From a bacterium OL-1 (GTDB lineage: Bacteria; Actinomycetota; Coriobacteriia; Coriobacteriales; Atopobiaceae): a stretch of DNA of 64,000 nucleotides. This document shows positions 1 to 64,000 of this stretch, piece after piece. The notes under the pieces were generated by a model. That model did not search any database. It saw only the letters and a program-made list of their open reading frames with translations, and was not told the origin of the DNA. The translations under genes and the position numbers were made by a program. Location of the stretch: contig LM994626.1 in NCBI GenBank assembly GCA_000752675.2, forward strand, positions 442,447 through 506,446. The letters are read 5' to 3'. Positions within the stretch are counted from its first letter, which is position 1, and each line of letters opens with the position of its first letter.

Positions 1-368
1 TCCTCGAAGACCTGCGGCGCGTAGGCGCCGTACTCGATGAGCACCGAGACGTTCACCTTGACGGCGCTCTCGGGCGTGACCTCGACCGAGACACCCTTCG
101 TGGTGTCGGAGGCGCCAAAGGCGTCCTGCACGCGGTTGAGCCAGCTGCCCTTCATGCCCACGACGCCGGGCACGTCTCGCATGGCGATGGCAACGATCTT
201 CTCGATGACGCCGTTGGAGAACGTGAGTGAGTCCTCGGAATCTGAGTCGTCTGCGATGTCGATGTCCTGGCCCTGGATGGGCTCGGGCTGGGCGGCGGGT
301 GCCGTGGTGGCAACGATGTCGGCCTCTGCCGGGGCCTCGGCCTCCCGTGTGCTGTTCTCGGTGTCCAT
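1..368 (-). CDS. Asp23/Gls24 family envelope stress response protein (partial, C-terminus beyond window)
   Basis: Only the first 122 residues are visible; the gene runs off the left edge. The first ~45 residues are acidic and Ala/Glu-rich with low complexity, then the Asp23 domain begins (LTFSNGVIEKIVAIAMRDV, then PGVVGMKG). Asp23-family proteins sit at the cytoplasmic membrane of Gram-positive bacteria and are anchored by AmaP. The start is set by AGAGGAG just upstream of the ATG. It is the last gene of an apparent amaP–DUF2273–asp23 operon, which is the usual partnership for the family and supports the call. Confidence 0.9.
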   Translation of the reverse strand, partial: MDTENSTREAEAPAEADIVATTAPAAQPEPIQGQDIDIADDSDSEDSLTFSNGVIEKIVAIAMRDVPGVVGMKGSWLNRVQDAFGASDTTKGVSVEVTPESAVKVNVSVLIEYGAYAPQVFE

Positions 369-428
369 GCTCGCTCCTCTTGATGTGGGCTGATGATTGC
401 TATGTGGGGCGGTGCCGCACCGCGGCGC

Positions 429-848
429 CTAGTGCGTGTCGTGGTCCCTGAAGATCTTGCCAAGCGCGCGCAGAATCTTGGGGTCGCCGTCTGCCTGCTG
501 GCCAATGGCCACGCCAATGAGCACGAGAAGCACCAGCAGCAGCGTGCGCCAGAAGCCGATTGCCGCCATCACGATGGCAACAAGGAAGCCGCAGACGCCG
601 CCCAGAAACGCGTTCTCGTGACCGGGGAAAGTCCTGCTCACCCATGCGGAGGCCCTGTTGACCCCGTTCTGGGTGCTTTGGTCGCTCTTGGCGCTGGCCT
701 GGGCCGCACCCTCCTGCGACGTGCCTGCAGATGCTGCGTCCTGCTGCGCGCCGGGCACCCTCGAGGTCTCGCGCTGCTCGTCCTTGTGCTGCTGCGGCTC
801 CTCGGCCTCGACCTTCGCCCGCGGTGCCTTGGTGAACTCGTCGCTCAT
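429..848 (-). CDS. DUF2273-type small integral membrane protein
   Basis: 139 residues. The N-terminal ~75 residues are charged and Gln/Glu/Ala-rich (cytoplasmic, probably disordered). Two hydrophobic stretches follow in the C-terminal half (FLGGVCGFLVAIVMAAIGFW and LLLVLLVLIGVAIG), the hairpin topology of DUF2273 proteins, although this one carries an unusually long N-terminal extension. It starts 3 bases after the amaP stop with a GGAGG ribosome-binding site spanning that stop, so the two are translationally close. Its place between AmaP and Asp23 suggests a role in the same envelope-associated complex; the biochemical function is not known. Confidence 0.8.
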   Translation of the reverse strand: MSDEFTKAPRAKVEAEEPQQHKDEQRETSRVPGAQQDAASAGTSQEGAAQASAKSDQSTQNGVNRASAWVSRTFPGHENAFLGGVCGFLVAIVMAAIGFWRTLLLVLLVLIGVAIGQQADGDPKILRALGKIFRDHDTH

Positions 849-850
849 AA

Positions 851-1609
851 CTAGGCCTCCCCGCTCTGATCGTGGTCCTCATCGCTCTCTGCCGAGGAGG
901 ACGTTCCGTCGTGGCCCGCGCCCATGGGAACCGTGATGGCACCATAGGACGTTGTCTGCGGCGCGGGCGACGGGGCATCCTCATAGGATGGCTCGGTTGC
1001 CTCAAGCTGGTAGCTGTCTGTCGAATAGTCCGTGGTCGAGGCGGGCGAGCTAGAGGATGTGGGCACGCTCACGTCCCCCGCCGCCGGCGCGTCAGCGGTC
1101 TCCTTGGGCTCCACAAACTCCAGGCTCACGTCCTCGAGCTTGTCGCCACAAACGGCAGTGAGGCCCCTCACCAGCTCCTCGTGGAGCTCGGTGCCCTTCT
1201 CAACCACATCCACGCTTTCATGCGGCAGAACGCGCACATGCACGCGCACATGGCCGCGCTTCTTGGCGCTTACAAAGACGCGGTCTGCCGAGCAGGTGCC
1301 ATCTGCCTCGACCGTATGCTTGGCCTGTGACGCAATGGCGTCGCGCGAGACCGAGATGGTGCCGCCGTCGACGGTAGTCACCTCGACGGTGCGCACGCGA
1401 CGCGAGAAGACCGAGCGAAAGAGCATGATGAGCAGCCCCGCCACCGTGATGAGAAGCAGCACCTCAACCGTGGTGTAGTACTCAGGCAGCGAGAAGAGCG
1501 CAGAGGCCTGGGCCGTCCAGGGGCCCAGCCACGTGAGCACAAACGCCGCCAGGCACAGAAGTCCAGACAGCGAGAAGACAAACATGCAGAAGCGCTTGAA
1601 ACCACCCAT
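851..1609 (-). CDS. amaP: AmaP-like alkaline shock response membrane anchor protein
   Basis: 252 residues from the ATG at 1609, preceded by GGGAG six bases upstream; a longer ORF start at 1672 has no such site. Two transmembrane segments lie near residues 8–28 and 44–65, the second followed by basic residues (FSRRVRTVEV). Then comes an Asp23-like cytoplasmic domain (ISVSRDAIASQAKHTVEADG, VRVHVRVLPHESV) and a Ser/Thr/Pro-rich tail of ~75 residues. AmaP anchors Asp23 at the membrane in staphylococci; here the order amaP–DUF2273–asp23 is kept. The long acidic low-complexity tail is longer than in typical AmaP. Confidence 0.82.
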   Translation of the reverse strand: MGGFKRFCMFVFSLSGLLCLAAFVLTWLGPWTAQASALFSLPEYYTTVEVLLLITVAGLLIMLFRSVFSRRVRTVEVTTVDGGTISVSRDAIASQAKHTVEADGTCSADRVFVSAKKRGHVRVHVRVLPHESVDVVEKGTELHEELVRGLTAVCGDKLEDVSLEFVEPKETADAPAAGDVSVPTSSSSPASTTDYSTDSYQLEATEPSYEDAPSPAPQTTSYGAITVPMGAGHDGTSSSAESDEDHDQSGEA

Positions 1610-1698
1610 GCGCAACTCCCCTATCGAGCGCCTTTCCGGCAGCCCAGCCGCCGGCCTGACAAAGAAGAGCATACCCCTTTGGCGGGACGCTATTTAGA

Positions 1699-1724
1699 CC
1701 GCCCCGGGGGCCAGACCGGGGCGG
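1699..1724 (-). terminator. GC-rich hairpin after rmlB
   Basis: Arms CCGCCCCGG (1699–1707) and CCGGGGCGG (1716–1724) form a 9-bp stem between the stop of rmlB and the start of amaP. On the minus strand it is followed by CTAAATA, a poor U-tract, so it is a weak candidate terminator for the rhamnose operon. Confidence 0.4.
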
Positions 1725-1746
1725 CGAGCTGGCAGTGCGGTGCGAC

Positions 1747-4261
<2,515 letters not shown>

Positions 4262-4515
4262 CTGGCAGCCCCCTCCCGCGCGCGGCGGGTGCGCCGCGCG
4301 GACAAGCGAATCCGGAATACCCTTATAAGATACGCGAGTCCCGCGCGGCTGGCGGCACCAACGAGCCAAGTCCAGACAACAGGCATGCGCGAAGGGCAAG
4401 GCCCCGGCGTTGGAGCAGGCACGCCGATAGCGCCGGGACGGCATTGATACACGTTCGTACCCGAATCTGTACCGCCCGACGCCGCGCGCCCTTGCCACCA
4501 TTCACGCGCAATGAT
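4262..4515. other. Intergenic region upstream of the rmlCD fusion
   Basis: About 250 bases lie between the convergent-side end of the dehydrogenase gene and the rmlCD start. It presumably carries the rml promoter. I see no clear repeat, hairpin terminator or small gene in it. Confidence 0.4.
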
Positions 4516-5490
4516 CTACTTGAGGACGTTTCCGTTCTCGTCGTACTTGTAGAAGCCCTCCCCCACGGCAATGCCAGTCTTGCCTGCATCCACATAGCCC
4601 TTGAGCAGCGCAACCATCTTGCCGGCCGGAGTGGCAGGGTCATCCGCGCCAGGTTCCATGGAGATGATCTTGAGCGCCAGTGGCAGACCGACCTTGTCAA
4701 TCTTGCGGAACGGGGTCTGGTCGGGACGGGCGCCGGTGTCAAGCTCCCAACACAGGTCAACCGTGGCAGGATCCGTCACACCGGACGCCACAAGGTACAT
4801 CGCCGCCTTGAACCACGGAATGAGGAGCGTGTTGAGGATATAGCCGGGCTGCTCCTTGTTGAGCTTGAGGGGGACCATGCCAATGGCATGGGAGAACCGC
4901 TCGACAAGTTCGAAGGACTCGTCGCTGGTGCGGTCGTGGCGCATGAGCTCGGTGAGGTTGTTGCGCCAAATCTGGTTGGCAAAGTGCAGCGTCATGTAGC
5001 GGTCAGGGCGACCGGTCGCATCGGCAAAGGTGCTCGGCAGGAAGGTCGACGAGTCGGTGAGGAGCAGCGTCTTCTCGGGCATGATGCCCGAGATCTTCTC
5101 GTAGAATGCGCGCTTCTGGGCAGGGTCCTCGTTAATGCATTCGATGACGACGTCCGCGTCCGAGAAGGCCTCCTCTGCGCTGGTAGTGAGGCGAATGTGC
5201 GAGAGGCGCTCCTCGGCCTGGGCCCTGAGCTGGTCAATCTGGTCGTCAGTGAGGTCCTTCTCGTCCGAGAGGCCGCGGCAGTACTCGCCGCGATCGGCCT
5301 TCCACGCGTCAAGCTCACCGAGAATCTGCTTGCGCACGGACTCCAACCGGGGCTTTGCGCGATCTATGGAACCTTCGCTGCGCAGCCACACGGTGGTCTC
5401 GAAGCCCTTGTACGCCACCATCGAGGAAATCTGGCTGCCCTCGGTGCCGCAGCCTGCGATGGTTACCTTTTTTACGTCCTTGATGTCCAT
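4516..5490 (-). CDS. 3-hydroxyacyl-CoA dehydrogenase family protein
   Basis: 324 residues. The N-terminal NAD-binding domain has VTIAGCGTEGSQIS (GxGxxG, residues ~9–22), DADVVIECINEDPAQKR and TDSSTFLPS. The segment LHFANQIWRNN corresponds to the catalytic-His region HFxNP of the family but departs from it, and the C-terminal domain has GYILNTLLIPWFKAA. These enzymes oxidise the 3-hydroxyl of acyl-CoAs with NAD; the altered HFANQIW motif leaves the substrate uncertain. The gene stands alone, with a ~140-base spacer before the pentapeptide gene that contains a 31-bp palindrome. Confidence 0.8.
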   Translation of the reverse strand: MDIKDVKKVTIAGCGTEGSQISSMVAYKGFETTVWLRSEGSIDRAKPRLESVRKQILGELDAWKADRGEYCRGLSDEKDLTDDQIDQLRAQAEERLSHIRLTTSAEEAFSDADVVIECINEDPAQKRAFYEKISGIMPEKTLLLTDSSTFLPSTFADATGRPDRYMTLHFANQIWRNNLTELMRHDRTSDESFELVERFSHAIGMVPLKLNKEQPGYILNTLLIPWFKAAMYLVASGVTDPATVDLCWELDTGARPDQTPFRKIDKVGLPLALKIISMEPGADDPATPAGKMVALLKGYVDAGKTGIAVGEGFYKYDENGNVLK

Positions 5491-5605
5491 GGTCCACGAG
5501 TCCCTTCGATGAGGTTATACGTTTAACCCACCCGTACGTTATGGCCCTGGCGAGGAAGAAAGTGAAGCGGAAATACGCAGGCGGTGAGAAGCGCCGCGCC
5601 GCCGC

Positions 5606-5636
5606 ATGAGACAAAGGGAGTTTCCCTTTGTCTCAT
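5606..5636. repeat. REP-31 palindrome, copy 1
   Basis: Arms ATGAGACAAAGGGA and TCCCTTTGTCTCAT around a 3-base centre. The stop codon of the pentapeptide gene (TGA) overlaps its end. Six copies of the same 31-bp length occur in the window. Confidence 0.9.
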
Positions 5637-6235
5637 CGCAGCTTCACGCCGAGCAAGCCCGCGAGGTCTGGCAGCTGGTCGATGCCCACGGTGGCATCGC
5701 GCAGCTCGCGAAACGTGTCGCTCATGCGGACGCCCGCGATGTTGCAGCTGGTAAGGTCCACACCCGCAAGGCGCGTCTGGAAGAGCTCCGCACGCGTGAG
5801 GTCGCAGCCCTCGAGGACCAGCCGGCTGCGCAGGCGAAGCTGCGAGAGGGACGCCTCGCGCAAGTCGCACCCAGAGAACGAGACGCGCTCGAGCTTGGAC
5901 TCTGCAAGCCCCACGTACGAGAGGTTGCACCCCGTGAAGCGCGTGCGAACTAGGACAGACTTGTGGAGGTCGGCACCAACCAGACGGCACTCGAACACCC
6001 GCGTGTCTCGCCAGAATCCGGTGTTGCCCTGAACGTTGCCCAGGTCGCAGCCCGTGAGCGTGCAACGCTCGAAGCTAGGACGCTCCAGGTGCGCAGAGGC
6101 AAGGACGCATGAGTCAAACGTGCAGTCCTCAAACTCCACGTGGCCAAGGTCCTCTCCCGAGAGGTCCTCCCCCACAAACTCGCGGCCGCGAACGTCTCCG
6201 TCACTCTGAGCTATGGCTTCGAGTATCTCGCTCAT
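5633..6235 (-). CDS. Pentapeptide-repeat protein
   Basis: 200 residues made almost wholly of A(D/N)LxX-type repeats (EDLSGEDLGHVEFEDCTFDS, LERPSFERCTLTGCDLGN, REASLSQLRLRS, LTRAELFQTRLAGVDLTSC), predicted to fold as a right-handed quadrilateral beta-helix. Cytoplasmic; no signal peptide. Pentapeptide proteins have diverse roles, including gyrase protection, and the sequence alone does not tell which. It starts 6 bases downstream of the SDR gene stop, so it is probably co-transcribed with VUT and SDR. Its TGA stop is supplied by the first bases of a REP-31 palindrome. Confidence 0.85.
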   Translation of the reverse strand: MSEILEAIAQSDGDVRGREFVGEDLSGEDLGHVEFEDCTFDSCVLASAHLERPSFERCTLTGCDLGNVQGNTGFWRDTRVFECRLVGADLHKSVLVRTRFTGCNLSYVGLAESKLERVSFSGCDLREASLSQLRLRSRLVLEGCDLTRAELFQTRLAGVDLTSCNIAGVRMSDTFRELRDATVGIDQLPDLAGLLGVKLR

Positions 6236-6241
6236 GGCGTT

Positions 6242-6976
6242 CTACTCCTCGGGCCACACGAAATCGAAGCTTCCAGCCTCGCCACCATCGATGAGGAGGT
6301 TCTGTCCAGTCATGAAGCGGTTGGTGACGGCAACGAAGTAGATCCACTCTGCAATCTCCTCCGGCGTCGCCCAGCGACGCAGCGGCGTGAGGGACATGAT
6401 GCGATCCCAGAGCACGGGGTCGTCCATTACAGGGCGGTTGAGCTCGGTCAGGACACCGCCGGGATCCACGCTGTTGCAGGTGGCCTGGGGTGCCAGGCGC
6501 TGAGCGAGGTTCTTTGCGTAGGCGAGAACCCCTCCCTTCGACGCTGCGTACTCGGGGAACTCCGCGCCGGTGTGGCCGCTCGATGAGCCCACCAGCACCA
6601 CAGCGCGGACCTGCGGCGCTGGTGTGCGGCCTCCCGGCGCAAAGGCGTAGCGCTCGCACACGTTAATGGCACCCTTGAGGTTGACGTCGATGTCCGCCCC
6701 GCTGTCCTGCACGCCCGCGTTGCTCACGATGACCTGCGGCGCAAGATCTGCCGGCAGCGCCTCTCGGTCGCGCACGTCGGCAACAACGTGCTGGTAGCGC
6801 GGATGCTCAATCGAAGCTGGAAGCACGTCGAGCCCCCACACGCGATGCCCGCGCGCAAGGAAGAGCTCCGCCGTTGCCCGGCCGATGCCGCGCGACGTGC
6901 CTGTGACCAGCACGTCCAGCGAACGTCCCCCAGCGTCAAGCGGCAATGAGGCAAAGGGAGTTTCCCCTTGCCTCAT
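6242..6976 (-). CDS. SDR family NAD(P)-dependent oxidoreductase
   Basis: 244 residues as read from ATG 6976. Classical short-chain dehydrogenase: cofactor motif VLVTGTSRGIGRATAE, IVSNAGVQDSG (NAG motif), catalytic VGSSSGHTG Ser and YAASKGG (YxxxK), and a C-terminal TGQNLLIDGG. The substrate is unknown. The ATG forms an ATGA overlap with the stop of the upstream transporter gene, but that ATG and the first ten codons lie entirely inside a REP-31 palindrome. An alternative is TTG at 6946 or an internal start, which would remove the repeat-encoded MRQGETPFAS leader. Confidence 0.88.
   Translation of the reverse strand: MRQGETPFASLPLDAGGRSLDVLVTGTSRGIGRATAELFLARGHRVWGLDVLPASIEHPRYQHVVADVRDREALPADLAPQVIVSNAGVQDSGADIDVNLKGAINVCERYAFAPGGRTPAPQVRAVVLVGSSSGHTGAEFPEYAASKGGVLAYAKNLAQRLAPQATCNSVDPGGVLTELNRPVMDDPVLWDRIMSLTPLRRWATPEEIAEWIYFVAVTNRFMTGQNLLIDGGEAGSFDFVWPEE
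6946..6976. repeat. REP-31 palindrome, copy 2 (diverged)
   Basis: Arms ATGAGGCAAAGGGA and TCCCCTTGCCTCAT. It supplies both the TGA stop of the VUT transporter gene and the ATG annotated for the SDR gene. Confidence 0.88.
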
Positions 6977-7704
6977 CTCGTTGCCTCCGCGGCATGCAGG
7001 CGCAGGTAGTTCTCGCCCACGCCGTCGCGCTCCCAGCTACGTACCACGCGGAAGCCCACCGGCGAGAGGAACACCTCGCACGCAAGCTCGACCAGCGCGC
7101 CCGTGAGCGAGCACATGACCACCTGCGCCCAGGTCCAGCCAAAGAAGGTGTGGCTCACGATTGTCGCGAAGACAAAGTTGTCCACAAACTGGCCCACCAT
7201 CGTGCTCACGTAGGAGCGCAGCGCGAAGGTCCCAAAGGTGTTCTTCTTGAGCCTGCGGCCAATACCCTCGTTGAGCAGCGAGTTCACGACAGACGAGCAG
7301 AGCATGGAGACGGTCGAGCCAAACACCACGTACCAGGTGCCGCCAAACGTGGCATTGAGCGCTGCGTTTACCTGCAGGCTTTCCGTGTCGTAGTAGGCAC
7401 CCCACATACCGGGCGTGAGACTCATGAGCCAGAAGAGCAGGCAAACGGCGAGATTGATGGCCTCGGCGAGAATGCTCACCTTAATGGAAGCGTTGGCTCC
7501 GAAACGCTTGCAGATCATGTCCATGCAGAGGAAGCTCACCCAGCTCACGGTGATGCCGCAGTCCAACGCCAGCCATGGAAGCGACACCAGCTCCTTGTTC
7601 GCGAGGAGGTTCATCACGATGACGCTCACCACAAAGAGCGTGACGGTGGTGCTGGGGATGTTTCTGAGGAGGACCTTGTAGTCCTCAAGGGTTCGCTTGA
7701 GCAT
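6973..7704 (-). CDS. VUT family (YhhQ-type) queuosine precursor transporter
   Basis: 243 residues, strongly hydrophobic, with about six or seven membrane spans (for example TTVTLFVVSVIVMNLLANKE, AINLAVCLLFWLMSL, WYVVFGSTVSMLCSSVVNSL, FVFATIVSHTFFGWTW). The family hallmark ANKELV, the DCGITVSWVSFL segment and the FVDNFVFATI region match VUT/YhhQ proteins, which import queuosine precursors (preQ0/preQ1 or queuine) for tRNA modification. Start ATG 7704 follows GGGAGG. A ~180-base leader with several hairpins precedes it. Translationally coupled to the SDR gene through ATGA. Confidence 0.88.
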   Translation of the reverse strand: MLKRTLEDYKVLLRNIPSTTVTLFVVSVIVMNLLANKELVSLPWLALDCGITVSWVSFLCMDMICKRFGANASIKVSILAEAINLAVCLLFWLMSLTPGMWGAYYDTESLQVNAALNATFGGTWYVVFGSTVSMLCSSVVNSLLNEGIGRRLKKNTFGTFALRSYVSTMVGQFVDNFVFATIVSHTFFGWTWAQVVMCSLTGALVELACEVFLSPVGFRVVRSWERDGVGENYLRLHAAEATR

Positions 7705-7759
7705 GCGCTGCCTCCCGGTTTTGGATTAGCAAGCAGGTTTTACCTGGGACTGCTTGGAG

Positions 7760-7775
7760 GGCCGCCCGTGCGGCC
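7760..7775. other. GGCCGC/GCGGCC hairpin in the VUT leader
   Basis: Perfect 6-bp arms with a 4-base loop, 56 bases before the VUT start. Next to it are pairable segments AAGCAG/CTGCTT and CCCAGG/CCGGGAGG, the last covering the ribosome-binding site. I could not fit a known preQ1 riboswitch consensus. Confidence 0.35.
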
Positions 7776-7848
7776 GCAGAACATAGTAACGCAGGAACCG
7801 TAGTTGCCGCTTGGTGAAAATCGAATCACCTTCTCGGGAACCGAAAGC

Positions 7849-7875
7849 GCGGGCGCCATCGCGCGAGGCGCCCGC
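7849..7875 (-). terminator. Hairpin after the XRE regulator gene
   Basis: Arms GCGGGCGCC (7849–7857) and GGCGCCCGC (7867–7875) form a perfect 9-bp stem 12 bases downstream of the regulator stop, followed on the minus strand by GCTTTCGG. The short T run makes it a moderate terminator candidate. Confidence 0.5.
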
Positions 7876-7886
7876 GTACGGATTCG

Positions 7887-8408
7887 CTACCTCTCGAGAG
7901 GCCCATACGAGCCCGTCAGGCGCTTTCGACGTCGCAGCTGTGCGACAAAGTTCGCTAGAACCACCAGCACGCCTGCCGCCGCACACGCATAGCTCACGGG
8001 CACCAGCCAGAAGTCCTCGTGTAGCATGCCGCTCGCGTCCACGTAGCTCACCGAGTTCTCGGCCACCACAGCCAGCACCGCCGCGACCACGATGAGCACC
8101 GCTCCCACAATGGACATCGCGAGGCTCATGCGCATCCACCTGCCCTCGCTGCCGTCACGGATGAGCTTGTCGGCCATGTCGTTCTGCTCGCCTGTCGTAC
8201 GTGTCATGCCTTCTCCTCCCAGGATGAGCTCGTCGAGGGAAATGTCAAACGTCCGGGATATGGCGATGACCACTTCGATGTCGGGCAGGTTGCGGCCGTT
8301 CTCCCAATTGGAGACCGCCTGCCGCGTCACCCCAAGGCGCGACGCGAACTGCTCCTGCGTTAGGCCCGCGCCGGTGCGCACGGCCTTGACCCTCTCGCCA
8401 AATTCCAT
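7887..8408 (-). CDS. XRE-family HTH regulator with C-terminal membrane segments
   Basis: 173 residues from the ATG at 8408 (GGGAGGGGA upstream). Residues 4–60 are a Cro/CI-type helix-turn-helix (RTGAGLTQEQFASRLGVTRQ, AVSNWENGRNLPDIE). Two transmembrane helices lie near 93–117 and 132–157, with a short basic tail. Membrane-tethered XRE regulators of this plan are common in Firmicutes and Coriobacteriia; the signal is unknown. It is separated from the VUT gene by a hairpin and about 180 bases, and is divergent from the DEAD-box helicase gene. Confidence 0.87.
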   Translation of the reverse strand: MEFGERVKAVRTGAGLTQEQFASRLGVTRQAVSNWENGRNLPDIEVVIAISRTFDISLDELILGGEGMTRTTGEQNDMADKLIRDGSEGRWMRMSLAMSIVGAVLIVVAAVLAVVAENSVSYVDASGMLHEDFWLVPVSYACAAAGVLVVLANFVAQLRRRKRLTGSYGPLER

Positions 8409-8629
8409 CGGTTCCCCTCCCCTCCTGGGCCCAGCATCACCCGGGCGAAGACTCCACTCAAGAAAGCATAGCTTGCATGGACAACAACGGCACGACAGCA
8501 GAACTGTCGTGCCATCTACCAGTACGTTTGTACCACGCACTGCGCCAGAAGATGGTGACTCGATGTGCACGCGGGGAATCGCGTAAGCTAGTCCCTCGCA
8601 CGTTTTCCCGTTGTTAGGAGCACCACTTC

Positions 8630-10171
8630 ATGGCCAAGCGCCGCAGCACCACTGCATCAACCACTATCACTGCCGAGAAGGACCTCCCTACCCGCTTTGA
8701 GGATCTCGGTCTCTCCAACCGCGCCCTTGCCGCCGTGAGCGACATGGGCTATGAGGCGCCCACGCCAGTCCAGGCTGCCTCGATTCCCGCAGCTCTCGCA
8801 GGTACCGACGTCATGGCAGCCGCACAGACAGGCACCGGCAAGACGGCCGCCTTCCTGCTTCCCACGCTCGACCGCCTGGGCCACGCGCGCCACGGGCAAG
8901 GGCCGCTCATGCTTGTGGTCACGCCCACGCGCGAGCTTGCCGCCCAGATCGAGGAGGTCGCAAACGCCATATGCGCACACACGGGGCACACGGCAACGGT
9001 CCTCGTGGGCGGTGTCTCCTACGAGCCGCAGCGCGCCGCACTCCGCAAGGGGTGTGACCTGGTGGTTGCCACGCCGGGGCGTCTTATCGACCTCATCAAC
9101 TCGGGCGACTGCAACCTTTCGCAGGTAGAGACCCTGGTTCTGGACGAGGCGGACCGCATGCTCGACATGGGCTTCCTGCCCGACATGCGCCGCATCGTGG
9201 CCAAGACGCCCGCCTCGCGCCAGACCTTGCTCTTCTCGGCAACGCTCTCCGACGACGTGCTGGACAACACCAAGTCGCTGGTCAACAACCCCGTACGCAT
9301 CGAGATTGCGCACAAGGGCACAGCCGCCGAGACGATTGACCAGTATGTGCTGCCCATCTCGCACGAGGCCAAGAACGACGCCCTCATAGAGATTCTGCAC
9401 CGCGAGGGCGCCGAGCGTGTGATTGTTTTTGTGCGCGGAAAGCACCGCGCCGACTCCGTTTGCCGGCGCCTTCGCAAGGCCGGCATCGAGTGCGCGCCCA
9501 TCCACAGCAACCGCAACCAGAACCAGCGTGCCAGCGCGCTGAGGCGCTTTGCCGACGGCGAGGTGGGCGTGCTGGTGGCAACCGACATCCTGGCGCGCGG
9601 CATCGACATCCCCAACGTGGCATATGTGGTCAACCTCGACGTGCCCTCGGACGCCGAGGACTACATCCACCGCATTGGCCGTACCGGTCGTGCGGGCGAG
9701 TACGGCTGGGCCCTCACCTTTGCCACGCCCGAGGAGGAGTTCGACCTTCGCGACATCGAACGGCTCATGGGCAAGAACATCCCTGTGTACCCGCGCGCGC
9801 AGGGCATCCCTCTAGGCGAGAAACCGCTGGTACTTGACCCCAATCGCACGCCAACGGACCGTCTTCCCGGCAAGAAGGAGCGCAAGAAGCTTGTGGACGA
9901 GCGCCGCGAGGAGCGCATGGCACGCACCGCAGAGATTGTGGCGAGCCGCTCCCAGCACCAGCGCAAGGCGCAGCCGCAGCGTGGGGCGAAGCCCGGTCGG
10001 CCGACCGCCGAGAGTGCCATTCCGCCCGAGAAGCCCAAGGCGGGCCGTCGTCGCGGCAAAACCGCATCCCAGCAGTGCGCCCAGGCGAAGAGACCCCAAA
10101 CCGCTGGCAGAGCGGGCAGACCACAGGGCCGACGTCACCCCGGCGACCACGGCGGCATGCCGCGCCGCTAG
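8630..10171 (+). CDS. DEAD-box RNA helicase
   Basis: 513 residues. Ordered helicase motifs: Q motif (LGLSNRALAAVSDMGYEAPT), I (AQTGTGKT), Ia (PTRELAAQ), Ib (TPGRLIDL), II (LDEADRMLD), III (FSATLS), IV (VIVFVRGKHRAD), V (ATDILARGIDIP) and VI (HRIGRTGRAG). The last ~130 residues form a basic Arg/Lys/Gln-rich tail, as in RhlE/CsdA-type proteins that unwind structured RNA during cold shock or ribosome assembly. Start ATG 8630 is preceded by AGGAG. There is no co-directional partner nearby. Confidence 0.95.
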   Translation: MAKRRSTTASTTITAEKDLPTRFEDLGLSNRALAAVSDMGYEAPTPVQAASIPAALAGTDVMAAAQTGTGKTAAFLLPTLDRLGHARHGQGPLMLVVTPTRELAAQIEEVANAICAHTGHTATVLVGGVSYEPQRAALRKGCDLVVATPGRLIDLINSGDCNLSQVETLVLDEADRMLDMGFLPDMRRIVAKTPASRQTLLFSATLSDDVLDNTKSLVNNPVRIEIAHKGTAAETIDQYVLPISHEAKNDALIEILHREGAERVIVFVRGKHRADSVCRRLRKAGIECAPIHSNRNQNQRASALRRFADGEVGVLVATDILARGIDIPNVAYVVNLDVPSDAEDYIHRIGRTGRAGEYGWALTFATPEEEFDLRDIERLMGKNIPVYPRAQGIPLGEKPLVLDPNRTPTDRLPGKKERKKLVDERREERMARTAEIVASRSQHQRKAQPQRGAKPGRPTAESAIPPEKPKAGRRRGKTASQQCAQAKRPQTAGRAGRPQGRRHPGDHGGMPRR

Positions 10172-10208
10172 GTCTCTCAGCAATGTTTGGGCTGCTGCCC
10201 TGCATCGA

Positions 10209-10436
10209 AACGCTTCTCGTTACACAAAAAATCGCTCCGTTGCGCCGAACTGCCCTTCGTTACACGCAACTTTTTGAGCTTTCAAAGTATCGACTCTTGG
10301 ATGGCACAATATGTTGTGTCATCCAATTTTTTTGCACACAACATGCATTATCTGTACTTCACCTAATGCCTAAACTACGTGTAACGAAGGGCAGTTCGGT
10401 GCACGGAACGCGAAAAATGTGCAACGAAGGCCCTTA
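10209..10436. repeat. Inverted-repeat element with AT-rich core (family CGTTACAC)
   Basis: A 22-bp perfect inverted pair (10245–10266 and 10378–10399; arm begins CCGAACTGCCCTTCGTTACA) flanks ~110 bases of AT-rich DNA with a central dyad (ATGGCACAATATGTTGTGTC). Outside each arm is a second, less exact unit (CGTTACACAAAAAA on the left, ATGTGCAACGAAGG on the right), so each side carries two tandem units pointing inward. It fills the gap between the helicase and the DUF438 gene. I see no ORF of note inside. Confidence 0.8.
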
Positions 10437-10594
10437 CGATGTAGCGTAATTATTATAGAAGTTGTGACTACAACAGTTCACGCCTCCTTACTCTCATATG
10501 CTGGCTTCGACAAACGGCGCCGGCTCGCAACGTACCTCCGCAAGCGGCACGGCACACCAGGCCCTACGGCCTGGCCAAGAGACCAGGAGCAGCC

Positions 10595-12148
10595 ATGAGC
10601 AAGATACTTGACCTCAACAAGAGCGTTCACGACCTCGCCGAGGAATTCCCCGAGTTCACCCAGATCATGGTGAGCCTCGGCTTCACGGATATTGCCAAGC
10701 CCGCCGCACTCAACACGGTTGGCCGCGTGATGACCGTTCCGCGGGGGTGCTCCATCAAGGGCATCAGCCTGGATGAGGCCGTGAGGACGTTCGAAGCCGC
10801 CGGCTTCACGGTCGAGGGCGCAGGCGCCAGCCAGGTCGCGCCCGCCACTGAAGCCGCGCCCATGGCCGACGCCACCATCAACCAGCAGGCAGAAGCCCCC
10901 CTCGGCACCAAGGTCGAAGGCCTCGACGAGGCCGGCCGCGCCAAGCTCCTCGAGAGCTACATCGCGCGTCTCTCGTCCGGCGAGGCTCTCGAGGATGTGC
11001 GCGCAGACTTTGTCGCGAACTTCAGCGACGTGGACGCCGGCGAGATTGCCCGCGCCGAGCAGGGCCTCATTGAGGGCGGCGCGAAGATCGACGACGTCCA
11101 GCGCCTCTGCGACGTCCACTCCGCGCTCTTCCACGGCGCCACGCGCGAGGAGAAGATCGCCAACGCCGAGGAGGCGGTTATGGGCTCGCTCACGCAGGGC
11201 GCGGGTGACCTCAACACGAGGTTCCTCACCAACCTCCCCGGCCATCCCATGCACGTGTTCTCCCTCGAGAACCAGGCCATCTCCGAGCAGATCGCCCACA
11301 CGCGCGCCGCGCTGGGCACCCCCGACGCCATGGATGAGCTGCGCACCCTCTCCCAACTGGGCGTCCACTACGCCAAGAAGGGCGACCTCCTCTACCCCGT
11401 CCTCAAGGTCCGCCACGGCTACTCCGGCCCCTCCGACGTCATGTGGGGCGTCGACGACGAGATTCGTGCCGAGCTGCGCGCGCTTCTCGGCGCCAAGGAG
11501 CAGGACGCAGCCTGGCTCGAGCGCGCCGAGAAGGTCCTCACCCGCGCCGACGAGATGGTCTACAAGGAGGCAAACATCCTGCTGCCCCTGTGCGCCCAGA
11601 ACTTCTCGGGCGACGAGTGGCTCCAGATGTACGCCGACCTCAAGGGCTATGACCTGTGCCTCATTGATGATGCCGGCACCTGGGGCGCCGGCGAGGAGTA
11701 CTGCCAGCAGCGCGCGGCGGCAGCCGAGAAGGGCACGGGCAACCAGGCTGACGCCGCAGGCGCGGTGCAGCTGCCCACCGGCCGCCTGACCCCCGCCCAG
11801 CTCGACGCAATGCTCAACACCATCCCACTGGAGATCACCTTCGTCGACGACACCGATATCAACCGCTACTGGAACGACGACGGTGAGAAGAAGCTCTTCA
11901 AGCGCCCGTCTTCGGCGATAGACCGCGAGGTCTGGAGCTGCCACCCGCCCAAGATCCAGGAGATGGTGCGCCATGTAATCGCCACGCTCAAGAGCGGCGA
12001 GCAGGACTCCGTCGACATCTGGATGGAGAAGGAGGGCGAGCCCGTGCTGGTGCGCTACATGGCCGTGCGCGACCGCGAGGGTTCTTACGTTGGCACCATG
12101 GAGGTGGTCCAGCGCATGGGGTTCGCGCGAGACCACTTCAAGGCATAG
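10595..12148 (+). CDS. DUF438 domain-containing protein (DUF1858-like + DUF438 + hemerythrin-like + PAS)
   Basis: 517 residues. The N-terminal ~60 residues (SVHDLAEEFPEFTQIMVSLG) resemble DUF1858. A DUF438 segment follows (LLESYIARLSSGEALEDVRA). The middle is rich in His/Glu spaced as in an HHE hemerythrin-like four-helix bundle (CDVHSALFHGATREE, GHPMHVFSLENQA). The C-terminal ~130 residues look like a PAS sensor domain (PLEITFVDDTDINRYWND, YVGTMEVVQ). Proteins of this plan are proposed oxygen, NO or redox sensors; the ligand is not visible. Followed after 64 bases by an unrecognised small gene, probably the same transcript. Confidence 0.85.
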   Translation: MSKILDLNKSVHDLAEEFPEFTQIMVSLGFTDIAKPAALNTVGRVMTVPRGCSIKGISLDEAVRTFEAAGFTVEGAGASQVAPATEAAPMADATINQQAEAPLGTKVEGLDEAGRAKLLESYIARLSSGEALEDVRADFVANFSDVDAGEIARAEQGLIEGGAKIDDVQRLCDVHSALFHGATREEKIANAEEAVMGSLTQGAGDLNTRFLTNLPGHPMHVFSLENQAISEQIAHTRAALGTPDAMDELRTLSQLGVHYAKKGDLLYPVLKVRHGYSGPSDVMWGVDDEIRAELRALLGAKEQDAAWLERAEKVLTRADEMVYKEANILLPLCAQNFSGDEWLQMYADLKGYDLCLIDDAGTWGAGEEYCQQRAAAAEKGTGNQADAAGAVQLPTGRLTPAQLDAMLNTIPLEITFVDDTDINRYWNDDGEKKLFKRPSSAIDREVWSCHPPKIQEMVRHVIATLKSGEQDSVDIWMEKEGEPVLVRYMAVRDREGSYVGTMEVVQRMGFARDHFKA

Positions 12149-12212
12149 GCGTCGCGGGTTTTCCGCGCGTCACAAGATAAAACATCGAACCGCAAGATCA
12201 AAGGAGCAGCAC

Positions 12213-12641
12213 ATGAACGAAATCCAGAACGAGCTTGCTGGGGCCACCGTTGCCCTAGGCGCAACCATCACCGCCGCCATGGACGACGCGCCTGGCTTTG
12301 TTCCCTGTGGAACTCCCGCGCAGGTGGTCCTCGACGCGCTGAACGCCGCCGGCTCCGCTGAGCCCGAGGCGGACCTCCCGCAGCACGTCGCGCAGGTGCA
12401 CGGTTTTGTCGAGCATGTCTCCGGTCACCGCGGAGTGCCCGCCCACGTCGGAACGGACGTCGCGGCCCTCTCCCCTACCGGCAAGCAGCTTCTCGACGCG
12501 CTGCTCGGCTTTGCTGCCAGCGCAAACGCCGAGACCCTCTCGCAGGACGCCACCTCGTGGCTCTATCGCTCGCTTGCCGCCCTCGAGACCGGCGATGACG
12601 AGAAGGTCGGCACGCAGCTCGCCGCAGCTCCACGCGCCTAA
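12213..12641 (+). CDS. Hypothetical protein downstream of the DUF438 gene
   Basis: 142 residues, Ala-rich and acidic, soluble, with no membrane segment. I do not recognise a family. Start ATG 12213 follows AAAGGAGCAGC; an upstream in-frame start at 12090 would overlap the DUF438 gene and lacks a site. The ORF ends 27 bases before a clear intrinsic terminator. It may have a coupled role with the DUF438 sensor because the two share the operon; nothing in the sequence shows what it is. Confidence 0.7.
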   Translation: MNEIQNELAGATVALGATITAAMDDAPGFVPCGTPAQVVLDALNAAGSAEPEADLPQHVAQVHGFVEHVSGHRGVPAHVGTDVAALSPTGKQLLDALLGFAASANAETLSQDATSWLYRSLAALETGDDEKVGTQLAAAPRA

Positions 12642-12668
12642 CCGCAGACACCTTACTTGCAATATGGC

Positions 12669-12699
12669 GGCGCCCAGGCTAGTTCTGGGCGCCGTTTTT
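12669..12699 (+). terminator. Intrinsic terminator of the DUF438 operon
   Basis: GGCGCCCAG (12669–12677), a 7-base loop, CTGGGCGCC (12685–12693), then GTTTTT: a textbook rho-independent terminator. Confidence 0.93.
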
Positions 12700-12850
12700 C
12701 GTGAAATAGCCATCCTGGCCGAATCGCGCATCTCCTAGATTTGGCTCCTGCTGGCGTACGCACCGCAGTGTTCGCATACAGAAAATAGGGATCCAGCGCG
12801 TGGTTTCCGCGAAACACAAAGACTACGTTGAAGCGGGATACCGGGCTGAC

Positions 12851-13103
12851 GCATAAAAAGGTCCTATCGGACGGGTTTTTCGACCTCGCTGCATAAAAAT
12901 GCTTTATCGGGCGGTGCTATCTTGTAGTTACTATCAAACTTTAAATTTTATATTGCATTTTATTGTATATTTATTGCAAAGTATGCCTAGTTATGCAAGT
13001 AAAGTTTCTTTATTGATGTATGATGCCGGAAGGCACCGTCCGATAGAGCATTTTTATGCAGTAAACTGCCGCATCCCGTTCGATAAGGCATTTTTGTACA
13101 TGC
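12851..13103. repeat. Inverted-unit element, family GCATAAAAA/CTATCGGACGG, copy A
   Basis: Two left units (12851–12874 and 12891–12917, GCATAAAAATGCTTTATCGG then GCGG) face two right units (13033–13059, rich in CCGTCCGATAGAGC, and a diverged one at ~13075–13103) across ~115 bases of very AT-rich DNA. An apparent 82-residue ORF at 12899–13147 lies across it and is not credible as a gene. The element sits in the space between the DUF438 operon and nrdA. A second copy lies at 18324–18611. Confidence 0.85.
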
Positions 13104-13147
13104 AAAAGAACACCGACATTCATCAATCCCATTCGTTCATCCACTAA

Positions 13148-13202
13148 CCACTGCATATTGTGTTGTCGAACAAACTAACCACAACCACTGGCATTTATTG
13201 TC
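13148..13202 (+). promoter_or_regulatory. Candidate NrdR boxes upstream of nrdA
   Basis: CCACTGCATATTGTGT (13148–13163) fits the NrdR-box pattern acaCwAtATaTwGtgt well. A weaker second site, CCACTGGCATTTATTGTC, lies at 13185–13202. NrdR represses ribonucleotide reductase operons from paired boxes. The second box is imperfect and the spacing is approximate. Confidence 0.45.
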
Positions 13203-13341
13203 ACTAATCTGATAGCATATATTTCCAACGGTGGGGCTGGCCAACCAGCCATCCCAAAGATGGAGACGCGTGCGCACCCAGCGCGCCGCCCGTCGCCCAG
13301 CTCACGCACATGCGGCGCCCGCGCCGCAGATCGGGGATCAC

Positions 13342-15894
13342 ATGCAGGTAACCAAGCAAGACGGCCGCATCGAGGCCTACGACAGACAGAAAATCGCCCG
13401 CGCCATGGGCAAAGCACTCGCCGAGACGGCAGACCCCGTTGCCAGCGACGCGTCCGCGTTGGAGGCGCTCCTCGCACGCGTGGAGCAAGCCCTCGTCGCA
13501 ACGGGCGCAACGGAGGTCGAGCAGATCCAGGACCTGGTAGAGCGTACGCTCATGGAAACCGGCCACTACGATGCGGCGAAGGCCTACATCCTCTACCGCC
13601 ACCGTCGCGCAGAGCTGCGCGCCACCCGCCGCGCCATCTGCGCGCTGGCGCTCGCCGAGCCCGCAGGCGCATCCGGCGCCGCCCGCGACTTGGACGCCGT
13701 TCTCGCCAAGATCTCGCGCGACTTCGACCCCGCCACCTACCCCCTCTCTGCGCTCGCAGCCAAGTTCCAGGGCTTCGCCAAGTCTTCGATGTCCGTCGAT
13801 GAGCGAGAAAATGCGCTGGTACGTGCCGCCGTTGAGCTCACGACGCCAGAGGCTCCTGCCTGGGGCCTCATCGCCGGGCGCCTCCTCTCCTTTGTCGCCC
13901 AGCGCCGCCTTGCCAAGGAGGAGCAGGCCCGCGGACTGACCAGCCTCTACGACAAAATCCGCTACCTCACCGACCAGGGCCTCTACGGCAGCTACATTCT
14001 TGAGAACTACTCGCGCGAGGAGATCGACCAGGCCGCCTCCTGGCTCGACCGCACGCGCGACGAGCTGCTTGACTACCCGGGCCTTGACCTGCTGCTCAAG
14101 CGCTACGTGATATGCAGCCACGACCACGTGCCCCTGGAGTCGCCGCAGGAGATGTTCATGGGCATTGCGCTGCACCTCGCCCTGCGCGAGCGGCCCGAGG
14201 CGCGCATGGGATGGGTGCGCCGCTTCTACGACATGCTCAGCCGGCTCGAGGTCACCATGGCCACGCCCACCATGTCGAACGCGCGCAAGCCGCACCACCA
14301 GCTCTCGAGCTGCTTCATCGATACCGTCCCCGACAGCCTCGAGGGCATCTACCGTAGCGTGGACAACTTTGCCATGGTCTCGAAGTTTGGCGGTGGCATG
14401 GGCATGTACCTCGGAAAAGTCCGCGCCAAGGGAGGAAGCATCCGCGGTTTCGAGGGCGCTGCCGGCGGCGTGGTGCGCTGGATCCGCGTGATCAACGACA
14501 CCGCTGTGGCTGTGGACCAGCTCGGCGTGCGCGCAGGCGCCGTGGCCGTCTACCTGGACGCCTGGCACCGCGATCTGCCGGAGTTCCTGCAACTACGCAC
14601 CAACAACGGCGACGACCGCATGAAGGCGCACGACGTCTTCCCGGCCGTCTGCTACCCAGACCTCTTCTGGCGCATGGCCGAGCAGGACCTCGACCAGCCC
14701 TGGCACCTCATGTGCCCCCATGACATCCTCACGGTGAAGGGCTACGCGCTGGAGGACTACTTTGGCGAGGAGTGGGAGCGCCGCTACCTTGAGTGCGTCG
14801 CCGACCCGCGCATCCCCAAACGTACCGTCACGGTGAAGGACGTCGTGCGCCTGGTGCTGCGCAGCGCCGTCGAGACGGGCACGCCGTTCGCGTTCATGCG
14901 CGACACCGTGAACCGCGCTAACCCCAACCCGCACGCCGGCATGATCTACTGCTCCAATCTCTGCACAGAGATCGCCCAGAACACGAGCGAGATCCAGAGC
15001 GTCTCGCAGGAGGTCGTGACCAAGGACGGCGACACCGTAGTGGTGACCACCACGCGCCCCGGCGACTTTGTGGTGTGCAACCTCGCGAGCCTCTCGCTGG
15101 GCCGCCTGCCCGTCGAGAACGACGCTCGCCTTGCTCGCACCGTACAGACTGCCGTGCGTGCCCTGGACAACGTGATCGACCTCAACTTCTACGCCCTCCC
15201 CTACGCCAAGGTCACCAACAGGCGCTACCGCTCGGTTGGCCTGGGCGTCTCGGGCTACCACCACATGCTGGCCAAGCGCGGCATCATGTGGGAGAGCGAG
15301 GAGCACCTGCACTTTGCCGATGACGTCTTCGAGCGCATCAACCGCCACGCCATCGAGGCCTCCTGCCAGCTGGCCGAGGAGCGCGGCGCGTACGAGAAGT
15401 TCGAGGGCTCGGACTGGCAGACAGGAGCATACTTCGAGAAGCGCGGCTACACGTCGCCCGCGTGGCGTGAGCTCGCAAGCCGCGTGGCCGCCCGCGGCAT
15501 GCGCAACGCGTACCTGCTCGCCGTGGCCCCCACCAGCTCGACCTCAATCGTTGCTGGCACCACGGCCGGGCTCGACCCCGTGATGCGCAAGTTCTTCCTA
15601 GAGGAGAAGAAGGGCTCCATGCTGCCGCGCGTGGCACCCGAGCTCTCGCCCAAGACCTGGTGGTACTACAAGCCGGCGCACATGATCGACCAGACGTGGA
15701 GCATGCGCGCCGCGGGCGTGCGACAGCGCCACATTGACCAGGCGCAGTCGGTAAACCTCTACATCACCAACGAGTACACCATGCGGCAGGTGCTCGACCT
15801 CTACCTCGAGGCCTGGCGCGATGGCGTCAAGACCGTCTACTACGTGCGCAGCAAGTCGCTCGAGGTCGAGGAGTGCGAGAGCTGCTCCAGCTAG
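13342..15894 (+). CDS. nrdA: Class I ribonucleoside-diphosphate reductase, alpha subunit
   Basis: 850 residues from the ATG at 13342 (GGGGATCAC upstream). It reduces ribonucleoside diphosphates to deoxy forms together with NrdB. An N-terminal ATP-cone (VTKQDGRIEAYDRQKIARAM) is present. In the barrel, the HQLSSCFIDT segment has the first redox Cys, CSNLCTEI carries the catalytic N-x-C-x-E, and APTSSTSIVAGTTAG is the phosphate-binding loop. The C-terminal tail ends in ECESCSS (CxxC) for reactivation by thioredoxin or glutaredoxin. nrdB follows after 69 bases. Candidate NrdR boxes lie upstream. Confidence 0.95.
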   Translation: MQVTKQDGRIEAYDRQKIARAMGKALAETADPVASDASALEALLARVEQALVATGATEVEQIQDLVERTLMETGHYDAAKAYILYRHRRAELRATRRAICALALAEPAGASGAARDLDAVLAKISRDFDPATYPLSALAAKFQGFAKSSMSVDERENALVRAAVELTTPEAPAWGLIAGRLLSFVAQRRLAKEEQARGLTSLYDKIRYLTDQGLYGSYILENYSREEIDQAASWLDRTRDELLDYPGLDLLLKRYVICSHDHVPLESPQEMFMGIALHLALRERPEARMGWVRRFYDMLSRLEVTMATPTMSNARKPHHQLSSCFIDTVPDSLEGIYRSVDNFAMVSKFGGGMGMYLGKVRAKGGSIRGFEGAAGGVVRWIRVINDTAVAVDQLGVRAGAVAVYLDAWHRDLPEFLQLRTNNGDDRMKAHDVFPAVCYPDLFWRMAEQDLDQPWHLMCPHDILTVKGYALEDYFGEEWERRYLECVADPRIPKRTVTVKDVVRLVLRSAVETGTPFAFMRDTVNRANPNPHAGMIYCSNLCTEIAQNTSEIQSVSQEVVTKDGDTVVVTTTRPGDFVVCNLASLSLGRLPVENDARLARTVQTAVRALDNVIDLNFYALPYAKVTNRRYRSVGLGVSGYHHMLAKRGIMWESEEHLHFADDVFERINRHAIEASCQLAEERGAYEKFEGSDWQTGAYFEKRGYTSPAWRELASRVAARGMRNAYLLAVAPTSSTSIVAGTTAGLDPVMRKFFLEEKKGSMLPRVAPELSPKTWWYYKPAHMIDQTWSMRAAGVRQRHIDQAQSVNLYITNEYTMRQVLDLYLEAWRDGVKTVYYVRSKSLEVEECESCSS

Positions 15895-15963
15895 CGGCCC
15901 CGCCTGCGCCACGCCCCCGACCAGCCGCCCCCGCAGCACCCCATCCACATCAGAAAGGCAACC

Positions 15964-17022
15964 ATGCAGCAAGCAGACAACACGCGCCTCTCGCCCAAGG
16001 CGCTCTTCAACCCCAACGGCGACACCGACGTGCGCGCACGGCGCCTCATCGGCGGCAACACCACCAACCTCAACGACTTCAACAACGTGAAGTACTCCTG
16101 GACCACGGACTGGTATCGCCAGGCCATGAACAACTTTTGGATCCCCGAGGAGATTAACCTCTCGCAGGACGTAAAGGACTACCCCAACCTCCTGCCCGCC
16201 GAGCGCACCGCGTACGACAAGATTCTCTCGTTTCTCGTCTTCCTGGACTCGCTGCAGACGGCCAACCTGCCCAGCATCGGCGAGTTCATCACCGCAAACG
16301 AGGTCAACCTGTGCCTGCACATCCAGACCTTCCAAGAGTGCGTGCACTCGCAGAGCTACTCGTACATGCTTGACACCATCTGCAGCCCCGAGCAGCGCAA
16401 CGACATCCTCTACCAGTGGAAGACCGACGAGCACCTGCTGGCGAGAAACACGTTCATCGGGAACCTCTACAACGAGTTCCAGGAACGCCAGGACGCGCCG
16501 ACCCTCCTGCGCGTGATGATGGCGAACTTCATCCTTGAGGGTGTGTACTTCTACTCGGGGTTCATGTTCTTCTACAACCTGGCGCGCAACGGCAAGATGC
16601 CCGGAAGTGCGCAGGAGATCCGCTACATCAACCGCGACGAGAACACCCACCTGTGGCTGTTCCGCAACATGATCTTGGAGCTCCAGCGAGAGGAACCGCA
16701 GCTCTTCTCGCCCAAGGCCGTCGACGGCCTGCGGCAGATGCTCGAGGAGGGCGTTCGCCAGGAGGTCGCGTGGGGCCAGTACGTGATTGGCAACGAGATT
16801 CCCGGCCTCACGGGGCAGCAGGTGAGCGACTACATCCACTACCTGGGCAACCTTCGCTGGAGCTCGCTGGGGATGGGGCAGCTCTACCCGGAGTTTGCCG
16901 AGGAACCGGCAGACATGGCCTGGGTCTCGCAGTACAGCAATGCCAACATGGTGAAGACGGACTTCTTCGAGGCGCGCTCGACCGCGTACGCAAAGTCAAC
17001 GGCCCTGGTGGACGACCTGTAG
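15964..17022 (+). CDS. nrdB: Class I ribonucleoside-diphosphate reductase, beta subunit
   Basis: 352 residues. Ferritin-like radical-generating subunit. The ECVHSQSYSY segment holds the metal ligands Glu and His and the position of the radical Tyr, in the spacing seen in E. coli NrdB (E115, H118, Y122). Other ligands are in KTDEHLLARN, ANFILEGVYFYSG and NRDENTHLW. Start ATG 15964 follows AAAGGCAACC. Forms an nrdAB operon; no nrdI or glutaredoxin gene is next to it, which fits a class Ia-type enzyme. Confidence 0.95.
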   Translation: MQQADNTRLSPKALFNPNGDTDVRARRLIGGNTTNLNDFNNVKYSWTTDWYRQAMNNFWIPEEINLSQDVKDYPNLLPAERTAYDKILSFLVFLDSLQTANLPSIGEFITANEVNLCLHIQTFQECVHSQSYSYMLDTICSPEQRNDILYQWKTDEHLLARNTFIGNLYNEFQERQDAPTLLRVMMANFILEGVYFYSGFMFFYNLARNGKMPGSAQEIRYINRDENTHLWLFRNMILELQREEPQLFSPKAVDGLRQMLEEGVRQEVAWGQYVIGNEIPGLTGQQVSDYIHYLGNLRWSSLGMGQLYPEFAEEPADMAWVSQYSNANMVKTDFFEARSTAYAKSTALVDDL

Positions 17023-17084
17023 GCGACTGCTGCGAAGGCGCGGCCGCGGGGCGTTGCCACGGGGCGCCGCCACACGCTCGAGAG

Positions 17085-17180
17085 ACGAATGTGTATCCTC
17101 TCGCCACACATTCGCGCCCGAAGCTGTACCCCGCGCAGGTCGATACACATTCGCGCGACGAATGTGTATCGACCTCCGCG
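17085..17180. repeat. Inverted-unit element, family CGAATGTGTATC
   Basis: Four units of CGAATGTG/CACATTCG in alternating orientation. The last two form a perfect palindrome, GGTCGATACACATTCG … CGAATGTGTATCGACC. The element abuts the broken end of a DUF4143 ATPase remnant. Confidence 0.8.
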
Positions 17181-17212
17181 CCGAGGGGGCTACAGCAGGG
17201 CCGCCCTCGGCC

Positions 17213-17530
17213 TTGTAGCCAAGCGGTGACGGCCTCTGGCATCCCGCCAATGTAGAGGTAGAGCTTGAGCAGGTCCTCGTACTTCTCGCCAAGCGCACTT
17301 GCCAGATCGAGGGAATTCTTCTCGAGAAGCTTGGCAAGCTGGGGCTCGCCGAGAGCTTCGACGAACTCCCGGAAGGTCATGGGATGCGTATCGAGGTAGT
17401 CGACCTTCCCAACCGGCCAAGAAACGCGCTGCGCGTCGTCCTGCTGCGAGGAGGACCTGCTCATGGCAACACCCAGCAGTGACCCCGCGGCAACAATTGG
17501 GATGTTGGGGCGCAGCTCGCAGTTTGGCTG
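17213..17530 (-). pseudogene. Fragment of a DUF4143-type AAA ATPase
   Basis: About 105 residues keep the family signature in order: IPIVAAGSLLGVAMSR, WPVGKVDYLDTHPMTFREFV, then LLKLYLYIGGMPEAVTAWLQ. These ATPases (AAA core plus DUF4143) are normally ~400 residues. Here the Walker A/B-bearing N-terminal part and the whole C-terminal DUF4143 domain are missing. The right boundary of the protein runs straight into the CGAATGTGTATC repeat element. It is a relic, not a working gene. Confidence 0.8.
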
Positions 17531-17681
17531 AATGCGAATTCGCAAACAGCCATTTTTGGCCATTTGAGAAATTGTTACTCATCTCGAGAGGTGCCTGGGT
17601 AGGTGCCAGCCGCCCATCCGCACCCACCGCCGCTGCAGGCGTACCATAGTGCCGTTTGGCGGAGTTACGTTTGGAGGGCAC

Positions 17682-18257
17682 ATGGGCGAGCTCACACTTG
17701 AGGAACGCGGACAAAAGATCGTCGACGCCTGCCTGGCCGAGAAGAGCGCCAGCCCCTATGAGGTCTTCCGCAATGTTGCACACAGGGACTTTGTGCGCAT
17801 GCACGGGCCCGAGCACCACGTTCTTGACGGTGCGGCCGTGCTGACCGCGTACCGCAACGCCGGCGGGAACGTTGACCTTCCCGCAGCGCTCAACGAGCTC
17901 ATGTCGCGCGGCCTGCAGATGCCCGGTGCCATGTGCGGACGCTGGGGCGTGTGCGGCGCCACGGCATCTGTGGGAGCTGCACTCTCAATACTGGAGTCAA
18001 CCGGCCCGCTCACGACCGACGACTCCTGGGGCAGCCACATGGTCTACACGTCCCGCGCGCTCGAGGCACTTTCGCGCATAGGCGGGCCGCGCTGCTGCAA
18101 GCGCGACGCGTACATCTCGCTGGAGACCGCCGTCGACTACATCCGCGAGCGCTTTGGCGTGCGCCTTGAGAAGGACGACATCCGCTGCGAGTTCCGCCCG
18201 CAAAACGCCCAGTGCCTGGGCGAGCGGTGCCCGTTCTTCCCCGAAAGCAGGAGTTAG
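17682..18257 (+). CDS. DUF5714 family protein
   Basis: 191 residues from ATG 17682 (GGAGGGCAC upstream; the ORF opens at 17649 but without a site). Conserved features are FVRMHGPEHHVLDGAAVLTA, MCGRWGVCGATASVGAAL, a GGPRCCKRDAYIS pair of Cys, and a C-terminal C-x6-C-x4-C cluster (CEFRPQNAQCLGERCPF). The Cys set suggests metal or Fe–S binding. DUF5714 proteins are often found beside radical-SAM proteins in anaerobes; no such neighbour is seen here. Function unknown. Confidence 0.78.
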   Translation: MGELTLEERGQKIVDACLAEKSASPYEVFRNVAHRDFVRMHGPEHHVLDGAAVLTAYRNAGGNVDLPAALNELMSRGLQMPGAMCGRWGVCGATASVGAALSILESTGPLTTDDSWGSHMVYTSRALEALSRIGGPRCCKRDAYISLETAVDYIRERFGVRLEKDDIRCEFRPQNAQCLGERCPFFPESRS

Positions 18258-18323
18258 CGCAGGCCTGCGGCAACCGATATCTGGCTGCCGCAGCCAAAAC
18301 CGCCGCCGCACACCGTCCTTAGC

Positions 18324-18611
18324 GCATAAAAACGCTCTATCGAACGGAGAATGCGGGAGCTCCGCATAAAAAGTCGCTATCGGACGGTGGTCTCGAGGAG
18401 CTGATATAAATGTTACAACTATGTTTGCATTAATATGCATATTTATGATGCAACATGCACATTCATGCAAACTTAGTTCTATGTTATATTTCGCAGCGCC
18501 ACTAGCACCGTCCGATAGAGCATTTTTATGCACAGTCTCCCAATTCGCCGTCCGATAGAGCATTTTTATGCACAGTCTCCCAATTCGCCGTCCGATAGAG
18601 CATTTTTATGC
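18324..18611. repeat. Inverted-unit element, family GCATAAAAA/CTATCGGACGG, copy B, with 40-bp tandem repeats
   Basis: Two left units (18324–18347 and 18364–18387) face three right units (18508–18531, 18548–18571, 18588–18611) across ~120 AT-rich bases. The right units repeat with an exact 40-base period because the 16-base spacer ACAGTCTCCCAATTCG is also identical. Identical spacers exclude a CRISPR array. Same family as 12851–13103. Confidence 0.85.
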
Positions 18612-18758
18612 AGGCGAAGCCCGAACCCCCGTAGTTTCAGCGATATAAACTGATGAAGGCCAGGACATCCACGGTTACATCGTCTAGAGTAAGCTGCATA
18701 TAACTCTTTGAAGGCAGCCAGACGCGCAGCTCACGGCGCCGCAGCGAAAGGACCACAG

Positions 18759-18944
18759 ATGCAGCAGGTAGACGTAGCCGAGAAGCGCGAGAGCGAAATC
18801 AAACTCGTTTCAGAGATGATCGTCCTCTACTGCCGCGGACACCATCACGCCCCCAGCACACCCTGCGCGGAATGCCAGCAGCTCATCGACTACTGCACCC
18901 TGCGCATACGCCATTGCACACGCAAGGCCGAGAAGTCCTTCTGA
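18759..18944 (+). CDS. Short nitrous-oxide-stimulated-promoter (YgbA) family protein, probably truncated
   Basis: 61 residues from ATG 18759 (AAAGGA eight bases upstream). The sequence KRESEIKLVSEMIVLYCRGH, HH, then CAECQQLIDYCTLRIRHC matches the core of PF11756 (YgbA_NO) proteins. Full members go on to a CxxCP-x-HCYKP cluster and reach ~100 residues. Here the reading frame hits TGA exactly where the first Cys of that cluster is expected; the next codons read SACP, then diverge. It is either a truncated product or the start of decay. Function of the family is unknown. Confidence 0.6.
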   Translation: MQQVDVAEKRESEIKLVSEMIVLYCRGHHHAPSTPCAECQQLIDYCTLRIRHCTRKAEKSF

Positions 18945-19040
18945 AGCGCCTGCCCGCAGCCCGCCAAGTAACCGCCGTCACTCGTCCATAATTGGCTCAA
19001 CAACATTCGGGGCACGCACCCCGCCGGCGGAAGGCGAATC

Positions 19041-20246
19041 ATGAACGACTTCATTTTCCAGTCCCCCACGCGCTTTGTGTTTGGCCGCGGCTATGCCGAC
19101 AAGGTTGGCGAGGAGGTCGCCGCGCTTGGAGCCAAGCGCGTCCTCCTGGTGTACGGCGGAGGCTCAGTGGTACGCACAGGGCTTCTCGCCCGCGTGACCT
19201 CCTCGCTCGAGGCCGCCGGCGTCGCCCACGTGGAGCTCCCGGGCGTCCGCCCCAACCCCGAGGTTGGCTTGGTGCGCAAGGGCATCGAGCTCGCGCGTGC
19301 CGAGAAGGTCGACCTCGTCCTGGCAGTGGGCGGCGGCTCCGTGATCGACTGCTCCAAGGCAATCGCGTTTGGCACGCCCTACCAGGGCGACGTTTGGGAC
19401 TTCTTCTCGAAGAAGGCAAGCGTCGGCGCGTGCCTGCCCGTTGCGTGCGTGCTCACCATTCCCGCCGCGGGCTCCGAGGCCTCGGCCTCCTGCGTCATCA
19501 GCAACGACGCGCTCAACCTCAAGCGCGGCGTCAACGGCGACGTCTTCCGTCCGCGCGTGGCCATTCTCGACCCCGAGGTCACCTTCACGCTGCCGCAGTA
19601 CCAGACGGCAGCCGGCGCGGTGGACATCATCTGCCACATCTGCGAGCGCTTCTTCAGCGCAGCCGGCCCCGTCCCCGTGACGGACAACATCGCGTGCGGT
19701 ATCATTCGCGCCGTGATGGACGCGGCAAACACCGTGGCCAAGACACCCGATGACTACGACGCCCGCGCAACGATCATGTGGTCCGGTACACTCGCCCACA
19801 ACGACCTCTGCGGGTGCGGCCGCGCATCCGCGCCGGAGAAGCGCGCCGGCGGCTGGGAGAGCCACGGCCTTGAGCACGAGATTTCCGCTCACCGCCCCGA
19901 GGTCACGCACGGCGCTGGGCTGGCCGTGATTCTCCCCGCCTGGATGCGCTACGTCTGGCGCGCAGACCGCGAGCGCTTCCTGGCGTTTGCGCAGGGCGTC
20001 TTTGACGTGGAACCGGTGGACGAGACGGACGAGGCCACCGAGGATGCCATCACTTACGCCATCGACGAGCTGCAGCGCTTCTTCGTTGGCCTGGGCATGC
20101 CGCGGACGCTCGCCGACCTTGGCCTTGCGCCGGAGGAGGTCGACGGCTGGCTGGAGACCCTGCGCCAGAACAAGGGCGAGCGCTTCGGCGAGCTTAGGCC
20201 GCTGACCATGGACGACGCGCGCGCAATCTATCTTTCGGCGTTCTAG
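19041..20246 (+). CDS. Iron-containing alcohol dehydrogenase
   Basis: 401 residues. Group III alcohol dehydrogenase, butanol-dehydrogenase-like: FVFGRGYADKVGEEV, nucleotide motif VLAVGGGSVIDCSKAIA, LTIPAAGSEASASCVISN, and metal-binding residues in VDIICHICERFF, SHGLEHEISAHRPEVTHGAG. It reduces aldehydes to alcohols with NAD(P)H in the cytoplasm, probably during fermentation; substrate not defined. GGAAGG lies upstream of ATG 19041. Convergent with the amidohydrolase gene, whose end is 25 bases away. Confidence 0.92.
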   Translation: MNDFIFQSPTRFVFGRGYADKVGEEVAALGAKRVLLVYGGGSVVRTGLLARVTSSLEAAGVAHVELPGVRPNPEVGLVRKGIELARAEKVDLVLAVGGGSVIDCSKAIAFGTPYQGDVWDFFSKKASVGACLPVACVLTIPAAGSEASASCVISNDALNLKRGVNGDVFRPRVAILDPEVTFTLPQYQTAAGAVDIICHICERFFSAAGPVPVTDNIACGIIRAVMDAANTVAKTPDDYDARATIMWSGTLAHNDLCGCGRASAPEKRAGGWESHGLEHEISAHRPEVTHGAGLAVILPAWMRYVWRADRERFLAFAQGVFDVEPVDETDEATEDAITYAIDELQRFFVGLGMPRTLADLGLAPEEVDGWLETLRQNKGERFGELRPLTMDDARAIYLSAF

Positions 20247-20271
20247 CGGCGAGGGAGCGACGGGAGCGACC

Positions 20272-21651
20272 CTACGCGTTCTTCTCGACAAACCGACGCC
20301 AGCAGGCGTCTGCCTCGGCGGCCGCACGCTCCTCGTCGATGCCCACAAGGTGTCCGCCCTGCATGACGGTCTTGCCGGCAACAACGGTACGGTCCACGGG
20401 CCCGCGCCAGCCCACCACGGCCAGCACAGCCTTGGGGTCCTCCATCGCGCCAGTAAGCTCCAGTCGGTTGGCGTCAATCATGAAGAGGTCCGCGGCCTTG
20501 CCACTGGCCAGCTGCCCAATCTCCGGACGCCCCAGCACCTTCGCTCCCCCACGCGTGGCAATCTTGAGCAGGTCGTAGCCGGTGGGCGCGTTGTAGCTCT
20601 CGTTGAGGCGATGGAGCAGGAAGCCAACGCGCATCTCCTCCAGCAGGCTGGAGCCGTCGTTGCTTGCCGAGCCGTCGACCCCCAGACCCACGGGAATCCC
20701 CAGCTTGAGCATGTCGCTCACGCGCGCAACGCCCGAGGACAGCTTCATGTTTGATATGGGGCAGTGCGCCACGCCTGTACCCGTCTGCGCAAGAACGCGC
20801 AGCTCGTCATCGTTAAAGTGGATGCCGTGCGCAAACCACACGTCGGGGCCCACCCAGCCGACGGACTCCATGTACGCCAGCGGGCGCATGCCCGTGGCCT
20901 CGATGGTAAAGCGCTCCTCGTCCAGGGTCTCGCACAGGTGAGTGTGCAGGCGCACGCCCAGCGAGCGCCCCAGTTTGGCGGACTCTACCAGCAAATCCTT
21001 GGTGACGGAGAACGGCGAGCACGGCGCCAGCACCACCTGCCGCATCGAGAACGGCGCCGGGTCGTGGAACTTCTCGACCGCGCGCTGAGAGTTGGAAAGA
21101 ATGGCGTCCACGCTCTGGACCACGGAATCGGGCGGCAGGCCGCCGTCTTTCTTGCTGAGCGACATCGACCCGCGCGAGACAACCATGCGCGTGCCAATCT
21201 GCGATGCCGCGTCGAACTCCGCCTCCATGAGGCCGTCCACCCCGTTGGGGAACACGTAGTGGTGGTCGAAGCAGGTGGTACAGCCGCCCTTCACCAGCTC
21301 GCCGAGGGCGGAGTACGTGGCGTAGCGCATGACCTCGGGGTCGATGTTCTTCCAGTACTCGTAGAGCGTGGTGAGCCAGGGGAACAGCTCGAGGTTCTGG
21401 ACCTCGGGGTAGTTGCGCGTGAAGATCTGGTAGAAGTGGTGGTGCGTGTTCACGAGGCCGGGGTAGACGACCTTGCCGCGCGCGTCGATGACCTCGTCGG
21501 CGGCGGACGGCGCCGCAGCGGCGTTCGCGCCGGTGGGACCAACGTAGGTGATGACGCCGTCTGTTGCGAGAAGATCCGCGTGGGTGAACACGTGGTCCGC
21601 ATCGTCGCAGGTAACAATGGTGTCAGCATTCTTTACAAGCAGCGTTCCCAT
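20272..21651 (-). CDS. Amidohydrolase, 8-oxoguanine deaminase-like
   Basis: 459 residues from ATG 21651 (GAGAGGAACTGGA upstream). Cytosine/guanine-deaminase-type TIM barrel: metal ligands in GLVNTHHHFYQIFTR (HxH), HTHLCET, WFAHGIHF and LGVDGSASND. The run LFPWLTTLYEYW after the HxH motif is what 8-oxoguanine deaminases and related enzymes carry. Such enzymes hydrolytically deaminate oxidised purines for salvage. It could instead be another member of the ATZ/TRZ group. Single gene, convergent with the alcohol dehydrogenase. Confidence 0.85.
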   Translation of the reverse strand: MGTLLVKNADTIVTCDDADHVFTHADLLATDGVITYVGPTGANAAAAPSAADEVIDARGKVVYPGLVNTHHHFYQIFTRNYPEVQNLELFPWLTTLYEYWKNIDPEVMRYATYSALGELVKGGCTTCFDHHYVFPNGVDGLMEAEFDAASQIGTRMVVSRGSMSLSKKDGGLPPDSVVQSVDAILSNSQRAVEKFHDPAPFSMRQVVLAPCSPFSVTKDLLVESAKLGRSLGVRLHTHLCETLDEERFTIEATGMRPLAYMESVGWVGPDVWFAHGIHFNDDELRVLAQTGTGVAHCPISNMKLSSGVARVSDMLKLGIPVGLGVDGSASNDGSSLLEEMRVGFLLHRLNESYNAPTGYDLLKIATRGGAKVLGRPEIGQLASGKAADLFMIDANRLELTGAMEDPKAVLAVVGWRGPVDRTVVAGKTVMQGGHLVGIDEERAAAEADACWRRFVEKNA

Positions 21652-21889
21652 TCCAGTTCCTCTCGTCCAAAGAGACCAACTGGGCGCCCATGCGCCCAGC
21701 CAATGCCCGGCGTGCTGCCGGGACGTTGCCAAGGCGATGGGGGGTGCCACATGCTCGGCCGAGGGCCGCCGGAATCCCATCCGCTTGTTGCTTGAGGGGA
21801 TTTTAGCGCGCGGGCGCACGCGTCACGCGACGGATTTCGTTGCAACCGCAACACAATACGACTCACGCGCCCGCGTCCCAAAGGGCTGT

Positions 21890-22058
21890 TGCACCAAAAT
21901 CGGTACTATTCAGTACTTTTTTGAGTTCCGCTTAGTATCGCCTTGCTGGTGACATTCCCTTACCTGCTGCTCCGTGGTTGGCAAGCATCTTCGTACTTGG
22001 CGATTCGCTAAAAAGTACTGAGAAGTGCGGTTTTTGGTGCACAGGATGGCGCGGGGAA
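21890..22058. repeat. Long inverted-repeat element, family CAGTACTTTTTT, copy A
   Basis: About 165 bases with complementary ends: TTGCACCAAAATCGGTACT, then CAGTACTTTTTT, facing AAAAAGTACTGAGAAGTG and TTTTTGGTGCACA. The interior has CCGCTTAGTAT, TTACCTGC and CTTCGTAC. The same order of blocks recurs at 44797–44965, and the CGCTTAGT…ACCTGC core is also found in the elements at 49670 and 59660. Confidence 0.8.
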
Positions 22059-22153
22059 CGGGTGATGGTGCAAAACGGGCCCGAAGCCCCACTCCCTCGG
22101 TCATCCCGCGCGAGAAATCTTCGCCGTCATGGCAGCCCCCACACGCAATGCCC

Positions 22154-22242
22154 CCGCGGAGAATAGCTCTCTTTCTTAAAAGGCAATCGCATTTGCCCGG
22201 TTGGGCAAAGCCAACCTTAAGAAAAGGAGCTATTCTCTGCGG
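22154..22242. repeat. Inverted-repeat element ending GAGAATAGCTC
   Basis: Long near-perfect stem: left arm 22154–22183 (CCGCGGAGAATAGCTCTCTT, then TCTTAAAAGG), right arm 22213–22242 reading back as its complement, with an inner hairpin TTTGCCCGG/TTGGGCAAA. Only one copy is in this window. It lies between the repeat at 21890 and the Fic gene. Confidence 0.75.
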
Positions 22243-22287
22243 ACCAAGTACGTGCGCGGCACACTAGGCGGCACGAGAAACCCAACC

Positions 22288-22923
22288 TCACCACGCGGCG
22301 CCCGAGGCCCCGTTGGAGCCCAAGTCCTCGGCTCGGTAGGCGTCATAGCCCTCGTAGGCGTACGAGGCGTCGACGCTGCGAGCGAGAAGCGCGACGCTGT
22401 GCAGGTCATCCGAGAGCGCCCGCCCGAGAAGCGCCTTAATCTCGAGGTCGCGCACGGGACTGCGTTCCATTGCGAGCAGATAGTCTTCACGCCCAATGCG
22501 ACTCCAGTCGACCGTGCGGCCAAGCTCGCGGCGGAACATGTGGTCAAGCCATATGCGCCCCGAGCGCCCGTTGCCCTCGCGGAAGGGATGGGCAATGTTC
22601 ATCTCGACGTACTTCTCGACAATCTGGTCAAAGTTTTCTTGCGGCATAGTCTCGATTGACCTGATAGCAGACTCAAGATAGATTGCAGAGGCAAATCGGA
22701 AGTTGCCCTTCGCTAGGTTCACCGTGCGAATCCTGCCCACAAAGTCGTAGATATCACCAAAAAGGGCCACGTGGATGGTCTTGAGCGCGGAGAAGGTACC
22801 CGGAACAAGTGTGTCCAGCGTCCCATCGCGGTAGAGGGCGAGAGCGGCCAGCTTCGACATGCGCTCCTCCTCATGGGCGAGCTCCACCTCGTCGGAGGCG
22901 TCGAGCTTGTTCTTGAGCGTCAT
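22288..22923 (-). CDS. Fic family protein (class III, AMP-transferase type)
   Basis: 211 residues from ATG 22923 (GAGGTGG upstream). The catalytic Fic loop HPFREGNGRSGR is complete at residues 112–123, so transfer of AMP from ATP to a protein hydroxyl is possible. The C-terminal helix contains S-Y-A-Y-E-G at 187–192, matching the (S/T)xxxE(G/N) inhibitory motif at the same distance as in class III Fic proteins such as Neisseria NmFic; these do not need a separate antitoxin. No antitoxin gene adjoins it, in agreement. Target unknown. Confidence 0.9.
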   Translation of the reverse strand: MTLKNKLDASDEVELAHEEERMSKLAALALYRDGTLDTLVPGTFSALKTIHVALFGDIYDFVGRIRTVNLAKGNFRFASAIYLESAIRSIETMPQENFDQIVEKYVEMNIAHPFREGNGRSGRIWLDHMFRRELGRTVDWSRIGREDYLLAMERSPVRDLEIKALLGRALSDDLHSVALLARSVDASYAYEGYDAYRAEDLGSNGASGAAW

Positions 22924-23128
22924 GGCGCCACCTCGCACGAGTACGACTGGTATTAGGGCGTCCGGCTAAAGGCTCGGCAGTTGCAGCTGCCGGAGCATAG
23001 GACTCCCAGATGCTAAATGCAGTGCTGGTACATCATATTCTAGCGGAGGGCGTGCAGAACAATAGACAACCCCTACCGCGCGCCGGCGTACTTCTTGAGC
23101 TCGTCCCCGCGCGGCAAAGCGCCCCGAA
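22924..23128. other. Intergenic stretch with a helicase-tail echo
   Basis: Between the Fic and EFR1 genes. Its minus strand, near 23073–23110, encodes RGDELKKYAGAR and a stop, closely resembling the C-terminal RDELRKYAGTR of the phage helicase remnant at 24612. No complete gene is seen. Confidence 0.45.
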
Positions 23129-23869
23129 TCACACCCTCGTTCCCGGGTGCCGGTACTGGCCGTGCTCGCGGGTTCTGTCGTCGTATTGGATGGCGAACTT
23201 GGGGCAACGGTGCAGACAGCCCAGGCACATGATGCAGCGCTCCTTCACCCAGACGGGCCGCCCGTCCCTCATCTCGATGGCCCTGTCGGGGCACTTCCTC
23301 GCACAGAGCCCGCAGCCAATGCAGGTGTCGTCCACCGTGAAGTGGGATGTCTTGCGCATCTTCTCGTACTCGGGAAGGGAAACTCGCGACATGAAGTAGG
23401 GCATGGCGCGCCTTGTGAAGTTGCCGCGCTTGCGCCGCTCGATCCGCCCGATGACCTCGGAGACCTCCTTGTCTGCCTTACGGTTGGTCTCGGCGACCTT
23501 GTCCGGGTCCGAGAGGTCGAAGGTGGGCGTCCAGTTGTCCGGCATCCTCACGCTGAAGAGCGCGTCCAGGGAGAGGCCCCGCTTGTCCAGCAGCCTCCTC
23601 GCCTGCTCGCCCGTGAAACCGGGGGTAGTGCCATAGGTGGCGACGAAGAAGGCATACGCGGGCTGCTCCGCCACAAGCGCCGAGAAGAACCGCTTCACTA
23701 TCTCGGGAAGGCCCCAGGCGTAAGTCGGCGTGACAAAGCCGATAACGTCCGACCGAGAAAGGCGCCCGTCACACCCCTGGATGCTCCGTGCCTCGTCATC
23801 CAAGGCCCCGGCGATCCTCTCGGCCACGTACTTGCTGTTCCCCGTCGCGGAGAAGTAATAGATCAACAT
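23129..23869 (-). CDS. EFR1 family ferredoxin (flavodoxin-like + 2[4Fe-4S])
   Basis: 246 residues from ATG 23869. The N-terminal half is a flavodoxin-like domain (LIYYFSATGNSKYVAERIAG, FVTPTYAWGLPEIVKRFFSA, VATYGTTPGFTGEQ). The C-terminal part has two ferredoxin clusters, CIGCGLCARKCP and CIMCLGCLHRCP. Proteins of this design are electron carriers in anaerobes, often beside flavin or redox regulators; the partner is unknown here. Start chosen because MLIYYFSATGN begins the flavodoxin fold; a longer ORF start at 23905 adds unrelated residues. Confidence 0.88.
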   Translation of the reverse strand: MLIYYFSATGNSKYVAERIAGALDDEARSIQGCDGRLSRSDVIGFVTPTYAWGLPEIVKRFFSALVAEQPAYAFFVATYGTTPGFTGEQARRLLDKRGLSLDALFSVRMPDNWTPTFDLSDPDKVAETNRKADKEVSEVIGRIERRKRGNFTRRAMPYFMSRVSLPEYEKMRKTSHFTVDDTCIGCGLCARKCPDRAIEMRDGRPVWVKERCIMCLGCLHRCPKFAIQYDDRTREHGQYRHPGTRV

Positions 23870-23964
23870 CCGACGCCTCGCTTTATTGACTTCACGCGCC
23901 TCCACATTCTAAGGCACCGCGGAGTTGCGGCGGAGCGGATGCTTCTCCCGCCGCATTCTATGCG

Positions 23965-24162
23965 GGGGTGATGGCGCTCTCATACTCGGTAAGGTAGGCG
24001 AGCACCGCCTCCCCAAACGTTACCCCTGGAGTATCCCGCGCCCTCTGCCTCGGTCATCCTCCTGTATCTGAAGGTGATGTCGAACTCGTCGAGCGTACTG
24101 CGCAGGATAGGGCTGTCCATGAGCGCATCGGCAATCTCGCGGACATATGCGGCCTTACTCAA
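23965..24162 (-). pseudogene. Small unrecognised gene with a frameshift
   Basis: The first frame reads MSKAAYVREIADALMDSPIL … DEFDITFRYRRMTEAEG. One base out of frame, the protein would continue ARDTPGVTFGEAVLAYLTE, ending YESAITPA. The join near GGCGCGGGA suggests a one-base indel. No family recognised. It lies at the left margin of the phage debris. Confidence 0.45.
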
Positions 24163-24170
24163 CTAACTTA

Positions 24171-24345
24171 GGAACTCTGGAAGGTATGACTTCCTAAGTT
24201 CCCAAGTAAAGTTCCTAAGTAGAAGGCTATACCTTCAGAAAGACTCGGACCAAAGGTTCCGGAGAGAGGAATATAGATTTATTGCTTGCTGGACGTCATA
24301 GGGATTCAGGAACTCTGGAAAGTTGGACTTCCCAAATTCCCGAGC
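24171..24345. repeat. Direct repeats of AGGAACTCTGGAA with internal dyads
   Basis: AGGAACTCTGGAAGGTATGA … CTTCCTAAGTTCCC (24171–24203) recurs as AGGAACTCTGGAAAGTTGGA … CTTCCCAAATTCCC (24308–24342). Each copy is itself an imperfect inverted repeat (GGAA…TTCC). The ~105 bases between hold no gene. Confidence 0.6.
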
Positions 24346-24604
24346 ATTCTCTCTCCAAGGCGGTCTTCGGAGAGAAACAAGGGCCAGAACGGAGTAAGAC
24401 AAAGCAGCTGGGGCTCGACGCCCCAAATAGGCTATCGGAAGAGATTTCCTCAGGCGATTTGACCTGCGAATAACGGAGTAGAACGGAGCAAGCGGGGAGC
24501 CAGGTCTCCTGCTTGAGTCCTAGTCCATCGATTGTTGGGATTGACGCTACCCTTGTCACTCGTCGCCACGGCATACTGCCCGACTCCCCACGGACAGAGC
24601 ATAG
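24346..24604. repeat. Left copy of a ~260-bp diverged direct repeat bracketing a module
   Basis: Blocks in order: ATTCTCTCTCCAAGG, GTCTTCGGAG, AGAACGGAGTAAG, CAGGCGATTTGACCTGCGAA, TAACGGAGTAGAACGGAGCA, AGCGGGGAGC, CTTGAGTCCTAGTCCATCGA, TTGACGCTACCC and GGACAGAGCAT. The same order recurs at 29003–29293. Short AACGGAGTA/AACGGACTA iterations are a hallmark of both. It lies immediately outside the phage helicase remnant. Confidence 0.75.
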
Positions 24605-24611
24605 CCCTCCC

Positions 24612-24785
24612 CTACCGCGTGCCGGCGTACTTCCTGAGCTCATCCCGCACGATCTGATCCATAGTCTCCCGACTGAAGGCCTGGTCGACTTGCTCGGCCG
24701 CAACGGACCTATCGGCGAAGGCGTCGAAAATCCGCTGCTTGTCCGCCAGGATCTGCATGATTCGCTCGTCGATGGCCCTGTGGCG
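24612..24785 (-). pseudogene. C-terminal fragment of a phage-type SNF2/DEAD helicase
   Basis: The ~57 visible residues RAIDERIMQILADKQRIFDA … VRDELRKYAGTR match the last part of phage SNF2-type helicases, where motif VI is followed by TxDERIMxxxxxK and a short helix. Everything upstream is missing; the sequence joins the terminase fragment (opposite strand) within ~10 bases. A relic of a prophage replication or accessory gene. Confidence 0.65.
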
Positions 24786-24795
24786 GGGCAAGTTT

Positions 24796-25038
24796 GGGCT
24801 GCGCGGGTGGCTGGCGAGGAAGTCGAACATGCGGCGGCTCTCGTACGAGTGGCTGGCGGGGCTGCGGGAGATCGTGATCGATCCTGTTCGGTGCCCGCTG
24901 GCGTACGAGGAGTTTCGTCTCAAGGAGTTCGAGCGCGACCGCGACGGGACCTGGGTGGACGAGATCCCCGATGGGAACGACCATTCAATCGACGCGGTGC
25001 GCTACGCCATGATGGACGACGTGCTGCGCGGGGCATAG
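24796..25038 (+). pseudogene. C-terminal fragment of a phage terminase large subunit
   Basis: About 80 residues: GLREIVIDPVRCPLAYEEFR, LKEFERDRDGTWVDEIPDGN, DHSIDAVRYAMMDD. This is the nuclease-end signature of PBSX/T4-type large terminases (IVIDPxxCP … E.ERD.DG … D..NH.IDA.RYA). The ATPase domain and the first two thirds of the gene are absent. It lies on the same strand as the scaffold and capsid relics at 37.4–38.3 kb, in the order expected in a phage packaging/head module. Confidence 0.8.
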
Positions 25039-25085
25039 AGCAATGAGGGAACGTTCTTCTCGCCCATGTGTTCTTTTACCTCGTG

Positions 25086-25523
25086 CTACGCAAGGCCAGT
25101 CGATCCAGATCCATTGCCCGAAATTGATTCGAGAAAGTCGCGAGAGACCCAGTAGGGGCTATTCTCGTCCCCAATGCGCTCGACCATGACCGCGTCGCCA
25201 TCCGAGTCCATGACCCTCAGCTTGTCACCCGTCGCGAAGCTCGTGCCGTCACTGCTGGTTGCGTCCTTGGCCACGAGGTAATCCGCGGAAGGGTTGGACT
25301 TGGATGGCCCCATGTCAACGGGAACCAGCTTGACGCCCTTCGCCTGGCCCCTCATTTTCGCGATTGCCTTCTTCTCGCCGTTCTTCTCGCCCAAAACGTA
25401 TGCACCTCCAAGGAGAGCTGTAAAGGCACTTCCAACTTTTACAGCCGCCTTAGTCGGACCCCCAAGGCGCTTGATTGCCATGGTGATGAGTTGATACCCG
25501 CCTAGATTACCTACAGCTAACAT
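25086..25523 (-). CDS. Hypothetical protein with N-terminal hydrophobic segment and SH3-like tail
   Basis: 145 residues from ATG 25523 (GAGGGGCCTC upstream). Residues ~1–50 are weakly hydrophobic and may bury in the membrane (KVGSAFTALLGGAYVLGEKN). The C-terminal ~75 residues (SADYLVAKDATSSDGTSFAT, GDKLRVMDSDGDAVMVERIG) look like a small beta-barrel/SH3-type fold. I do not recognise a family. It stands between the terminase fragment and the lipoprotein gene. Confidence 0.6.
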   Translation of the reverse strand: MLAVGNLGGYQLITMAIKRLGGPTKAAVKVGSAFTALLGGAYVLGEKNGEKKAIAKMRGQAKGVKLVPVDMGPSKSNPSADYLVAKDATSSDGTSFATGDKLRVMDSDGDAVMVERIGDENSPYWVSRDFLESISGNGSGSTGLA

Positions 25524-25924
25524 TTGAGGCCCCTCTCTCAAGACGACTGGCAATAAAGCGCGGCCATGCATCGGCCGTACTCGGAACGGGAGCGCATGAC
25601 CTCTTTCTACCCCGCGGAAATGACGGTCATCCCTCAGTTGACAGCTGAATTTCTCTGCCTTACCTGCGCATTTGTCGCAAGTATTACTGAGTCGGCTAAG
25701 CGTTTTAGCTGGATTCGTTCGGTCGGAAGGACGTGGATGCCTTTCTCGGCTGATTGGTAAGAAGCGAATGCTGCATGGAAAGGAGCATTACGAAATGGCT
25801 GCCCGATTGCTCCCAACGAGACATGCGTCGATTGACAGTGCGCCACAGGATGATGAGTACATTAATATTCATTAATGGATATATAGAAAACCTGAAGTCC
25901 CCTTCAAAACGATTGGGAGCAAGC
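25524..25924. other. Intergenic region before the lipoprotein gene
   Basis: About 400 AT-richer bases with several overlapping ORFs in conflicting frames, none with a ribosome-binding site or family motif. It presumably contains the divergent promoters of the genes at 25523 and 25925. Confidence 0.35.
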
Positions 25925-26887
25925 ATGAAATCATCTCTTGGTATTTCCGTCGCGCTTGCAGCCAGCCTCTCCCTGCTGCCCCTTTCCGGCTGCGGGCAGT
26001 CTCAGCAAGCCCCGTCCCAAAGCGCCGCGTCCGATGATACGGCCACCTCGTCAACTTCAACCGAGGGGAACGCTACCCATGACTATCAGCTGACGAAGCC
26101 CTATTCCTACCAGGGTGTCACGTTCCTCGGCGATCCGTCTTGGACGATCTCCCAGCCAAAGCCATACAACTACTACGTAAAGATTGACATACCAAACAAT
26201 AGCCACGTCAGCGTGCAGACTGCCCTTCACGGCCAGACCGCGACGCTCGACGGCGCCTTCTCTGAATATTTCAGGGCGGATGGCACGCCAACCCAGACCG
26301 ATACCTGGTCGGAGGATGGCATCACGTACTGCACCGGCTACTACGAGGCATCTAGCGGTCGAATGTACCTGCTGAGCGGCTCTGAGGAAGACTCTGGCAA
26401 AGGGTTCCTTCTCAGTATGACATTTGTCTACGACAACTGGACGGAGGACCAAGCAAAGAGCCTATTCGATGCGATAGCAGCAACCGTCAAGTACGACCCT
26501 TCCCAGACGGACATGGACTATCACGACGCCTTCTCAAGCAGCCACAGCAACTCTAGCAGCAGCAAGGGGAACTCGTCTGGCAACGGTTCGGGCTCCTCGT
26601 CCGACTCGAGTTCCTCTGATACCTCTGACGCCTCCAACGAGAACGGCTCTCAGGTGACGGCCACGTACGGACCCGGCACCCTAAAGGTCGGTACTGACAT
26701 CCCCGCCGGCGAGTATAAGATCACTTCTACGAGGTCATCCGGCGAGGGGTACTGGGCAATCCTCGACTCGTCTGGAACGAACGCGAACATTCTCGCCAAC
26801 GACGCCTTCACCGGGAGCTCCTACGCAACTGTGGAAGATGGCCAGTACTTCGAGCTAAAAGGGGCGGTCGCGACTCCGGCTCAATAG
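25925..26887 (+). CDS. Predicted lipoprotein
   Basis: 320 residues from ATG 25925 (GGGAG upstream). A signal peptide with lipobox ends LPLSGC-GQ, so Cys ~22 should be lipidated and the protein anchored outside the membrane. A Ser/Thr/Ala-rich spacer follows, then a globular domain (YSYQGVTFLGDPSWTISQPK; TYCTGYYEASSGRMYLLSGS), a Ser/Gly/Asn-rich linker of ~45 residues, and a C-terminal domain (YGPGTLKVGTDIPAGEYKIT; YFELKGAV) that resembles small Gram-positive beta-sandwich repeats. Role unknown. Followed by a strong terminator. Confidence 0.8.
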   Translation: MKSSLGISVALAASLSLLPLSGCGQSQQAPSQSAASDDTATSSTSTEGNATHDYQLTKPYSYQGVTFLGDPSWTISQPKPYNYYVKIDIPNNSHVSVQTALHGQTATLDGAFSEYFRADGTPTQTDTWSEDGITYCTGYYEASSGRMYLLSGSEEDSGKGFLLSMTFVYDNWTEDQAKSLFDAIAATVKYDPSQTDMDYHDAFSSSHSNSSSSKGNSSGNGSGSSSDSSSSDTSDASNENGSQVTATYGPGTLKVGTDIPAGEYKITSTRSSGEGYWAILDSSGTNANILANDAFTGSSYATVEDGQYFELKGAVATPAQ

Positions 26888-26923
26888 TCCGTAACAGGTG
26901 TCATTCGCCCGTTGTGACCATGC

Positions 26924-26966
26924 AAGACCCTTTGCTTGCAGCCATTGCGAGCGAAGGGTCTTTTTA
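26924..26966 (+). terminator. Intrinsic terminator of the lipoprotein gene
   Basis: AAGACCCTTTGCT (26924–26936) pairs with AGCGAAGGGTCTT (26950–26962), followed by TTTT. Strong stem and U-tract. Confidence 0.9.
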
Positions 26967-27313
26967 TGTACGGAGAACCGGGTGACGAGTATTGGGTGTC
27001 CGAGCGCGCGAGAGTGTACCTGTACGGGGCGGAGTACTCGACGCGAGCGTTGGAGGACATGGAGCCGCGAGTGAGGGAGAGGGACTCCTGGATGCAGGCC
27101 GTCGAAGTGTTCTGTAATCGCGGAGTTGCGCCTGCCTTGCGCTCCCTGGCGCGAGGCAAAGCATTTAGACTCGCCCTGCTAGTCTTGGGCGTACTCGTAT
27201 GCCTGGACACGAACGACTTCGACCAGGGCAGCGTGGGGTACTCAAAGCCAGCGGCGAGGAAAGCTCTGACAACGGCGCGCTCGCACTTCCATTGGCGTCA
27301 TGCTGCCCAATGA
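26966..27313 (+). CDS. Doubtful small ORF after the lipoprotein terminator
   Basis: 115 codons from ATG 26966 (MYGEPGDEYWVSERARVYLY …). It contains one hydrophobic run (FRLALLVLGVLVCL) that could span the membrane. There is no ribosome-binding site and the start lies in the terminator U-tract. No family recognised. It may be a gene remnant; low confidence. Confidence 0.2.
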   Translation: MYGEPGDEYWVSERARVYLYGAEYSTRALEDMEPRVRERDSWMQAVEVFCNRGVAPALRSLARGKAFRLALLVLGVLVCLDTNDFDQGSVGYSKPAARKALTTARSHFHWRHAAQ

Positions 27314-27445
27314 GACTATCGTGAGCGTCATATTTACGACTCAATCGCGCGGGACACGACCGCCGAGAAGTGGCAGTACGTAGAAGAGGCAGCAGCGGGG
27401 CTAATTACGCATTGGCCTCGCTCGCCAGCACGGGACAACTGGACG

Positions 27446-28030
27446 TCAAGCGTGGCGCGCGAGCCTGGCCATGTCCTCGGGGCTCACGAGCCATTGCTTC
27501 AAAGGGTGAGCATACGCAAGGTCATCCCGGTCGAAAATCGCAAGGGACGTCTCCGAGAACTCGGCACGATACCAGTTCCCGAAGGACTTCGAGGGGTTGT
27601 CGAATACCACTTTGCGCATGATGCGGGGCGTGAGGAGTGGGTTGCCACAGGCGTACTCGGCATCAAAGAACTCGTAGTCGGGTGCCTCGCCCCGGTCGGC
27701 CTTCTCCGTAAGGTACTCGTCAACCTCGTCAAAGAAAAGCTCCTCATTGTAGAGCACGCCACGGTGGGCATCAGGCCCAACGGGTGGCGTACCACCGCTG
27801 ACTCTTCTCATGTAGCGTGTAACGTATTTGCGGTCGTCATCGAGGATGATGAGCCGGTCGCACTCCTTGCAGTGCCAAACTTCCGATTTCTCGCCGGCGC
27901 GGTATTCGAGCCCGAAGAACGCCTGGCTATCGGCCAGCTCGTCCATGAGCGAGTCCGCCACAAAGAGCCACACGCTGTCGAGGTCGTTCTGACGAACGTC
28001 GTTGCCACAGGGGCATCCTATGCGCGACAT
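27446..28030 (-). CDS. Hypothetical protein with two CxxC/CxC zinc-ribbon-like pairs
   Basis: 194 residues from ATG 28030 (AGGAAGATGCG upstream). N-terminal C-x-C (GCPCGNDV) and a later C-x2-C (WHCKECDRLIILDD) suggest a small zinc-binding ribbon. The rest is soluble and acidic with many aromatic residues (NPSKSFGNWYRAEFSETSLA). I recognise no named family; the pattern is like small immunity or accessory proteins. Divergent from the gene at 28152, with 120 bases between, inside the module bracketed by direct repeats. Confidence 0.65.
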   Translation of the reverse strand: MSRIGCPCGNDVRQNDLDSVWLFVADSLMDELADSQAFFGLEYRAGEKSEVWHCKECDRLIILDDDRKYVTRYMRRVSGGTPPVGPDAHRGVLYNEELFFDEVDEYLTEKADRGEAPDYEFFDAEYACGNPLLTPRIMRKVVFDNPSKSFGNWYRAEFSETSLAIFDRDDLAYAHPLKQWLVSPEDMARLARHA

Positions 28031-28151
28031 CGCATCTTCCTCCCCTCGTCTCACGTATCAACAGTGCATTCTACCGGCCTCTTTCCCCACACCGGGGCCA
28101 ATGAGAGAATGTGGATGGATGATGCGCCGATGGCAAACGGGGGCGAGAGGG

Positions 28152-28979
28152 ATGGGCCAGTACTACATCTGGGCAAACCCGGACAAGCGCGAGTACATAG
28201 ACGACGAGCCGTTCGGGGGCACAGGCTTCGCGCTGGGGTGCTCCGTGGCGGTCGGGCAGCCGATGACAGACGCAGCGTGCACGATGATTGCGGGTCCTTG
28301 GCATGGCGACACGGTCATCTACGTCGGCGACTACTGGACCGAAGACTCCTTCGACAGCGAGCGCTCGCGCAGACTGCTCGCGAAGTTCGACGGCTACCCT
28401 TATGAGGGCATACTAAGCCGCTTCGAGAACGTGACGGGGCACTTCGACGAGGCCAGGGGCCACAGTTGCAGTGATTACCTTCATTCCGAGCAACGAGGCA
28501 ACATATTCGAAGAGGTATACACCGGGCCGTTCGACCTGCACGTGCAGAGCTGGCGCTACGCGGTGAACCACACGAGGCACGAGTTCGTGGACAGAAGGCA
28601 GGGACCCGTCTCCAATGTGTACCGATGGCACGGGAGATACGAGTTCAGGCGCATCGACCCCATTGTGCTCCTCTACGCGATGGGACCAGTCGATGACGAA
28701 TGGGGTGGCAGGTGGTGCAGCGATCTGGTGGACATGAGTGACAACGCGCCCAAGCAGGGCTACCGCGACGTAACCGAGGGGGCTTCCGCGAGCTGGCTGC
28801 TGGGACCCGCAATCATTGCAGATGACGGCATGGTTGAACGAGCGCTCGCGAGCGACGAGTTCCATGCAGCGGTTGCCGCACGAGGCTCAAGCGACCAACC
28901 GGAAGACGGCAGGAGCATTCCTGGGGCTCTTGAGGTTCTGGCATTGCTGCTCGGGGCGAGCCATGCCGAATGGCAGTGA
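28152..28979 (+). CDS. Hypothetical protein (MGQYY… type)
   Basis: 275 residues from ATG 28152. The opening MGQYYIWANPDKREYIDDEP is how members of an unnamed cytoplasmic family begin, and it fixes the start although the GAGAGGG site is very close. Features include many Trp/Tyr/His (IAGPWHGDTVIYVGDYW; GPFDLHVQSWRYAVNHTRHE) and no membrane span. Function unknown. Divergently paired with the zinc-ribbon-like gene at 27446, so the two may form a small regulatory or toxin–immunity unit; this is inference only. Confidence 0.6.
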   Translation: MGQYYIWANPDKREYIDDEPFGGTGFALGCSVAVGQPMTDAACTMIAGPWHGDTVIYVGDYWTEDSFDSERSRRLLAKFDGYPYEGILSRFENVTGHFDEARGHSCSDYLHSEQRGNIFEEVYTGPFDLHVQSWRYAVNHTRHEFVDRRQGPVSNVYRWHGRYEFRRIDPIVLLYAMGPVDDEWGGRWCSDLVDMSDNAPKQGYRDVTEGASASWLLGPAIIADDGMVERALASDEFHAAVAARGSSDQPEDGRSIPGALEVLALLLGASHAEWQ

Positions 28980-29002
28980 CAGCACGCACAACCCCGCAAT
29001 AC

Positions 29003-29293
29003 TATTCTTTTTCCAAGTCTGTCTTCGGAGGTAGGCGAGAACTAGAACGGACTAAAACGGAGTAAGTCGAAGCGGCTAAGGGGCCAACACCCTTATAACG
29101 GCGGTAAGGAAGATTTCGTCAGGTATTCTGACCTGCGAATAAAGGAGTAGTACGGAGTAGAACGGACTAGAACGGAGTAAGCGGGGAGCTGGGACTGCCC
29201 ACTTGAGCTCTAGTGCATCGATTCCTGCGTTTGACACTACCCCTATAACTTGTTGTCGGGACATACGGCGCTGGCAACCTATGGACAGGGCAT
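29003..29293. repeat. Right copy of the ~260-bp diverged direct repeat
   Basis: Same ordered blocks as 24346–24604: ATTCTTTTTCCAAG, GTCTTCGGAG, AAAACGGAGTAAG, CAGGTATTCTGACCTGCGAA, GTACGGAGTAGAACGGACTA, AGCGGGGAGC, CTTGAGCTCTAGTGCATCGA, TTGACACTACCC and GGACAGGGCAT. It has more AACGG(A/C) iterations than the left copy. Confidence 0.75.
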
Positions 29294-29990
29294 GGACTTG
29301 TCCTACGACACCCTCATACACGAGAAGAATGCAGACAAGATGAGGATGTTCCCGTCCTGCGTGATGTACGACCAGAGGGAAAGGCACCTAAATTGAAGGA
29401 ATTTCCATACCATGGGGCAATCTGCCTGCCCCGGCGCTCTTTAGAGTTCAAACAATGGCGAGCTAATCTAATCATACTAATAATTGAATTAGTTTCAGTT
29501 TGAATCACATTAGTTCGGGAGTCTCCGCAATCCGAAGGGTTGACGAGACGGCAGTCCTCATCTTACATCTCATCGCCGACGCGAAGATTGAGACCATGGA
29601 GTACAAGACGAACGCAAGCAACACGTCTTCCGCTGAGTGGAGAGTAGGAAAGTAGAGTCGGCTTTTCGTTCGAGGGGTTCTGAATATCTGGGTTACCAGT
29701 CGCCGTACCTGCTGCTGTGGGCCCCCGGCCTACCGCAAGTCATCACTTGACTCCCAAGGAGCACGCTCGGACCCGTGGCGCGACCAGTTAGACCCGTAAT
29801 GTGGCACGGACGACCCCTCCATTGATGTGGGCAAGCGGAAGAACCGGAGATTTCCGGTGATGGACGGCAGACAGACCAAAGGCTCTTCTCTTCTCACGGA
29901 AGTACTCCATGGTCTCGCACGGAGTGTAAACAATATTCTCTTCATTTCCAGATGACGGTTATACGGCGAGCCATTATATCCTGTACCCTC

Positions 29991-30268
29991 GCGTGTATGA
30001 GATGTCTAAGAACCCGAAGATGCCGGCAAAGTCGCAAATGAAGCTGTCGCCGGCGCTTGTCAGAACGCAGATCTCGACGTCTTCGAGACCTTATTCCCTC
30101 GTCGACTGGAACGTGAAGGCAGTCTGGCGAGGTTCAACGGCGAACGCTCAGTTAGCCATATCTCCTTTGTTTGTCTCTCGGACGCAAATTGTTACGTCCT
30201 TTAGCTCGTCCCAGGAAACGGCCTTCTTCTCGTGGCTAACTTCCATCGAGAAAGTTTTATCCCACATA
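29991..30268 (-). pseudogene. Decayed small ORF with two internal stops
   Basis: From ATG 30268 the frame reads MWDKTFSMEVSHEKKAVSWD, ELKDVTICVRETNKGDMAN, TGA, AFAVEPRQTAFTFQSTRE, TAA, GLEDVEICVLTSAGDSFICD, FAGIFGFLDISYTRGYRI, stop. The continuous protein-like character across both stops argues for a dead gene of ~90 codons. Family unknown. Confidence 0.4.
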
Positions 30269-30468
30269 CCAAGCGCTCCTCTTGTCTCTTAGCAAGCTCT
30301 CCTGAGCTGTTAAATAAACATAGGAAGCACATAAATATTGCCTGGTATCTTACTAGTCCCCTAGAGTGTAGATTCATGCACTGGTACGCACTTGCGCATC
30401 TCGGCGTTTTCCTGCTCAATCCTTTGGGGCCCTAGCAATCTTCGAGCGCTGAGAGTAAACTACCAGTG

Positions 30469-30497
30469 TTTCGTGCTATTTTCCGTTATTTCGTGTT
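30469..30497 (+). promoter_or_regulatory. TTTCGTG direct repeats before the RM operon
   Basis: TTTCGTGCT (30469–30477) and TTTCGTGTT (30489–30497) are 20 bases apart, about two helical turns, just upstream of the ribosome-binding site of the HTH-methyltransferase gene. This is a plausible operator for an autoregulating RM system. Confidence 0.35.
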
Positions 30498-30512
30498 GGG
30501 AGTTTATCCACC

Positions 30513-31505
30513 GTGCAAAACAACCTTGCCTGTATGGATGATATCGCCGCTCACTTTGGCGTAACTCCCGAAACCATACGCAATTGGATTAAAACTCGGA
30601 ATTTCCCAGCAATGAAAGTTGGGGGACGGTGGCGTTTTGACTGGGGTGAGGTGAACGCTTGGGAAGAGGCATGCTCCACAGCGAATCAGAACGAATCAAA
30701 TGCCCAGCTCGGCTACAGGGATTACGCTACAGCAGATAAAGCCTTATCAAAAATTAATAGAGATTATCATGAGTCTATAACTACAGACTCCATCACGCTC
30801 ATTAATGGTGACTGTTTGGATTCCTTGCGGCAGTTGGAGTCCAATTCAGTCGATTTCGTTCTCACTGATCCCCCGTACAATCTCGGTCTCTTCATGCAGA
30901 AGAGAGCAACGAATCTCAAACAGATGCGTGATAACTATTTTGGTGCCGCTGGGTGGGACAACCTTGATGCCGAAGGTTGGACGGCGTCGATGGATGCTTT
31001 TTTCGATGAAGCGGCTCGCGTCGTACGTAATGGTGGTTCGATGATTGTTTTCATGGCAGTTATAAAGGTCGAGACAATCATCAACTTAGCTCAGAGCCAC
31101 GGCTTTTACTACAAAACGACTGGCACCTGGCACAAGCTCAACCCGATGCCCAGGAACATGAATCTCCACTTCATTAACTCGACTGAATCTTGGATATACT
31201 TCGTGAACAAGGCGCATACCGGCACTTTCAACAACAACGGCAAGGCGTTGCATGACTTCTACGAGACACCTGTTACGCCAAAGAGTGAGAGGGCTTTTGG
31301 GAAACACCCAACACAGAAGCCTGTTGAGCTCATGAACTACTTTGTTCGCACCCTCAGCAACCCAGGCGATCTCGTTCTGGACCCATTCATGGGCAGCGGC
31401 AGCACAGGCGTCTCGGCAGTTGGACTTAACCGTCGCTTTGTTGGAATAGAACTCGATGAGCGGTATTTCGATATTGCTTCGAAACGATTGGGGGTCGATG
31501 CATAA
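30513..31505 (+). CDS. HTH-fused beta-class site-specific DNA methyltransferase
   Basis: 330 residues, GTG start after GGGAG. Residues ~6–52 are an excisionase/MerR-type helix-turn-helix (DIAAHFGVTPETIRNWIKTR, VGGRWRFDWGEVNAWEE). The rest is an amino-methyltransferase with motif IV TDPPYNLG (~118–125) before the AdoMet-binding motif I region LDPFMGSGSTGVSAVGLNR (~288–306), the beta-class order. DPPY points to N6-adenine or N4-cytosine methylation. First gene of the defence operon; it overlaps the next gene by a few bases. The fused HTH is unusual and may give DNA targeting or autoregulation. Confidence 0.9.
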   Translation: MQNNLACMDDIAAHFGVTPETIRNWIKTRNFPAMKVGGRWRFDWGEVNAWEEACSTANQNESNAQLGYRDYATADKALSKINRDYHESITTDSITLINGDCLDSLRQLESNSVDFVLTDPPYNLGLFMQKRATNLKQMRDNYFGAAGWDNLDAEGWTASMDAFFDEAARVVRNGGSMIVFMAVIKVETIINLAQSHGFYYKTTGTWHKLNPMPRNMNLHFINSTESWIYFVNKAHTGTFNNNGKALHDFYETPVTPKSERAFGKHPTQKPVELMNYFVRTLSNPGDLVLDPFMGSGSTGVSAVGLNRRFVGIELDERYFDIASKRLGVDA

Positions 31506-32577
31506 AATGACCCCAACGGTAATTGACCTGTTCGCTGGTGTGGGTGGATTGTCTCTCGGTTTTGAACTCGCCGGCTTCAAGATTGCTCTCGCTAACGAGT
31601 GTGACCAGTCCATAGCTGATGCATATATGAAAAATCGACCCGGCACGCCCATGATCGTGGAGGACATAACAAAGCTTCCTGTTGACGAGACTTTTGGCCG
31701 TTTTGCCGGCAAGACCACAGCTGTTATAGGTGGCCCTCCTTGCCAAGGCTTTTCCCAAAAGGGACAGCGAAAGAGCATCAACGACCCTCGTAATTTCTTG
31801 TTCAAGTACTACTTTGAGGTTGTCAAGCGAGTGCGTCCGACATATTTCGTCATCGAAAATGTCCCCAATCTACTTACAACCGAAAACGGATATTTCAAAC
31901 AGGAGATTGTTGAGCTATTCAGCGGAATTGGGTATGCGGTAAGTTGTGGCATCCTTTGCGCAGCCGACTTTGGCGTACCTCAAGACCGCCATCGTACCTG
32001 CATTATTGGCAAGCTAGGAGAAACACCCGTCTCTTTGCCTGAGCCCAATGGCGTGCACACAACCATTTGGGATGCCATCAGTGACTTGAGCTATCTCGAA
32101 TCAGGCGAGGGTGCCGAGGTACAGGACTATCGGCTTCCCCCCCAAAGCGCCTATCAGAGGATGCTACGCAAGGGCTCGGACAAACTGTATAACCACGTTG
32201 CCACACGCCACAGCAAGGTAACACTTGAGCGACTCAAGATGATTCCGCCAGAGCATGGCAAGGAAATGCTGCCTGCCGAGCATCTGACCAAATCCATCTA
32301 TAGCGGCACTTGGTGCCGCATGAAGAAAAGTGGCATCGCGAAGACAATCACGACCCGCTATGACACGCCATCCTCCGGCGAGTTCACTCACCCATACCTC
32401 AACCGTGCAATCACAACGCGCGAGGCTGCTCGAATACAATCATTTCCCGATACCTTCCATTTTTATGGCACCAAGTCATCTCAGATGAAGCAGGTCGGGA
32501 ATGCCGTTCCGCCTCTGATGGGGAAGGCTATTGCGAATCGCATTATGCTGGATCTACGCGACCAGCAAGATAGGTGA
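31498..32577 (+). CDS. DNA cytosine-5 methyltransferase
   Basis: 359 residues. Motif I TVIDLFAGVGGLSLGFELAG, motif IV GGPPCQGFSQKG with catalytic Cys (~81), motif VI VIENVPNLL, motif VIII QDRHRTCII and motif X QVGNAVPPLMGKAIANRI are all present. It methylates C5 of cytosine in a specific site and should protect host DNA from the endonuclease encoded downstream. Two starts are possible: ATG 31498, overlapping the upstream stop, or ATG 31507; the GGGGG site favours neither decisively. It ends in a TGA overlapping a GTG of the next gene. Confidence 0.95.
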   Translation: MHKMTPTVIDLFAGVGGLSLGFELAGFKIALANECDQSIADAYMKNRPGTPMIVEDITKLPVDETFGRFAGKTTAVIGGPPCQGFSQKGQRKSINDPRNFLFKYYFEVVKRVRPTYFVIENVPNLLTTENGYFKQEIVELFSGIGYAVSCGILCAADFGVPQDRHRTCIIGKLGETPVSLPEPNGVHTTIWDAISDLSYLESGEGAEVQDYRLPPQSAYQRMLRKGSDKLYNHVATRHSKVTLERLKMIPPEHGKEMLPAEHLTKSIYSGTWCRMKKSGIAKTITTRYDTPSSGEFTHPYLNRAITTREAARIQSFPDTFHFYGTKSSQMKQVGNAVPPLMGKAIANRIMLDLRDQQDR

Positions 32578-32582
32578 TTCAT

Positions 32583-34556
32583 ATGACAACACCTGTACCC
32601 TATAAGCCCACAAAGCCATTGGATCCGAGACTAGTTACGAAGACTTCTCTTCGCGATCCAAAGAAGGCTATCGCTGCCCTCATCCTACTTTGGTACGCAA
32701 AGGGCAAGCCCGGAGAAACCGAATACGGCAAAAACGAGGGCGTTTCAACAGAGGGTGGGATACTTGACGATGATATCGTCAACTCAATCAGCGAGCTCTT
32801 AAGGAACCATGGAGCTTCCCCTCAGAACAGGTCACTGCGCGATTTATTGGCTGGCAATGCCCTCTTTACAAGCCAACTCGAAGCGCTTAACGCTGCTTTC
32901 GAACTTGTATGGCACATGGCAAGTTTCAACTTCCTCTCCTCAAGTAACCGAGGCAAGGAGCGGACGGGCGGCAAGAGGTTTAGGAAGAGAATTGCCTTTT
33001 CCACGAACATGGACTTGATCGATGTTATCGCAGGAGATGATCTCGGCTCGCTCCTTGAGACCCTTCTCGATTGGCTTGCTGGAAATCAAGTTTCCAATAA
33101 TAAATCGATGGAGATGCGCCTAATCCGTGCTCTCACCGCTTTCTCTGAAGTCTCGTTTTACAAAACCGGGAAAGGCTCTTCAGGGGAAATCTATAACCCC
33201 ATAGGAATATACACGCGCCTTATTGGAGGAGACCAAACCGTAAGTACCACCGACGGAGATGAGGCTCAAGGCCCAACGCGTATTCTAAATAGCGCCTTGC
33301 AGGATGGTCTAAACCCTTATTTGACCTGCTCACAACACAATGTGTCCCTCGCTCCAAACATTAGCTCTCGTGACATTGACGGTTATGCCGAACGTGCGGC
33401 AACCTCTTTACGTCTTTCCAACATTGAAATCGACGCCCAGCAACAGAGCGTTCAGGAGGAACAAGAAATGGCTGATGCCGTCGGATACCCCCATAACCTC
33501 ATCTTCTTTGGTGCACCCGGAACCGGCAAGTCATATCAGCTAAACCGTATTGCTCAATCTTGCTTTCCGAGCGAGCATGTGAGGCGTGTGACTTTTTATC
33601 CTGACTACACTTATTCGCAATTTGTTGGCTCCTTTAAGCCCGTGACCCGTTACGCCGATCCAAAGGATGACGAGCCTCTCACTAAGGAGAAGCCCTATAT
33701 TTCTTACGAGTTCGTGCCCGGTCCCTTCCTCTCCACCTATATCTCGGCAGTCCAGAATCCCAGCAAGAATTACCTTCTTATAGTTGAAGAGATCAACAGA
33801 GCGAATCCTGCTGCGGTGTTCGGCGATATCTTTCAACTCCTGGATCGCAAACCTTCTGGACGTAGTGAATACGAGATTGCCGTTCCGAAGGAGATGGAGG
33901 ACTACCTACGCATCTTCCTCCCCCAGTATGCGACCAACGCGTACATCCAAGACCCAAGCGAGATATTGACAGAACAGGAACGCTTGGCACATGAGGAGCA
34001 TAGGCTGTCTCTTCCTCCCAACATGTATATTTGGGCGACCATGAACAGCGCCGACCAAGGCGTCTTTCCGATGGACACGGCCTTCAAGCGCCGCTGGGAC
34101 TTCCGCTACATGGGCATCGACGAAGGCGATCATGAGCCGATAAAGGCTATTGATGACATGTGCATCGATAATTTCGTAGTTACCATCGCAGGAGTCCGGG
34201 TGCATTGGAACGGACTTCGCAAGGCTCTGAACGACCTGATGCGCGACGCCCGCATCAATGAGGACAAACTGCTCGGTCCCTTCTTCCTTGCTCCTTCTAC
34301 TCTCAATGATGACCCGGTGCCAGACGGAAGCGGAACTGTTTTCCAGGCTTCTTTCAAGGATAAGGTCCTCCTGTACCTTTACGAGGACGCAGGGAAGATG
34401 CATCGACCGGCGCTCTTCGCGGATGACAAGGCGAGTTATTCCGAAATCTGCGACAAATTCGACAGCTCGGGCGTAGCCGTGTTCAAGGGGATTGACATCT
34501 CCTCGATTCTCGAGGATAGCGCCCGTGATGACGCCAATCTTCCCAACGAGGAGTAA
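32583..34556 (+). CDS. McrB-like AAA+ NTPase (LlaJI-type restriction subunit R1)
   Basis: 657 residues from ATG 32583 (AGGTGA site; a GTG at 32574 overlaps the previous stop). The first ~300 residues are a separate N-terminal domain, perhaps for DNA recognition. The AAA+ module begins HNLIFFGAPGTGKSYQLNRI (Walker A ~309–317), then YLLIVEEINRANPAAVFGDI (Walker B) and MYIWATMNSADQGVFPMDTA, the McrB-specific MNxADxS-like signature, with Arg finger region AFKRRWDF. Such NTPases drive translocation for a partner nuclease; the partner here is the next gene. Confidence 0.9.
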   Translation: MTTPVPYKPTKPLDPRLVTKTSLRDPKKAIAALILLWYAKGKPGETEYGKNEGVSTEGGILDDDIVNSISELLRNHGASPQNRSLRDLLAGNALFTSQLEALNAAFELVWHMASFNFLSSSNRGKERTGGKRFRKRIAFSTNMDLIDVIAGDDLGSLLETLLDWLAGNQVSNNKSMEMRLIRALTAFSEVSFYKTGKGSSGEIYNPIGIYTRLIGGDQTVSTTDGDEAQGPTRILNSALQDGLNPYLTCSQHNVSLAPNISSRDIDGYAERAATSLRLSNIEIDAQQQSVQEEQEMADAVGYPHNLIFFGAPGTGKSYQLNRIAQSCFPSEHVRRVTFYPDYTYSQFVGSFKPVTRYADPKDDEPLTKEKPYISYEFVPGPFLSTYISAVQNPSKNYLLIVEEINRANPAAVFGDIFQLLDRKPSGRSEYEIAVPKEMEDYLRIFLPQYATNAYIQDPSEILTEQERLAHEEHRLSLPPNMYIWATMNSADQGVFPMDTAFKRRWDFRYMGIDEGDHEPIKAIDDMCIDNFVVTIAGVRVHWNGLRKALNDLMRDARINEDKLLGPFFLAPSTLNDDPVPDGSGTVFQASFKDKVLLYLYEDAGKMHRPALFADDKASYSEICDKFDSSGVAVFKGIDISSILEDSARDDANLPNEE

Positions 34557-34559
34557 CTC

Positions 34560-36032
34560 ATGCGGGCGGAATATGCCCTCGTCCGCGAGCTCAAGCCCTA
34601 TTCTCTGGCAGAGGTTGCGGACAGGCTCTCTTGCAACCAAAGCCAGATCCAAGAAATCTTAGGACGTCTCCTTGCGAGTGGCGTCGTGCGCTACCGCACT
34701 CGCGGTGACCAATACGAGTCCGAGATTGCCGACGAAGCCGAAGCCGTCGATGACGAGTGTTACCAGTTCCGTTACGTAGGAATCGTCATTGTCGAGCAGA
34801 TAGTCATCGTATGCTATCCGAAGTACATCCGCCGAGAGGGCGGTCCGACCGAGAACGAGCTTCAGCAGATGGTGCGCGTGCTCCGTAAGCTGGACGGCTA
34901 TGGCGAGCTGCCATATCCCCAGGGAGATGCCGCATGGAGCAACGAGCTGTCCGTTATCGTGCGCCTGCTCCAGCTATATGACGAGCACGGGACGTACAGC
35001 AATTTCGAAGAGACCCGCGAGCTTAACGGAAACGGTGTCATTGACTGGGGCCGCACCGTCGATACGGTTACCCCCGTGCTCGCCGACGGTTTTCCCGTCT
35101 ATTTCGACTATTGGACCAGAAAGACCAGGCGCGACGAGTCCGATCTAATCACCCGCACTCATCGTGCCATCTTGACTGAATGCTCCCGTTTCCTCTCTCG
35201 CTGTGGCATCGCTGAGCTATTGGGTTTCGGAGATGTTGAACTCACTGACGAGACCTTGGCCGATCTCGGCGACCTGGAAGCGCTGGACTGGAGACTCGAG
35301 CACGAACGCTCTGGGCAGTTCGTCACCTGGAAGCAGGAGGCAATCGACCTCATGCGACTCTATCTGAGCGAGGGAAGCGCCGCATCGGCAAGCGAGAAGG
35401 TACTCTGCCTGGGAACGACCGCTTACTACTACGCCTGGGAACTCGCCTGCAAAAAGGCTTTTGGGGACTTGATGGACACCAAGCTCGGCAAGCTCCCTAT
35501 CAAGCTTGCTGGTAATTGGTGCAATCGCGCATCGGAGACCATGCTGGACATCATTCCCCACCCTCTGTGGGAACGTCCAAATGGAATGGGTGGCTGCGGC
35601 GATGTTGCCACGCTCATTCCTGACACCGTCGCCTTCGCATATGACTCCGACGGTCAGCATGTCTTCTGTATCTACGACGCTAAGTACTACGTGCCCACAG
35701 CCAGCGGCAAGATGGAGGGGCAGCCTGGCGTCGAATCCGTGACGAAGCAGTTCCTCTATCAGTCAGCATACCGGGATTTCGTGCTCGACCATGGTTTCGA
35801 CCGAGTGTCAAACGTTTTCCTAGTTCCCAGTGAAGGTGGTAACCCCACTTTTATGGCGAGAGTCTCTTTTCCAGGCGTATTGGATGCACTGGTGGACGAT
35901 ATTCCTCAGTTCAGCCGATATGTCGACATGTGGGCAATGCCAGCAAGCACCATCTTCGAGTGCTATCTCTCGTCCACTCATTTGGGTGCGATGACAATCT
36001 CGCTTCTCACCGCACCCTCACGGCACTGTTAG
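34560..36032 (+). CDS. LlaJI family restriction endonuclease (R2)
   Basis: 490 residues, three bases after the McrB-like gene, with GAGGAG site. The body matches the LlaJI endonuclease family (PF09563) in layout: an N-terminal winged-helix-like part (LVRELKPYSLAEVADRLSCN), a helical middle (HRAILTECSRFLSRCGIAEL), and a PD-(D/E)xK-like nuclease core ending VFCIYDAKYYVPT (~370–380; D-x-K). In LlaJI and BsuMI systems this subunit works with a McrB-like NTPase to cut unmethylated DNA. The site recognised cannot be read from sequence. Confidence 0.85.
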   Translation: MRAEYALVRELKPYSLAEVADRLSCNQSQIQEILGRLLASGVVRYRTRGDQYESEIADEAEAVDDECYQFRYVGIVIVEQIVIVCYPKYIRREGGPTENELQQMVRVLRKLDGYGELPYPQGDAAWSNELSVIVRLLQLYDEHGTYSNFEETRELNGNGVIDWGRTVDTVTPVLADGFPVYFDYWTRKTRRDESDLITRTHRAILTECSRFLSRCGIAELLGFGDVELTDETLADLGDLEALDWRLEHERSGQFVTWKQEAIDLMRLYLSEGSAASASEKVLCLGTTAYYYAWELACKKAFGDLMDTKLGKLPIKLAGNWCNRASETMLDIIPHPLWERPNGMGGCGDVATLIPDTVAFAYDSDGQHVFCIYDAKYYVPTASGKMEGQPGVESVTKQFLYQSAYRDFVLDHGFDRVSNVFLVPSEGGNPTFMARVSFPGVLDALVDDIPQFSRYVDMWAMPASTIFECYLSSTHLGAMTISLLTAPSRHC

Positions 36033-36042
36033 AGGAGGCCGT

Positions 36043-37287
36043 ATGAGACATCTCATTAACGACGAGGGTTCGAACCCCGAGGATGTTATCTCGCTTACGT
36101 CTACGTCCTCGCAAACCGCCGTGACTGATCCGGTAATGCTCCGCGACCCCACGAGCACGACCAGGCTTTACTTCAAGCCTTTGTTCGTCAAAAACTCGAA
36201 AGATCCAAGCAAAGGGGTCGAGGGAAAAATCGTCTACGAGAGGAAAGGCAAGAAGGACGAGAGCTTTCCTACCGATATCGGCACCGAACTTCTGTCAAAG
36301 AAGTCGATCCACAAGGGAGACACTCTCGAGCTCTCGCTAAACTCGTCTGAGACCAAGTCGCTTTATCTTGGCCTTCGCAAGCTCTACGCACTTGCCGGCT
36401 CCCTGAAGTACATGCCCAACGGCAACGTCTCTTTCATCGAGATGGACGATACGGCACAGAAGCTCCTCTCCATGCTGAAGAGCAACCCATCCGTCGCGCG
36501 CATGCTCGTTGCGGAACCAGACGGTTTCGAGCTCATCGAGGAACTCTTCCGCCTCCTGACGCAAGGCACCTCCCGCGACAAGCTACGGCAGGTCCTTGAC
36601 GGTCTCGAGAGTCCCAACCTCCAGGAGCTCTCTTCCGGCATCAATCTCGTGCAACTAAAGAGCGCTTCGGCAGTTCTCAGGGACAACCTGAGCAATTCGC
36701 ATGAAGAGTTCTGGCAGTCAGAGGTTTTCTCCAAGTACCCTTGGATTATCTCCCAGGTCTTCTCTTCTCCCTGCGTTCTGTTTGGCGAGAAGGCGTATGT
36801 TGGCGGAAAGGCAATTGATAACCAAAGCGGCAACGTCGTTGACTTCATCTACCAGAATCAAATGACCAAGAACGTCGCACTCGTCGAGATAAAGACCCCA
36901 TGCACCCCGATTCTCGGAAACCAGTACCGACAGCAGGTCAGGTCACTCAGCCGTGAGATGAGCGGTGCGATAAACCAGGTCCTCAACTATAAGCAGAGCC
37001 TGCTGAGGGACTACGGCAACCTGGTCACAGCTTCGACCAAAGATTTTTTAGCATTCAACCCGCCATGCGTCGTAATAATAGGAAACACTTCCGAATTCAA
37101 TGCTGACGGAGTCAGAGACCAAGCGGCTTTCTCGACATTTGAGAACTTCAGGAATTGCCTTAACGGCGTCACCATCGTCACCTACGATGAGCTGCTCGAG
37201 AAGATATATAGCTTGCTCGGGTTGTTGCAGACAGACGCGAATACACCAGAATCCGACCAAGTGCCCCTCTTGGAACTCAATGACTGA
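36043..37287 (+). CDS. sduA: Shedu family immune nuclease (DUF4263)
   Basis: 414 residues, ten bases after the LlaJI gene with GAGGAGG. The N-terminal ~230 residues are family-specific and largely helical. The C-terminal DUF4263 domain has the nuclease core WQSEVFSKYPWIISQVFSSP, NVVDFIYQNQMTKNVALVEI and KTP (D … E-x-K at ~265–283), then QVLNYKQSL and VVIIGNTSEF. Shedu is a stand-alone anti-phage nuclease in most genomes; here it is the last gene of a restriction–modification operon and followed by a terminator, so the two systems should be co-expressed. Confidence 0.88.
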   Translation: MRHLINDEGSNPEDVISLTSTSSQTAVTDPVMLRDPTSTTRLYFKPLFVKNSKDPSKGVEGKIVYERKGKKDESFPTDIGTELLSKKSIHKGDTLELSLNSSETKSLYLGLRKLYALAGSLKYMPNGNVSFIEMDDTAQKLLSMLKSNPSVARMLVAEPDGFELIEELFRLLTQGTSRDKLRQVLDGLESPNLQELSSGINLVQLKSASAVLRDNLSNSHEEFWQSEVFSKYPWIISQVFSSPCVLFGEKAYVGGKAIDNQSGNVVDFIYQNQMTKNVALVEIKTPCTPILGNQYRQQVRSLSREMSGAINQVLNYKQSLLRDYGNLVTASTKDFLAFNPPCVVIIGNTSEFNADGVRDQAAFSTFENFRNCLNGVTIVTYDELLEKIYSLLGLLQTDANTPESDQVPLLELND

Positions 37288-37346
37288 TGCTAGGTTAAAA
37301 ATTTTCTTAGCACTCATACGTAATCCGTGACATCCCCTGAGAATGC

Positions 37347-37375
37347 GCCCGTGCCTGTTGGGCGCGGGCATTTTT
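37347..37375 (+). terminator. Terminator of the RM–Shedu operon
   Basis: GCCCGTGCC (37347–37355), 5-base loop, GGCGCGGGC (37361–37369, one G:U pair), then ATTTTT. Just before the scaffold relic, so it may alternatively be of phage origin. Confidence 0.75.
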
Positions 37376-37406
37376 CATGCCCGCCTGAGAAGAGGGGATG
37401 TCCCAC

Positions 37407-37946
37407 ATGGACGGTGAGTAGGATGCAACGCAGGCGGAAGGCCAGCAGGAGCAGCAGGAACTCGGCGGTGCGCTGCAGTCGCAGGCGGGCGAAGACGCCC
37501 AGGCGCACAAGCAGGAAACGCTAGGCGCGGACGAGTGGCGCAAGGCGCTCAAGGCCAAGGACGCCCAGAACGCCGAGCTCCAGGGCAAAGTCGCGAGCGC
37601 CGCCAAGACGGCGGAGGCGACCGATGCGCTGAACGCGGAAATCGTGAAGCTCAAGCAGCAGATGGCCGACGAGCGCGTGGAGTTCGCGCTGAGGGCGGCG
37701 GGTGCCCGCTCCGTGAGGGCCGCGTAGACCCTGTCCACCGACCACGACGGCGACATCCGGGTGCTCGCGGCGACCGAACCGTGGTTCTTCGAGGGCGCGA
37801 AGGGCACTTCACAAAGGACTTCACAAACATCTACGGGCAGTTCAACGGGCTTGGAGCCCGCAGGCGTCGTAGGTGGCAATGATGCCACCTACATGCGCCG
37901 CTGGGAGAGGGTCGCCGGCCTCGCCGACGAGGGCAAGGAGGGCTAG
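37407..37946 (+). pseudogene. Phage scaffolding protein with two in-frame amber codons
   Basis: The frame from ATG 37407 (GAGGGG upstream) reads MDGE, TAG, then DATQAEGQQEQQELGG, a long coiled Glu/Lys/Ala region (EWRKALKAKDAQNAELQGKV), VEFALRAAGARSVRAA, TAG, TLSTDHDGDIRVLAATEPWF and a tail ending GLADEGKEG. This is the layout of small phage scaffolds (FALRAAGxRSVxAA … AxEPWFF). Both interruptions are TAG where Gln (CAG) fits. The gene itself ends in TAG. It precedes a broken capsid gene as in phage head operons. Confidence 0.75.
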
Positions 37947-37949
37947 GAC

Positions 37950-38317
37950 ATGCCGAACAGCATCGCAGCTATCAAGAACTACACGACCATCCTCGACCGC
38001 GTGTACCAGCGCGAGGCGACGAGCTCGTGCCTGAACTCGCCCGCGCGCATGGCGCGCGCGGCCCCAACGCGAAGGAGATCATGATCCCGAAGATCTCCGT
38101 CTCGGGCCTGGACGACTACACGCGCAACGTGGGATACAAGACGGGCTCGATCGACTTCGCCTACGAGACGAAGGCCCTCAACTACGACCGCGGCATCAAG
38201 CTCCTCGCCGACGTGATGGACGTGGAGGAGGCGGGAGTACTGGACTGCTTCGTGCAGGCGGGCGCCGGCGGGGTGGCTCCGCGGGCATCGATCGCAGCAT
38301 CTGGCCTCGGCGACTAA
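37950..38317 (+). pseudogene. Truncated, frameshifted phage major capsid protein
   Basis: The start MPNSIAAIKNYTTILDRVYQ, REATSSCLNSPARM is in one frame; the continuation NAKEIMIPKISVSGLDDYTR, NVGYKTGSIDFAYETKALNY is one base off, so there is an indel near 38060. The sequence ends soon after LLADVMDVEEAGVLDCFVQA, far short of a full capsid (~300 residues). With the scaffold it marks the head-gene end of a decayed prophage. Confidence 0.8.
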
Positions 38318-38483
38318 ACGCGTAACGTGAGAAGGGCTGTCCGAGAAGGCACCTGGCGAAAACGAACTTCTCACTCACTGAAATGCGATATGTATGAGTC
38401 GCTACAGCCGCAAGCTTATCAAGCCGCGAGAGATGCGTGATGTCTGTACGCTGACTCCTTGGCCTGCTGTTTTACGCGCTTCT
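38318..38483. other. Short spacer between capsid relic and ATP-grasp gene
   Basis: It includes a possible leftover reading frame MSRYSRKLIKPREMRDVCTL (from 38394) of phage type. No intact gene seen. Confidence 0.3.
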
Positions 38484-39230
38484 CTACATCCTCGGCACGG
38501 GCACGCCATAGTCACAGGGGTCATCTATCCCGACCATCTGGGCCCAGCGGGCGGAAAGCAGCTGCGCGTACAGCTCGGGCCACAGGCCGTACGGGCCGAG
38601 CGAGTAGCCGTCGTTCACCTCTACGAGCAGCGTCCGGCCGTCCGAGGTGACACCGAAGTCGGCGGCATACCCGGCCGGCGCGCTGGCATACGCGGCAATC
38701 GCCTGCTCGATGACCTCCCTGCTCGGCGCCTTCGACCAGTCTCCGCGGTAGTGGCGAACGTCGAGGATCTCCCCGTACCTTACGAAGCACCGGCACTCCG
38801 AGACGAAGTCGACCACCTCGCTGCAGATGACGGGGAAGTCCTCCCCGCAGCAGCCTTTGCCGATGAGGTCCTTCGTGCTGGCAACCACGCACCCGGTGAA
38901 CCGCTTGCCCTCGACGGGCTTCACGAACAGCGGCCACGAGCCTACCTCGGTGCTCACATGGTCAATCGTCGTCTTCAAGAGCCTCCTGCCCAGAAACGGA
39001 CGCAGCTCCTCTGGGTAGTTAATCTCGCTCGTATCTGCGCCAAGAGCGCGGAGCCTGGCACGGACGACGCCGAGGCCACCCACGACCACGTCTTCGCGGT
39101 CGCAGGCATCTAGGTCGTCGACGGTTTCGAAAGGAACTGTCTCGAACCCCATGTTCTCGAACCCGAGCCACGCGGTGTATTGGCTCATGCCTCGCGGCAT
39201 CCCGTTCCTGCTCTGGATGTACGCTCTCAT
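38484..39230 (-). CDS. ATP-grasp protein, R2K clade (DUF4343)
   Basis: 248 residues from ATG 39230 (GAGGAG site). Conserved landmarks of the R2K ATP-grasp clade: WPLFVKPVEGKRFTGCVV (ATP-binding Lys), ICSEVVDFVSECRCFVRYGE (EvVDFxSExRxF), LDVRHYRGD, YAADFGVTSDGRTLLVEVND and the C-terminal LGPYGLWPELYAQLLSARW. Such enzymes form amide or ester bonds using ATP, and many lie in phage or plasmid contexts; the substrate is unknown. It is directly beside the capsid relic, in opposite orientation. Confidence 0.82.
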   Translation of the reverse strand: MRAYIQSRNGMPRGMSQYTAWLGFENMGFETVPFETVDDLDACDREDVVVGGLGVVRARLRALGADTSEINYPEELRPFLGRRLLKTTIDHVSTEVGSWPLFVKPVEGKRFTGCVVASTKDLIGKGCCGEDFPVICSEVVDFVSECRCFVRYGEILDVRHYRGDWSKAPSREVIEQAIAAYASAPAGYAADFGVTSDGRTLLVEVNDGYSLGPYGLWPELYAQLLSARWAQMVGIDDPCDYGVPVPRM

Positions 39231-39430
39231 CGCCTAGCTCCTCTTGGTTTGCTGGATGACAACAGGGTATCAGCCTGCCGGCCGTAACAGCCGCGCACTC
39301 TTCGCCAACGTGGCGCTCGTCCCTCGGAAGGGCTCTATGTCCACCTCGCGACATCACATCCTCACCTTTTGCGAGTGCATTCTTGGCCAGATTGTGGGCG
39401 ATGTCGTCAGAGCGTTGTAAGTGTTTCTAG

Positions 39431-39595
39431 CCCTACCGAACCTCCTGGTACTACGGCCTCCATAGGGCACAGTAGTTAAAGCTAGGGGATAGCTCGGGCA
39501 CATCACGTAGGATACGGGCGCATTTAGCCCTTGCCCCACGGGGGGGGGTAGATAAAAGCGGATCCGAGTGGCCACCTGTCAGACATGGCATCTGT
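39431..39595. repeat. Left copy of a diverged direct repeat: relic 3' end of an AlbA-type gene plus downstream DNA
   Basis: The first ~45 bases parallel the last codons of the AlbA gene at 44010–44052 (CCCTACCGA … GTACTA … CCTCCATAGGGCA), including the frame reading YYGLHRA. About 110 bases of downstream sequence also match (ATAGCTCGGG, AGGAT, GATAAAAGCGGA). Together with 44010–44165 it brackets the DUF262/ADP-ribosylglycohydrolase/AlbA module. Confidence 0.7.
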
Positions 39596-39645
39596 TTCGG
39601 TAGGTGCGTAAGCTCTGCCGTCCCCAAGTGAACCGAATTCGGCAC

Positions 39646-41715
39646 TTAGCTCGTGGGTGTCATCTTGATGAGGAGCTCGCCTTTGTCTACGTCGAGAAGC
39701 TCAAACAACCTTTTTAGAAGCTCAATTTTGAACCAAGTGCTTGTGCTCGATTTGACGAAGAGCCCGTCGCTCACCTTCGAGTAGCCCTGCCTCTCCTCGT
39801 GCTCGAAGGCGCTCCCGGGAAACGAGCTCCCCTCCGAGATTGAGTAGAGCCGGCCGAGGTCGAGGTCGCACAGCGAGCGCAGGACGCCGACCTCCATCTC
39901 CTTCCAGGTCTTGACGGTCGTGTCGTCCCCCATGAACGAGTACGAGACTATGCTTCTGCCGGTAAACTCCGTGTCGTCCCCCAGGGACGCCTCGTCGGGG
40001 ACCTCGCGGGTTGGCTGGTACGAGGTGGAGATGGATGGCCAGAGCTCGACGAACCTATCCTCGAGCATGTCCTGCCGGCTCTTCAGCTCACTCTCGCCCC
40101 AGGTCTCCTGGTCCCCGACCCACTTGTTCATCCTGAAGACGCTGTCGGCGAAGCCGTTCTCCATGTCGCGCTTGGTCGCGAAGTCCCTGTTGCTGTACTC
40201 GGAGTTGTAGGCGGTGATGGTCAGGTTCGCGATGCGGTCCTTCCACTCCTCGTGGACCCTCTCGAACCCGTCCCCCAGCGCCCTGCGCCATGAGGCGTTG
40301 AGCGTCTGGGGCATGATGTGCTCGACCGAGAACCTCCCGTCCCTGAGCCCGCCGACGACGTCGACGCGCTCCCTGCTATCGCCGTTCTCCAGCCGGTCGT
40401 ACAGGTAGAGCTTCCTGTTGCCGATGCGGTAGTAGTCGCGAGTCGCCAGCGAGGAGCGGAACTCAGCATTCGAGGGAAACCTCCCCGTTCCTGTCTTGTG
40501 GAGCAGCGAGTACTTCATCGCATCAGGATACGTGGCGCCGTCCGCGACGCCGCGCATCGCATCGCCATGCAGGGTTTCGAACACTTTGTTCAAGGAGTTC
40601 GTCGGAATTCCGCAGGACCATCTCCTGAACAGGTACGACTCCACCGCCTCCATGCACTCGACAGCCTGAATCTCGCTAACCGTGCCGTTATCGAGGGCCG
40701 CCAGCAGGTTCAGCGAGAACGGGATTACCACGCCCATCTGCAGCAAGCTGAGCCTGTACAGAACTGCATCGAACTCGCTCCGGTCACGGTCCGGGCTCAC
40801 GCACCTCCCGTAGCGCTCGGAGAAGCTCCTCAGGTCACCAAGCATTGCGAGTGTGTCGAGCCTCCCGGACTGCGCGGACGTATACGTCCTACGCGCATAG
40901 GCCACATAGGACTGGTAAACGCGCCCCACCACCGGGGTCTTCCCCATCTTGGCCGCGAGGTAGTAGCGGACGAAGTCGCTCACCTGCCCCAGCGTGTTCC
41001 TCTCAATTGGAATCCAATACTCCTCGTAGCAACTCTCCTGTTCCTTCTCGGCAAGATCCATGAGGATAAAGTTCCGGATCTTGTCCGCTTCGGTCAGGTC
41101 GAGGCCGGTCGAGTTGAGGCTCTCGAAGACCCTCTGGGCATCGTCGTGCTCGTCGAGCTTCACGTCTATCACCTTTAGGCGCTTGACCGCGTCGAAGAGC
41201 TGGTCGCCCGTGATGGGCATCTCGGCGATGCGCCTGAGGAAGTATCTGTAGTTGCGGGTCACGTTCGACCCCTCGACCAGGCTCCCGGCGCCCGCAACGA
41301 CGGCGCTGAAGGCCCCCATGTCCCCCTTAACGAGCTTGAGGCGGAGCTTCTGCTCGTCGGGGTGATAGGTGTCGACCAGGAACTGTCCCTCGATGTAGTC
41401 CGCTTTGCTGGCCTCCACCGAGGTGACGTCGCTCTCGGGCGAGCGGAGCTGCGCGACAAGTGCGGCCAGGAGGATGAACACCGTGGTGATGCGCTGCTGC
41501 CCGTCAATCACCACGCGGGTGTCGCCCTCTCGTTTCGAGACGATGCTCCCAAAGAAGTGCTCCCCCATGCCGGTGGTCGCCACGCTCTGGAGGTCATCGA
41601 AGAGCCTCTTGCACTGCTCGATCTTCCAGTCGTAGTTGCGCTGGTACACGGGTATAACGAATCGAGTCTGCTTGCCCTCGATGATGTATGTGAGGTACTC
41701 GTCCTCGCCGCGCAT
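39646..41715 (-). CDS. DUF262 + DUF1524 (GmrSD-type) nuclease
   Basis: 689 residues from ATG 41715, which has GGAGG five bases away; longer ORF starts at 41787 lack one. The N-terminal DUF262 domain carries FVIPVYQRNYDW and VVIDGQQRITTVFILLAAL (DGQQR, 71–75), then RVFESLNSTGLDLTEADKIR. The C-terminal DUF1524 HNH domain has FSVEHIMPQTLN (~465) and NLTITAYNSEYSNRDFATKR. GmrSD enzymes cut modified (glucosylated hydroxymethyl-C) phage DNA with NTP; here GmrS and GmrD parts are one chain. A ~120-residue C-terminal extension follows. Probable type IV-like defence nuclease. Confidence 0.9.
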   Translation of the reverse strand: MRGEDEYLTYIIEGKQTRFVIPVYQRNYDWKIEQCKRLFDDLQSVATTGMGEHFFGSIVSKREGDTRVVIDGQQRITTVFILLAALVAQLRSPESDVTSVEASKADYIEGQFLVDTYHPDEQKLRLKLVKGDMGAFSAVVAGAGSLVEGSNVTRNYRYFLRRIAEMPITGDQLFDAVKRLKVIDVKLDEHDDAQRVFESLNSTGLDLTEADKIRNFILMDLAEKEQESCYEEYWIPIERNTLGQVSDFVRYYLAAKMGKTPVVGRVYQSYVAYARRTYTSAQSGRLDTLAMLGDLRSFSERYGRCVSPDRDRSEFDAVLYRLSLLQMGVVIPFSLNLLAALDNGTVSEIQAVECMEAVESYLFRRWSCGIPTNSLNKVFETLHGDAMRGVADGATYPDAMKYSLLHKTGTGRFPSNAEFRSSLATRDYYRIGNRKLYLYDRLENGDSRERVDVVGGLRDGRFSVEHIMPQTLNASWRRALGDGFERVHEEWKDRIANLTITAYNSEYSNRDFATKRDMENGFADSVFRMNKWVGDQETWGESELKSRQDMLEDRFVELWPSISTSYQPTREVPDEASLGDDTEFTGRSIVSYSFMGDDTTVKTWKEMEVGVLRSLCDLDLGRLYSISEGSSFPGSAFEHEERQGYSKVSDGLFVKSSTSTWFKIELLKRLFELLDVDKGELLIKMTPTS

Positions 41716-41889
41716 ATAGCCTCCGTTGGATATCATCGGCAAATTATCCATCAGCCAATAAAACGACTCAGAGCAAACTATCATCAACCCAGAGATAGAT
41801 ATGAGGATAGGCCAATTCCCTTTGTATTAGCGATAATGTCAAACGCTAAATTGCTCTGTTGAATTCGTAGCAGCTCTCCGTCCCCCGAA

Positions 41890-42513
41890 ATGAGTCCCAT
41901 GCCCGCCTCGCAGCATCCCTCCCCCACCCTTCGCGACTGCGTCTACGGCCAGGCCGTGGGCGACGCCCTCGGCGTGCCGTACGAGTTCCGCGCCCGCGGC
42001 ACGTTCGGGTGCACGGGCATGACGGGGCACGGCAGCCACGACCAGCCCGCCGGCACCTGGAGCGACGACACCTCCATGGCGCTCGCGACCTGCGACAGCA
42101 TCCGCGCCACGGGCCGCGGTCGCACGGGCGACGAGGTTCACGCCGTCTCGGCCATCACGCACGCGCACGCCACCTCCTGCGAGGCGTGCGTTCGCATGGT
42201 GCGCGTGGCCCGCAGGCTCATCGCCGGCGAGGGGCCGCGCGACGTCGCGGGCGACTTTGTGGGTGTGCCCGCGAGCCAGATCCGCTCCGGCGGCTTTGTG
42301 CTGGACACCGAGCGCGCCGCCCTGTGGTGCCTCGCCAACACCTCGAGCTACGCCGAGTGCGTGCTCGCGGCGGTGAACCTGGGGGACGACACGGACACCA
42401 CCGCCGCGGTGGCGGGAGGGCTCGCCGGCATCGCGTACGGCATGGAGGGCATCCCGGGCGAGTGGCTCGACGCGCTTCTCGGCAAGGCGACCATCGACGC
42501 GTGCCTGTTCTAG
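41890..42513 (+). CDS. ADP-ribosylglycohydrolase family protein, internally shortened
   Basis: 207 residues. Family start LRDCVYGQAVGDALGVPYEF, metal-binding GTWSDDTSMALATCDSI, then DEVHAVSAITHAHATSCEAC and the second metal site AVNLGDDTDTTAAVAGGLAG. Normal members are ~260–300 residues; here the stretch between GRGRTG and DEVHAVSA, which should contain the FDxG and NGSLMR regions, is missing (~55 residues) without breaking the frame. It would remove ADP-ribose from proteins or nucleic acid if still active. No good ribosome-binding site. Confidence 0.82.
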   Translation: MSPMPASQHPSPTLRDCVYGQAVGDALGVPYEFRARGTFGCTGMTGHGSHDQPAGTWSDDTSMALATCDSIRATGRGRTGDEVHAVSAITHAHATSCEACVRMVRVARRLIAGEGPRDVAGDFVGVPASQIRSGGFVLDTERAALWCLANTSSYAECVLAAVNLGDDTDTTAAVAGGLAGIAYGMEGIPGEWLDALLGKATIDACLF

Positions 42514-42607
42514 GATGCGGGGTTCTCGGCGGCAAGATGTCCGGGAATCGGCCACTTTTGGGCCATACGGTAAAATGTCTCCCATTAAACATATTTAGGA
42601 GATGTCT

Positions 42608-44052
42608 ATGCAGCATCCTATCGTCCGCAATGACCCCAAGCTCTTCTCCAACGAGAGGGAGAGCCTCTACTTCGACCGAAAGAGCGCGAGGCTCAACGCC
42701 AAAGAAGTGGCTCGACACATATGCGCTTTCGCCAACGCATCGGGCGGTAAGCTAGTTATCGGCATCGAGGACGATGGTGAGATAACGGGGTTTAGACGCA
42801 ATGGCGCGCGAGACATAGAGGACTTCGAACAGGCCCCAGTCACTGGTTGCAATCCCGTGCCCGTAGTGCACGCGACGAAGGTCCCCGTTACAAACTCGAA
42901 AGGCCAACTGGACCAGATTCTCGTGCTCGACATCGCTAGCTCGACTGGCCATGTTATCGCAAGGCGTAGCGACAACGCCGTGTTTCTCAGGCAGCAAGAC
43001 AGCAGCGTGGAGCTCGACCGCGAGCAAGTGCTAGCGCTCGAGTATGACAAGAACCAGCGGCGTTACGAGGACGAAGTACAGGAGCGCTCCTCCATCGCGG
43101 ACGTAGACCCCGAGGTGGTAGCCCGCTACAAGGCGGAGCTCGGGACCGAGGCGAGCGACGAGCAGGTCTTGCGAAGCCGCGGTTTCCTGCAGGACGGTCA
43201 TCTGACCAACGCGGGGGTCCTGCTCTTCTCCGATAATCCCACGCGGTTCATGCCCTGGGCGCGGGTACGTGTGCTGCGCTTTGACGGGAACAAGATGGAA
43301 ACGGGCAAACACCTCAATATCGTGAAAGACAGGACATTCGACGGGCCGCTACCCAAGCAAATCGAGGGAGCCAAGGATTTTATTTCCAGCCAGCTGAGGG
43401 AGTTCCAGTACTTGGGGAAAGACGGCAAGTTCAAGGTCATCCCTGAATACCCTGAGTTCGCTTGGTTCGAGGGTCTGGTAAATGCCATCACGCACCGCGA
43501 CTATGCCATGAGCGGCGACCACATCCGCGTGATGATGTACGACGACCGTCTGGAGATAACGAGCCCGGGAAGCCTACCCAACATGGTGACGCTGGAGAAC
43601 ATGAGATACACCCGGTGGTCCCGCAACCCCATCATCGCTCGTACGCTTGTGGAATTCGGCTGGGTGAGGGAACTCAACGAGGGCGTGCAGCGCATCTACA
43701 ATGAGATGGCATCCTTCTTCCTAAACGAGCCCACATACACGAGCCCAACGGTATGTCGGTCCGCCTAGTGCTTGAGAACAGCATCACCTCGCGCGTCTTG
43801 AGGCAGGCCGACTCCATAGCTGATGGCCTGGGCGAAGGAATCTATCGGTCGCTCAACGAATACGAGCTTGCAGCCGTACAGTACGCGTACGGCAGAGGAC
43901 GGGTTACGGTAAAGGATCTCGCCGCCCATCTTGACCGCAGCCCAAAGGTAGCTCGAGCGATACTTAGGTCCCTCGCTGACAAGAACGTTCTTGACTGGCA
44001 CGGAACCAGCCCTACCGACCCTTCCCAGTACTATGACCTCCATAGGGCATAG
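42608..44052 (+). pseudogene. AlbA_2 (Schlafen-type) ATP-binding protein, one frameshift
   Basis: Start ATG 42608 with AGGAG six bases upstream. First part (386 codons): SLYFDRKSARLNAKEVARHI, CAFANASGGKLVIGIEDDGE (AlbA_2 core), then the ATPase-like GLVNAITHRDYAMSGDHIRV and SPGSLPNMVTLENM. The frame goes off at 43756, ending TVCRSA; in the next frame the protein continues MSVRLVLENSITSRVLRQAD with a C-terminal winged helix (YGRGRVTVKDLAAHLDRSPK) to YYDLHRA at 44052. Insertion of one A in CCAACGG would restore it. Two-part product or sequence error possible. Defence-island context. Confidence 0.8.
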
Positions 44053-44165
44053 TAGGTAAGAGCTTGGTCATAGCTCGGGTACCTCTCACAGGATGCAGAG
44101 GGTATTAAGCTCTTCCCCTGAGGGAAGAGTAGTAAGAGCAGACACTAGTAGCTGTGCCATCGGGC
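44010..44165. repeat. Right copy of the AlbA-3'-end direct repeat
   Basis: It starts inside the last 14 codons of the AlbA gene and runs ~110 bases past the stop. Shared blocks with 39431–39595: CCTCCATAGGGCAYAGTAG, ATAGCTCGGG, AGGAT, GTAGTAAGAGC/GTAGATAAAAGC. Confidence 0.7.
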
Positions 44166-44306
44166 ACCATTCTCGTTGTGACATGCGCGCAATCTCAACC
44201 ATCCGCCACCGAGGCATCCGGCATGGTAACGGATGGTAGAACTAGCGCTTCTGACTGGGTTACGCACAGCAAGTTGGACTGAAAAAATCCGGGAGTGGAG
44301 GTCAAC

Positions 44307-44708
44307 ATGCACAGCAAGGAGAACGTCGAGTTCGCCCGCGAAAACCAGTCTCACTATTGCGGCGAGAAGCCCCTTACCGTCGATGAGTACATTGCCCGGC
44401 AGCCCGAGGGAGTGCGGCAGGAGCTCCTCCAGGTGAGAGGCGTACTGCGAGCCACCCTCCCCAACGCGGAGGAGAGGATCTCCTGGGGCATGCCCACCTA
44501 CTGGCAGGGGCGCAACCTCATCCACTTCGCTGCCAACAAGCACCACATCGGGCTCTACCCCGGTGCCGAGGCGGTCGCGCACTTTGCAGGCGAGCTGGAC
44601 GGCGCGTATGCCTACAGCAAGGGCAGCATCCGCATCCCCTACGGCCAGGCCGACGTCGACCTTATCGCACGCATCGCCGCGTGGTGCCTTGGTGGAACGG
44701 CGGCCTAG
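44307..44708 (+). CDS. DUF1801 family protein (YdhG-like)
   Basis: 133 residues from ATG 44307 (GGAGG five bases upstream). The DUF1801 core is clear: VDEYIARQPEGVRQELLQVR, ATLPNAEERISWGMPTYWQG, NLIHFAANKHHIGLYPGAEA, SKGSIRIPYGQ. These small cytoplasmic proteins have been linked to iron handling (frataxin-like fold), but a reaction is not established. Single gene just outside the repeat-bracketed module. Confidence 0.88.
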   Translation: MHSKENVEFARENQSHYCGEKPLTVDEYIARQPEGVRQELLQVRGVLRATLPNAEERISWGMPTYWQGRNLIHFAANKHHIGLYPGAEAVAHFAGELDGAYAYSKGSIRIPYGQADVDLIARIAAWCLGGTAA

Positions 44709-44796
44709 TACTTCCCAGGAAGAAGCTTGTCTTCGATTTGGTCTGGGATGCGCGCATCCTAGGTCCGGTGACCGCCGGAGCCCATTGAACCATCTT

Positions 44797-44965
44797 GGGT
44801 TGCGCGCCTGCCCAAAAATCGACATTCTCAGTACTTTTTTGGGGCCCCGCTTAGTATTGCCTTACAGATGCCCATTCGCTACCTGCGAATCTACAAAATG
44901 CAAGGACTTCCGTACCCGGCATTCGCTGTAAAAGTACCAAGAACGCCATTTTTTGGACACAAGCC
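44797..44965. repeat. Long inverted-repeat element, family CAGTACTTTTTT, copy B
   Basis: Same block order as 21890–22058: CCCAAAAATCGACATTCTCA, AGTACTTTTTTGGGG, CCGCTTAGTATTGCCTT, CATTCGCTACCTGC, CTTCCGTAC, GGCATTCGCT, AAAAGTAC, TTTTTTGGACACA. No gene is seen between 44709 and 45144 other than this. Confidence 0.8.
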
Positions 44966-45144
44966 CCCCGCTAGCCCCAATCGGAATCCCCAGGTCATGC
45001 ATTCTCGGTGGCATTTCCGTCATACACTCGGCGTTTAAACGAGTAGCAAGCTGGGCGCGTCACGCAATCGCATCGCCCAACAGGAAATAGCGATAGGAAA
45101 CCCCGTACCCAGCAACGCGGTCCAAGCAAACTCCGCGTGGCGCG

Positions 45145-45417
45145 CTAGGCCGAAGCCGATTGCATGGCCGCTCGCTTGGCCTGCTCATCATCCAGGCGTT
45201 CAGATACCCACATCTTAATAACAGCCTGTCGGTTAACACCAATGCGCGCAGCCTCATTATCGAGCGCCGCAACCATCCAGGCAGGAAAGTCGACATTGAC
45301 GCGCTTGACTTCCCGGTTGGGGAACTCGGGATGATCGAAATCGAAGTACTCGCTCATGTCCTCGCCCGCATCGAAGCTATCCAGCAGTGCGTCAGTGCTG
45401 TTGCGCGTTGCGCTCAT
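45145..45417 (-). CDS. BrnA/CopG-type antitoxin (orphan)
   Basis: 90 residues from ATG 45417 (GGAGAGGGAGAGCT upstream). The acidic N-terminal part (DALLDSFDAGEDMSEYFDFD) would wrap the toxin. The C-terminal ribbon-helix-helix domain is KRVNVDFPAWMVAALDNEAA, RIGVNRQAVIKMWVSERLDD. This is the usual partner of BrnT toxins. Its start overlaps, out of frame, the end of a BrnT remnant exactly as in intact brnTA operons. With the toxin gone, it can act only as a repressor or cross-antitoxin. Confidence 0.85.
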   Translation of the reverse strand: MSATRNSTDALLDSFDAGEDMSEYFDFDHPEFPNREVKRVNVDFPAWMVAALDNEAARIGVNRQAVIKMWVSERLDDEQAKRAAMQSASA

Positions 45418-45460
45418 AGCTCTCCCTCTCCTTTTCGGTGACACGACGGGCAGAGATTAT
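45392..45460 (-). pseudogene. BrnT toxin remnant (C-terminal end only)
   Basis: The minus strand reads IISARRVTEKERESYERNAQ, QH, stop. This is the conserved last strand/helix of BrnT (IRIISARRAT.KER..Y). Upstream the frame hits TAG within four codons and no further BrnT sequence is found; the rest of the toxin (~70 residues) has been deleted. Confidence 0.75.
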
Positions 45461-45500
45461 GCCTTGCTAATAACATCGTACGATGCTTCGACATCACCCC

Positions 45501-45679
45501 CTAGTACTTCCCCGAAACCTCCTGCTCTGCTCGCGCAAGGCCCGCCTCGGCGCTCTTGAGGGCGCCGCGATACCACGACTCCCCCTCACGCACGGCAGCG
45601 GAAAGCCCGGCCACGGCGCGAGAGTACCAGCTCTTTGCCTCCTGGAAGCTCTGGGTGCAGCCCTCCGCCGTGCATGAGA
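45501..45679 (-). pseudogene. C-terminal fragment of an unknown protein, cut by a REP-31
   Basis: The frame CTAEGCTQSFQEAKSWYSRA, VAGLSAAVREGESWYRGALK, SAEAGLARAEQEVSGKY ends at TAG 45501–45503. It looks helical (coiled Ala/Glu, W/Y spacing). Upstream it enters the REP-31 at 45674–45704 and meets TAA inside it, so the N-terminal part is missing. Family not recognised. Confidence 0.45.
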
Positions 45680-45704
45680 CAAAGGGAAACTCCTTTTATC
45701 TCAT
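45674..45704. repeat. REP-31 palindrome, copy 3
   Basis: ATGAGACAAAGGGA … TCCTTTTATCTCAT; right arm has two changes. Confidence 0.85.
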
Positions 45705-45837
45705 CAACATTGACGCGTTTCTCCGGATTATTGACTGATTGACGCAAAATGCCGGGTATTTCAGCTGCATATACTAAAGCCATTCCCGGGAAGTACGAAC
45801 AGCACACGTCTTAGTCGCATTCCATCAAGGAGGCGCC

Positions 45838-46740
45838 ATGGGTTCCATCCTCATTGGACTCATTCCCGCACTTGGCTGGGGCTTCCAAGGCATCGTCATG
45901 GAGAAGATCGGGGGCACCACCGCCAACAAGCAGATGGGCATGGTGCTCACGGCCCTCGTCATGAGCATCTTCGTTGCCCTGGTAGACCCCATCGTCTGGA
46001 GTCCCGCGCTCATCGCAGCAGCAGCCGTAAACGGAATCCCCTGGGCCATCGCCCAGATCCTGCAAATCAAGAGTTTTGACTATCTCGGCGTTTCGCGAGC
46101 AATGCCGCTCACCGCAGGTATGCAGCTCATTCTCACCTCAATCATCGGCGCGTTCTACTTTGGCGAGTGGCCCCAAGCCTGGCAGATGGGCGTGGGCTTC
46201 GCCGGCATCGCGCTCATCATTGTGGGAACGGTGCTCACCACCTACACCGAGGACGGCCAGGAGACCACCAGCAAGGAAGACATCCGAAAGGGCGTCATCA
46301 TCACGGCAATCTCCTCGGTGCTCTACGTGGCCTATGCCACCGCGGCCAGGTTCTTCAACGTGGACAGCTTCCAAATTCTGCTTCCGCAGGCGCTGTTCAT
46401 GCTCGCCGCCACGGTTGTCATCGCCATTTTTGTGAGCAAGCGCGATTCCGTCGACGGCGTGTTTGGCCGCACCGAGGGCGTGTTTGGCATCAAGTCCTGG
46501 CAGAACATGCTCACCGGCATCCTGTGGTCCGTCGCAAACATCGCGGTTCTCTTCTCCAATCAGGTGAACGGCGTGGCAGTTGGCTGGACGCTCGCGAACA
46601 TGAACCTCATCTTCGCCACGCTCGGCGGCCTCTTCATCCTCCACGAGAAGAAGACCCCCAAGGAGCTCAAGTTTGTTATCGCAGGCATGATCCTTATCGC
46701 CGCGGGCGGCATCGCCATCGGCGCAACGAAGCTGGGCTAG
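45838..46740 (+). CDS. GRP family sugar permease (GlcU/RbsU-type)
   Basis: 300 residues, about ten transmembrane segments (GSILIGLIPALGWGFQGIVM, MGMVLTALVMSIFVALVDPI, LILTSIIGAFYFGEWPQAWQ, AGMILIAAGGIAIGATKLG). The opening ALGWGFQGIVMEKIGG and inner LGVSRAMPLTAGMQLI match glucose/ribose uptake permeases of the DMT-like GRP family. Proton-coupled sugar import is the known role. AGGAGGCGCC precedes ATG. The SDR gene follows after 78 bases on the same strand, so it may act on the imported sugar. Confidence 0.9.
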   Translation: MGSILIGLIPALGWGFQGIVMEKIGGTTANKQMGMVLTALVMSIFVALVDPIVWSPALIAAAAVNGIPWAIAQILQIKSFDYLGVSRAMPLTAGMQLILTSIIGAFYFGEWPQAWQMGVGFAGIALIIVGTVLTTYTEDGQETTSKEDIRKGVIITAISSVLYVAYATAARFFNVDSFQILLPQALFMLAATVVIAIFVSKRDSVDGVFGRTEGVFGIKSWQNMLTGILWSVANIAVLFSNQVNGVAVGWTLANMNLIFATLGGLFILHEKKTPKELKFVIAGMILIAAGGIAIGATKLG

Positions 46741-46818
46741 AAGCGCGCCTAGCGCGACCGGCGCGCCAGAAACGTCAACAACACTCATCGGCCGCACTTG
46801 CGGCAGAGGGGAGCAACA

Positions 46819-47610
46819 ATGTCAATCACGCACAACAAGTACGACTTCGACGGCAAGGTAGTCATCGTCACAGGCTGCGCCCGCGGCATTGGCCGCGCAA
46901 TCGCGCGCGCCTTCGCCGAGAACGGTGCCAAGGTCGCAGGTGCAGACCTCAACGTAGACGGCGTGCGCGAGACCCTCGCCGGCTACCCGGATTGCACGGC
47001 CTACTCGTGCAATATCGCCGACGAGGAGGCGTGCAAGGACCTCGTGGACAAGGTGGTCGAGCACTACGGCCATCTCGACGTCCTCATGAACAACGCCGGC
47101 ATCTTCTGCCAGGCACCAGTCACGCAGATGTCCGCAGCCGACTGGCACAAGATGTTCTCCGTAAACGTGGATAGCCTCTTCTACCTCACCAAGTACGCCA
47201 TGCCCCACCTGCTCAAGACCAAGGGCAACGTGGTGCAGACCGCAAGCGTCAACGGCCTGGGCGGCGACTATATGTCCTGGGCGTACAACGCCACCAAGCA
47301 CGCCGTAGTGGGCATGGTGCGCAGCCTGTGCATTGACTACGGCCCCCAGGGCGTCCGCATCAACGCCGTTGCCCCGGCCATGACCGCCACCGACATGAAC
47401 CGCAGCGTCTGGACCGTGCCAGAGAAGGTCGCGCCGTTCATCGAGCGTATCCCCATGGCACGCATTGGCCAGGTGGAGGACATTGCCCGCGCAGTCATGT
47501 TCCTTGCCTCCGAGGACGCGGCCTACATCACCGGCCAGGTGCTCTGCGTGGACGGCGGCGTCACGGCATCCGACGGCCAGGCGCCCGGCGAGTACGACGA
47601 GAAGTTCTAG
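46819..47610 (+). CDS. SDR oxidoreductase (glucose/ribitol dehydrogenase-like)
   Basis: 263 residues from ATG 46819 (AGGGGAG upstream). VVIVTGCARGIGRAIARAFA (cofactor), ADLNVDG (acidic residue favouring NAD), VLMNNAGIFCQAP (NNAG), VQTASVNGLGG (Ser), WAYNATKHAVVGM (YxxxK), VDGGVTASDG. Classical SDR of 250-residue type; by context with the sugar permease it probably oxidises a sugar or polyol. Substrate not provable from sequence. Confidence 0.9.
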   Translation: MSITHNKYDFDGKVVIVTGCARGIGRAIARAFAENGAKVAGADLNVDGVRETLAGYPDCTAYSCNIADEEACKDLVDKVVEHYGHLDVLMNNAGIFCQAPVTQMSAADWHKMFSVNVDSLFYLTKYAMPHLLKTKGNVVQTASVNGLGGDYMSWAYNATKHAVVGMVRSLCIDYGPQGVRINAVAPAMTATDMNRSVWTVPEKVAPFIERIPMARIGQVEDIARAVMFLASEDAAYITGQVLCVDGGVTASDGQAPGEYDEKF

Positions 47611-47644
47611 ACTCGGCGTTGAGCTGCGCCGCATTGCCTTTGCA

Positions 47645-47684
47645 GAGAGGGGCTGTCCCGGACTTTCCGGCGGCGGCCCCTCTC
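47645..47684. terminator. Hairpin between convergent SDR and GlxA-type genes
   Basis: GAGAGGGGC (47645–47653) and GCCCCTCTC (47676–47684) form a 9-bp stem just past both stop codons. There is no T-run on either side, so a bidirectional terminator is only likely. Confidence 0.5.
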
Positions 47685-47686
47685 GC

Positions 47687-48703
47687 CTATTGCGACGAGA
47701 AGCGCTTGCGATACGAGGAAGGCGACTCGCCCAGCTGCGCCACAAACAACCGGTAGAGCGCATCTGCGCCCGAGAGGCCCACGCGTGACGCCACCACGGG
47801 CATGGGCAGGTCCGTCTGCACCAGCAGCAGGGTCGCAAGTTCCAGGCGCTGTGCGAGAAGCCATTCCTTGGGTGTCTCGCCTATGGACTCCAGGAAGTGA
47901 CGCTGGAAGGTGCGCACGCTCACGCCACTCGCACGCGCCATCGCGGCCACCGTCCACGGGCGCGAGAGGTCCGCGCCCACGATCTTGCAGACCTGCTCCA
48001 CGTCCCTGCCGCGGCGCTCCACCTCGGGGGTATCCGGCATGCCAAAGGCATCGCTCCGCGTACCCAGCGGGCGCGGGTTCCACAGGCTCATTGCCTCGGC
48101 AACCTGTGACGCAACCACGGGCCCAGAAAGATGCGCGACAAGCGAGAGGCACAGGTCCAGGCCAGACGCCCCGCCAGCGGAGGTCCAGATGCCGCGGGCT
48201 TGGTCATGTGTGAAGACGGAGTCCTCGTCCAGCAGCGCGGCGGGGTACAGCAGGCGGAACTCGGCCGAGAACGCGTGGTGGGTCGTGCAGCGAACTCCGT
48301 CGAGAAGGCCGGCCGCCCCAAGCACAAACGCACCCGTCCCCAGCGAGGCAATCTGAGCCCCGTGGTGCGCTGCCTCACGTAGCCATGTGATTGTCTCGTC
48401 CGTCTCGCCTGACTGTATGGCGCGACAGGGATCCACAAAGCCGGGAACGCATACCAGGTCGGGGGCGGTGTCGCACTCGGCAAGCGGCGTGGTTGCAGCA
48501 GAGAGGCAGTGGTCGAGCGAGGCGAAGCTTCCCGTGGAGGCAAAGGAGAGGTTACAGGGCGCTTGGCCCCTGAGCGGGGCACCGTTGCCAAAGACCTGAA
48601 TTACGTTGGCCAGGTCGTGGGCCCACATGCCATCCATGAGGAGAGCAACCACGCGCGGGATGCGAGGGGTGCGGCTGCTTGATGTAGCTGGGGTTTTGGA
48701 CAT
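47687..48703 (-). CDS. GlxA-type transcriptional regulator (DJ-1/PfpI + AraC)
   Basis: 338 residues from ATG 48703. N-terminal amidotransferase-like DJ-1/PfpI domain (RVVALLMDGMWAHDLANVIQ; ASLGTGAFVLGAAGLLDGVR; the nucleophile-position motif is GTGAF without the usual Cys). C-terminal AraC helix-turn-helix pair: WTVAAMARASGVSVRTFQRH, FLESIGETPKEWLLAQRLEL, VASRVGLSGADALYRLFV. It probably senses a small molecule with its degenerate amidase domain. 14 bases downstream of the HD-domain gene, so co-transcribed. Confidence 0.9.
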   Translation of the reverse strand: MSKTPATSSSRTPRIPRVVALLMDGMWAHDLANVIQVFGNGAPLRGQAPCNLSFASTGSFASLDHCLSAATTPLAECDTAPDLVCVPGFVDPCRAIQSGETDETITWLREAAHHGAQIASLGTGAFVLGAAGLLDGVRCTTHHAFSAEFRLLYPAALLDEDSVFTHDQARGIWTSAGGASGLDLCLSLVAHLSGPVVASQVAEAMSLWNPRPLGTRSDAFGMPDTPEVERRGRDVEQVCKIVGADLSRPWTVAAMARASGVSVRTFQRHFLESIGETPKEWLLAQRLELATLLLVQTDLPMPVVASRVGLSGADALYRLFVAQLGESPSSYRKRFSSQ

Positions 48704-48717
48704 TGGCTTTGCTCTGC

Positions 48718-49581
48718 CTACTCCCCCACGACGCCCGCCACGGCGCGCACGTCTTCCTCGCCTGTGCCGCGGCGCCACGCCACGCGAACGGTGAAGCTGT
48801 TGGCGCCAGCGTCTCGCCTGTGGGCCACGGGGTCTGCTGTCACGGTGACGGTGGCGGCGTCGGGGTCTAGGCGGTACGTGGGCGCCGCGGGCGCGACGGG
48901 CACGGCGGCAAGCGTCACGCCGACGGTAACGCCACCCGCCTGGTACACGCGCCAGACCCCGCGCTCGCTGGCCCCCTGCGCGACCACAGGGCCAAAGCCG
49001 TACCGAAGCTCGACCTTCTCGCCAACCGAGAGCGGCAGCACGTCCGCCTCCAGCGCGAGCGCGCCGTCCGACTCGTCGCGCACCACAAACGGATACGGCT
49101 CACCCGCCACCTGCATAATCACTGAGCCCGCGGGCGTTTGCACCTTGGTTACCATGTCGCCCAGAATCACGCGCGCCGTGCGGTACTTGCGGAGCCGCGC
49201 GATGTCCTTTGGCCCCACCTCGTCCAGGCGCGTGAAGTCACTGTTGTGGCGCAGGTCAGCCACCTTAACGCGGCGCGCGATAGGATTCTCGCCCACTGCG
49301 CGCACGTAATCGAGATAGGGCACGCCGTCCTTGTGGGTAAGGAGCTGGACCGCGGCCAGTGCTTCTGGCGAGATGCCCAAAGCGAGAAGGTCCTCCGGGA
49401 TAGCTCCGCAGTCCTCCATCACGTCATGGAGAAGCGTGACGCAGGTCTCGTCCTCGGTGGACATCTGCTCCGCAAGGTGAAGCGGGTGGTTGACGTAGGG
49501 CAGGCCCGCCTTGTCCAGCTGGCCCGCGTGCGCCTGATAGCAGAACCTAATCGCGTTCTTCGTGACGGGCGTGTACAGCAT
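48718..49581 (-). CDS. HD-domain (RelA/SpoT-type hydrolase-like) protein with C-terminal extension
   Basis: 287 residues from ATG 49581 (AGGAGG site). Residues 1–140 are an HD_4 domain as in (p)ppGpp hydrolases: FCYQAHAGQLDKAGLPYVNH, VTLLHDVMEDCG (HD pair), ARRVKVADLRHNSDFTRL (second metal Asp). Residues ~145–287 are an unrelated beta-rich, Val/Ala-rich extension (VTKVQTPAGSVIMQVAGEPY; VTVGVTLAAVPVAPAAPTYR) without a named family. A longer ORF start lies in a REP-31 and is spurious. Possibly a small-alarmone or nucleotide hydrolase; in operon with a GlxA-type regulator. Confidence 0.82.
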   Translation of the reverse strand: MLYTPVTKNAIRFCYQAHAGQLDKAGLPYVNHPLHLAEQMSTEDETCVTLLHDVMEDCGAIPEDLLALGISPEALAAVQLLTHKDGVPYLDYVRAVGENPIARRVKVADLRHNSDFTRLDEVGPKDIARLRKYRTARVILGDMVTKVQTPAGSVIMQVAGEPYPFVVRDESDGALALEADVLPLSVGEKVELRYGFGPVVAQGASERGVWRVYQAGGVTVGVTLAAVPVAPAAPTYRLDPDAATVTVTADPVAHRRDAGANSFTVRVAWRRGTGEEDVRAVAGVVGE

Positions 49582-49594
49582 TCCGTGCCTCCTC

Positions 49595-49625
49595 ATGAGA
49601 CAAAGGGACTGTCCCTTTGTCTCAT
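49595..49625. repeat. REP-31 palindrome, copy 4
   Basis: ATGAGACAAAGGGA, CTG, TCCCTTTGTCTCAT: perfect arms, 14 bases upstream of the HD gene start, next to its Shine–Dalgarno sequence. Confidence 0.92.
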
Positions 49626-49669
49626 ATTTTGGCACGAGGAGGTCCACGCGCCGCGAGGCGATCGGCGCA

Positions 49670-49825
49670 GTTCCGGTTGACAGCAGTTTTAGTGAGAACC
49701 CTTATGTGACTTCGGCTTAGTGGCAATTCACTGACCTGCGGTTTATCAGGCTTCAAACTGCTTTGTACTTGGGGCACCCCCAAAAAACCGTAGCCCAACC
49801 GCAAATCCCTGCCATCGCGAGCCCA
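49670..49825. repeat. Intergenic repeat, family TTCCGGTTGRCAGCAGTT, copy C
   Basis: About 155 bases: TTCCGGTTGACAGCAGTTTT, CCCTTATGTGACTTCGGCTT, AGTGGCAATTCACTGACCTG, CGGTTTATCAGGCTTC, TTGTACTTGGGGCACCCCCA, AAAAACCGTAGCCCAACCG. Nearly the same text recurs at 59660–59815. It fills the gap before the LysR gene end. Confidence 0.85.
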
Positions 49826-49859
49826 GCCGGCGCTCTCCCGGCGCGCCACCCGACAACGT

Positions 49860-50738
49860 CTACCCCAGCGATCCGCGCAGCGCCTGGACCACAGGACTCT
49901 TCGCACAATCCGAGAAGAACAGGTAAATGCTCGTCTCCACCCGAGGCTCCAGGGGCCGCGAGACCACGTAGTCGCCGTAGCAGTTATTACCCGTGAACGA
50001 GTGCAGGACCGCGCAGCCCATGCCGCAGGCAATGCGCAGCAGGTTGCCCTCGAGCTCGGGGAATCCCTCGCTGCTCTGAAGCGGATCGCGAGCATCAAAC
50101 AGCACGTTTGTAAGATCCCCGTCGCGTACAACCTCCTGCTGCGCAAGCTCACTTTCCCGTGGCACCAGTACAACCAGGGGATACGAACGCAACCGGTGGT
50201 GCTCCAGCGCGCAGTTTTCGCGGGTCTCCATGCAGACAAAGGCGTCGATGCTCCCCTTCTTGGCCATGAGGAACAACTCATGGCTCGAGGCACTTCTCGG
50301 CTCAAACAAGACGCCTGGATGAGCCCGAAGAAACGGATCGAAGGTCTCCACCAGCAGTTGGGGGTCGCAGTTGCGCAGGAACCCCACGCGCAGAGGGCCC
50401 GCCTCGCCTTGCTGGTAAGAGCGCATCTCGCGGGTTGCCTCATCCAGAGAGTCAATGGCCTTGCGCGCAAGTGGAAGCAGGTACCTTCCGGCATCCGTGA
50501 GCGTCACGGGCTTTGTCGAGCGGTCCACAAGCCTGGTTCCCAGCGACTTCTCTAGCAGGTGGACCTGCTTGGTCACGGCGGTCTGCGAGATGTTCAACCT
50601 TGCAGCCGCCTGCGTGAATCCGCCCTCCTCCGCAACGGCCGAGAAGCACTCGAGCTGTCGTGGCCCAAGCCGCTCGCCCTCCAGCAAGTCGTCATGCAGG
50701 ACATGCTCGCTCTGCTCCGTGCGATAGATGCCATCCAT
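49860..50738 (-). CDS. LysR family transcriptional regulator
   Basis: 292 residues. N-terminal winged helix: LGPRQLECFSAVAEEGGFTQ, AAARLNISQTAVTKQVHLLE, LGTRLVDRSTKPVTLTDAG. The rest is a type 2 periplasmic-binding effector domain (LRVGFLRNCDPQLLVETFDP; AFVCMETRENCALEHHRLRS). It is divergent from the DUF6198 membrane protein gene with ~180 bases between, so by the usual LysR arrangement it probably controls that gene. Effector unknown. The first ~25 residues before the HTH are longer than typical, and an internal start is possible. Confidence 0.9.
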   Translation of the reverse strand: MDGIYRTEQSEHVLHDDLLEGERLGPRQLECFSAVAEEGGFTQAAARLNISQTAVTKQVHLLEKSLGTRLVDRSTKPVTLTDAGRYLLPLARKAIDSLDEATREMRSYQQGEAGPLRVGFLRNCDPQLLVETFDPFLRAHPGVLFEPRSASSHELFLMAKKGSIDAFVCMETRENCALEHHRLRSYPLVVLVPRESELAQQEVVRDGDLTNVLFDARDPLQSSEGFPELEGNLLRIACGMGCAVLHSFTGNNCYGDYVVSRPLEPRVETSIYLFFSDCAKSPVVQALRGSLG

Positions 50739-50920
50739 GCGTTCGCTACCCCATCCGGCCTGGCTCCACTTGGGACCTCACGGCCCGTTCGTCAATCATG
50801 AGCAAAGGTTATGTAAGAATGACTAAATTATATTTGATGGTTCTGGCTTTCCACCCTACAGTTGCGGAGAATGACTCGTTTACCAGAGGGTTTGCAAGCG
50901 TGACAGGAAGTTCTCCAAGC

Positions 50921-51628
50921 ATGAGCAGCAAAACGGTGGTTGATGCAGGAAGCGCCAAGCAGCGAAAGCCCGGCCGAGCCACCAACAAGCCAGCGCCCGG
51001 CACCATGCCCAAGCGCGTCGTAAGCTACGTTCTTGGCCTGAACATCCTGGCCGCCGGCATCGTGCTCAACACTCGCAGCGGGCTGGGCGTGGCGGCGTTC
51101 ACCAGCTCGGCATACGCGTTCAGCAACATAAGCTCTCTCAGCTTTGGCACGGCAACCGCACTCATCTACCTGGTGCTTGTTGTTCTCGAGCTGGTTCTAT
51201 TGCGCAAGCCGGAACCTGCGGTCCTCCTACAGATCCCGTTTTCTTTTGCGTTTGGCATTGTCGTCGACGTATACGATGCGCTGTTCCCCAGGTGGAGCCT
51301 CTCGCTTGCGGGGCAGTTCGTTCTTCTCGCCGTGGCCATACTCTGCACCGCAACGGGTGTGACGCTCAGCGTGCGCGCCAACTTTGTGGTTGCGCCGCCC
51401 GACGGCACGGTGCAGACCATCTCACGCGTGTCCGGCCGTGACTATGGCCTGGTAAAGAATGTCTTCGATCTCACCATGATGGGTGTGACCGTCGTGATGT
51501 GCCTGAGCACGGGCAGTCCCCTCTACGGGCTGGGAATTGGCACCGTGCTCTCGGCCCTTCTTAACGGCAGAATCATCCGACTTCTGGAGATGGCGCTTGA
51601 CCGGCACACCGCACTCGGGCAGCACTAA
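50921..51628 (+). CDS. DUF6198/YczE family membrane protein
   Basis: 235 residues from ATG 50921 (GGAAG upstream). After a basic N-terminal tail there are five to six hydrophobic segments: SYVLGLNILAAGIVLNTRSG, FGTATALIYLVLVVLELVLL, FSFAFGIVVDVYDALF, LAGQFVLLAVAILCTATGVT, FDLTMMGVTVVMCLS. The patterns LGVAAFTSSAY, VAPPDGTVQTIS and VKNVFDLTM match YczE/YitT-like proteins of unknown transport role. Longer ORF starts back to 50660 would overlap the LysR promoter. Divergent LysR gene suggests its regulation. A REP-31 follows the stop at once. Confidence 0.8.
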   Translation: MSSKTVVDAGSAKQRKPGRATNKPAPGTMPKRVVSYVLGLNILAAGIVLNTRSGLGVAAFTSSAYAFSNISSLSFGTATALIYLVLVVLELVLLRKPEPAVLLQIPFSFAFGIVVDVYDALFPRWSLSLAGQFVLLAVAILCTATGVTLSVRANFVVAPPDGTVQTISRVSGRDYGLVKNVFDLTMMGVTVVMCLSTGSPLYGLGIGTVLSALLNGRIIRLLEMALDRHTALGQH

Positions 51629-51671
51629 ATGAGACAAAGGGACTGTCCCTTTGTCTCATCCTTTGTCTCAT
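51629..51671. repeat. REP-31 palindrome, copy 5, plus an extra half-site
   Basis: ATGAGACAAAGGGA, CTG, TCCCTTTGTCTCAT (51629–51659), then a second CTTTGTCTCAT (51661–51671). It begins one base after the TAA of the DUF6198 gene. Confidence 0.9.
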
Positions 51672-51779
51672 CCGCACCAGGAACAACGCGCGAGGGCGAT
51701 AATGGAGCTCAAGCAAAAGACGTCCGGCCGACGCATTGCCCTTGGTCGCGCCGGCCAAACACAACGGAAGGGACACGCC

Positions 51780-52289
51780 ATGACCCCAGAGGAATTCGAC
51801 GAGGCTGCAAGCTACTGGACAGACAGAGACGCGACCTCTGCCCGCATGCCCGAGGATGAGCCGCGCAAGGCAATCGATGCGTTTCTCGGCGAGCATCAAA
51901 TCTGCGCCATGGCAACGGCGTCGGCCGACCTCGTCCGCTGCACCCCGCTCGAGTACGCCTACCGTGACGGCAAGTTCTGGATCTTCTCGGAAGGCGGACT
52001 CAAGTTCCATGCGCTCAAGGAGAATCGCAACGTGTGCCTTGCCGTCTTCGAGCCATCGTATGAGTTTGGCAAGCTCGAGAGTGTGCAGGTCACGGGCACC
52101 GCGGAGGTTGTCGACCCCATGAGCGAGAAGTTCTCGCGCGCCGCAGCGGAAAAGAAGCTCACCGGCGAGAAGCTCGAGAAGATGCGCACCAAGCTGCACC
52201 TGATTGAGGTTACGCCCACGCGCATCGACTATCTGTGCAGCACGCTGCGGAAGCGCGGGTTTGGCGTTCGCCAGTGGATTGAGCTGTAA
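51780..52289 (+). CDS. Pyridoxamine 5'-phosphate oxidase-like (PNPOx) family protein
   Basis: 169 residues from ATG 51780 (GAAGGGA upstream; in-frame ORF start at 51651 lies in REP-31). Split-barrel flavin fold: AIDAFLGEHQICAMATASAD, LVRCTPLEYAYRDGKFWIFS, KFHALKENRNVCLAVFEPSY, VQVTGTAEVVDP, LIEVTPTRIDYLCS. Probably binds FMN or a related cofactor; such proteins include small flavin reductases, and the substrate is unknown. A nitroreductase gene follows ~107 bases later, across a REP-31. Confidence 0.85.
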   Translation: MTPEEFDEAASYWTDRDATSARMPEDEPRKAIDAFLGEHQICAMATASADLVRCTPLEYAYRDGKFWIFSEGGLKFHALKENRNVCLAVFEPSYEFGKLESVQVTGTAEVVDPMSEKFSRAAAEKKLTGEKLEKMRTKLHLIEVTPTRIDYLCSTLRKRGFGVRQWIEL

Positions 52290-52309
52290 CCGAACGGCTT
52301 GCGGCCGCG

Positions 52310-52340
52310 ATGAGACAAAGGGAAACTCCCTTTGTCTCAC
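52310..52340. repeat. REP-31 palindrome, copy 6
   Basis: ATGAGACAAAGGGA, AAC, TCCCTTTGTCTCAC; 20 bases after the PNPOx-like stop. It creates a spurious upstream start for the nitroreductase. Confidence 0.9.
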
Positions 52341-52396
52341 TAACGCCCATACTGCAATCAGACAGCCGCGCAGAGCGCGTAACCAGAGGAGGTCCC

Positions 52397-52909
52397 ATGG
52401 AGTTCACCGACGTTATCAAGAACCGCTACGCCTGCAAGAAGTACAGCAACCGTGCCGTGGAGGATGACAAGCTGGCGGCGATCCTCGAGGCCGGGCGCGT
52501 GGCGCCAACCGCGAAGAACCTGCAGGAGCAGCACGTCTACGTGCTGCAGTCCGCCGAGGCGCTCGAGAAGTTCGACGGCCTCACCCCCTGCCGCTACGGC
52601 GCACCAACCGTTCTTCTCGTCGCCTTCGACAACGAGAACGTCTACACCTACCCCGGCAGCGAGCGCACCTCGGGAGTCGAGGACGCAAGCATCGTGGCGA
52701 CCCACATGATTCTTGCCGCTGCGAACGAGGGCGTTGATTCCTGTTGGGTAAATCGCTTTAGCCCCGAGGAGGCCGCGAAGGCCTTTGGCCTGCCGGCAAA
52801 CGAAGTGGTTCTCTGCGCGATCGACCTTGGCTACGCGGCCGAGGGCGCGGGCCCGCTGCCCAACCACTCCTCGCGCAAGGAGCTGGCGCAGACCGTCACG
52901 CGGCTGTAG
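52397..52909 (+). CDS. Nitroreductase family protein
   Basis: 170 residues from ATG 52397 with AGGAGG. FMN-binding nitroreductase fold: FTDVIKNRYACKKYSNRAVE (R-x-S-x-R-like start), ILEAGRVAPTAKNLQEQHVY (APTA.NLQ), VEDASIVATHMILAAANEGV, DSCWVNRF, VVLCAIDLGYAAEGAGPLPN. Short form (~170 residues). Reduces nitro groups or quinones with NAD(P)H; true substrate unknown. Confidence 0.92.
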   Translation: MEFTDVIKNRYACKKYSNRAVEDDKLAAILEAGRVAPTAKNLQEQHVYVLQSAEALEKFDGLTPCRYGAPTVLLVAFDNENVYTYPGSERTSGVEDASIVATHMILAAANEGVDSCWVNRFSPEEAAKAFGLPANEVVLCAIDLGYAAEGAGPLPNHSSRKELAQTVTRL

Positions 52910-52930
52910 GGACTGGACCTCGACGCGAGC

Positions 52931-53085
52931 TTCTCGAACCGCATACCTCACACGCATACCTCTCGCGCATACCTCACACGTGTTGTTTCTTTTTTGATTT
53001 CTCCTCACTCTCAACTGGGATTTTGCCGTCCCACGCCTCAAAAGAGAAACCACGTGTGAGGTTTTATCTGCGCGAGAAGGACCTA
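52931..53085. repeat. Inverted-unit element, family CATACCTCACACG
   Basis: Three units of CGCATACCTC(ACACG) on the left face CCACGTGTGAGG and TATCTGCGCGAGAAG on the right. Inner arms CCTCACACGTG (52972–52982) and CACGTGTGAGG (53052–53062) are exact. The ~70-base core is T-rich. It lies between the nitroreductase and Hsp33 genes and could act as a bidirectional terminator. Confidence 0.7.
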
Positions 53086-53105
53086 CTTGTGACTGGCAAG
53101 GTACC

Positions 53106-54092
53106 TCATCGCAGCAGGTCGCGCAGCTCGTTCGGTTCGAAGTGGTAGTGCTCGCCGCAGAAGTGGCAGTACACGTCGGCGGGCTCGTTCTTGGAGATCA
53201 TGTCCTCCAGCTCGTCGCGGCCAAGCGCCAGCACCACACGGGTGGCGCGCTCGCGGTTGCATCCGCAGTGGAACTCCGCCGGCATGACGTCCAGCTCCTG
53301 GTACGAGAGACCATCCAGCACGTGGCGAAGGACGTCCGTGGGCTTCATGCCCTCCTCCAGCAGGTCCGTGACGGAACGCGTGCCGGTGAGGTTCTTCTCC
53401 AGGCGGTCCACCACTGCGTCCTCGCAGCCCGGCATCAGCTGCACGATAAACCCGCCCGCCTGGCGAATGCTCTGGTCGGTATCCACCAGCACGCCCACGC
53501 CCAGCGAGGTTGGCACCTGGTCGCTTGTGGCAAAGTAGTACGTGAGGTCGTCCCCTATCTCGCCGGAGACAAGTGGAACCTCGCTGGAATACGGCTCCAT
53601 GCCCGGCAGGTCGTGGACCACCGAGAGCGTCCCCGTGTGGTTCTCCCCCGCCACGGCTTCGCCCACGCTGAGCTTGCCCGCACTGTTGAGCGGTAGCCAC
53701 ACGTGCGGATGGTTGGCGAATCCCTTGGCCTGGCCGCGGTTGTTCGCGGTCACGGTGAGGCCGCCCACGGGACCCTCGCCGCGAATCACAAGGGTAATGA
53801 ACTCGTCGTCGTTCTTGGACATGGCGCCCATCATCATGCCCGCCATCAGGAGGCGCCCCAGCGCGGCGCTCACGACGGGCGAGGTCTGGTGGCGCTCGTG
53901 CAGCTCTTGGACGCTCGCGCGCGCCGTCACCGCAAAGGCGCGCACCTGGCCGTCGGCCGCCGTTCCGCGCACAATGTGGTCGCCGAGACGAACCGCCTCG
54001 TCGTTGAAGTCGATGACGTCGCTCTCACGCGCGGCCTGCTCGCTATTCTCGCTCGCGGCGCGGGCGCTGTTCTCGCTGTTCTCGTCTGCCAT
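53106..54092 (-). CDS. hslO: Redox-regulated chaperonin Hsp33
   Basis: 328 residues. The N-terminal chaperone domain includes GDHIVRGTAADGQVRAFAVT, QTSPVVSAALGRLLMAGMMM, LVIRGEGPVGGLTVTANNRG. The zinc redox switch has FHCGCNRERATR (CxC) and DVYCHFCGEHYHF (CxxC). Oxidation releases zinc and activates its holdase function in the cytoplasm. It has an acidic Ser/Ala/Glu N-terminal extension of ~25 residues not usual in Hsp33. GAGAGG lies upstream of the ATG. A TTTCGCTACCAT promoter-like box upstream is shared with the next gene. Confidence 0.97.
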   Translation of the reverse strand: MADENSENSARAASENSEQAARESDVIDFNDEAVRLGDHIVRGTAADGQVRAFAVTARASVQELHERHQTSPVVSAALGRLLMAGMMMGAMSKNDDEFITLVIRGEGPVGGLTVTANNRGQAKGFANHPHVWLPLNSAGKLSVGEAVAGENHTGTLSVVHDLPGMEPYSSEVPLVSGEIGDDLTYYFATSDQVPTSLGVGVLVDTDQSIRQAGGFIVQLMPGCEDAVVDRLEKNLTGTRSVTDLLEEGMKPTDVLRHVLDGLSYQELDVMPAEFHCGCNRERATRVVLALGRDELEDMISKNEPADVYCHFCGEHYHFEPNELRDLLR

Positions 54093-54120
54093 GTTTTTCC
54101 TCTCTTCTCATCTATTGGGC

Positions 54121-54138
54121 ACCATGGTAGCGAAACGA
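54121..54138 (-). promoter_or_regulatory. Promoter-like box shared by hslO and the phosphatase gene
   Basis: Minus strand TCTCGTTTCGCTACCATG, with TACCAT as a possible −10. The same TCTCGTTTCGCTACCATT occurs at 55021–55038 before the histidine phosphatase gene. Confidence 0.4.
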
Positions 54139-54188
54139 GACGAGCGGCAGCCGCAACGAGAGGCGCGGCGCCGACCGGCGCAACCGGG

Positions 54189-54320
54189 CTTCCGGTTGGC
54201 AGCAGTTATTGTTCAAACCCTTATGTGGCTGCGGCTCCACGCAAACTTGGGCAGTTTCCGGACAAAATCTTCGCTGGAGAAACCACAGAACGTCCGATTT
54301 CTGCCCGACAGCGCGCGGGG
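54189..54320. repeat. Composite repeat: TTCCGGTTGRCAGCAGTT start joined to a GGGCAG…CTGCCCGAC inverted repeat
   Basis: It begins CTTCCGGTTGGCAGCAGTTA, AACCCTTATGTGGCTGCGGC like the elements at 49670 and 59660, then switches to TTGGGCAGTTTCCGGAC … GTCCGATTTCTGCCCGAC (54247–54309), the inverted pair also seen at 59893–59958. Confidence 0.75.
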
Positions 54321-54385
54321 AGCGGGGTGGACAGCCGCGCGGAAGCCGAGAAGCCCCGGCGACCCAAATCGAAGCGCTTCTGACC

Positions 54386-54979
54386 TCACCCGCGCTCGGC
54401 GTCAGCAACCTCCACCGGCACGCTAAACGCCCCGTCTCGCCAGACGCACTGGTAGACGGCACAGTTCCCAATGAACTTCGACCAGTAGCCCCCACGTGAA
54501 CCCGGCGTGAGGTACTCGAGGATGCCCTTCATCAGGATTGCATGCGTGGAGACAAGGACGCGCTCCCCGGACGAGCGCGCGACGTCCTCGATGAACCGGC
54601 CCGCCCGCGCCGTCACGGACGAGAGCTGCTCCATACCGGCAGGCGCCGGGTTGCGCGCAAAGTCGCTGAAGAACGTGACGACCTCTGGCACGAGTTTCCG
54701 CAGGTCCATGCCCTCGTAGGGGCCGTAATCCATCTCCAGGAGACGGTCGTCCGTCTTAACCGGCACGTTTCCGCCCGCGACAATCCGCGCGGTCTCGACC
54801 GCGCGGCCAAGCGGACTCGAGTAGACCCGGTCGAACAGAATCCCGCGCTCATCGAGAAGCGCCCGCACGCGTCGCGCCTGCTCGCGGCCCTGCTCGTTGA
54901 GAGGGACATCCCTTCTCCCCTGCAGCTCGTGGCGCAGGTTGGCGTCGGTCTGCCCATGTCGAATGACGTAGATGTCCAT
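54386..54979 (-). CDS. Histidine phosphatase family protein
   Basis: 197 residues from ATG 54979 (GGGAGG). DIYVIRHGQTDANLRHELQG carries the RHG catalytic His; VYSSPLGRAVETARI, LLEMDYGPYEGMDL and VLVSTHAILMKGILEYL (second His) complete the phosphoglycerate-mutase-like fold. Substrate not defined (candidates include sugar phosphates and nucleotides). Separate small transcription unit with the shared promoter-like box upstream. Confidence 0.9.
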   Translation of the reverse strand: MDIYVIRHGQTDANLRHELQGRRDVPLNEQGREQARRVRALLDERGILFDRVYSSPLGRAVETARIVAGGNVPVKTDDRLLEMDYGPYEGMDLRKLVPEVVTFFSDFARNPAPAGMEQLSSVTARAGRFIEDVARSSGERVLVSTHAILMKGILEYLTPGSRGGYWSKFIGNCAVYQCVWRDGAFSVPVEVADAERG

Positions 54980-55020
54980 GCCTGCCTCCCTGCGCCACGC
55001 CCTTCTTGTCCACCGGAACA

Positions 55021-55038
55021 ATGGTAGCGAAACGAGAG
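55021..55038 (-). promoter_or_regulatory. Promoter-like box before the histidine phosphatase gene
   Basis: Minus strand TCTCGTTTCGCTACCATT, nearly identical to the box before hslO. Confidence 0.4.
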
Positions 55039-55056
55039 GAGCAGACCAGAGGAGTG

Positions 55057-55347
55057 TCAGACCGCCACCGCCACGTCAAGCTTATAGCCCAATGCCCTAA
55101 CCACCTTCTGGACCGTAGCGAAAGACGGGTTGCCCGAAGGAGAAAGCGCCTTGTAGAGGCCATCTCGTGTGATGCCTGTCTCATGGGCGAGCTGAGTCAT
55201 GCCTCGCGCGCGAGCAACGTCGCCGAGAGCCGCAGACACGAGGGATGGGTCACCATCCTCGAGCGCCGCGTTAAGGTAGGCGACAATGTCCTCGTCCGTA
55301 TCCAGAAACTCTGCCGCATCGTAAGCGGCTGCCTTCTTCGCTTCCAT
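55057..55347 (-). CDS. Addiction-module antidote protein (HigA-like, orphan)
   Basis: 96 residues. The pattern AAEFLDTDEDIVAYLNAALE, DPSLVSAALGDVARARGMTQ, LAHETGITRDGLYKALSPSG, NPSFATVQKVVRALGYKLDV is that of the putative addiction-module antidote family with a C-terminal HTH. It follows the RelE/HigB-type toxin fragment by 17 bases, the normal toxin–antitoxin order. Because the toxin is truncated, the antitoxin is orphaned. Confidence 0.9.
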   Translation of the reverse strand: MEAKKAAAYDAAEFLDTDEDIVAYLNAALEDGDPSLVSAALGDVARARGMTQLAHETGITRDGLYKALSPSGNPSFATVQKVVRALGYKLDVAVAV

Positions 55348-55364
55348 TGCTTGCCTCCCTCGAT

Positions 55365-55514
55365 CTACTCGTACTCCTTGTTGAGCTGTTTGGCCTTAGC
55401 GATGTCTCGCTGCTGGGTAGACTTATCGCCACCAATGAGCAGCAGAATAAGTTCATTTCCGCGCCACGAGAAGTACAGACGGTAACCTGGCCCATAGTCT
55501 ATACGCCACGCGCC
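55365..55514 (-). pseudogene. RelE/HigB-type toxin, N-terminally truncated
   Basis: 49 residues remain: [47 protein letters not shown]. This is the second half of a Gp49/HigB-like RNase toxin (D.GPGYR.YF … LL.GGDK..Q..DI..A). The first ~50 residues are missing; the frame begins right at the TAG stop of the MetE-like gene, which lies in the same frame. Confidence 0.85.
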
Positions 55515-56654
55515 CTAATCTCCCCAGACGCGCTCCGCGATGCGACGCACCAGGGCAATCTTGGCCCACTGGTCGTCCTCGGTGAGGACGTTGCCCTCTT
55601 CGGTCGAGGAGAAGCCGCACTGCGTGGAGAGGCGCAGGTGGTCGAGCGGCACGTACTTCTCAGCCTCGTGGATGCGCGCGATGACGGTGTCCTCGTCCTC
55701 CAGCTCGGGGAACTTGGACGTCACCAAGCCCAGGACCACAATCTGGTCGCGGATATGGCGCAGCGGCTCAAAGTCGCCCGCGCGGTCGGAGTCGTACTCG
55801 AGGAAGAACCCATCGTAGTTTGCGTGCGAGAAGAGCGTCTCAGCGATCGGCTCGTAGCCACCCGAGGAGAACCAGGTCGATCGGAAGTTGCCACGGCAGA
55901 TGTGCGTCGTGATGGTCATGTCCGCCGGCTTTGCCTCGAGCGCGCGGTTGATGGTCTTCACATAGCGCTTGGCCACGGCGTCGAGGTTGATGCCCTGGGC
56001 CTCGTAGGCGGCGCGCTTGTCCGCGTCGCAGAACTCTCCCCAGCTCGTGTCGTCAAACTGCAGGTAGCGGCAGCCCTCGTCGTAAAAGGCCTTGATGGCG
56101 TGCTGGTACGCCACGGCGATGTCCTCAAAGAGGCGCTCGTCGCCGTCCGGCCCCGCGTAGCGGTCGATGGGCCGGTACGTGGCCTTGCCGCGCACGCAGG
56201 GAATGAGGTGCAGCATGGAGGGCGCGGGGATGGTCAGCTTTGTGGGGTAGCCGCCCGCGATCTTCTGGAGGCGACGGAAGTGCTCGAGGAACGGGTGATC
56301 CGGCCCAAAGTCGACCTTGCCCGTGAAGCGCAGCTGCGCGCCCTTGGGCTTGGGGCCCTTGAACTCCACGGACCAGGTGTCGGCAGAGATCTCCTCCACG
56401 CCGTCGAGCGCGGCGAGAAAGTCCAGGTGCCACATGGCGCGACGGAACTCGCCGTCGGTGACGGCGCGCAGGCCGGCGGCCTTCTCCTTTTGCACGAGCT
56501 CGGCGATGCACTCGTCCTCGACAGCCGTGAGCTGGGCCTGATCGATCTTTTCAGCCGCATACTCGGCGCGGGCCTTCTTCAGGCGCTCCGGCCTGAGGAA
56601 GCTTCCAACAATGTCGTAGGTGTAGGGCGGCTGCTTGAGCGTGGAGGCGGGCAT
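55515..56654 (-). CDS. Cobalamin-independent methionine synthase family protein (YxjG/YxjH-type)
   Basis: 379 residues, corresponding to the C-terminal catalytic half of MetE. DIVGSFLRPERLKKARAEYA, RAVTDGEFRRAMWHLDFLAA, RYLQFDDTSWGEF, ITTHICRGNFRSTWFSSGGY and RLSTQCGFSSTEEGN. The His and Cys of THICRGN and the Cys of TQCGF are the zinc ligands that activate homocysteine. Stand-alone forms use a methyl donor not fully defined. AAGGAG precedes ATG 56654. Directly followed by the truncated toxin. Confidence 0.9.
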   Translation of the reverse strand: MPASTLKQPPYTYDIVGSFLRPERLKKARAEYAAEKIDQAQLTAVEDECIAELVQKEKAAGLRAVTDGEFRRAMWHLDFLAALDGVEEISADTWSVEFKGPKPKGAQLRFTGKVDFGPDHPFLEHFRRLQKIAGGYPTKLTIPAPSMLHLIPCVRGKATYRPIDRYAGPDGDERLFEDIAVAYQHAIKAFYDEGCRYLQFDDTSWGEFCDADKRAAYEAQGINLDAVAKRYVKTINRALEAKPADMTITTHICRGNFRSTWFSSGGYEPIAETLFSHANYDGFFLEYDSDRAGDFEPLRHIRDQIVVLGLVTSKFPELEDEDTVIARIHEAEKYVPLDHLRLSTQCGFSSTEEGNVLTEDDQWAKIALVRRIAERVWGD

Positions 56655-56820
56655 GGTTGCTCCTTGTCACGAGGGATGGTTGCAAATTTGTTCTCCATCC
56701 ATGATGGCAGAAGGGCGAGGCATGAGAGCGTATCTATCTTCTATCGCGTTCCATAGCCTGTGGCTATGGTTTTGGACGAGCAGCCCGCCGGCGGCGGACG
56801 GGCGGCAGGCCAGTCAATCG

Positions 56821-56921
56821 AAACCTGCGGCTTAATAGAAGCCTGGCGACAAGGGTCAAGCCATCTACCTGCGGTTCTTCTCGACACACCTTGTCCGAGA
56901 CTACTATTAAGCCGCAGGTTT
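56821..56921. repeat. Inverted-repeat element, family AAACCTGCGGCTTAATAG, copy 1
   Basis: Perfect 18-bp terminal arms: AAACCTGCGGCTTAATAG (56821–56838) and CTATTAAGCCGCAGGTTT (56904–56921). 101 bases in total. Interior CCTGGCGA … CTACCTGCGGTTCTTCTC is shared with the copy at 60371. It lies in the divergent space upstream of both the MetE-like and the PPDK_N-type genes. Confidence 0.9.
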
Positions 56922-57032
56922 TCCCGAGCCACCCCAACCGCCAGCCACCCGCAGCCGTCCACCAGCCAGAAGCTGCGCGGCCGCCGCCCTGCGACCAGCT
57001 AGGATTGCCTCAACCCACGCGAGGAGGCAGAT

Positions 57033-59624
57033 ATGGCAGCGTTCGATCGTGTACCCAGCGGCATCGACGGCCTGGACGAGGTGCTCGACTCCATCCGCCT
57101 GGGCGACAACGTGGTCTGGCAGGTCAGCTCGCTCGACGAGTTCCGCCCCATTGCAGACGCCTTTGTCGGCCGCTCGGTGGCAGACGGCAGAAACGTTGTC
57201 TACCTGCGCTTTGCCTCTCACAGACGGATCATCGCCCGCGGCACGCCCGGCGTTGTCGAGGTCGATCTCGACCCCAGGAAGGGCTTCGAGACCTTCACCA
57301 TGCAGGTGCACGACGTGATCACGCGCGAGGGCCCCGAGACGTTCTACGTGTTCGACAGCCTGTCCGACCTGCAGGTTGCGTGGTCCGCCGACCTCACCAT
57401 GGGGAACTTCTTCCGCCTCACCTGCCCGTACCTGTTCTCGCTCGACACGGTGGCGTACTTCCCCATCATCAAGGGCGACCACTCCTTTGCGGCCATCGCA
57501 AAGATTCACGACACGACGCAGCTCCTCATTGACGTCTCACCGGACGAGGGCGGCCTCTTCATCCACCCCCTCAAGGTCTGGCGCCGCTACTCCCCTACCA
57601 TGTTCCTCGCGCATCGCCTCGACCTTGCCACGGGAGAGGTGCGCGCCCTCACCTCGGGCGTCGACACCAGCCGCTTCTACGCGCGCATGAGCGAGGAGAT
57701 GAACGGCGCCGCCGACCGCGACATAGACTCCTGGGACCGGTTCTTCCTGCAGGCACGTGCCAGCTACCAGCACGGCGAGGACATGCGGCGCGCCTGTCGC
57801 AAGATGTGCAACATGATGATGACGAGAGACCCGCGCATGCGCACGCTTGTGCAAAAGTACTTCTCGCCCACCGACTACTTTGACGTGCGGCGGCGCATGG
57901 TGGGGACCGGCATGGTTGGCGGCAAGTCCTGCGGCATGCTTTTGTCGCGCAAGATTGTCGAGAAGAACCTGCCCGAGGTCGTTGGCCTGCTGGAGCCGCA
58001 CGACTCGTTCTACGTGGGCACGGACGTCTTCTATACGTTCATTGTCGAGAACGACCTGTGGCCGCTGCGCATCGCGCAACGCGGCGACGGCTACCTGCGC
58101 GTGGCGGATTCTCTGGCGCAGGGCATCGAGAATGGAACCTTCCCGCCGGAGATAGAGCAGGGCTTCCGTCGCGTCCTGGACTACTTTGGCCAGGTTCCCA
58201 TCATTGTGCGATCGTCCAGCTGTCTTGAGGACGCGTTTGGGAACGCCTTCGCCGGCAAGTACGACTCGGTGTTCCTGCCCAACGTGGGTGACCCCGAGGA
58301 GCGGCTTCGCGAGTTCGAGCGCGCCGTCAAGCGCGTGTACGCGTCGACCATGAACCCCTCGGCGCTGGAATACCGCCGGCGCAACGGGCTGGACACGGCC
58401 GAGGAGGAGATGGCGCTTCTCGTTCAGCGTGTGAGCGGTTCTCGCTACGGCGACGCGTACTTCATGCCCACGGCTGCGGGCATTGGCTATTCTCGCAGCG
58501 CATACCGCTGGCTTCCGGACATGGACCCCTCCGCCGGCATGCTTAGGCTGGTGATGGGCCTTGGCACAAAGGCGGTGGACCGCACCGAGCGTGACTACCC
58601 TCGGCTTGTGAGCCTAGACAGGCCAAACGCCACCACGATGGTCACAGATGCGGACCGGCACCGCTTCTGCCAGCGCGGATGCGACCTTATCGACCTCGCG
58701 GGCGGAGCGTTTGCCGAGAAGCCCTGCACAGACATCGCGCCCCTCATGCCGGCGTCGGTGCGACCCATGGTGATGGAGCACGACCGCGAGGCCGAGCGCA
58801 TGCTGCGCGACCGCGGCCAGCGGCGGGAGGTGACGTTTGCCTCGTGCGCGGGGCTTGCGGGCGACAGGCGCTTCACCACGGCCATGCGCAAGATCCTGCG
58901 CGCGCTGCAGGAGGCGTACGACTACGCCGTCGACATCGAGTTCACCGTGAACGTGGACAGGGCGAGCGGCGAGGAGAGCGAGCCACGCTTTGTGATCAAC
59001 CTGCTGCAATGCCGGCCGTTGCAGTCCTTCAAGGGCACGGGATCCGTTGAGGTGCCCGCCACGTCTGGCCCGGTGCTGCTCCGCGCTGCCGAGGACACCA
59101 TGGGCGCCTCGATGCAGACGGGGGTCGACTTTGTCTGTGTGGTCGATGCCGCAGGTTATCGAGCATGTCCGCACGGCAAGCGGCCGGGCGTTGCACGCGC
59201 TGTTGGCGAGGCCACGCGCAGGGTGCGCGAGGCGTTGGGCGCCACCGCGGTGCTTCTCGCACCTGGCCGGATTGGCACCTCGTCCCCCGACCTGGGCGTG
59301 CCCGTCACCTTTGCCGAGATAGCCGCCTTCCGGGCGATCGTCGAGTACGCCGATGCCGCCCACGGGTTCTCCCCCGAGCTGTCGTATGGCAGCCACATGT
59401 TCCAGGACCTCGTCGAGCAGGACATCCTCTATTGCGCGGCGCTCGAGCGCGGAGCGACCGTCTTCGACCGCAGCGTGCTTTCCAACCTGCCGCAGGTAGG
59501 GCTCGATGCCGCCGCCGGGGACCCCGACATCGCGGCATGCATTCGCCTGTACGACGCGCGCGGACGTGACCTAGGGCTGTGGCACGACCTCATGAGCGGC
59601 AAGACGCTCATGGCATTTGCGTGA
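57033..59624 (+). CDS. PEP/pyruvate-binding (PPDK_N) protein with a degenerate KaiC-like N-terminus
   Basis: 863 residues, GAGGAGG site. Residues ~1–210 resemble a KaiC/RecA module (PSGIDGLDEVLDSIRLGDNV, TFYVFDSLSDLQVAWSADLT), but the Walker A GxxxxGK(T/S) is absent (GDNVVWQVSSLDEF in its place). Residues ~285–660 are a PEP/pyruvate-dikinase N-terminal ATP-grasp domain: GMVGGKSCGMLLSRKIVEK, IIVRSSSCLEDAFGNAFAGK, MALLVQRVSGSRYGDAYFMP. The PPDK phospho-His and PEP domains are missing. The last ~200 residues are unassigned. Probably an ATP-dependent phosphotransferase or a regulator. Confidence 0.85.
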   Translation: MAAFDRVPSGIDGLDEVLDSIRLGDNVVWQVSSLDEFRPIADAFVGRSVADGRNVVYLRFASHRRIIARGTPGVVEVDLDPRKGFETFTMQVHDVITREGPETFYVFDSLSDLQVAWSADLTMGNFFRLTCPYLFSLDTVAYFPIIKGDHSFAAIAKIHDTTQLLIDVSPDEGGLFIHPLKVWRRYSPTMFLAHRLDLATGEVRALTSGVDTSRFYARMSEEMNGAADRDIDSWDRFFLQARASYQHGEDMRRACRKMCNMMMTRDPRMRTLVQKYFSPTDYFDVRRRMVGTGMVGGKSCGMLLSRKIVEKNLPEVVGLLEPHDSFYVGTDVFYTFIVENDLWPLRIAQRGDGYLRVADSLAQGIENGTFPPEIEQGFRRVLDYFGQVPIIVRSSSCLEDAFGNAFAGKYDSVFLPNVGDPEERLREFERAVKRVYASTMNPSALEYRRRNGLDTAEEEMALLVQRVSGSRYGDAYFMPTAAGIGYSRSAYRWLPDMDPSAGMLRLVMGLGTKAVDRTERDYPRLVSLDRPNATTMVTDADRHRFCQRGCDLIDLAGGAFAEKPCTDIAPLMPASVRPMVMEHDREAERMLRDRGQRREVTFASCAGLAGDRRFTTAMRKILRALQEAYDYAVDIEFTVNVDRASGEESEPRFVINLLQCRPLQSFKGTGSVEVPATSGPVLLRAAEDTMGASMQTGVDFVCVVDAAGYRACPHGKRPGVARAVGEATRRVREALGATAVLLAPGRIGTSSPDLGVPVTFAEIAAFRAIVEYADAAHGFSPELSYGSHMFQDLVEQDILYCAALERGATVFDRSVLSNLPQVGLDAAAGDPDIAACIRLYDARGRDLGLWHDLMSGKTLMAFA

Positions 59625-59815
59625 GGGAGGCGGGGGCCGTCGCCTTGCCGGCAGTTTAAACGGACTTCCGGTTGGCAGCAGTTTTGGTAAGAGTTCTTAT
59701 GTGACTGCAGGTTGGTGGCAATTCGCTGACCTGGGGTTTATCAGACTTCGAACCATTCGATACTTGGGGTACCCCCGAAAAACCATAGCCCAACCGTCAA
59801 TCTGCGCCATCCGGC
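59625..59815. repeat. Intergenic repeat, family TTCCGGTTGRCAGCAGTT, copy D
   Basis: From ~59660: CTTCCGGTTGGCAGCAGTTT, TCTTATGTGACTGCAGGTTG, GTGGCAATTCGCTGACCTGG, GGTTTATCAGACTTCG, ATACTTGGGGTACCCCCGAA, AAACCATAGCCCAACCG. Near-identical to 49670–49825, and same order. Confidence 0.85.
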
Positions 59816-59892
59816 ACCCGGGTGGCGCGCGGGCGGCCTCGGTTTGCCATCCCGTTGCTCCCCTGTAGCTCCCCAGCAGCTCCCCCATACGC

Positions 59893-59958
59893 TGTCGGGC
59901 AGTTTTCAGACGTTTTACGGCCGTCCCGGCCTGTATTATGTCCGAAAGCTGCCCGACA
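59893..59958. repeat. GTCGGGCAG…CTGCCCGAC inverted repeat
   Basis: TGTCGGGCAGTTTTCAGACG faces TGTCCGAAAGCTGCCCGACA with ~28 bases between. Same arms as in the composite repeat at 54247–54309. It sits at the broken 5' end of the hydrolase relic. Confidence 0.75.
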
Positions 59959-59965
59959 ATACCCT

Positions 59966-60296
59966 TGGAGCAGGGCAGACGGCCTGCGAGGACCCTTCGC
60001 GCGCCATCGCCTTTGTGCGCGATAACGCCTCTGAGCTGGGGATTGATGGGGGTCTCAGCGGTTACTCCATCTGGGGCGGCTCGGCGGGCGCCCGCATGGC
60101 CGATTGGGTGGGCACCTCCGACGGCATCGCAAACTGGCGGACGATGCAGGCGCGCATCGAGCAAATCCAGGCAAACGGCACGCCGGCCACCATCGAGGTG
60201 TTCGACGGGCTCTCCCATGGCTTTGGCCTGGGCACCGGAATGGTTGTCGAAGGCTGGATCGACCGTGCCGCGGACTTCTGGGACGAGCAGTCGTAG
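59966..60296 (+). pseudogene. Alpha/beta-hydrolase (esterase/lipase-like) relic
   Basis: The sequence keeps DPSRAIAFVRDNASELGIDG, SIWGGSAGARMADWVGT (nucleophile GxSxG-like), then jumps to NGTPATIEVFDGLSHGFGLG (catalytic His) and WIDRAADFWDEQS. The first ~100 residues and an internal ~80 residues that normally carry the acid residue are missing. No start with a ribosome-binding site. A dead remnant whose 5' break coincides with an inverted repeat. Confidence 0.75.
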
Positions 60297-60370
60297 AGGC
60301 GCGGGCCGCGCGGGGCCGCGCACGTCGTGCTCGCTGGCGACGGGTTGGCTGCCGCCGCGGCCTCGACCCT

Positions 60371-60471
60371 AAACCTGCGGTTTAATAGCACTCTGGCGAG
60401 AAGCCACGAGCCTCCTACCTGCTGTTTCTCCCAGCGGTCCCTCTCGAAAACTGCTATTAAGCCGCAGGTTT
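60371..60471. repeat. Inverted-repeat element, family AAACCTGCGGCTTAATAG, copy 2
   Basis: Arms AAACCTGCGGTTTAATAG (60371–60388) and CTATTAAGCCGCAGGTTT (60454–60471); 101 bases, identical length to copy 1. Interior CTGGCGAGAAG … CCTACCTGCTGTTTCTC. Confidence 0.9.
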
Positions 60472-60681
60472 CCCAACGGCAGCTTTGTCAGCGCTGGTAC
60501 AGCTCCTCAATGCCAAGTAGATGATCTTGTGAGCGCCTTCCTTTAGAGCTTGCTGTGCTCAGATATAACTGACTCAGTTTTGACTGAGTAAACCAAACCT
60601 ACTAGCAAGAGCCCAGCACGAAAACGGCGTGACCCACACTACGGTGTGAGTTGGGAGACTAGAGGCAGCGCACCCCTCGCA
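60472..60681. other. Intergenic region after the K+ channel gene
   Basis: Contains a short dyad ACTCAGTTTTGACTGAGT (60572–60589) and otherwise no gene that I can support. Confidence 0.35.
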
Positions 60682-61107
60682 CTACTCCTGCGAGCCGCGG
60701 AGCCGGCGCACCTTGCGCGAGAGCTCGGCCAGCTCCTCCTGCGTCAGTTGGTCCAGGTGCTCCAGCTTGTCCAGGTACAGGGCCAGGCTCTCATTGCGCC
60801 GCGCAAGCATGAGCTCGTTGCAGTAGCTGACCACTGCCGCTGTGAGCACCGCCACGAACAGAATCCCCACCACGCTGAGCACCACCACGATCGCGCGGCC
60901 GACGGCGCTCGTCACGGTGATGTCCCCGTAGCCGATAGTCGTGACGGCCTGGAAGCAGCACCACAGCGCGTCGCCAAAGCCGCTCACGCCTGGGTCCACC
61001 AGCGCGAGAAGTGCGGACGCCGCAACGAACGTCGCCAGGAACCCCCACGTGGCGCGGGCAAGGCCGGTATTGCGCAGCACGGCGCGCAGCAGCCTTCGGT
61101 TGAGCAT
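60682..61107 (-). CDS. Two-TM potassium channel family protein
   Basis: 141 residues from ATG 61107, with GGAGG five bases upstream; the long upstream extension of the frame is a shadow. TM1 TWGFLATFVAASALLALVDP, pore loop GDALWCCFQAVTTIGYGDIT with the TIGYGD selectivity filter, TM2 AIVVVLSVVGILFVAVLTAA, then a helical coiled tail (LYLDKLEHLDQLTQEELAEL). A tetramer in the cytoplasmic membrane passing K+. No ligand-binding (RCK) domain. Confidence 0.92.
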   Translation of the reverse strand: MLNRRLLRAVLRNTGLARATWGFLATFVAASALLALVDPGVSGFGDALWCCFQAVTTIGYGDITVTSAVGRAIVVVLSVVGILFVAVLTAAVVSYCNELMLARRNESLALYLDKLEHLDQLTQEELAELSRKVRRLRGSQE

Positions 61108-61204
61108 CGAAGCCTCCATCTTAGACAGGATGCCCCGTCCACCCAGAAGGACGGAGGGGGCCTGCGGCAGCAAGTCGCCGTCTACCGCAGGCACCTGCGG
61201 GTCG

Positions 61205-64000
61205 CTAGCTACGTTTCTTGGAACGGTGCCAAACCACCAGCGCGGCCACCAAGATCGCGGCGCCACCCAGAGCGATGAGGGCCAGCGCCCCGGTGCCCGG
61301 CGCAGAGTCACCCGTCTGGGGCGTGCCCGACGTGGAGCCCGCCTTAGCGGAGCCTGCAGCGGTGCTCGTGCCTGCGGAAGCGCTGGCTCCGGCACCGGCC
61401 GTGAGATCGTCCGTGGCGCCATTGTCCGTGGCATCGTTCGCAGCGCCGTTGTCCGTGGTGCCGCCCTCATCCGGCTTGAGACCGGACTCGATCTCGGCGG
61501 CAACCGGCTTGAAGAACTTGAGCTTGCTGGGCCTCAGGTAGTTGATGCGCATCCGGATTGCCGTGTACGTGCTGCCAGAATCGGCAATCGAGTAGGTATG
61601 CGTGACATCGAGGGTAACCGTCTGGGACGAGACCACGATGTTGTTGTAGCTCACGTCGCAGCGGTACACCGTGCCGTCGTCCTCCGCCGTTACCTCGTCA
61701 ATGGCATAGGTGGACGTGTAGGTCTTGTTGTCCTGGGTGCTAAGGGTTAGTCCGGAAGAGATCTCCTGCCAAAAGGGCTTGTCGGCCTCCTTGCGATACC
61801 AGCGGAAGAGCGGCTGCTTGTCCAGGGCAGTAGAGGCGGAGTCATAGTAGCTGCCGCTCATGGCAAGCGTGAGGGACTCCCCCATCCTGCGCGTCGCCTT
61901 GCTGGTGGACGCGTCGCTCGCATCGCTTGTGTTGACCTGGCCCAGGATGTTGACGCCGTCCACGGCCATCGCGTCGCCGGCGGGCAGCGTGGTCACGTTC
62001 ACGATGGGCGAGCGCAGGCTTACCTGCTTGCCCGTGCCGTCTACGACAAACACCGCAAAGCGATAGTTGCTGCTGGTAGAGAGGCCGGCCCAGACGTAGC
62101 TCGTGGTGGAACCGTCCAGCGTGTAGGCGTAGCTGTAGTGGTCATCATCGGTCGTGGGGTACATGGCGACCGCGTACTTGTAGCCATTCGCCTTCTGGTT
62201 GGGGGTCAGGATGTCGTTCCAAGACAGGATGACCGCATCCTTGCCTGTAGCGGAATCGTAGCTGGCACCGGTCGTGGCAAAGCCGCTCACCATGGGGACC
62301 TCGGGCTGTTTCACGTCGGTGACGTCATAGCCCACGATCCAGAACTGGTTGGTGGCAGGACGCGTGCCGTCGACGGGCATGTCGGAGGAACTCTGGTCTA
62401 CCGCGAGCCTCCAGCTAAAGCCGTAGCCCTCGGCAGCCTCAGGCAGGTTGTCCACGGTACCCGTGAACGAGAAGCCCGTGGAGCTGGACTTCAGCGTCGT
62501 GTAGCCGCCCGACAGCTCGAACACCATACCGGTAACAATCTCGTTCTTGCCAATGCCGAAGCCGGCACCTATCTGCAGGGCAACGGAGCCGCCCACGTCA
62601 ACGGTCTTTTCGGTCTCGTTTTCGGACGCGATGGTCTGCTCTGTCGAGGCGCCCTCCTCGTTCGAGACGATGGACCAGGCATCCTTTCCGTCGGCCTGGT
62701 ATGTGAAGGCACGCTTGGCACTGAGAAGCAGAGTCGTCTTGGTCAGGGCATCGACACCATAACTCGCAGGGTCGCCCTGCTTGTTGCTGAGGACATCGGA
62801 GATCTTGTAGGTGATCGGCGTAGAGCTGTCGCTGCTCACGCTGGCATCGAGATTGTACTCTTCGACCGTCTCGTCCCAGGTCTCCTGGCTCACGACCGCA
62901 GTGACTGGCGTGAGGAACACGGGCATGACGACATCTGTCCACTCCGGGCTGCTGGAGTCGCTGACCTCGTACCAGTAGTACATGATAGGCACGGTGTATA
63001 CCACGGCCTTGTTGCCTTCGGCCGCGTGCGCATCGTAGTCCACACCGTACGAAAGCGTCGAGGAGTTCTGGTATTCGTAGCCCGCATGGGCCTTCAGCTC
63101 CCCCTCGACCTCCACGCGCCCGAGGAAGCCGCCCGATGCCTCGCCAAAGATGCCGGCCTCGCCCTCGATAGACCAACCGGAACCCGAGGTGCTGCTGGAC
63201 TCGGAGCCAAACGCGGTACCGCCGTAGTTGAGATAGTCGTAGCTATCTTGGAGGTCCTGGAAGTACGGGGACCCCTGGAGCACGGCAAGCAGTTGCGGTG
63301 CCGTGTAGTACTCAGCCGACGCCTTGAAGCGCACCTGCATGCCGTCGTGGTCCACGTTGGGCAGGCACAGGCTGATCCAGCATCCATACTCCGTCGTGTC
63401 GTGGACACGGACGCTCTCGTTTATGACACCCTCCTCGCCAGTGGTGTAGCCCTGGAACTTGCCGTCAGACCATTTGGCCGAGAAGTGCGAGACGTCCATC
63501 CAGTAGTAGTCATCATTCTTGCCGAGGTCCTCGTCGCGATGGACGCCGGTAACGGCGAGGAAGCTCTCCTCATACTTGTCGGAGCCTGACACGGCACCCA
63601 CGCGCACGTCGCCAATCCAGACCTGCTCCTTGCCCTTTGTGTAACGGTTCGAGTTCACCTGGTCAGAGGTGAGGCTGATGCTGCCGAGAGTGTCGAGGCT
63701 CGCCCCAGCGGAGAGACTGAACGAGTAGATGTCCCCACCCATGAGGACGTCGTCGTTCTCGGCGGCACCCTGGTTGAGACCGTCCAGGCGTGCGGCACCC
63801 AGGGCGAAGGGTGCCAGGGTCGGACGGTATCGGCCATCCTGGTCCGAGTCCTTGCAGGCGGTCTCGGTGATGTGTGCGGCATCCTTGCCAAGAGCCTTGC
63901 GGTAGTAGTCAGAGACGACGAAATCGCCCTGGGACGTGTCATAGTACACGTAGCGGTAGCCGAAGTTGGCGTATTCCGCGTTTGAGCTGCCACCGCAGTC
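61205..64000 (-). CDS. Large cell-surface protein with PQTG sortase signal (partial, N-terminus beyond window)
   Basis: 931 residues visible; the frame is open to the right edge. The C-terminal signal is GTPQTGDSAPGTG, a hydrophobic stretch (ALALIALGGAAILVAALVVW) and HRSKKRS, a sortase substrate with PQTG (TPQTG rather than LPxTG). Before it, a Thr/Ala/Gly-rich wall-spanning part. Around the middle a fibronectin-III-like domain (AVILSWNDILTPNQ; YVWAGLSTSSNYRFAVFVVD) and an Ig-like domain (FRWYRKEADKPFWQEISSGL; DDGTVYRCDVSYN). The N-terminal 500 residues (Tyr/Ser/Asp/Gly-rich) match no family I recognise. Probably an adhesin. Confidence 0.85.
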   Translation of the reverse strand, partial: DCGGSSNAEYANFGYRYVYYDTSQGDFVVSDYYRKALGKDAAHITETACKDSDQDGRYRPTLAPFALGAARLDGLNQGAAENDDVLMGGDIYSFSLSAGASLDTLGSISLTSDQVNSNRYTKGKEQVWIGDVRVGAVSGSDKYEESFLAVTGVHRDEDLGKNDDYYWMDVSHFSAKWSDGKFQGYTTGEEGVINESVRVHDTTEYGCWISLCLPNVDHDGMQVRFKASAEYYTAPQLLAVLQGSPYFQDLQDSYDYLNYGGTAFGSESSSTSGSGWSIEGEAGIFGEASGGFLGRVEVEGELKAHAGYEYQNSSTLSYGVDYDAHAAEGNKAVVYTVPIMYYWYEVSDSSSPEWTDVVMPVFLTPVTAVVSQETWDETVEEYNLDASVSSDSSTPITYKISDVLSNKQGDPASYGVDALTKTTLLLSAKRAFTYQADGKDAWSIVSNEEGASTEQTIASENETEKTVDVGGSVALQIGAGFGIGKNEIVTGMVFELSGGYTTLKSSSTGFSFTGTVDNLPEAAEGYGFSWRLAVDQSSSDMPVDGTRPATNQFWIVGYDVTDVKQPEVPMVSGFATTGASYDSATGKDAVILSWNDILTPNQKANGYKYAVAMYPTTDDDHYSYAYTLDGSTTSYVWAGLSTSSNYRFAVFVVDGTGKQVSLRSPIVNVTTLPAGDAMAVDGVNILGQVNTSDASDASTSKATRRMGESLTLAMSGSYYDSASTALDKQPLFRWYRKEADKPFWQEISSGLTLSTQDNKTYTSTYAIDEVTAEDDGTVYRCDVSYNNIVVSSQTVTLDVTHTYSIADSGSTYTAIRMRINYLRPSKLKFFKPVAAEIESGLKPDEGGTTDNGAANDATDNGATDDLTAGAGASASAGTSTAAGSAKAGSTSGTPQTGDSAPGTGALALIALGGAAILVAALVVWHRSKKRS

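Follow-up and report, generated by a model that had tools for sequence, protein, structure and literature searches.

A LlaJI-type restriction-modification operon ending in a Shedu nuclease gene within a decayed prophage of an Atopobiaceae bacterium

ORF and domain analysis was performed on a 64,000-nucleotide stretch of contig LM994626.1 of bacterium OL-1 (the window), and five co-directional genes, all open and intact, were identified on the forward strand at positions 30513-37287. These are, in order, an HTH-bearing beta-class amino-methyltransferase, an m5C methyltransferase, a McrB-like NTPase, a LlaJI endonuclease and Shedu. The five-gene, same-strand operon claimed in the preliminary description was confirmed at these positions, with every frame intact. 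The features of the operon and its borders are as follows:

30456..30506 (+): inverted repeat TAAACTACCA / TGGGAGTTTA, arms 30456-30465 and 30497-30506, 90% complementary
30472..30497 (+): tandem repeat resembling an operator (CGYGCTATTT type), 15-16 bp before the first start codon
30513..31505 (+): beta-class amino-methyltransferase with N-terminal HTH (Pfam HTH_17 and N6_N4_Mtase)
31507..32577 (+): m5C DNA methyltransferase (PF00145, DNA_methylase, E 7e-73; motifs PCQ/ENV/QVGN)
32583 (or GTG 32574)..34556 (+): McrB-like NTPase, R1.LlaJI counterpart (AAA_5; GAPGTGKS/EEINR/NSAD)
34560..36032 (+): LlaJI-type endonuclease, R2.LlaJI counterpart (RE_LlaJI PF09563, E 6e-39; PDLC03447, E 4e-69)
36043..37287 (+): Shedu nuclease SduA, B. 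cereus type (SduA_N, E 5e-12; SduA_C, E 9e-21; PDLC00399, E 1e-103)
37347..37369 (+): intrinsic terminator-like hairpin 3' of shedu (10 pairs, ATTTTTC tail)

The tight spacing previously reported (gaps or overlaps of 3-10 bases) was also found, with the gap sizes corrected to 1, 5, 3 and 10 bp; with GTG 32574 as the start of gene 3, the 5-bp gap between genes 2 and 3 turns into a 4-bp overlap. For gene 2, the start position 31507 was chosen by likeness to locus L013, an earlier in-frame ATG lying at 31456. The gap between llaJI and shedu contains AGGAGG (a ribosome site) and, as it measures only 10 bp, no promoter or terminator fits within it. A promoter scan gave 2 sites in 7.7 kb against 5.0 expected, neither of which precedes shedu. 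A single terminator had been claimed; the hairpin 3' of shedu was recovered, but terminator-like matches overall (9, compared to 6.9 in shuffles, sd 2.4) showed no clear excess. Judged from sequence, all five genes are very probably carried on a single transcript.

The best 26-mer common to the tandem repeat region and the region upstream of a sister operon in genome G279 had 22 matches, the maximum in 100 shuffle pairs being 18. The repeat pattern, which was built from the window and G279 sequences themselves, has a single site in the window at up to 3 mismatches and was matched by L013 only among 106 loci. It is possible that the gene 1 product regulates its own operon, the HTH-methyltransferase perhaps exerting control at this operator-like repeat, while the inverted repeat at 30456..30506 may be a lone match of chance origin.

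The best solved chains for gene 1 were DpnA and CcrM, with weaker matches to N4-cytosine enzymes, and its DPPY motif (at 119) precedes FxGxG (FMGSG at 292); the product is likely to make m6A, with m4C as an alternative to be allowed for. The m5C methyltransferase is 79% identical to the G279 copy. The top PADLOC match of the McrB-like NTPase was the REase_II model PDLC03448, and the protein also matched E. coli McrB (6hz4); a Pfam scan found no family confined to its N-terminal half, and the AlphaFold model (pLDDT 35.9) was too poor to use for the question of a B3-like domain there. The LlaJI endonuclease carries an active-site-type motif (PD 354-355, D373xK375; PD...DAK) and had no significant match among solved structures. 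Functions were assigned to the DPPY/FxGxG, PCQ/ENV/QVGN, GAPGTGKS/EEINR/NSAD and PD...DAK motifs on the basis of what we take to be their usual roles.

In LlaJI, R1 is the specificity subunit and R2 the nuclease subunit, as stated in passages of PMC1459862. The LlaJI system of Lactococcus lactis pNP40 and BsuMI likewise consist of co-directional genes for two methyltransferases, a McrB-like R1 and a PF09563 R2 with PD...DxK, and both a PF09563 R2 with PD...(D/E)xK and an R1 with a McrB-like NTPase are present in the window. In contrast to LlaJI/BsuMI, the window operon lies in a prophage slot, has a trailing Shedu gene and pairs one m5C methyltransferase with an HTH-bearing beta-class amino-methyltransferase instead of a second m5C enzyme. 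This replacement, which the preliminary description had noted, was borne out and is also seen in the G279 sister operon; by its sequence, the operon is filed as a non-canonical LlaJI variant.

The Shedu protein of the window is a full-length relative of Bacillus cereus Shedu 8ti8 (residues 10-396 aligned, E 2e-61), which was also the top Foldseek match of its predicted model (moderate, pLDDT 65.6). Both share SduA_N and SduA_C, and the PF14082 domain has conserved catalytic-type residues, D267, E282, K284 and Q312 being invariant in 9 aligned sequences. B. cereus Shedu is known as a stand-alone, one-gene system; in the window the gene is the final cistron of a restriction-modification operon, 10 bp behind llaJI, a difference of context and not of protein family. 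B. cereus-type Shedu is said to sense DNA ends. DNA-end sensing is described in passages of PMC12904381 and PMC12407980, in statements which name E. coli SduA, and how Shedu spares the host's own DNA ends is given as an open point in the former.

The operon is defence cargo in a decayed prophage, the remnants of which flank it on both sides:

24763..25032 (+): remnant of the terminase large subunit (its last 90 residues), 72% to the TerL of L060
26984..27335 (+): portal protein remnant, pieces in several frames (a search limited to 5.8 kb gave E 2e-5 and 0.003)
29286..29375 (+): further piece of the portal protein, past inserted sequence (E 4e-5 and 50% over 30 residues, again with the search limited to 5.8 kb)
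37476..37931 (+): remnant of a phage scaffold gene
37950..38287 (+): major capsid gene remnant, truncated and in two frames (71-75% to residues 1-117 of 338 of the L060 MCP)

An intact TerL copy, named by PHROGs, was found in L094. This prophage slot is common to 9 of the 14 LlaJI loci of the order, and its cargo varies: L013 carries an OLD-like ATPase and a UvrD helicase (which read as Gabija-like from sequence), L014 carries two other genes, and a small protein is encoded 3' of llaJI in 7 of the 14 loci. The IMG/VR contig L101 has a same-type Shedu that stands between a terminase and a portal gene, without an immediately adjacent restriction gene. L013, L012 and L092 are among the loci whose contigs end close to the genes of interest.

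Other genomes were searched with one genome per species; the order and phylum sets were draws and the family set comprised 140 genomes. The two order draws were taken to comprise the same genomes, as were the two Bacillota draws. Counts of LlaJI (PF09563) come from the draws, the full family-wide search having been for Shedu only. PF09563 was present in 5 of 396 genomes of the phylum draw, and Shedu adjoined LlaJI in 1 of the 13 LlaJI genomes of the order-wide draw; no adjacent Shedu was found in the 2 LlaJI genomes of the Bacillota draw or at 7 IMG/VR LlaJI loci. The phylum, order and Bacillota draws had suggested that the gene order was unique to the window, a reading overturned by the family-wide search, in which Shedu was found in 5 of 140 genomes, directly behind llaJI in two of them: the window (10-bp gap) and G1094 (4-bp overlap). 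The order PF09563 followed by PF14082, for which a search of other genomes had been proposed, thus exists in a second genome, and the refuting outcome named in the preliminary description, absence of the pair from all other genomes, did not materialise.

The llaJI and shedu products of G1094 are about 50% identical to those of the window, but its methyltransferase is different (29% over 164 residues), and of the McrB-like subunit only residues 296-656 can be aligned, which leaves out the N-terminal (specificity) half. Since the G1094 Shedu remains behind LlaJI despite these changes, the suggestion that Shedu depends on methylation state was left unsupported; what stands of the overall interpretation is a LlaJI module and Shedu in one operon, with the same order in a second genome, as a rare link. 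Scans of viral contigs with the Shedu protein and query A1 gave no relatives, and with query A2 gave 6 distant Shedu relatives, none next to LlaJI; a search of phage records returned no match. Plasmids yielded 6 weak LlaJI matches and 124 Shedu records, the neighbours being examined in 2 of the latter. No paper joining Shedu with LlaJI or BsuMI was found in a literature search that did not reach the key Shedu papers, so that absence from print is unproven. Rarity of the pairing weighs against the explanation favoured below, and adjacency by chance becomes likelier where a cargo hotspot is shared.

Phylogenetic trees were used to compare the two pairings. The LlaJI tree (14 rows) gave the topology G1094,(G415,(G000,G530)), where G000 is the window, and a topology forcing G000 and G1094 together was rejected (p-AU 0.002). 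Inheritance of llaJI-shedu as one unit is ruled out, the two Shedu-linked LlaJI proteins not being sisters, and the pairing therefore arose, or was lost, on more than one occasion within a single prophage cargo slot. The closest rows of the Shedu tree (10 rows) were unresolved, the pair not being rejected (p-AU 0.45), and likewise in a 14-row tree. The LlaJI tree was built without L100 (a stop in the stretch taken), G527 and G577 (divergent, truncated frame), five IMG/VR rows resembling order loci, G761 and G867, and the 10-row Shedu tree without L101, G279, G1085 and G511.

Two more of the 5 Shedu genes in the family directly follow hsdR or brxL. In G010 the shedu and hsdR genes share 4 bp; the distance from shedu to the gene in front is 11 bp in G1085 (brxL) and 8 bp in G279 (the Eco57I-type methyltransferase of a BREX cluster). 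As raw adjacency counts, a restriction or BREX gene immediately preceded Shedu in 4 of 5 cases in the family and in 5 of the 13 known from the order, the latter a figure which mixes the draw (11 Shedu) with the full family search (G1094 and G1085 added). No gene lies directly in front of the close Shedu of G644, and in G562 the preceding gene has no known function. Among the Shedu loci of the Bacillota draw, none of 8 measured (L021, L079-L083, L085 and L086, from 11 matches, leaving out L084, L087 and the second of L083) was within 20 bp of a preceding restriction or BREX gene, the nearest being an amino-methyltransferase at 54 bp (L080). The G644, G562 and Bacillota cases also speak against the explanation favoured below. 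A link of Shedu to BREX is mentioned in passages of PMC12839542; such operons resemble the window operon in having Shedu inside a multi-gene defence operon, but the host system is not LlaJI and the Shedu proteins of G279 and G1085 are of another subfamily (PDLC00402), without an SduA_N match. As members of the Shedu family are found behind hsdR and BREX genes too, Shedu appears to be an accessory to several systems and not a LlaJI subunit, and the best reading is that DNA-cutting defence operons of the order recurrently carry it as an added gene at their 3' end.

On balance, we slightly favour the explanation that a LlaJI-type cassette, as prophage cargo, gained a B. cereus-type Shedu as its last cistron, the two acting additively or serially on the same DNA and not as an obligate complex. 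The restriction-modification half and the Shedu half are probably both active. An asymmetric site would be protected by the methyltransferases; where it is unmodified, the McrB-like subunit would locate it and the LlaJI subunit would cut. Shedu would recognise DNA ends, whether of phage DNA during injection or replication or made by LlaJI, and cut nearby, destroying DNA that could otherwise escape restriction through repair or recombination. That Shedu uses the ends left by restriction in series is a tentative and less probable part of this scheme.

The strongest rival is that the cargo slot simply gathers defence genes, Shedu having landed twice behind LlaJI, where it would be co-transcribed and functionally independent. 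The varying slot cargo, the non-sister LlaJI proteins, the L101 arrangement and the occurrence of Shedu proteins elsewhere all fit this account; both llaJI-shedu junctions, however, are co-directional and tight, as are those with hsdR and BREX genes, and we consider it doubtful. A role for Shedu as a guardian, kept inactive by the LlaJI complex and freed when a phage inhibitor blocks restriction, has its precedent in PrrC and PARIS, described in PMC12707154 as guardians of RM systems: the PrrC gene lies inside a type I locus and is activated when Stp inhibits the enzyme. Shedu is tightly linked to LlaJI and hsdR and, like PrrC with EcoPrrI, is a second effector gene linked to a restriction-modification locus, but PrrC is a tRNA nuclease and Shedu a DNA nuclease, several genomes have the same-type Shedu with no restriction gene immediately preceding it, and LlaJI and HsdR, being unrelated, offer no obvious shared surface for binding; this role is improbable. 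That Shedu is a third restriction subunit, in the manner of the three-ORF BsuMI and LlaI cassettes (passages of PMC1459862), is very improbable, given that 12 of the 13 LlaJI genomes of the order draw have no adjacent Shedu, that Shedu matches a complete enzyme solved on its own (8ti8) and that the McrB-like and LlaJI proteins of the window are not truncated.

The additive or serial explanation may extend, as an unlikely and speculative step, to a two-nuclease relay in which LlaJI, HsdR or BREX marks foreign DNA with ends or nicks and Shedu is licensed only there, site-specific self/non-self discrimination being handed on to a nuclease without any of its own. Such a relay would account for the repeated presence of Shedu behind DNA-cutting operons that are unrelated and whose specificity modules vary. 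Should restriction operons recruit Shedu time and again, an end-sensing nuclease could receive from the cutter the specificity it lacks and, if this is true, restriction would be the first cut in a relay and not the whole defence.

The joining of a LlaJI/BsuMI-like restriction-modification operon to a Shedu gene, claimed in the preliminary description, was borne out: five intact, closely packed genes were found on the plus strand of the window at 30513-37287, and all motifs expected for the five proteins were seen in the sequence. The domains identified with Pfam and PADLOC were as follows:

Gene 1, + strand: HTH amino-methyltransferase; Pfam HTH_17 and N6_N4_Mtase; best PADLOC model MTase_II
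Gene 2, + strand: m5C methyltransferase; Pfam DNA_methylase; best PADLOC model MTase_II
Gene 3, + strand: McrB-like NTPase; Pfam AAA_5; best PADLOC model REase_II PDLC03448
Gene 4, + strand: LlaJI endonuclease (PF09563); Pfam RE_LlaJI; best PADLOC model REase_II PDLC03447
Gene 5, + strand: Shedu (PF14082); Pfam SduA_N and SduA_C; best PADLOC model SduA PDLC00399 (E 1e-103)

Successive genes are separated by 1, 5 (or -4), 3 and 10 bp, the llaJI-shedu gap (TAGAGGAGGCCGTATG) consisting of a stop, then a ribosome site, then a start. A promoter scan found no promoter-like site before shedu in the window operon. On the 3' side of shedu, at 37347-37369, lies a hairpin of 10 pairs that ends in a T tail, although terminator-like matches overall did not clearly exceed those in shuffles. 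We infer that the five genes form one transcript. The Shedu protein aligned with B. cereus SduA (8ti8) over residues 10-396 (E 2e-61), and a structure search with its AlphaFold model (pLDDT 65.6) placed 8ti8 at the top of the list, with E. coli SduA (8ps5) in eighth place; D267, E282, K284 and Q312 were invariant in an alignment of nine sequences. The B. cereus protein reportedly prefers ends with a 3' overhang.

PF14082 was also found beside the LlaJI gene in a second genome (G1094), with the following genes, in this order, on the minus strand of contig L092:

L092:10751-11998, - strand: m5C methyltransferase (Pfam)
L092:9165-10754, - strand: McrB-like protein (Pfam)
L092:7680-9158, - strand: LlaJI (Pfam and PADLOC)
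L092:6472-7683, - strand: Shedu (Pfam and PADLOC), overlapping the LlaJI gene by 4 bp

Identity to the window proteins was 48-49% for LlaJI and 50-51% for Shedu, while the methyltransferases shared 29% identity across 164 residues and the alignment of the McrB-like proteins was confined to residues 296-656. Because LlaJI and Shedu are about 50% identical while the methyltransferase and the McrB-like N-terminal half differ, the pair has been kept, or made anew, at great distance with a different specificity half. In the LlaJI tree G1094, G415, G000 (the genome carrying the window) and G530 formed one group (support 82/86), within which G000 adjoined G530 (98/97). An exclusive pairing of the two Shedu-linked LlaJI proteins was rejected (p-AU 0.002), so the pairing would require two gains, or one gain and two losses; the closest rows of the Shedu tree were not resolved.

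The llaJI-shedu order is thus real, intact and recurrent, yet rare. PF09563 was found in 5 of 396 genomes drawn from the phylum. In the draw from the order Coriobacteriales (297 genomes, taken as the same sample for both families) PF09563 was found in 13 and PF14082 in 11, with both in three (G000, G279 and G322), as neighbours in G000 only; PF14082 was found in 5 of the 140 genomes of the family Atopobiaceae searched. When two Shedu proteins were searched against L092 and the 12 other LlaJI loci besides the window, Shedu was found solely in L092. Among 398 Bacillota genomes LlaJI was found in 2 and Shedu in 10, never together, and no Shedu was found within flanks of up to 8 kb at seven IMG/VR LlaJI loci, several of which look like the same genomes as the order loci.

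In gene 1 the DPPY motif (119) precedes FxGxG (292), which is the beta-class order. As the solved proteins most like it are DpnA and CcrM, N4-cytosine enzymes matching more weakly, the product is likely an m6A enzyme, an m4C enzyme being the possible alternative. A sister operon in G279 (L013) carries the same four genes (methyltransferase pair, McrB-like and LlaJI), with identities to the window of 62% for gene 1, 79% for the m5C methyltransferase and 37% for LlaJI; the McrB-like proteins were 45-48% identical from end to end, the N-terminal half too being alignable (41%, residues 1-290). This half therefore travels with the methyltransferase pair, which is what site recognition by it would predict; PMC1459862 assigns R1.LlaJI, the counterpart of the McrB-like protein, as the specificity subunit. 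A 26-bp repeat lies 15-16 bp 5' of the window start codon, and as it is common to the window and G279 (22 of 26 positions; maximum 18 in 100 shuffle pairs), this suggests a putative operator for the HTH of gene 1. The LlaJI operon of G647 is also headed by an HTH_17 fusion, here to an m5C methyltransferase (L066:3154-4476, + strand), paralleling the window's gene 1.

Shedu immediately follows a restriction or BREX gene in 4 of the 5 cases found in the family and in 5 of the 13 known in the order (draw and family search combined). In G010 (L012; NCBI family Atopobiaceae) it overlaps by 4 bp a gene whose 1015-aa product has HSDR_N and helicase domains, the SduA_N match of this Shedu being slightly below the curated cut-off. 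In G279 and G1085 Shedu belongs to a different subfamily (PDLC00402) without SduA_N. In G279 it lies 8 bp behind an Eco57I-type methyltransferase gene, PglZ and BrxL genes being part of the same cluster, and in G1085 it follows brxL at a distance of 11 bp; an earlier linkage of Shedu to BREX is stated in a BREX survey (PMC12839542). In G562 (region L053:5103-8596) the Shedu gene, whose product is 48% identical to that of the window, follows a Hypoth_Ymh (PF09509) gene after 2 bp and is accompanied by AbiEi and AbiEii genes; in G511 it lies 5 bp behind a small ORF. No defence gene was found directly before Shedu in G644, G580, G658, G322 or G555, upstream ORF calls being doubtful in GC-rich Shedu loci, and in G645 Shedu begins at the contig end. 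In none of eight measured Bacillota loci (L021, L079-L083, L085, L086; of 11 matches) did a restriction or BREX gene precede Shedu by 20 bp or less, which counts against this arrangement as a general rule. The nearest case was in L080 (region 8666-11212, - strand), where a short PF14082 gene (284 aa) lies 54 bp behind a gene partly matching the window's amino-methyltransferase; a type I cluster lies in the vicinity of Shedu in L079 and L021, and a PF09563 gene 8 kb from it in Aquibacillus (L022). No restriction or BREX gene directly preceded Shedu in Priestia (L017) or in an Aminicenantes bin (L020), where another gene follows 16 bp behind. Two IMG/VR contigs were also recorded: in L105 (6140-8642, + strand) an m5C-methyltransferase-like stretch (30%) lies about 270 bp before Shedu on the same strand, and in L104 (5665-11120, + strand) Shedu precedes a gene with weak similarity to the L013 ATPase, and a putative helicase-like gene.

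LlaJI is presumed to cut DNA where its sites are unmodified. According to PMC12904381, Shedu binds DNA ends, cleaves at a set distance and is toxic when heterologously expressed. An end-requiring nuclease on the transcript of an end-making enzyme would form a natural relay. Independent action of Shedu and LlaJI under shared regulation explains the same data.

A cargo hotspot would explain part of the adjacency. Judging by the following remnants, the operon lies in a prophage wreck (names from PHROGs via the copy in IMG/VR contig L094):

24763-25032: terminase remnant
26984-27335 and 29286-29375: portal pieces
37476-37931: scaffold remnant (the L094 copy named from a weak match, E 9e-4)
37950-38287: capsid remnant

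LlaJI occupied a whole or partial portal-cargo-scaffold-capsid slot in 9 of 14 order loci (window, L013, L014, L060, L061, L063, L064, L065 and L092) and in 5 of 7 IMG/VR loci (L094-L097, L099); the slot was not found in order loci L015, L016, L059, L062 and L066. In this Coriobacteriales prophage family the portal-scaffold interval is a defence cargo slot, repeatedly with LlaJI operons. In 7 of the 14 loci from the order, llaJI is closely followed by a conserved, convergent phrog_9945 gene of about 100-120 aa (L060:9587-9952, - strand; counterparts in L014, L015, L061, L063, L064 and L065, and in IMG/VR L094-L097 and L099); no such gene was found at either LlaJI locus with Shedu (window, L092). 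Phage packaging regions carry Shedu of the window type more than once, since in IMG/VR contig L101 (466-4538, + strand) a Shedu gene with SduA_N and SduA_C is flanked on the same strand by the gene for a terminase large subunit, which ends 30 bp ahead of it, and by a portal gene that starts 50 bp beyond it. The slot of the sister operon also holds an OLD-like ATPase/TOPRIM and UvrD helicase pair (L013:7493-10617, + strand), which we read as Gabija-like. Beyond the window's capsid remnant lie an R2K-clade ATP-grasp protein (38484-39230, - strand; PF18299, E 5e-49) and then a 713-aa GmrSD-type protein (39646-41787, - strand; PF03235 and PF07510), with relatives of the latter after the capsid remnant in L014 and also in L012.

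A guardian role for Shedu is possible by analogy with PrrC (PMC12707154), but the Shedu partners offer no common protein to guard. The relay, in which Shedu would act on DNA ends made by LlaJI, would suit the hsdR partner of Shedu too.
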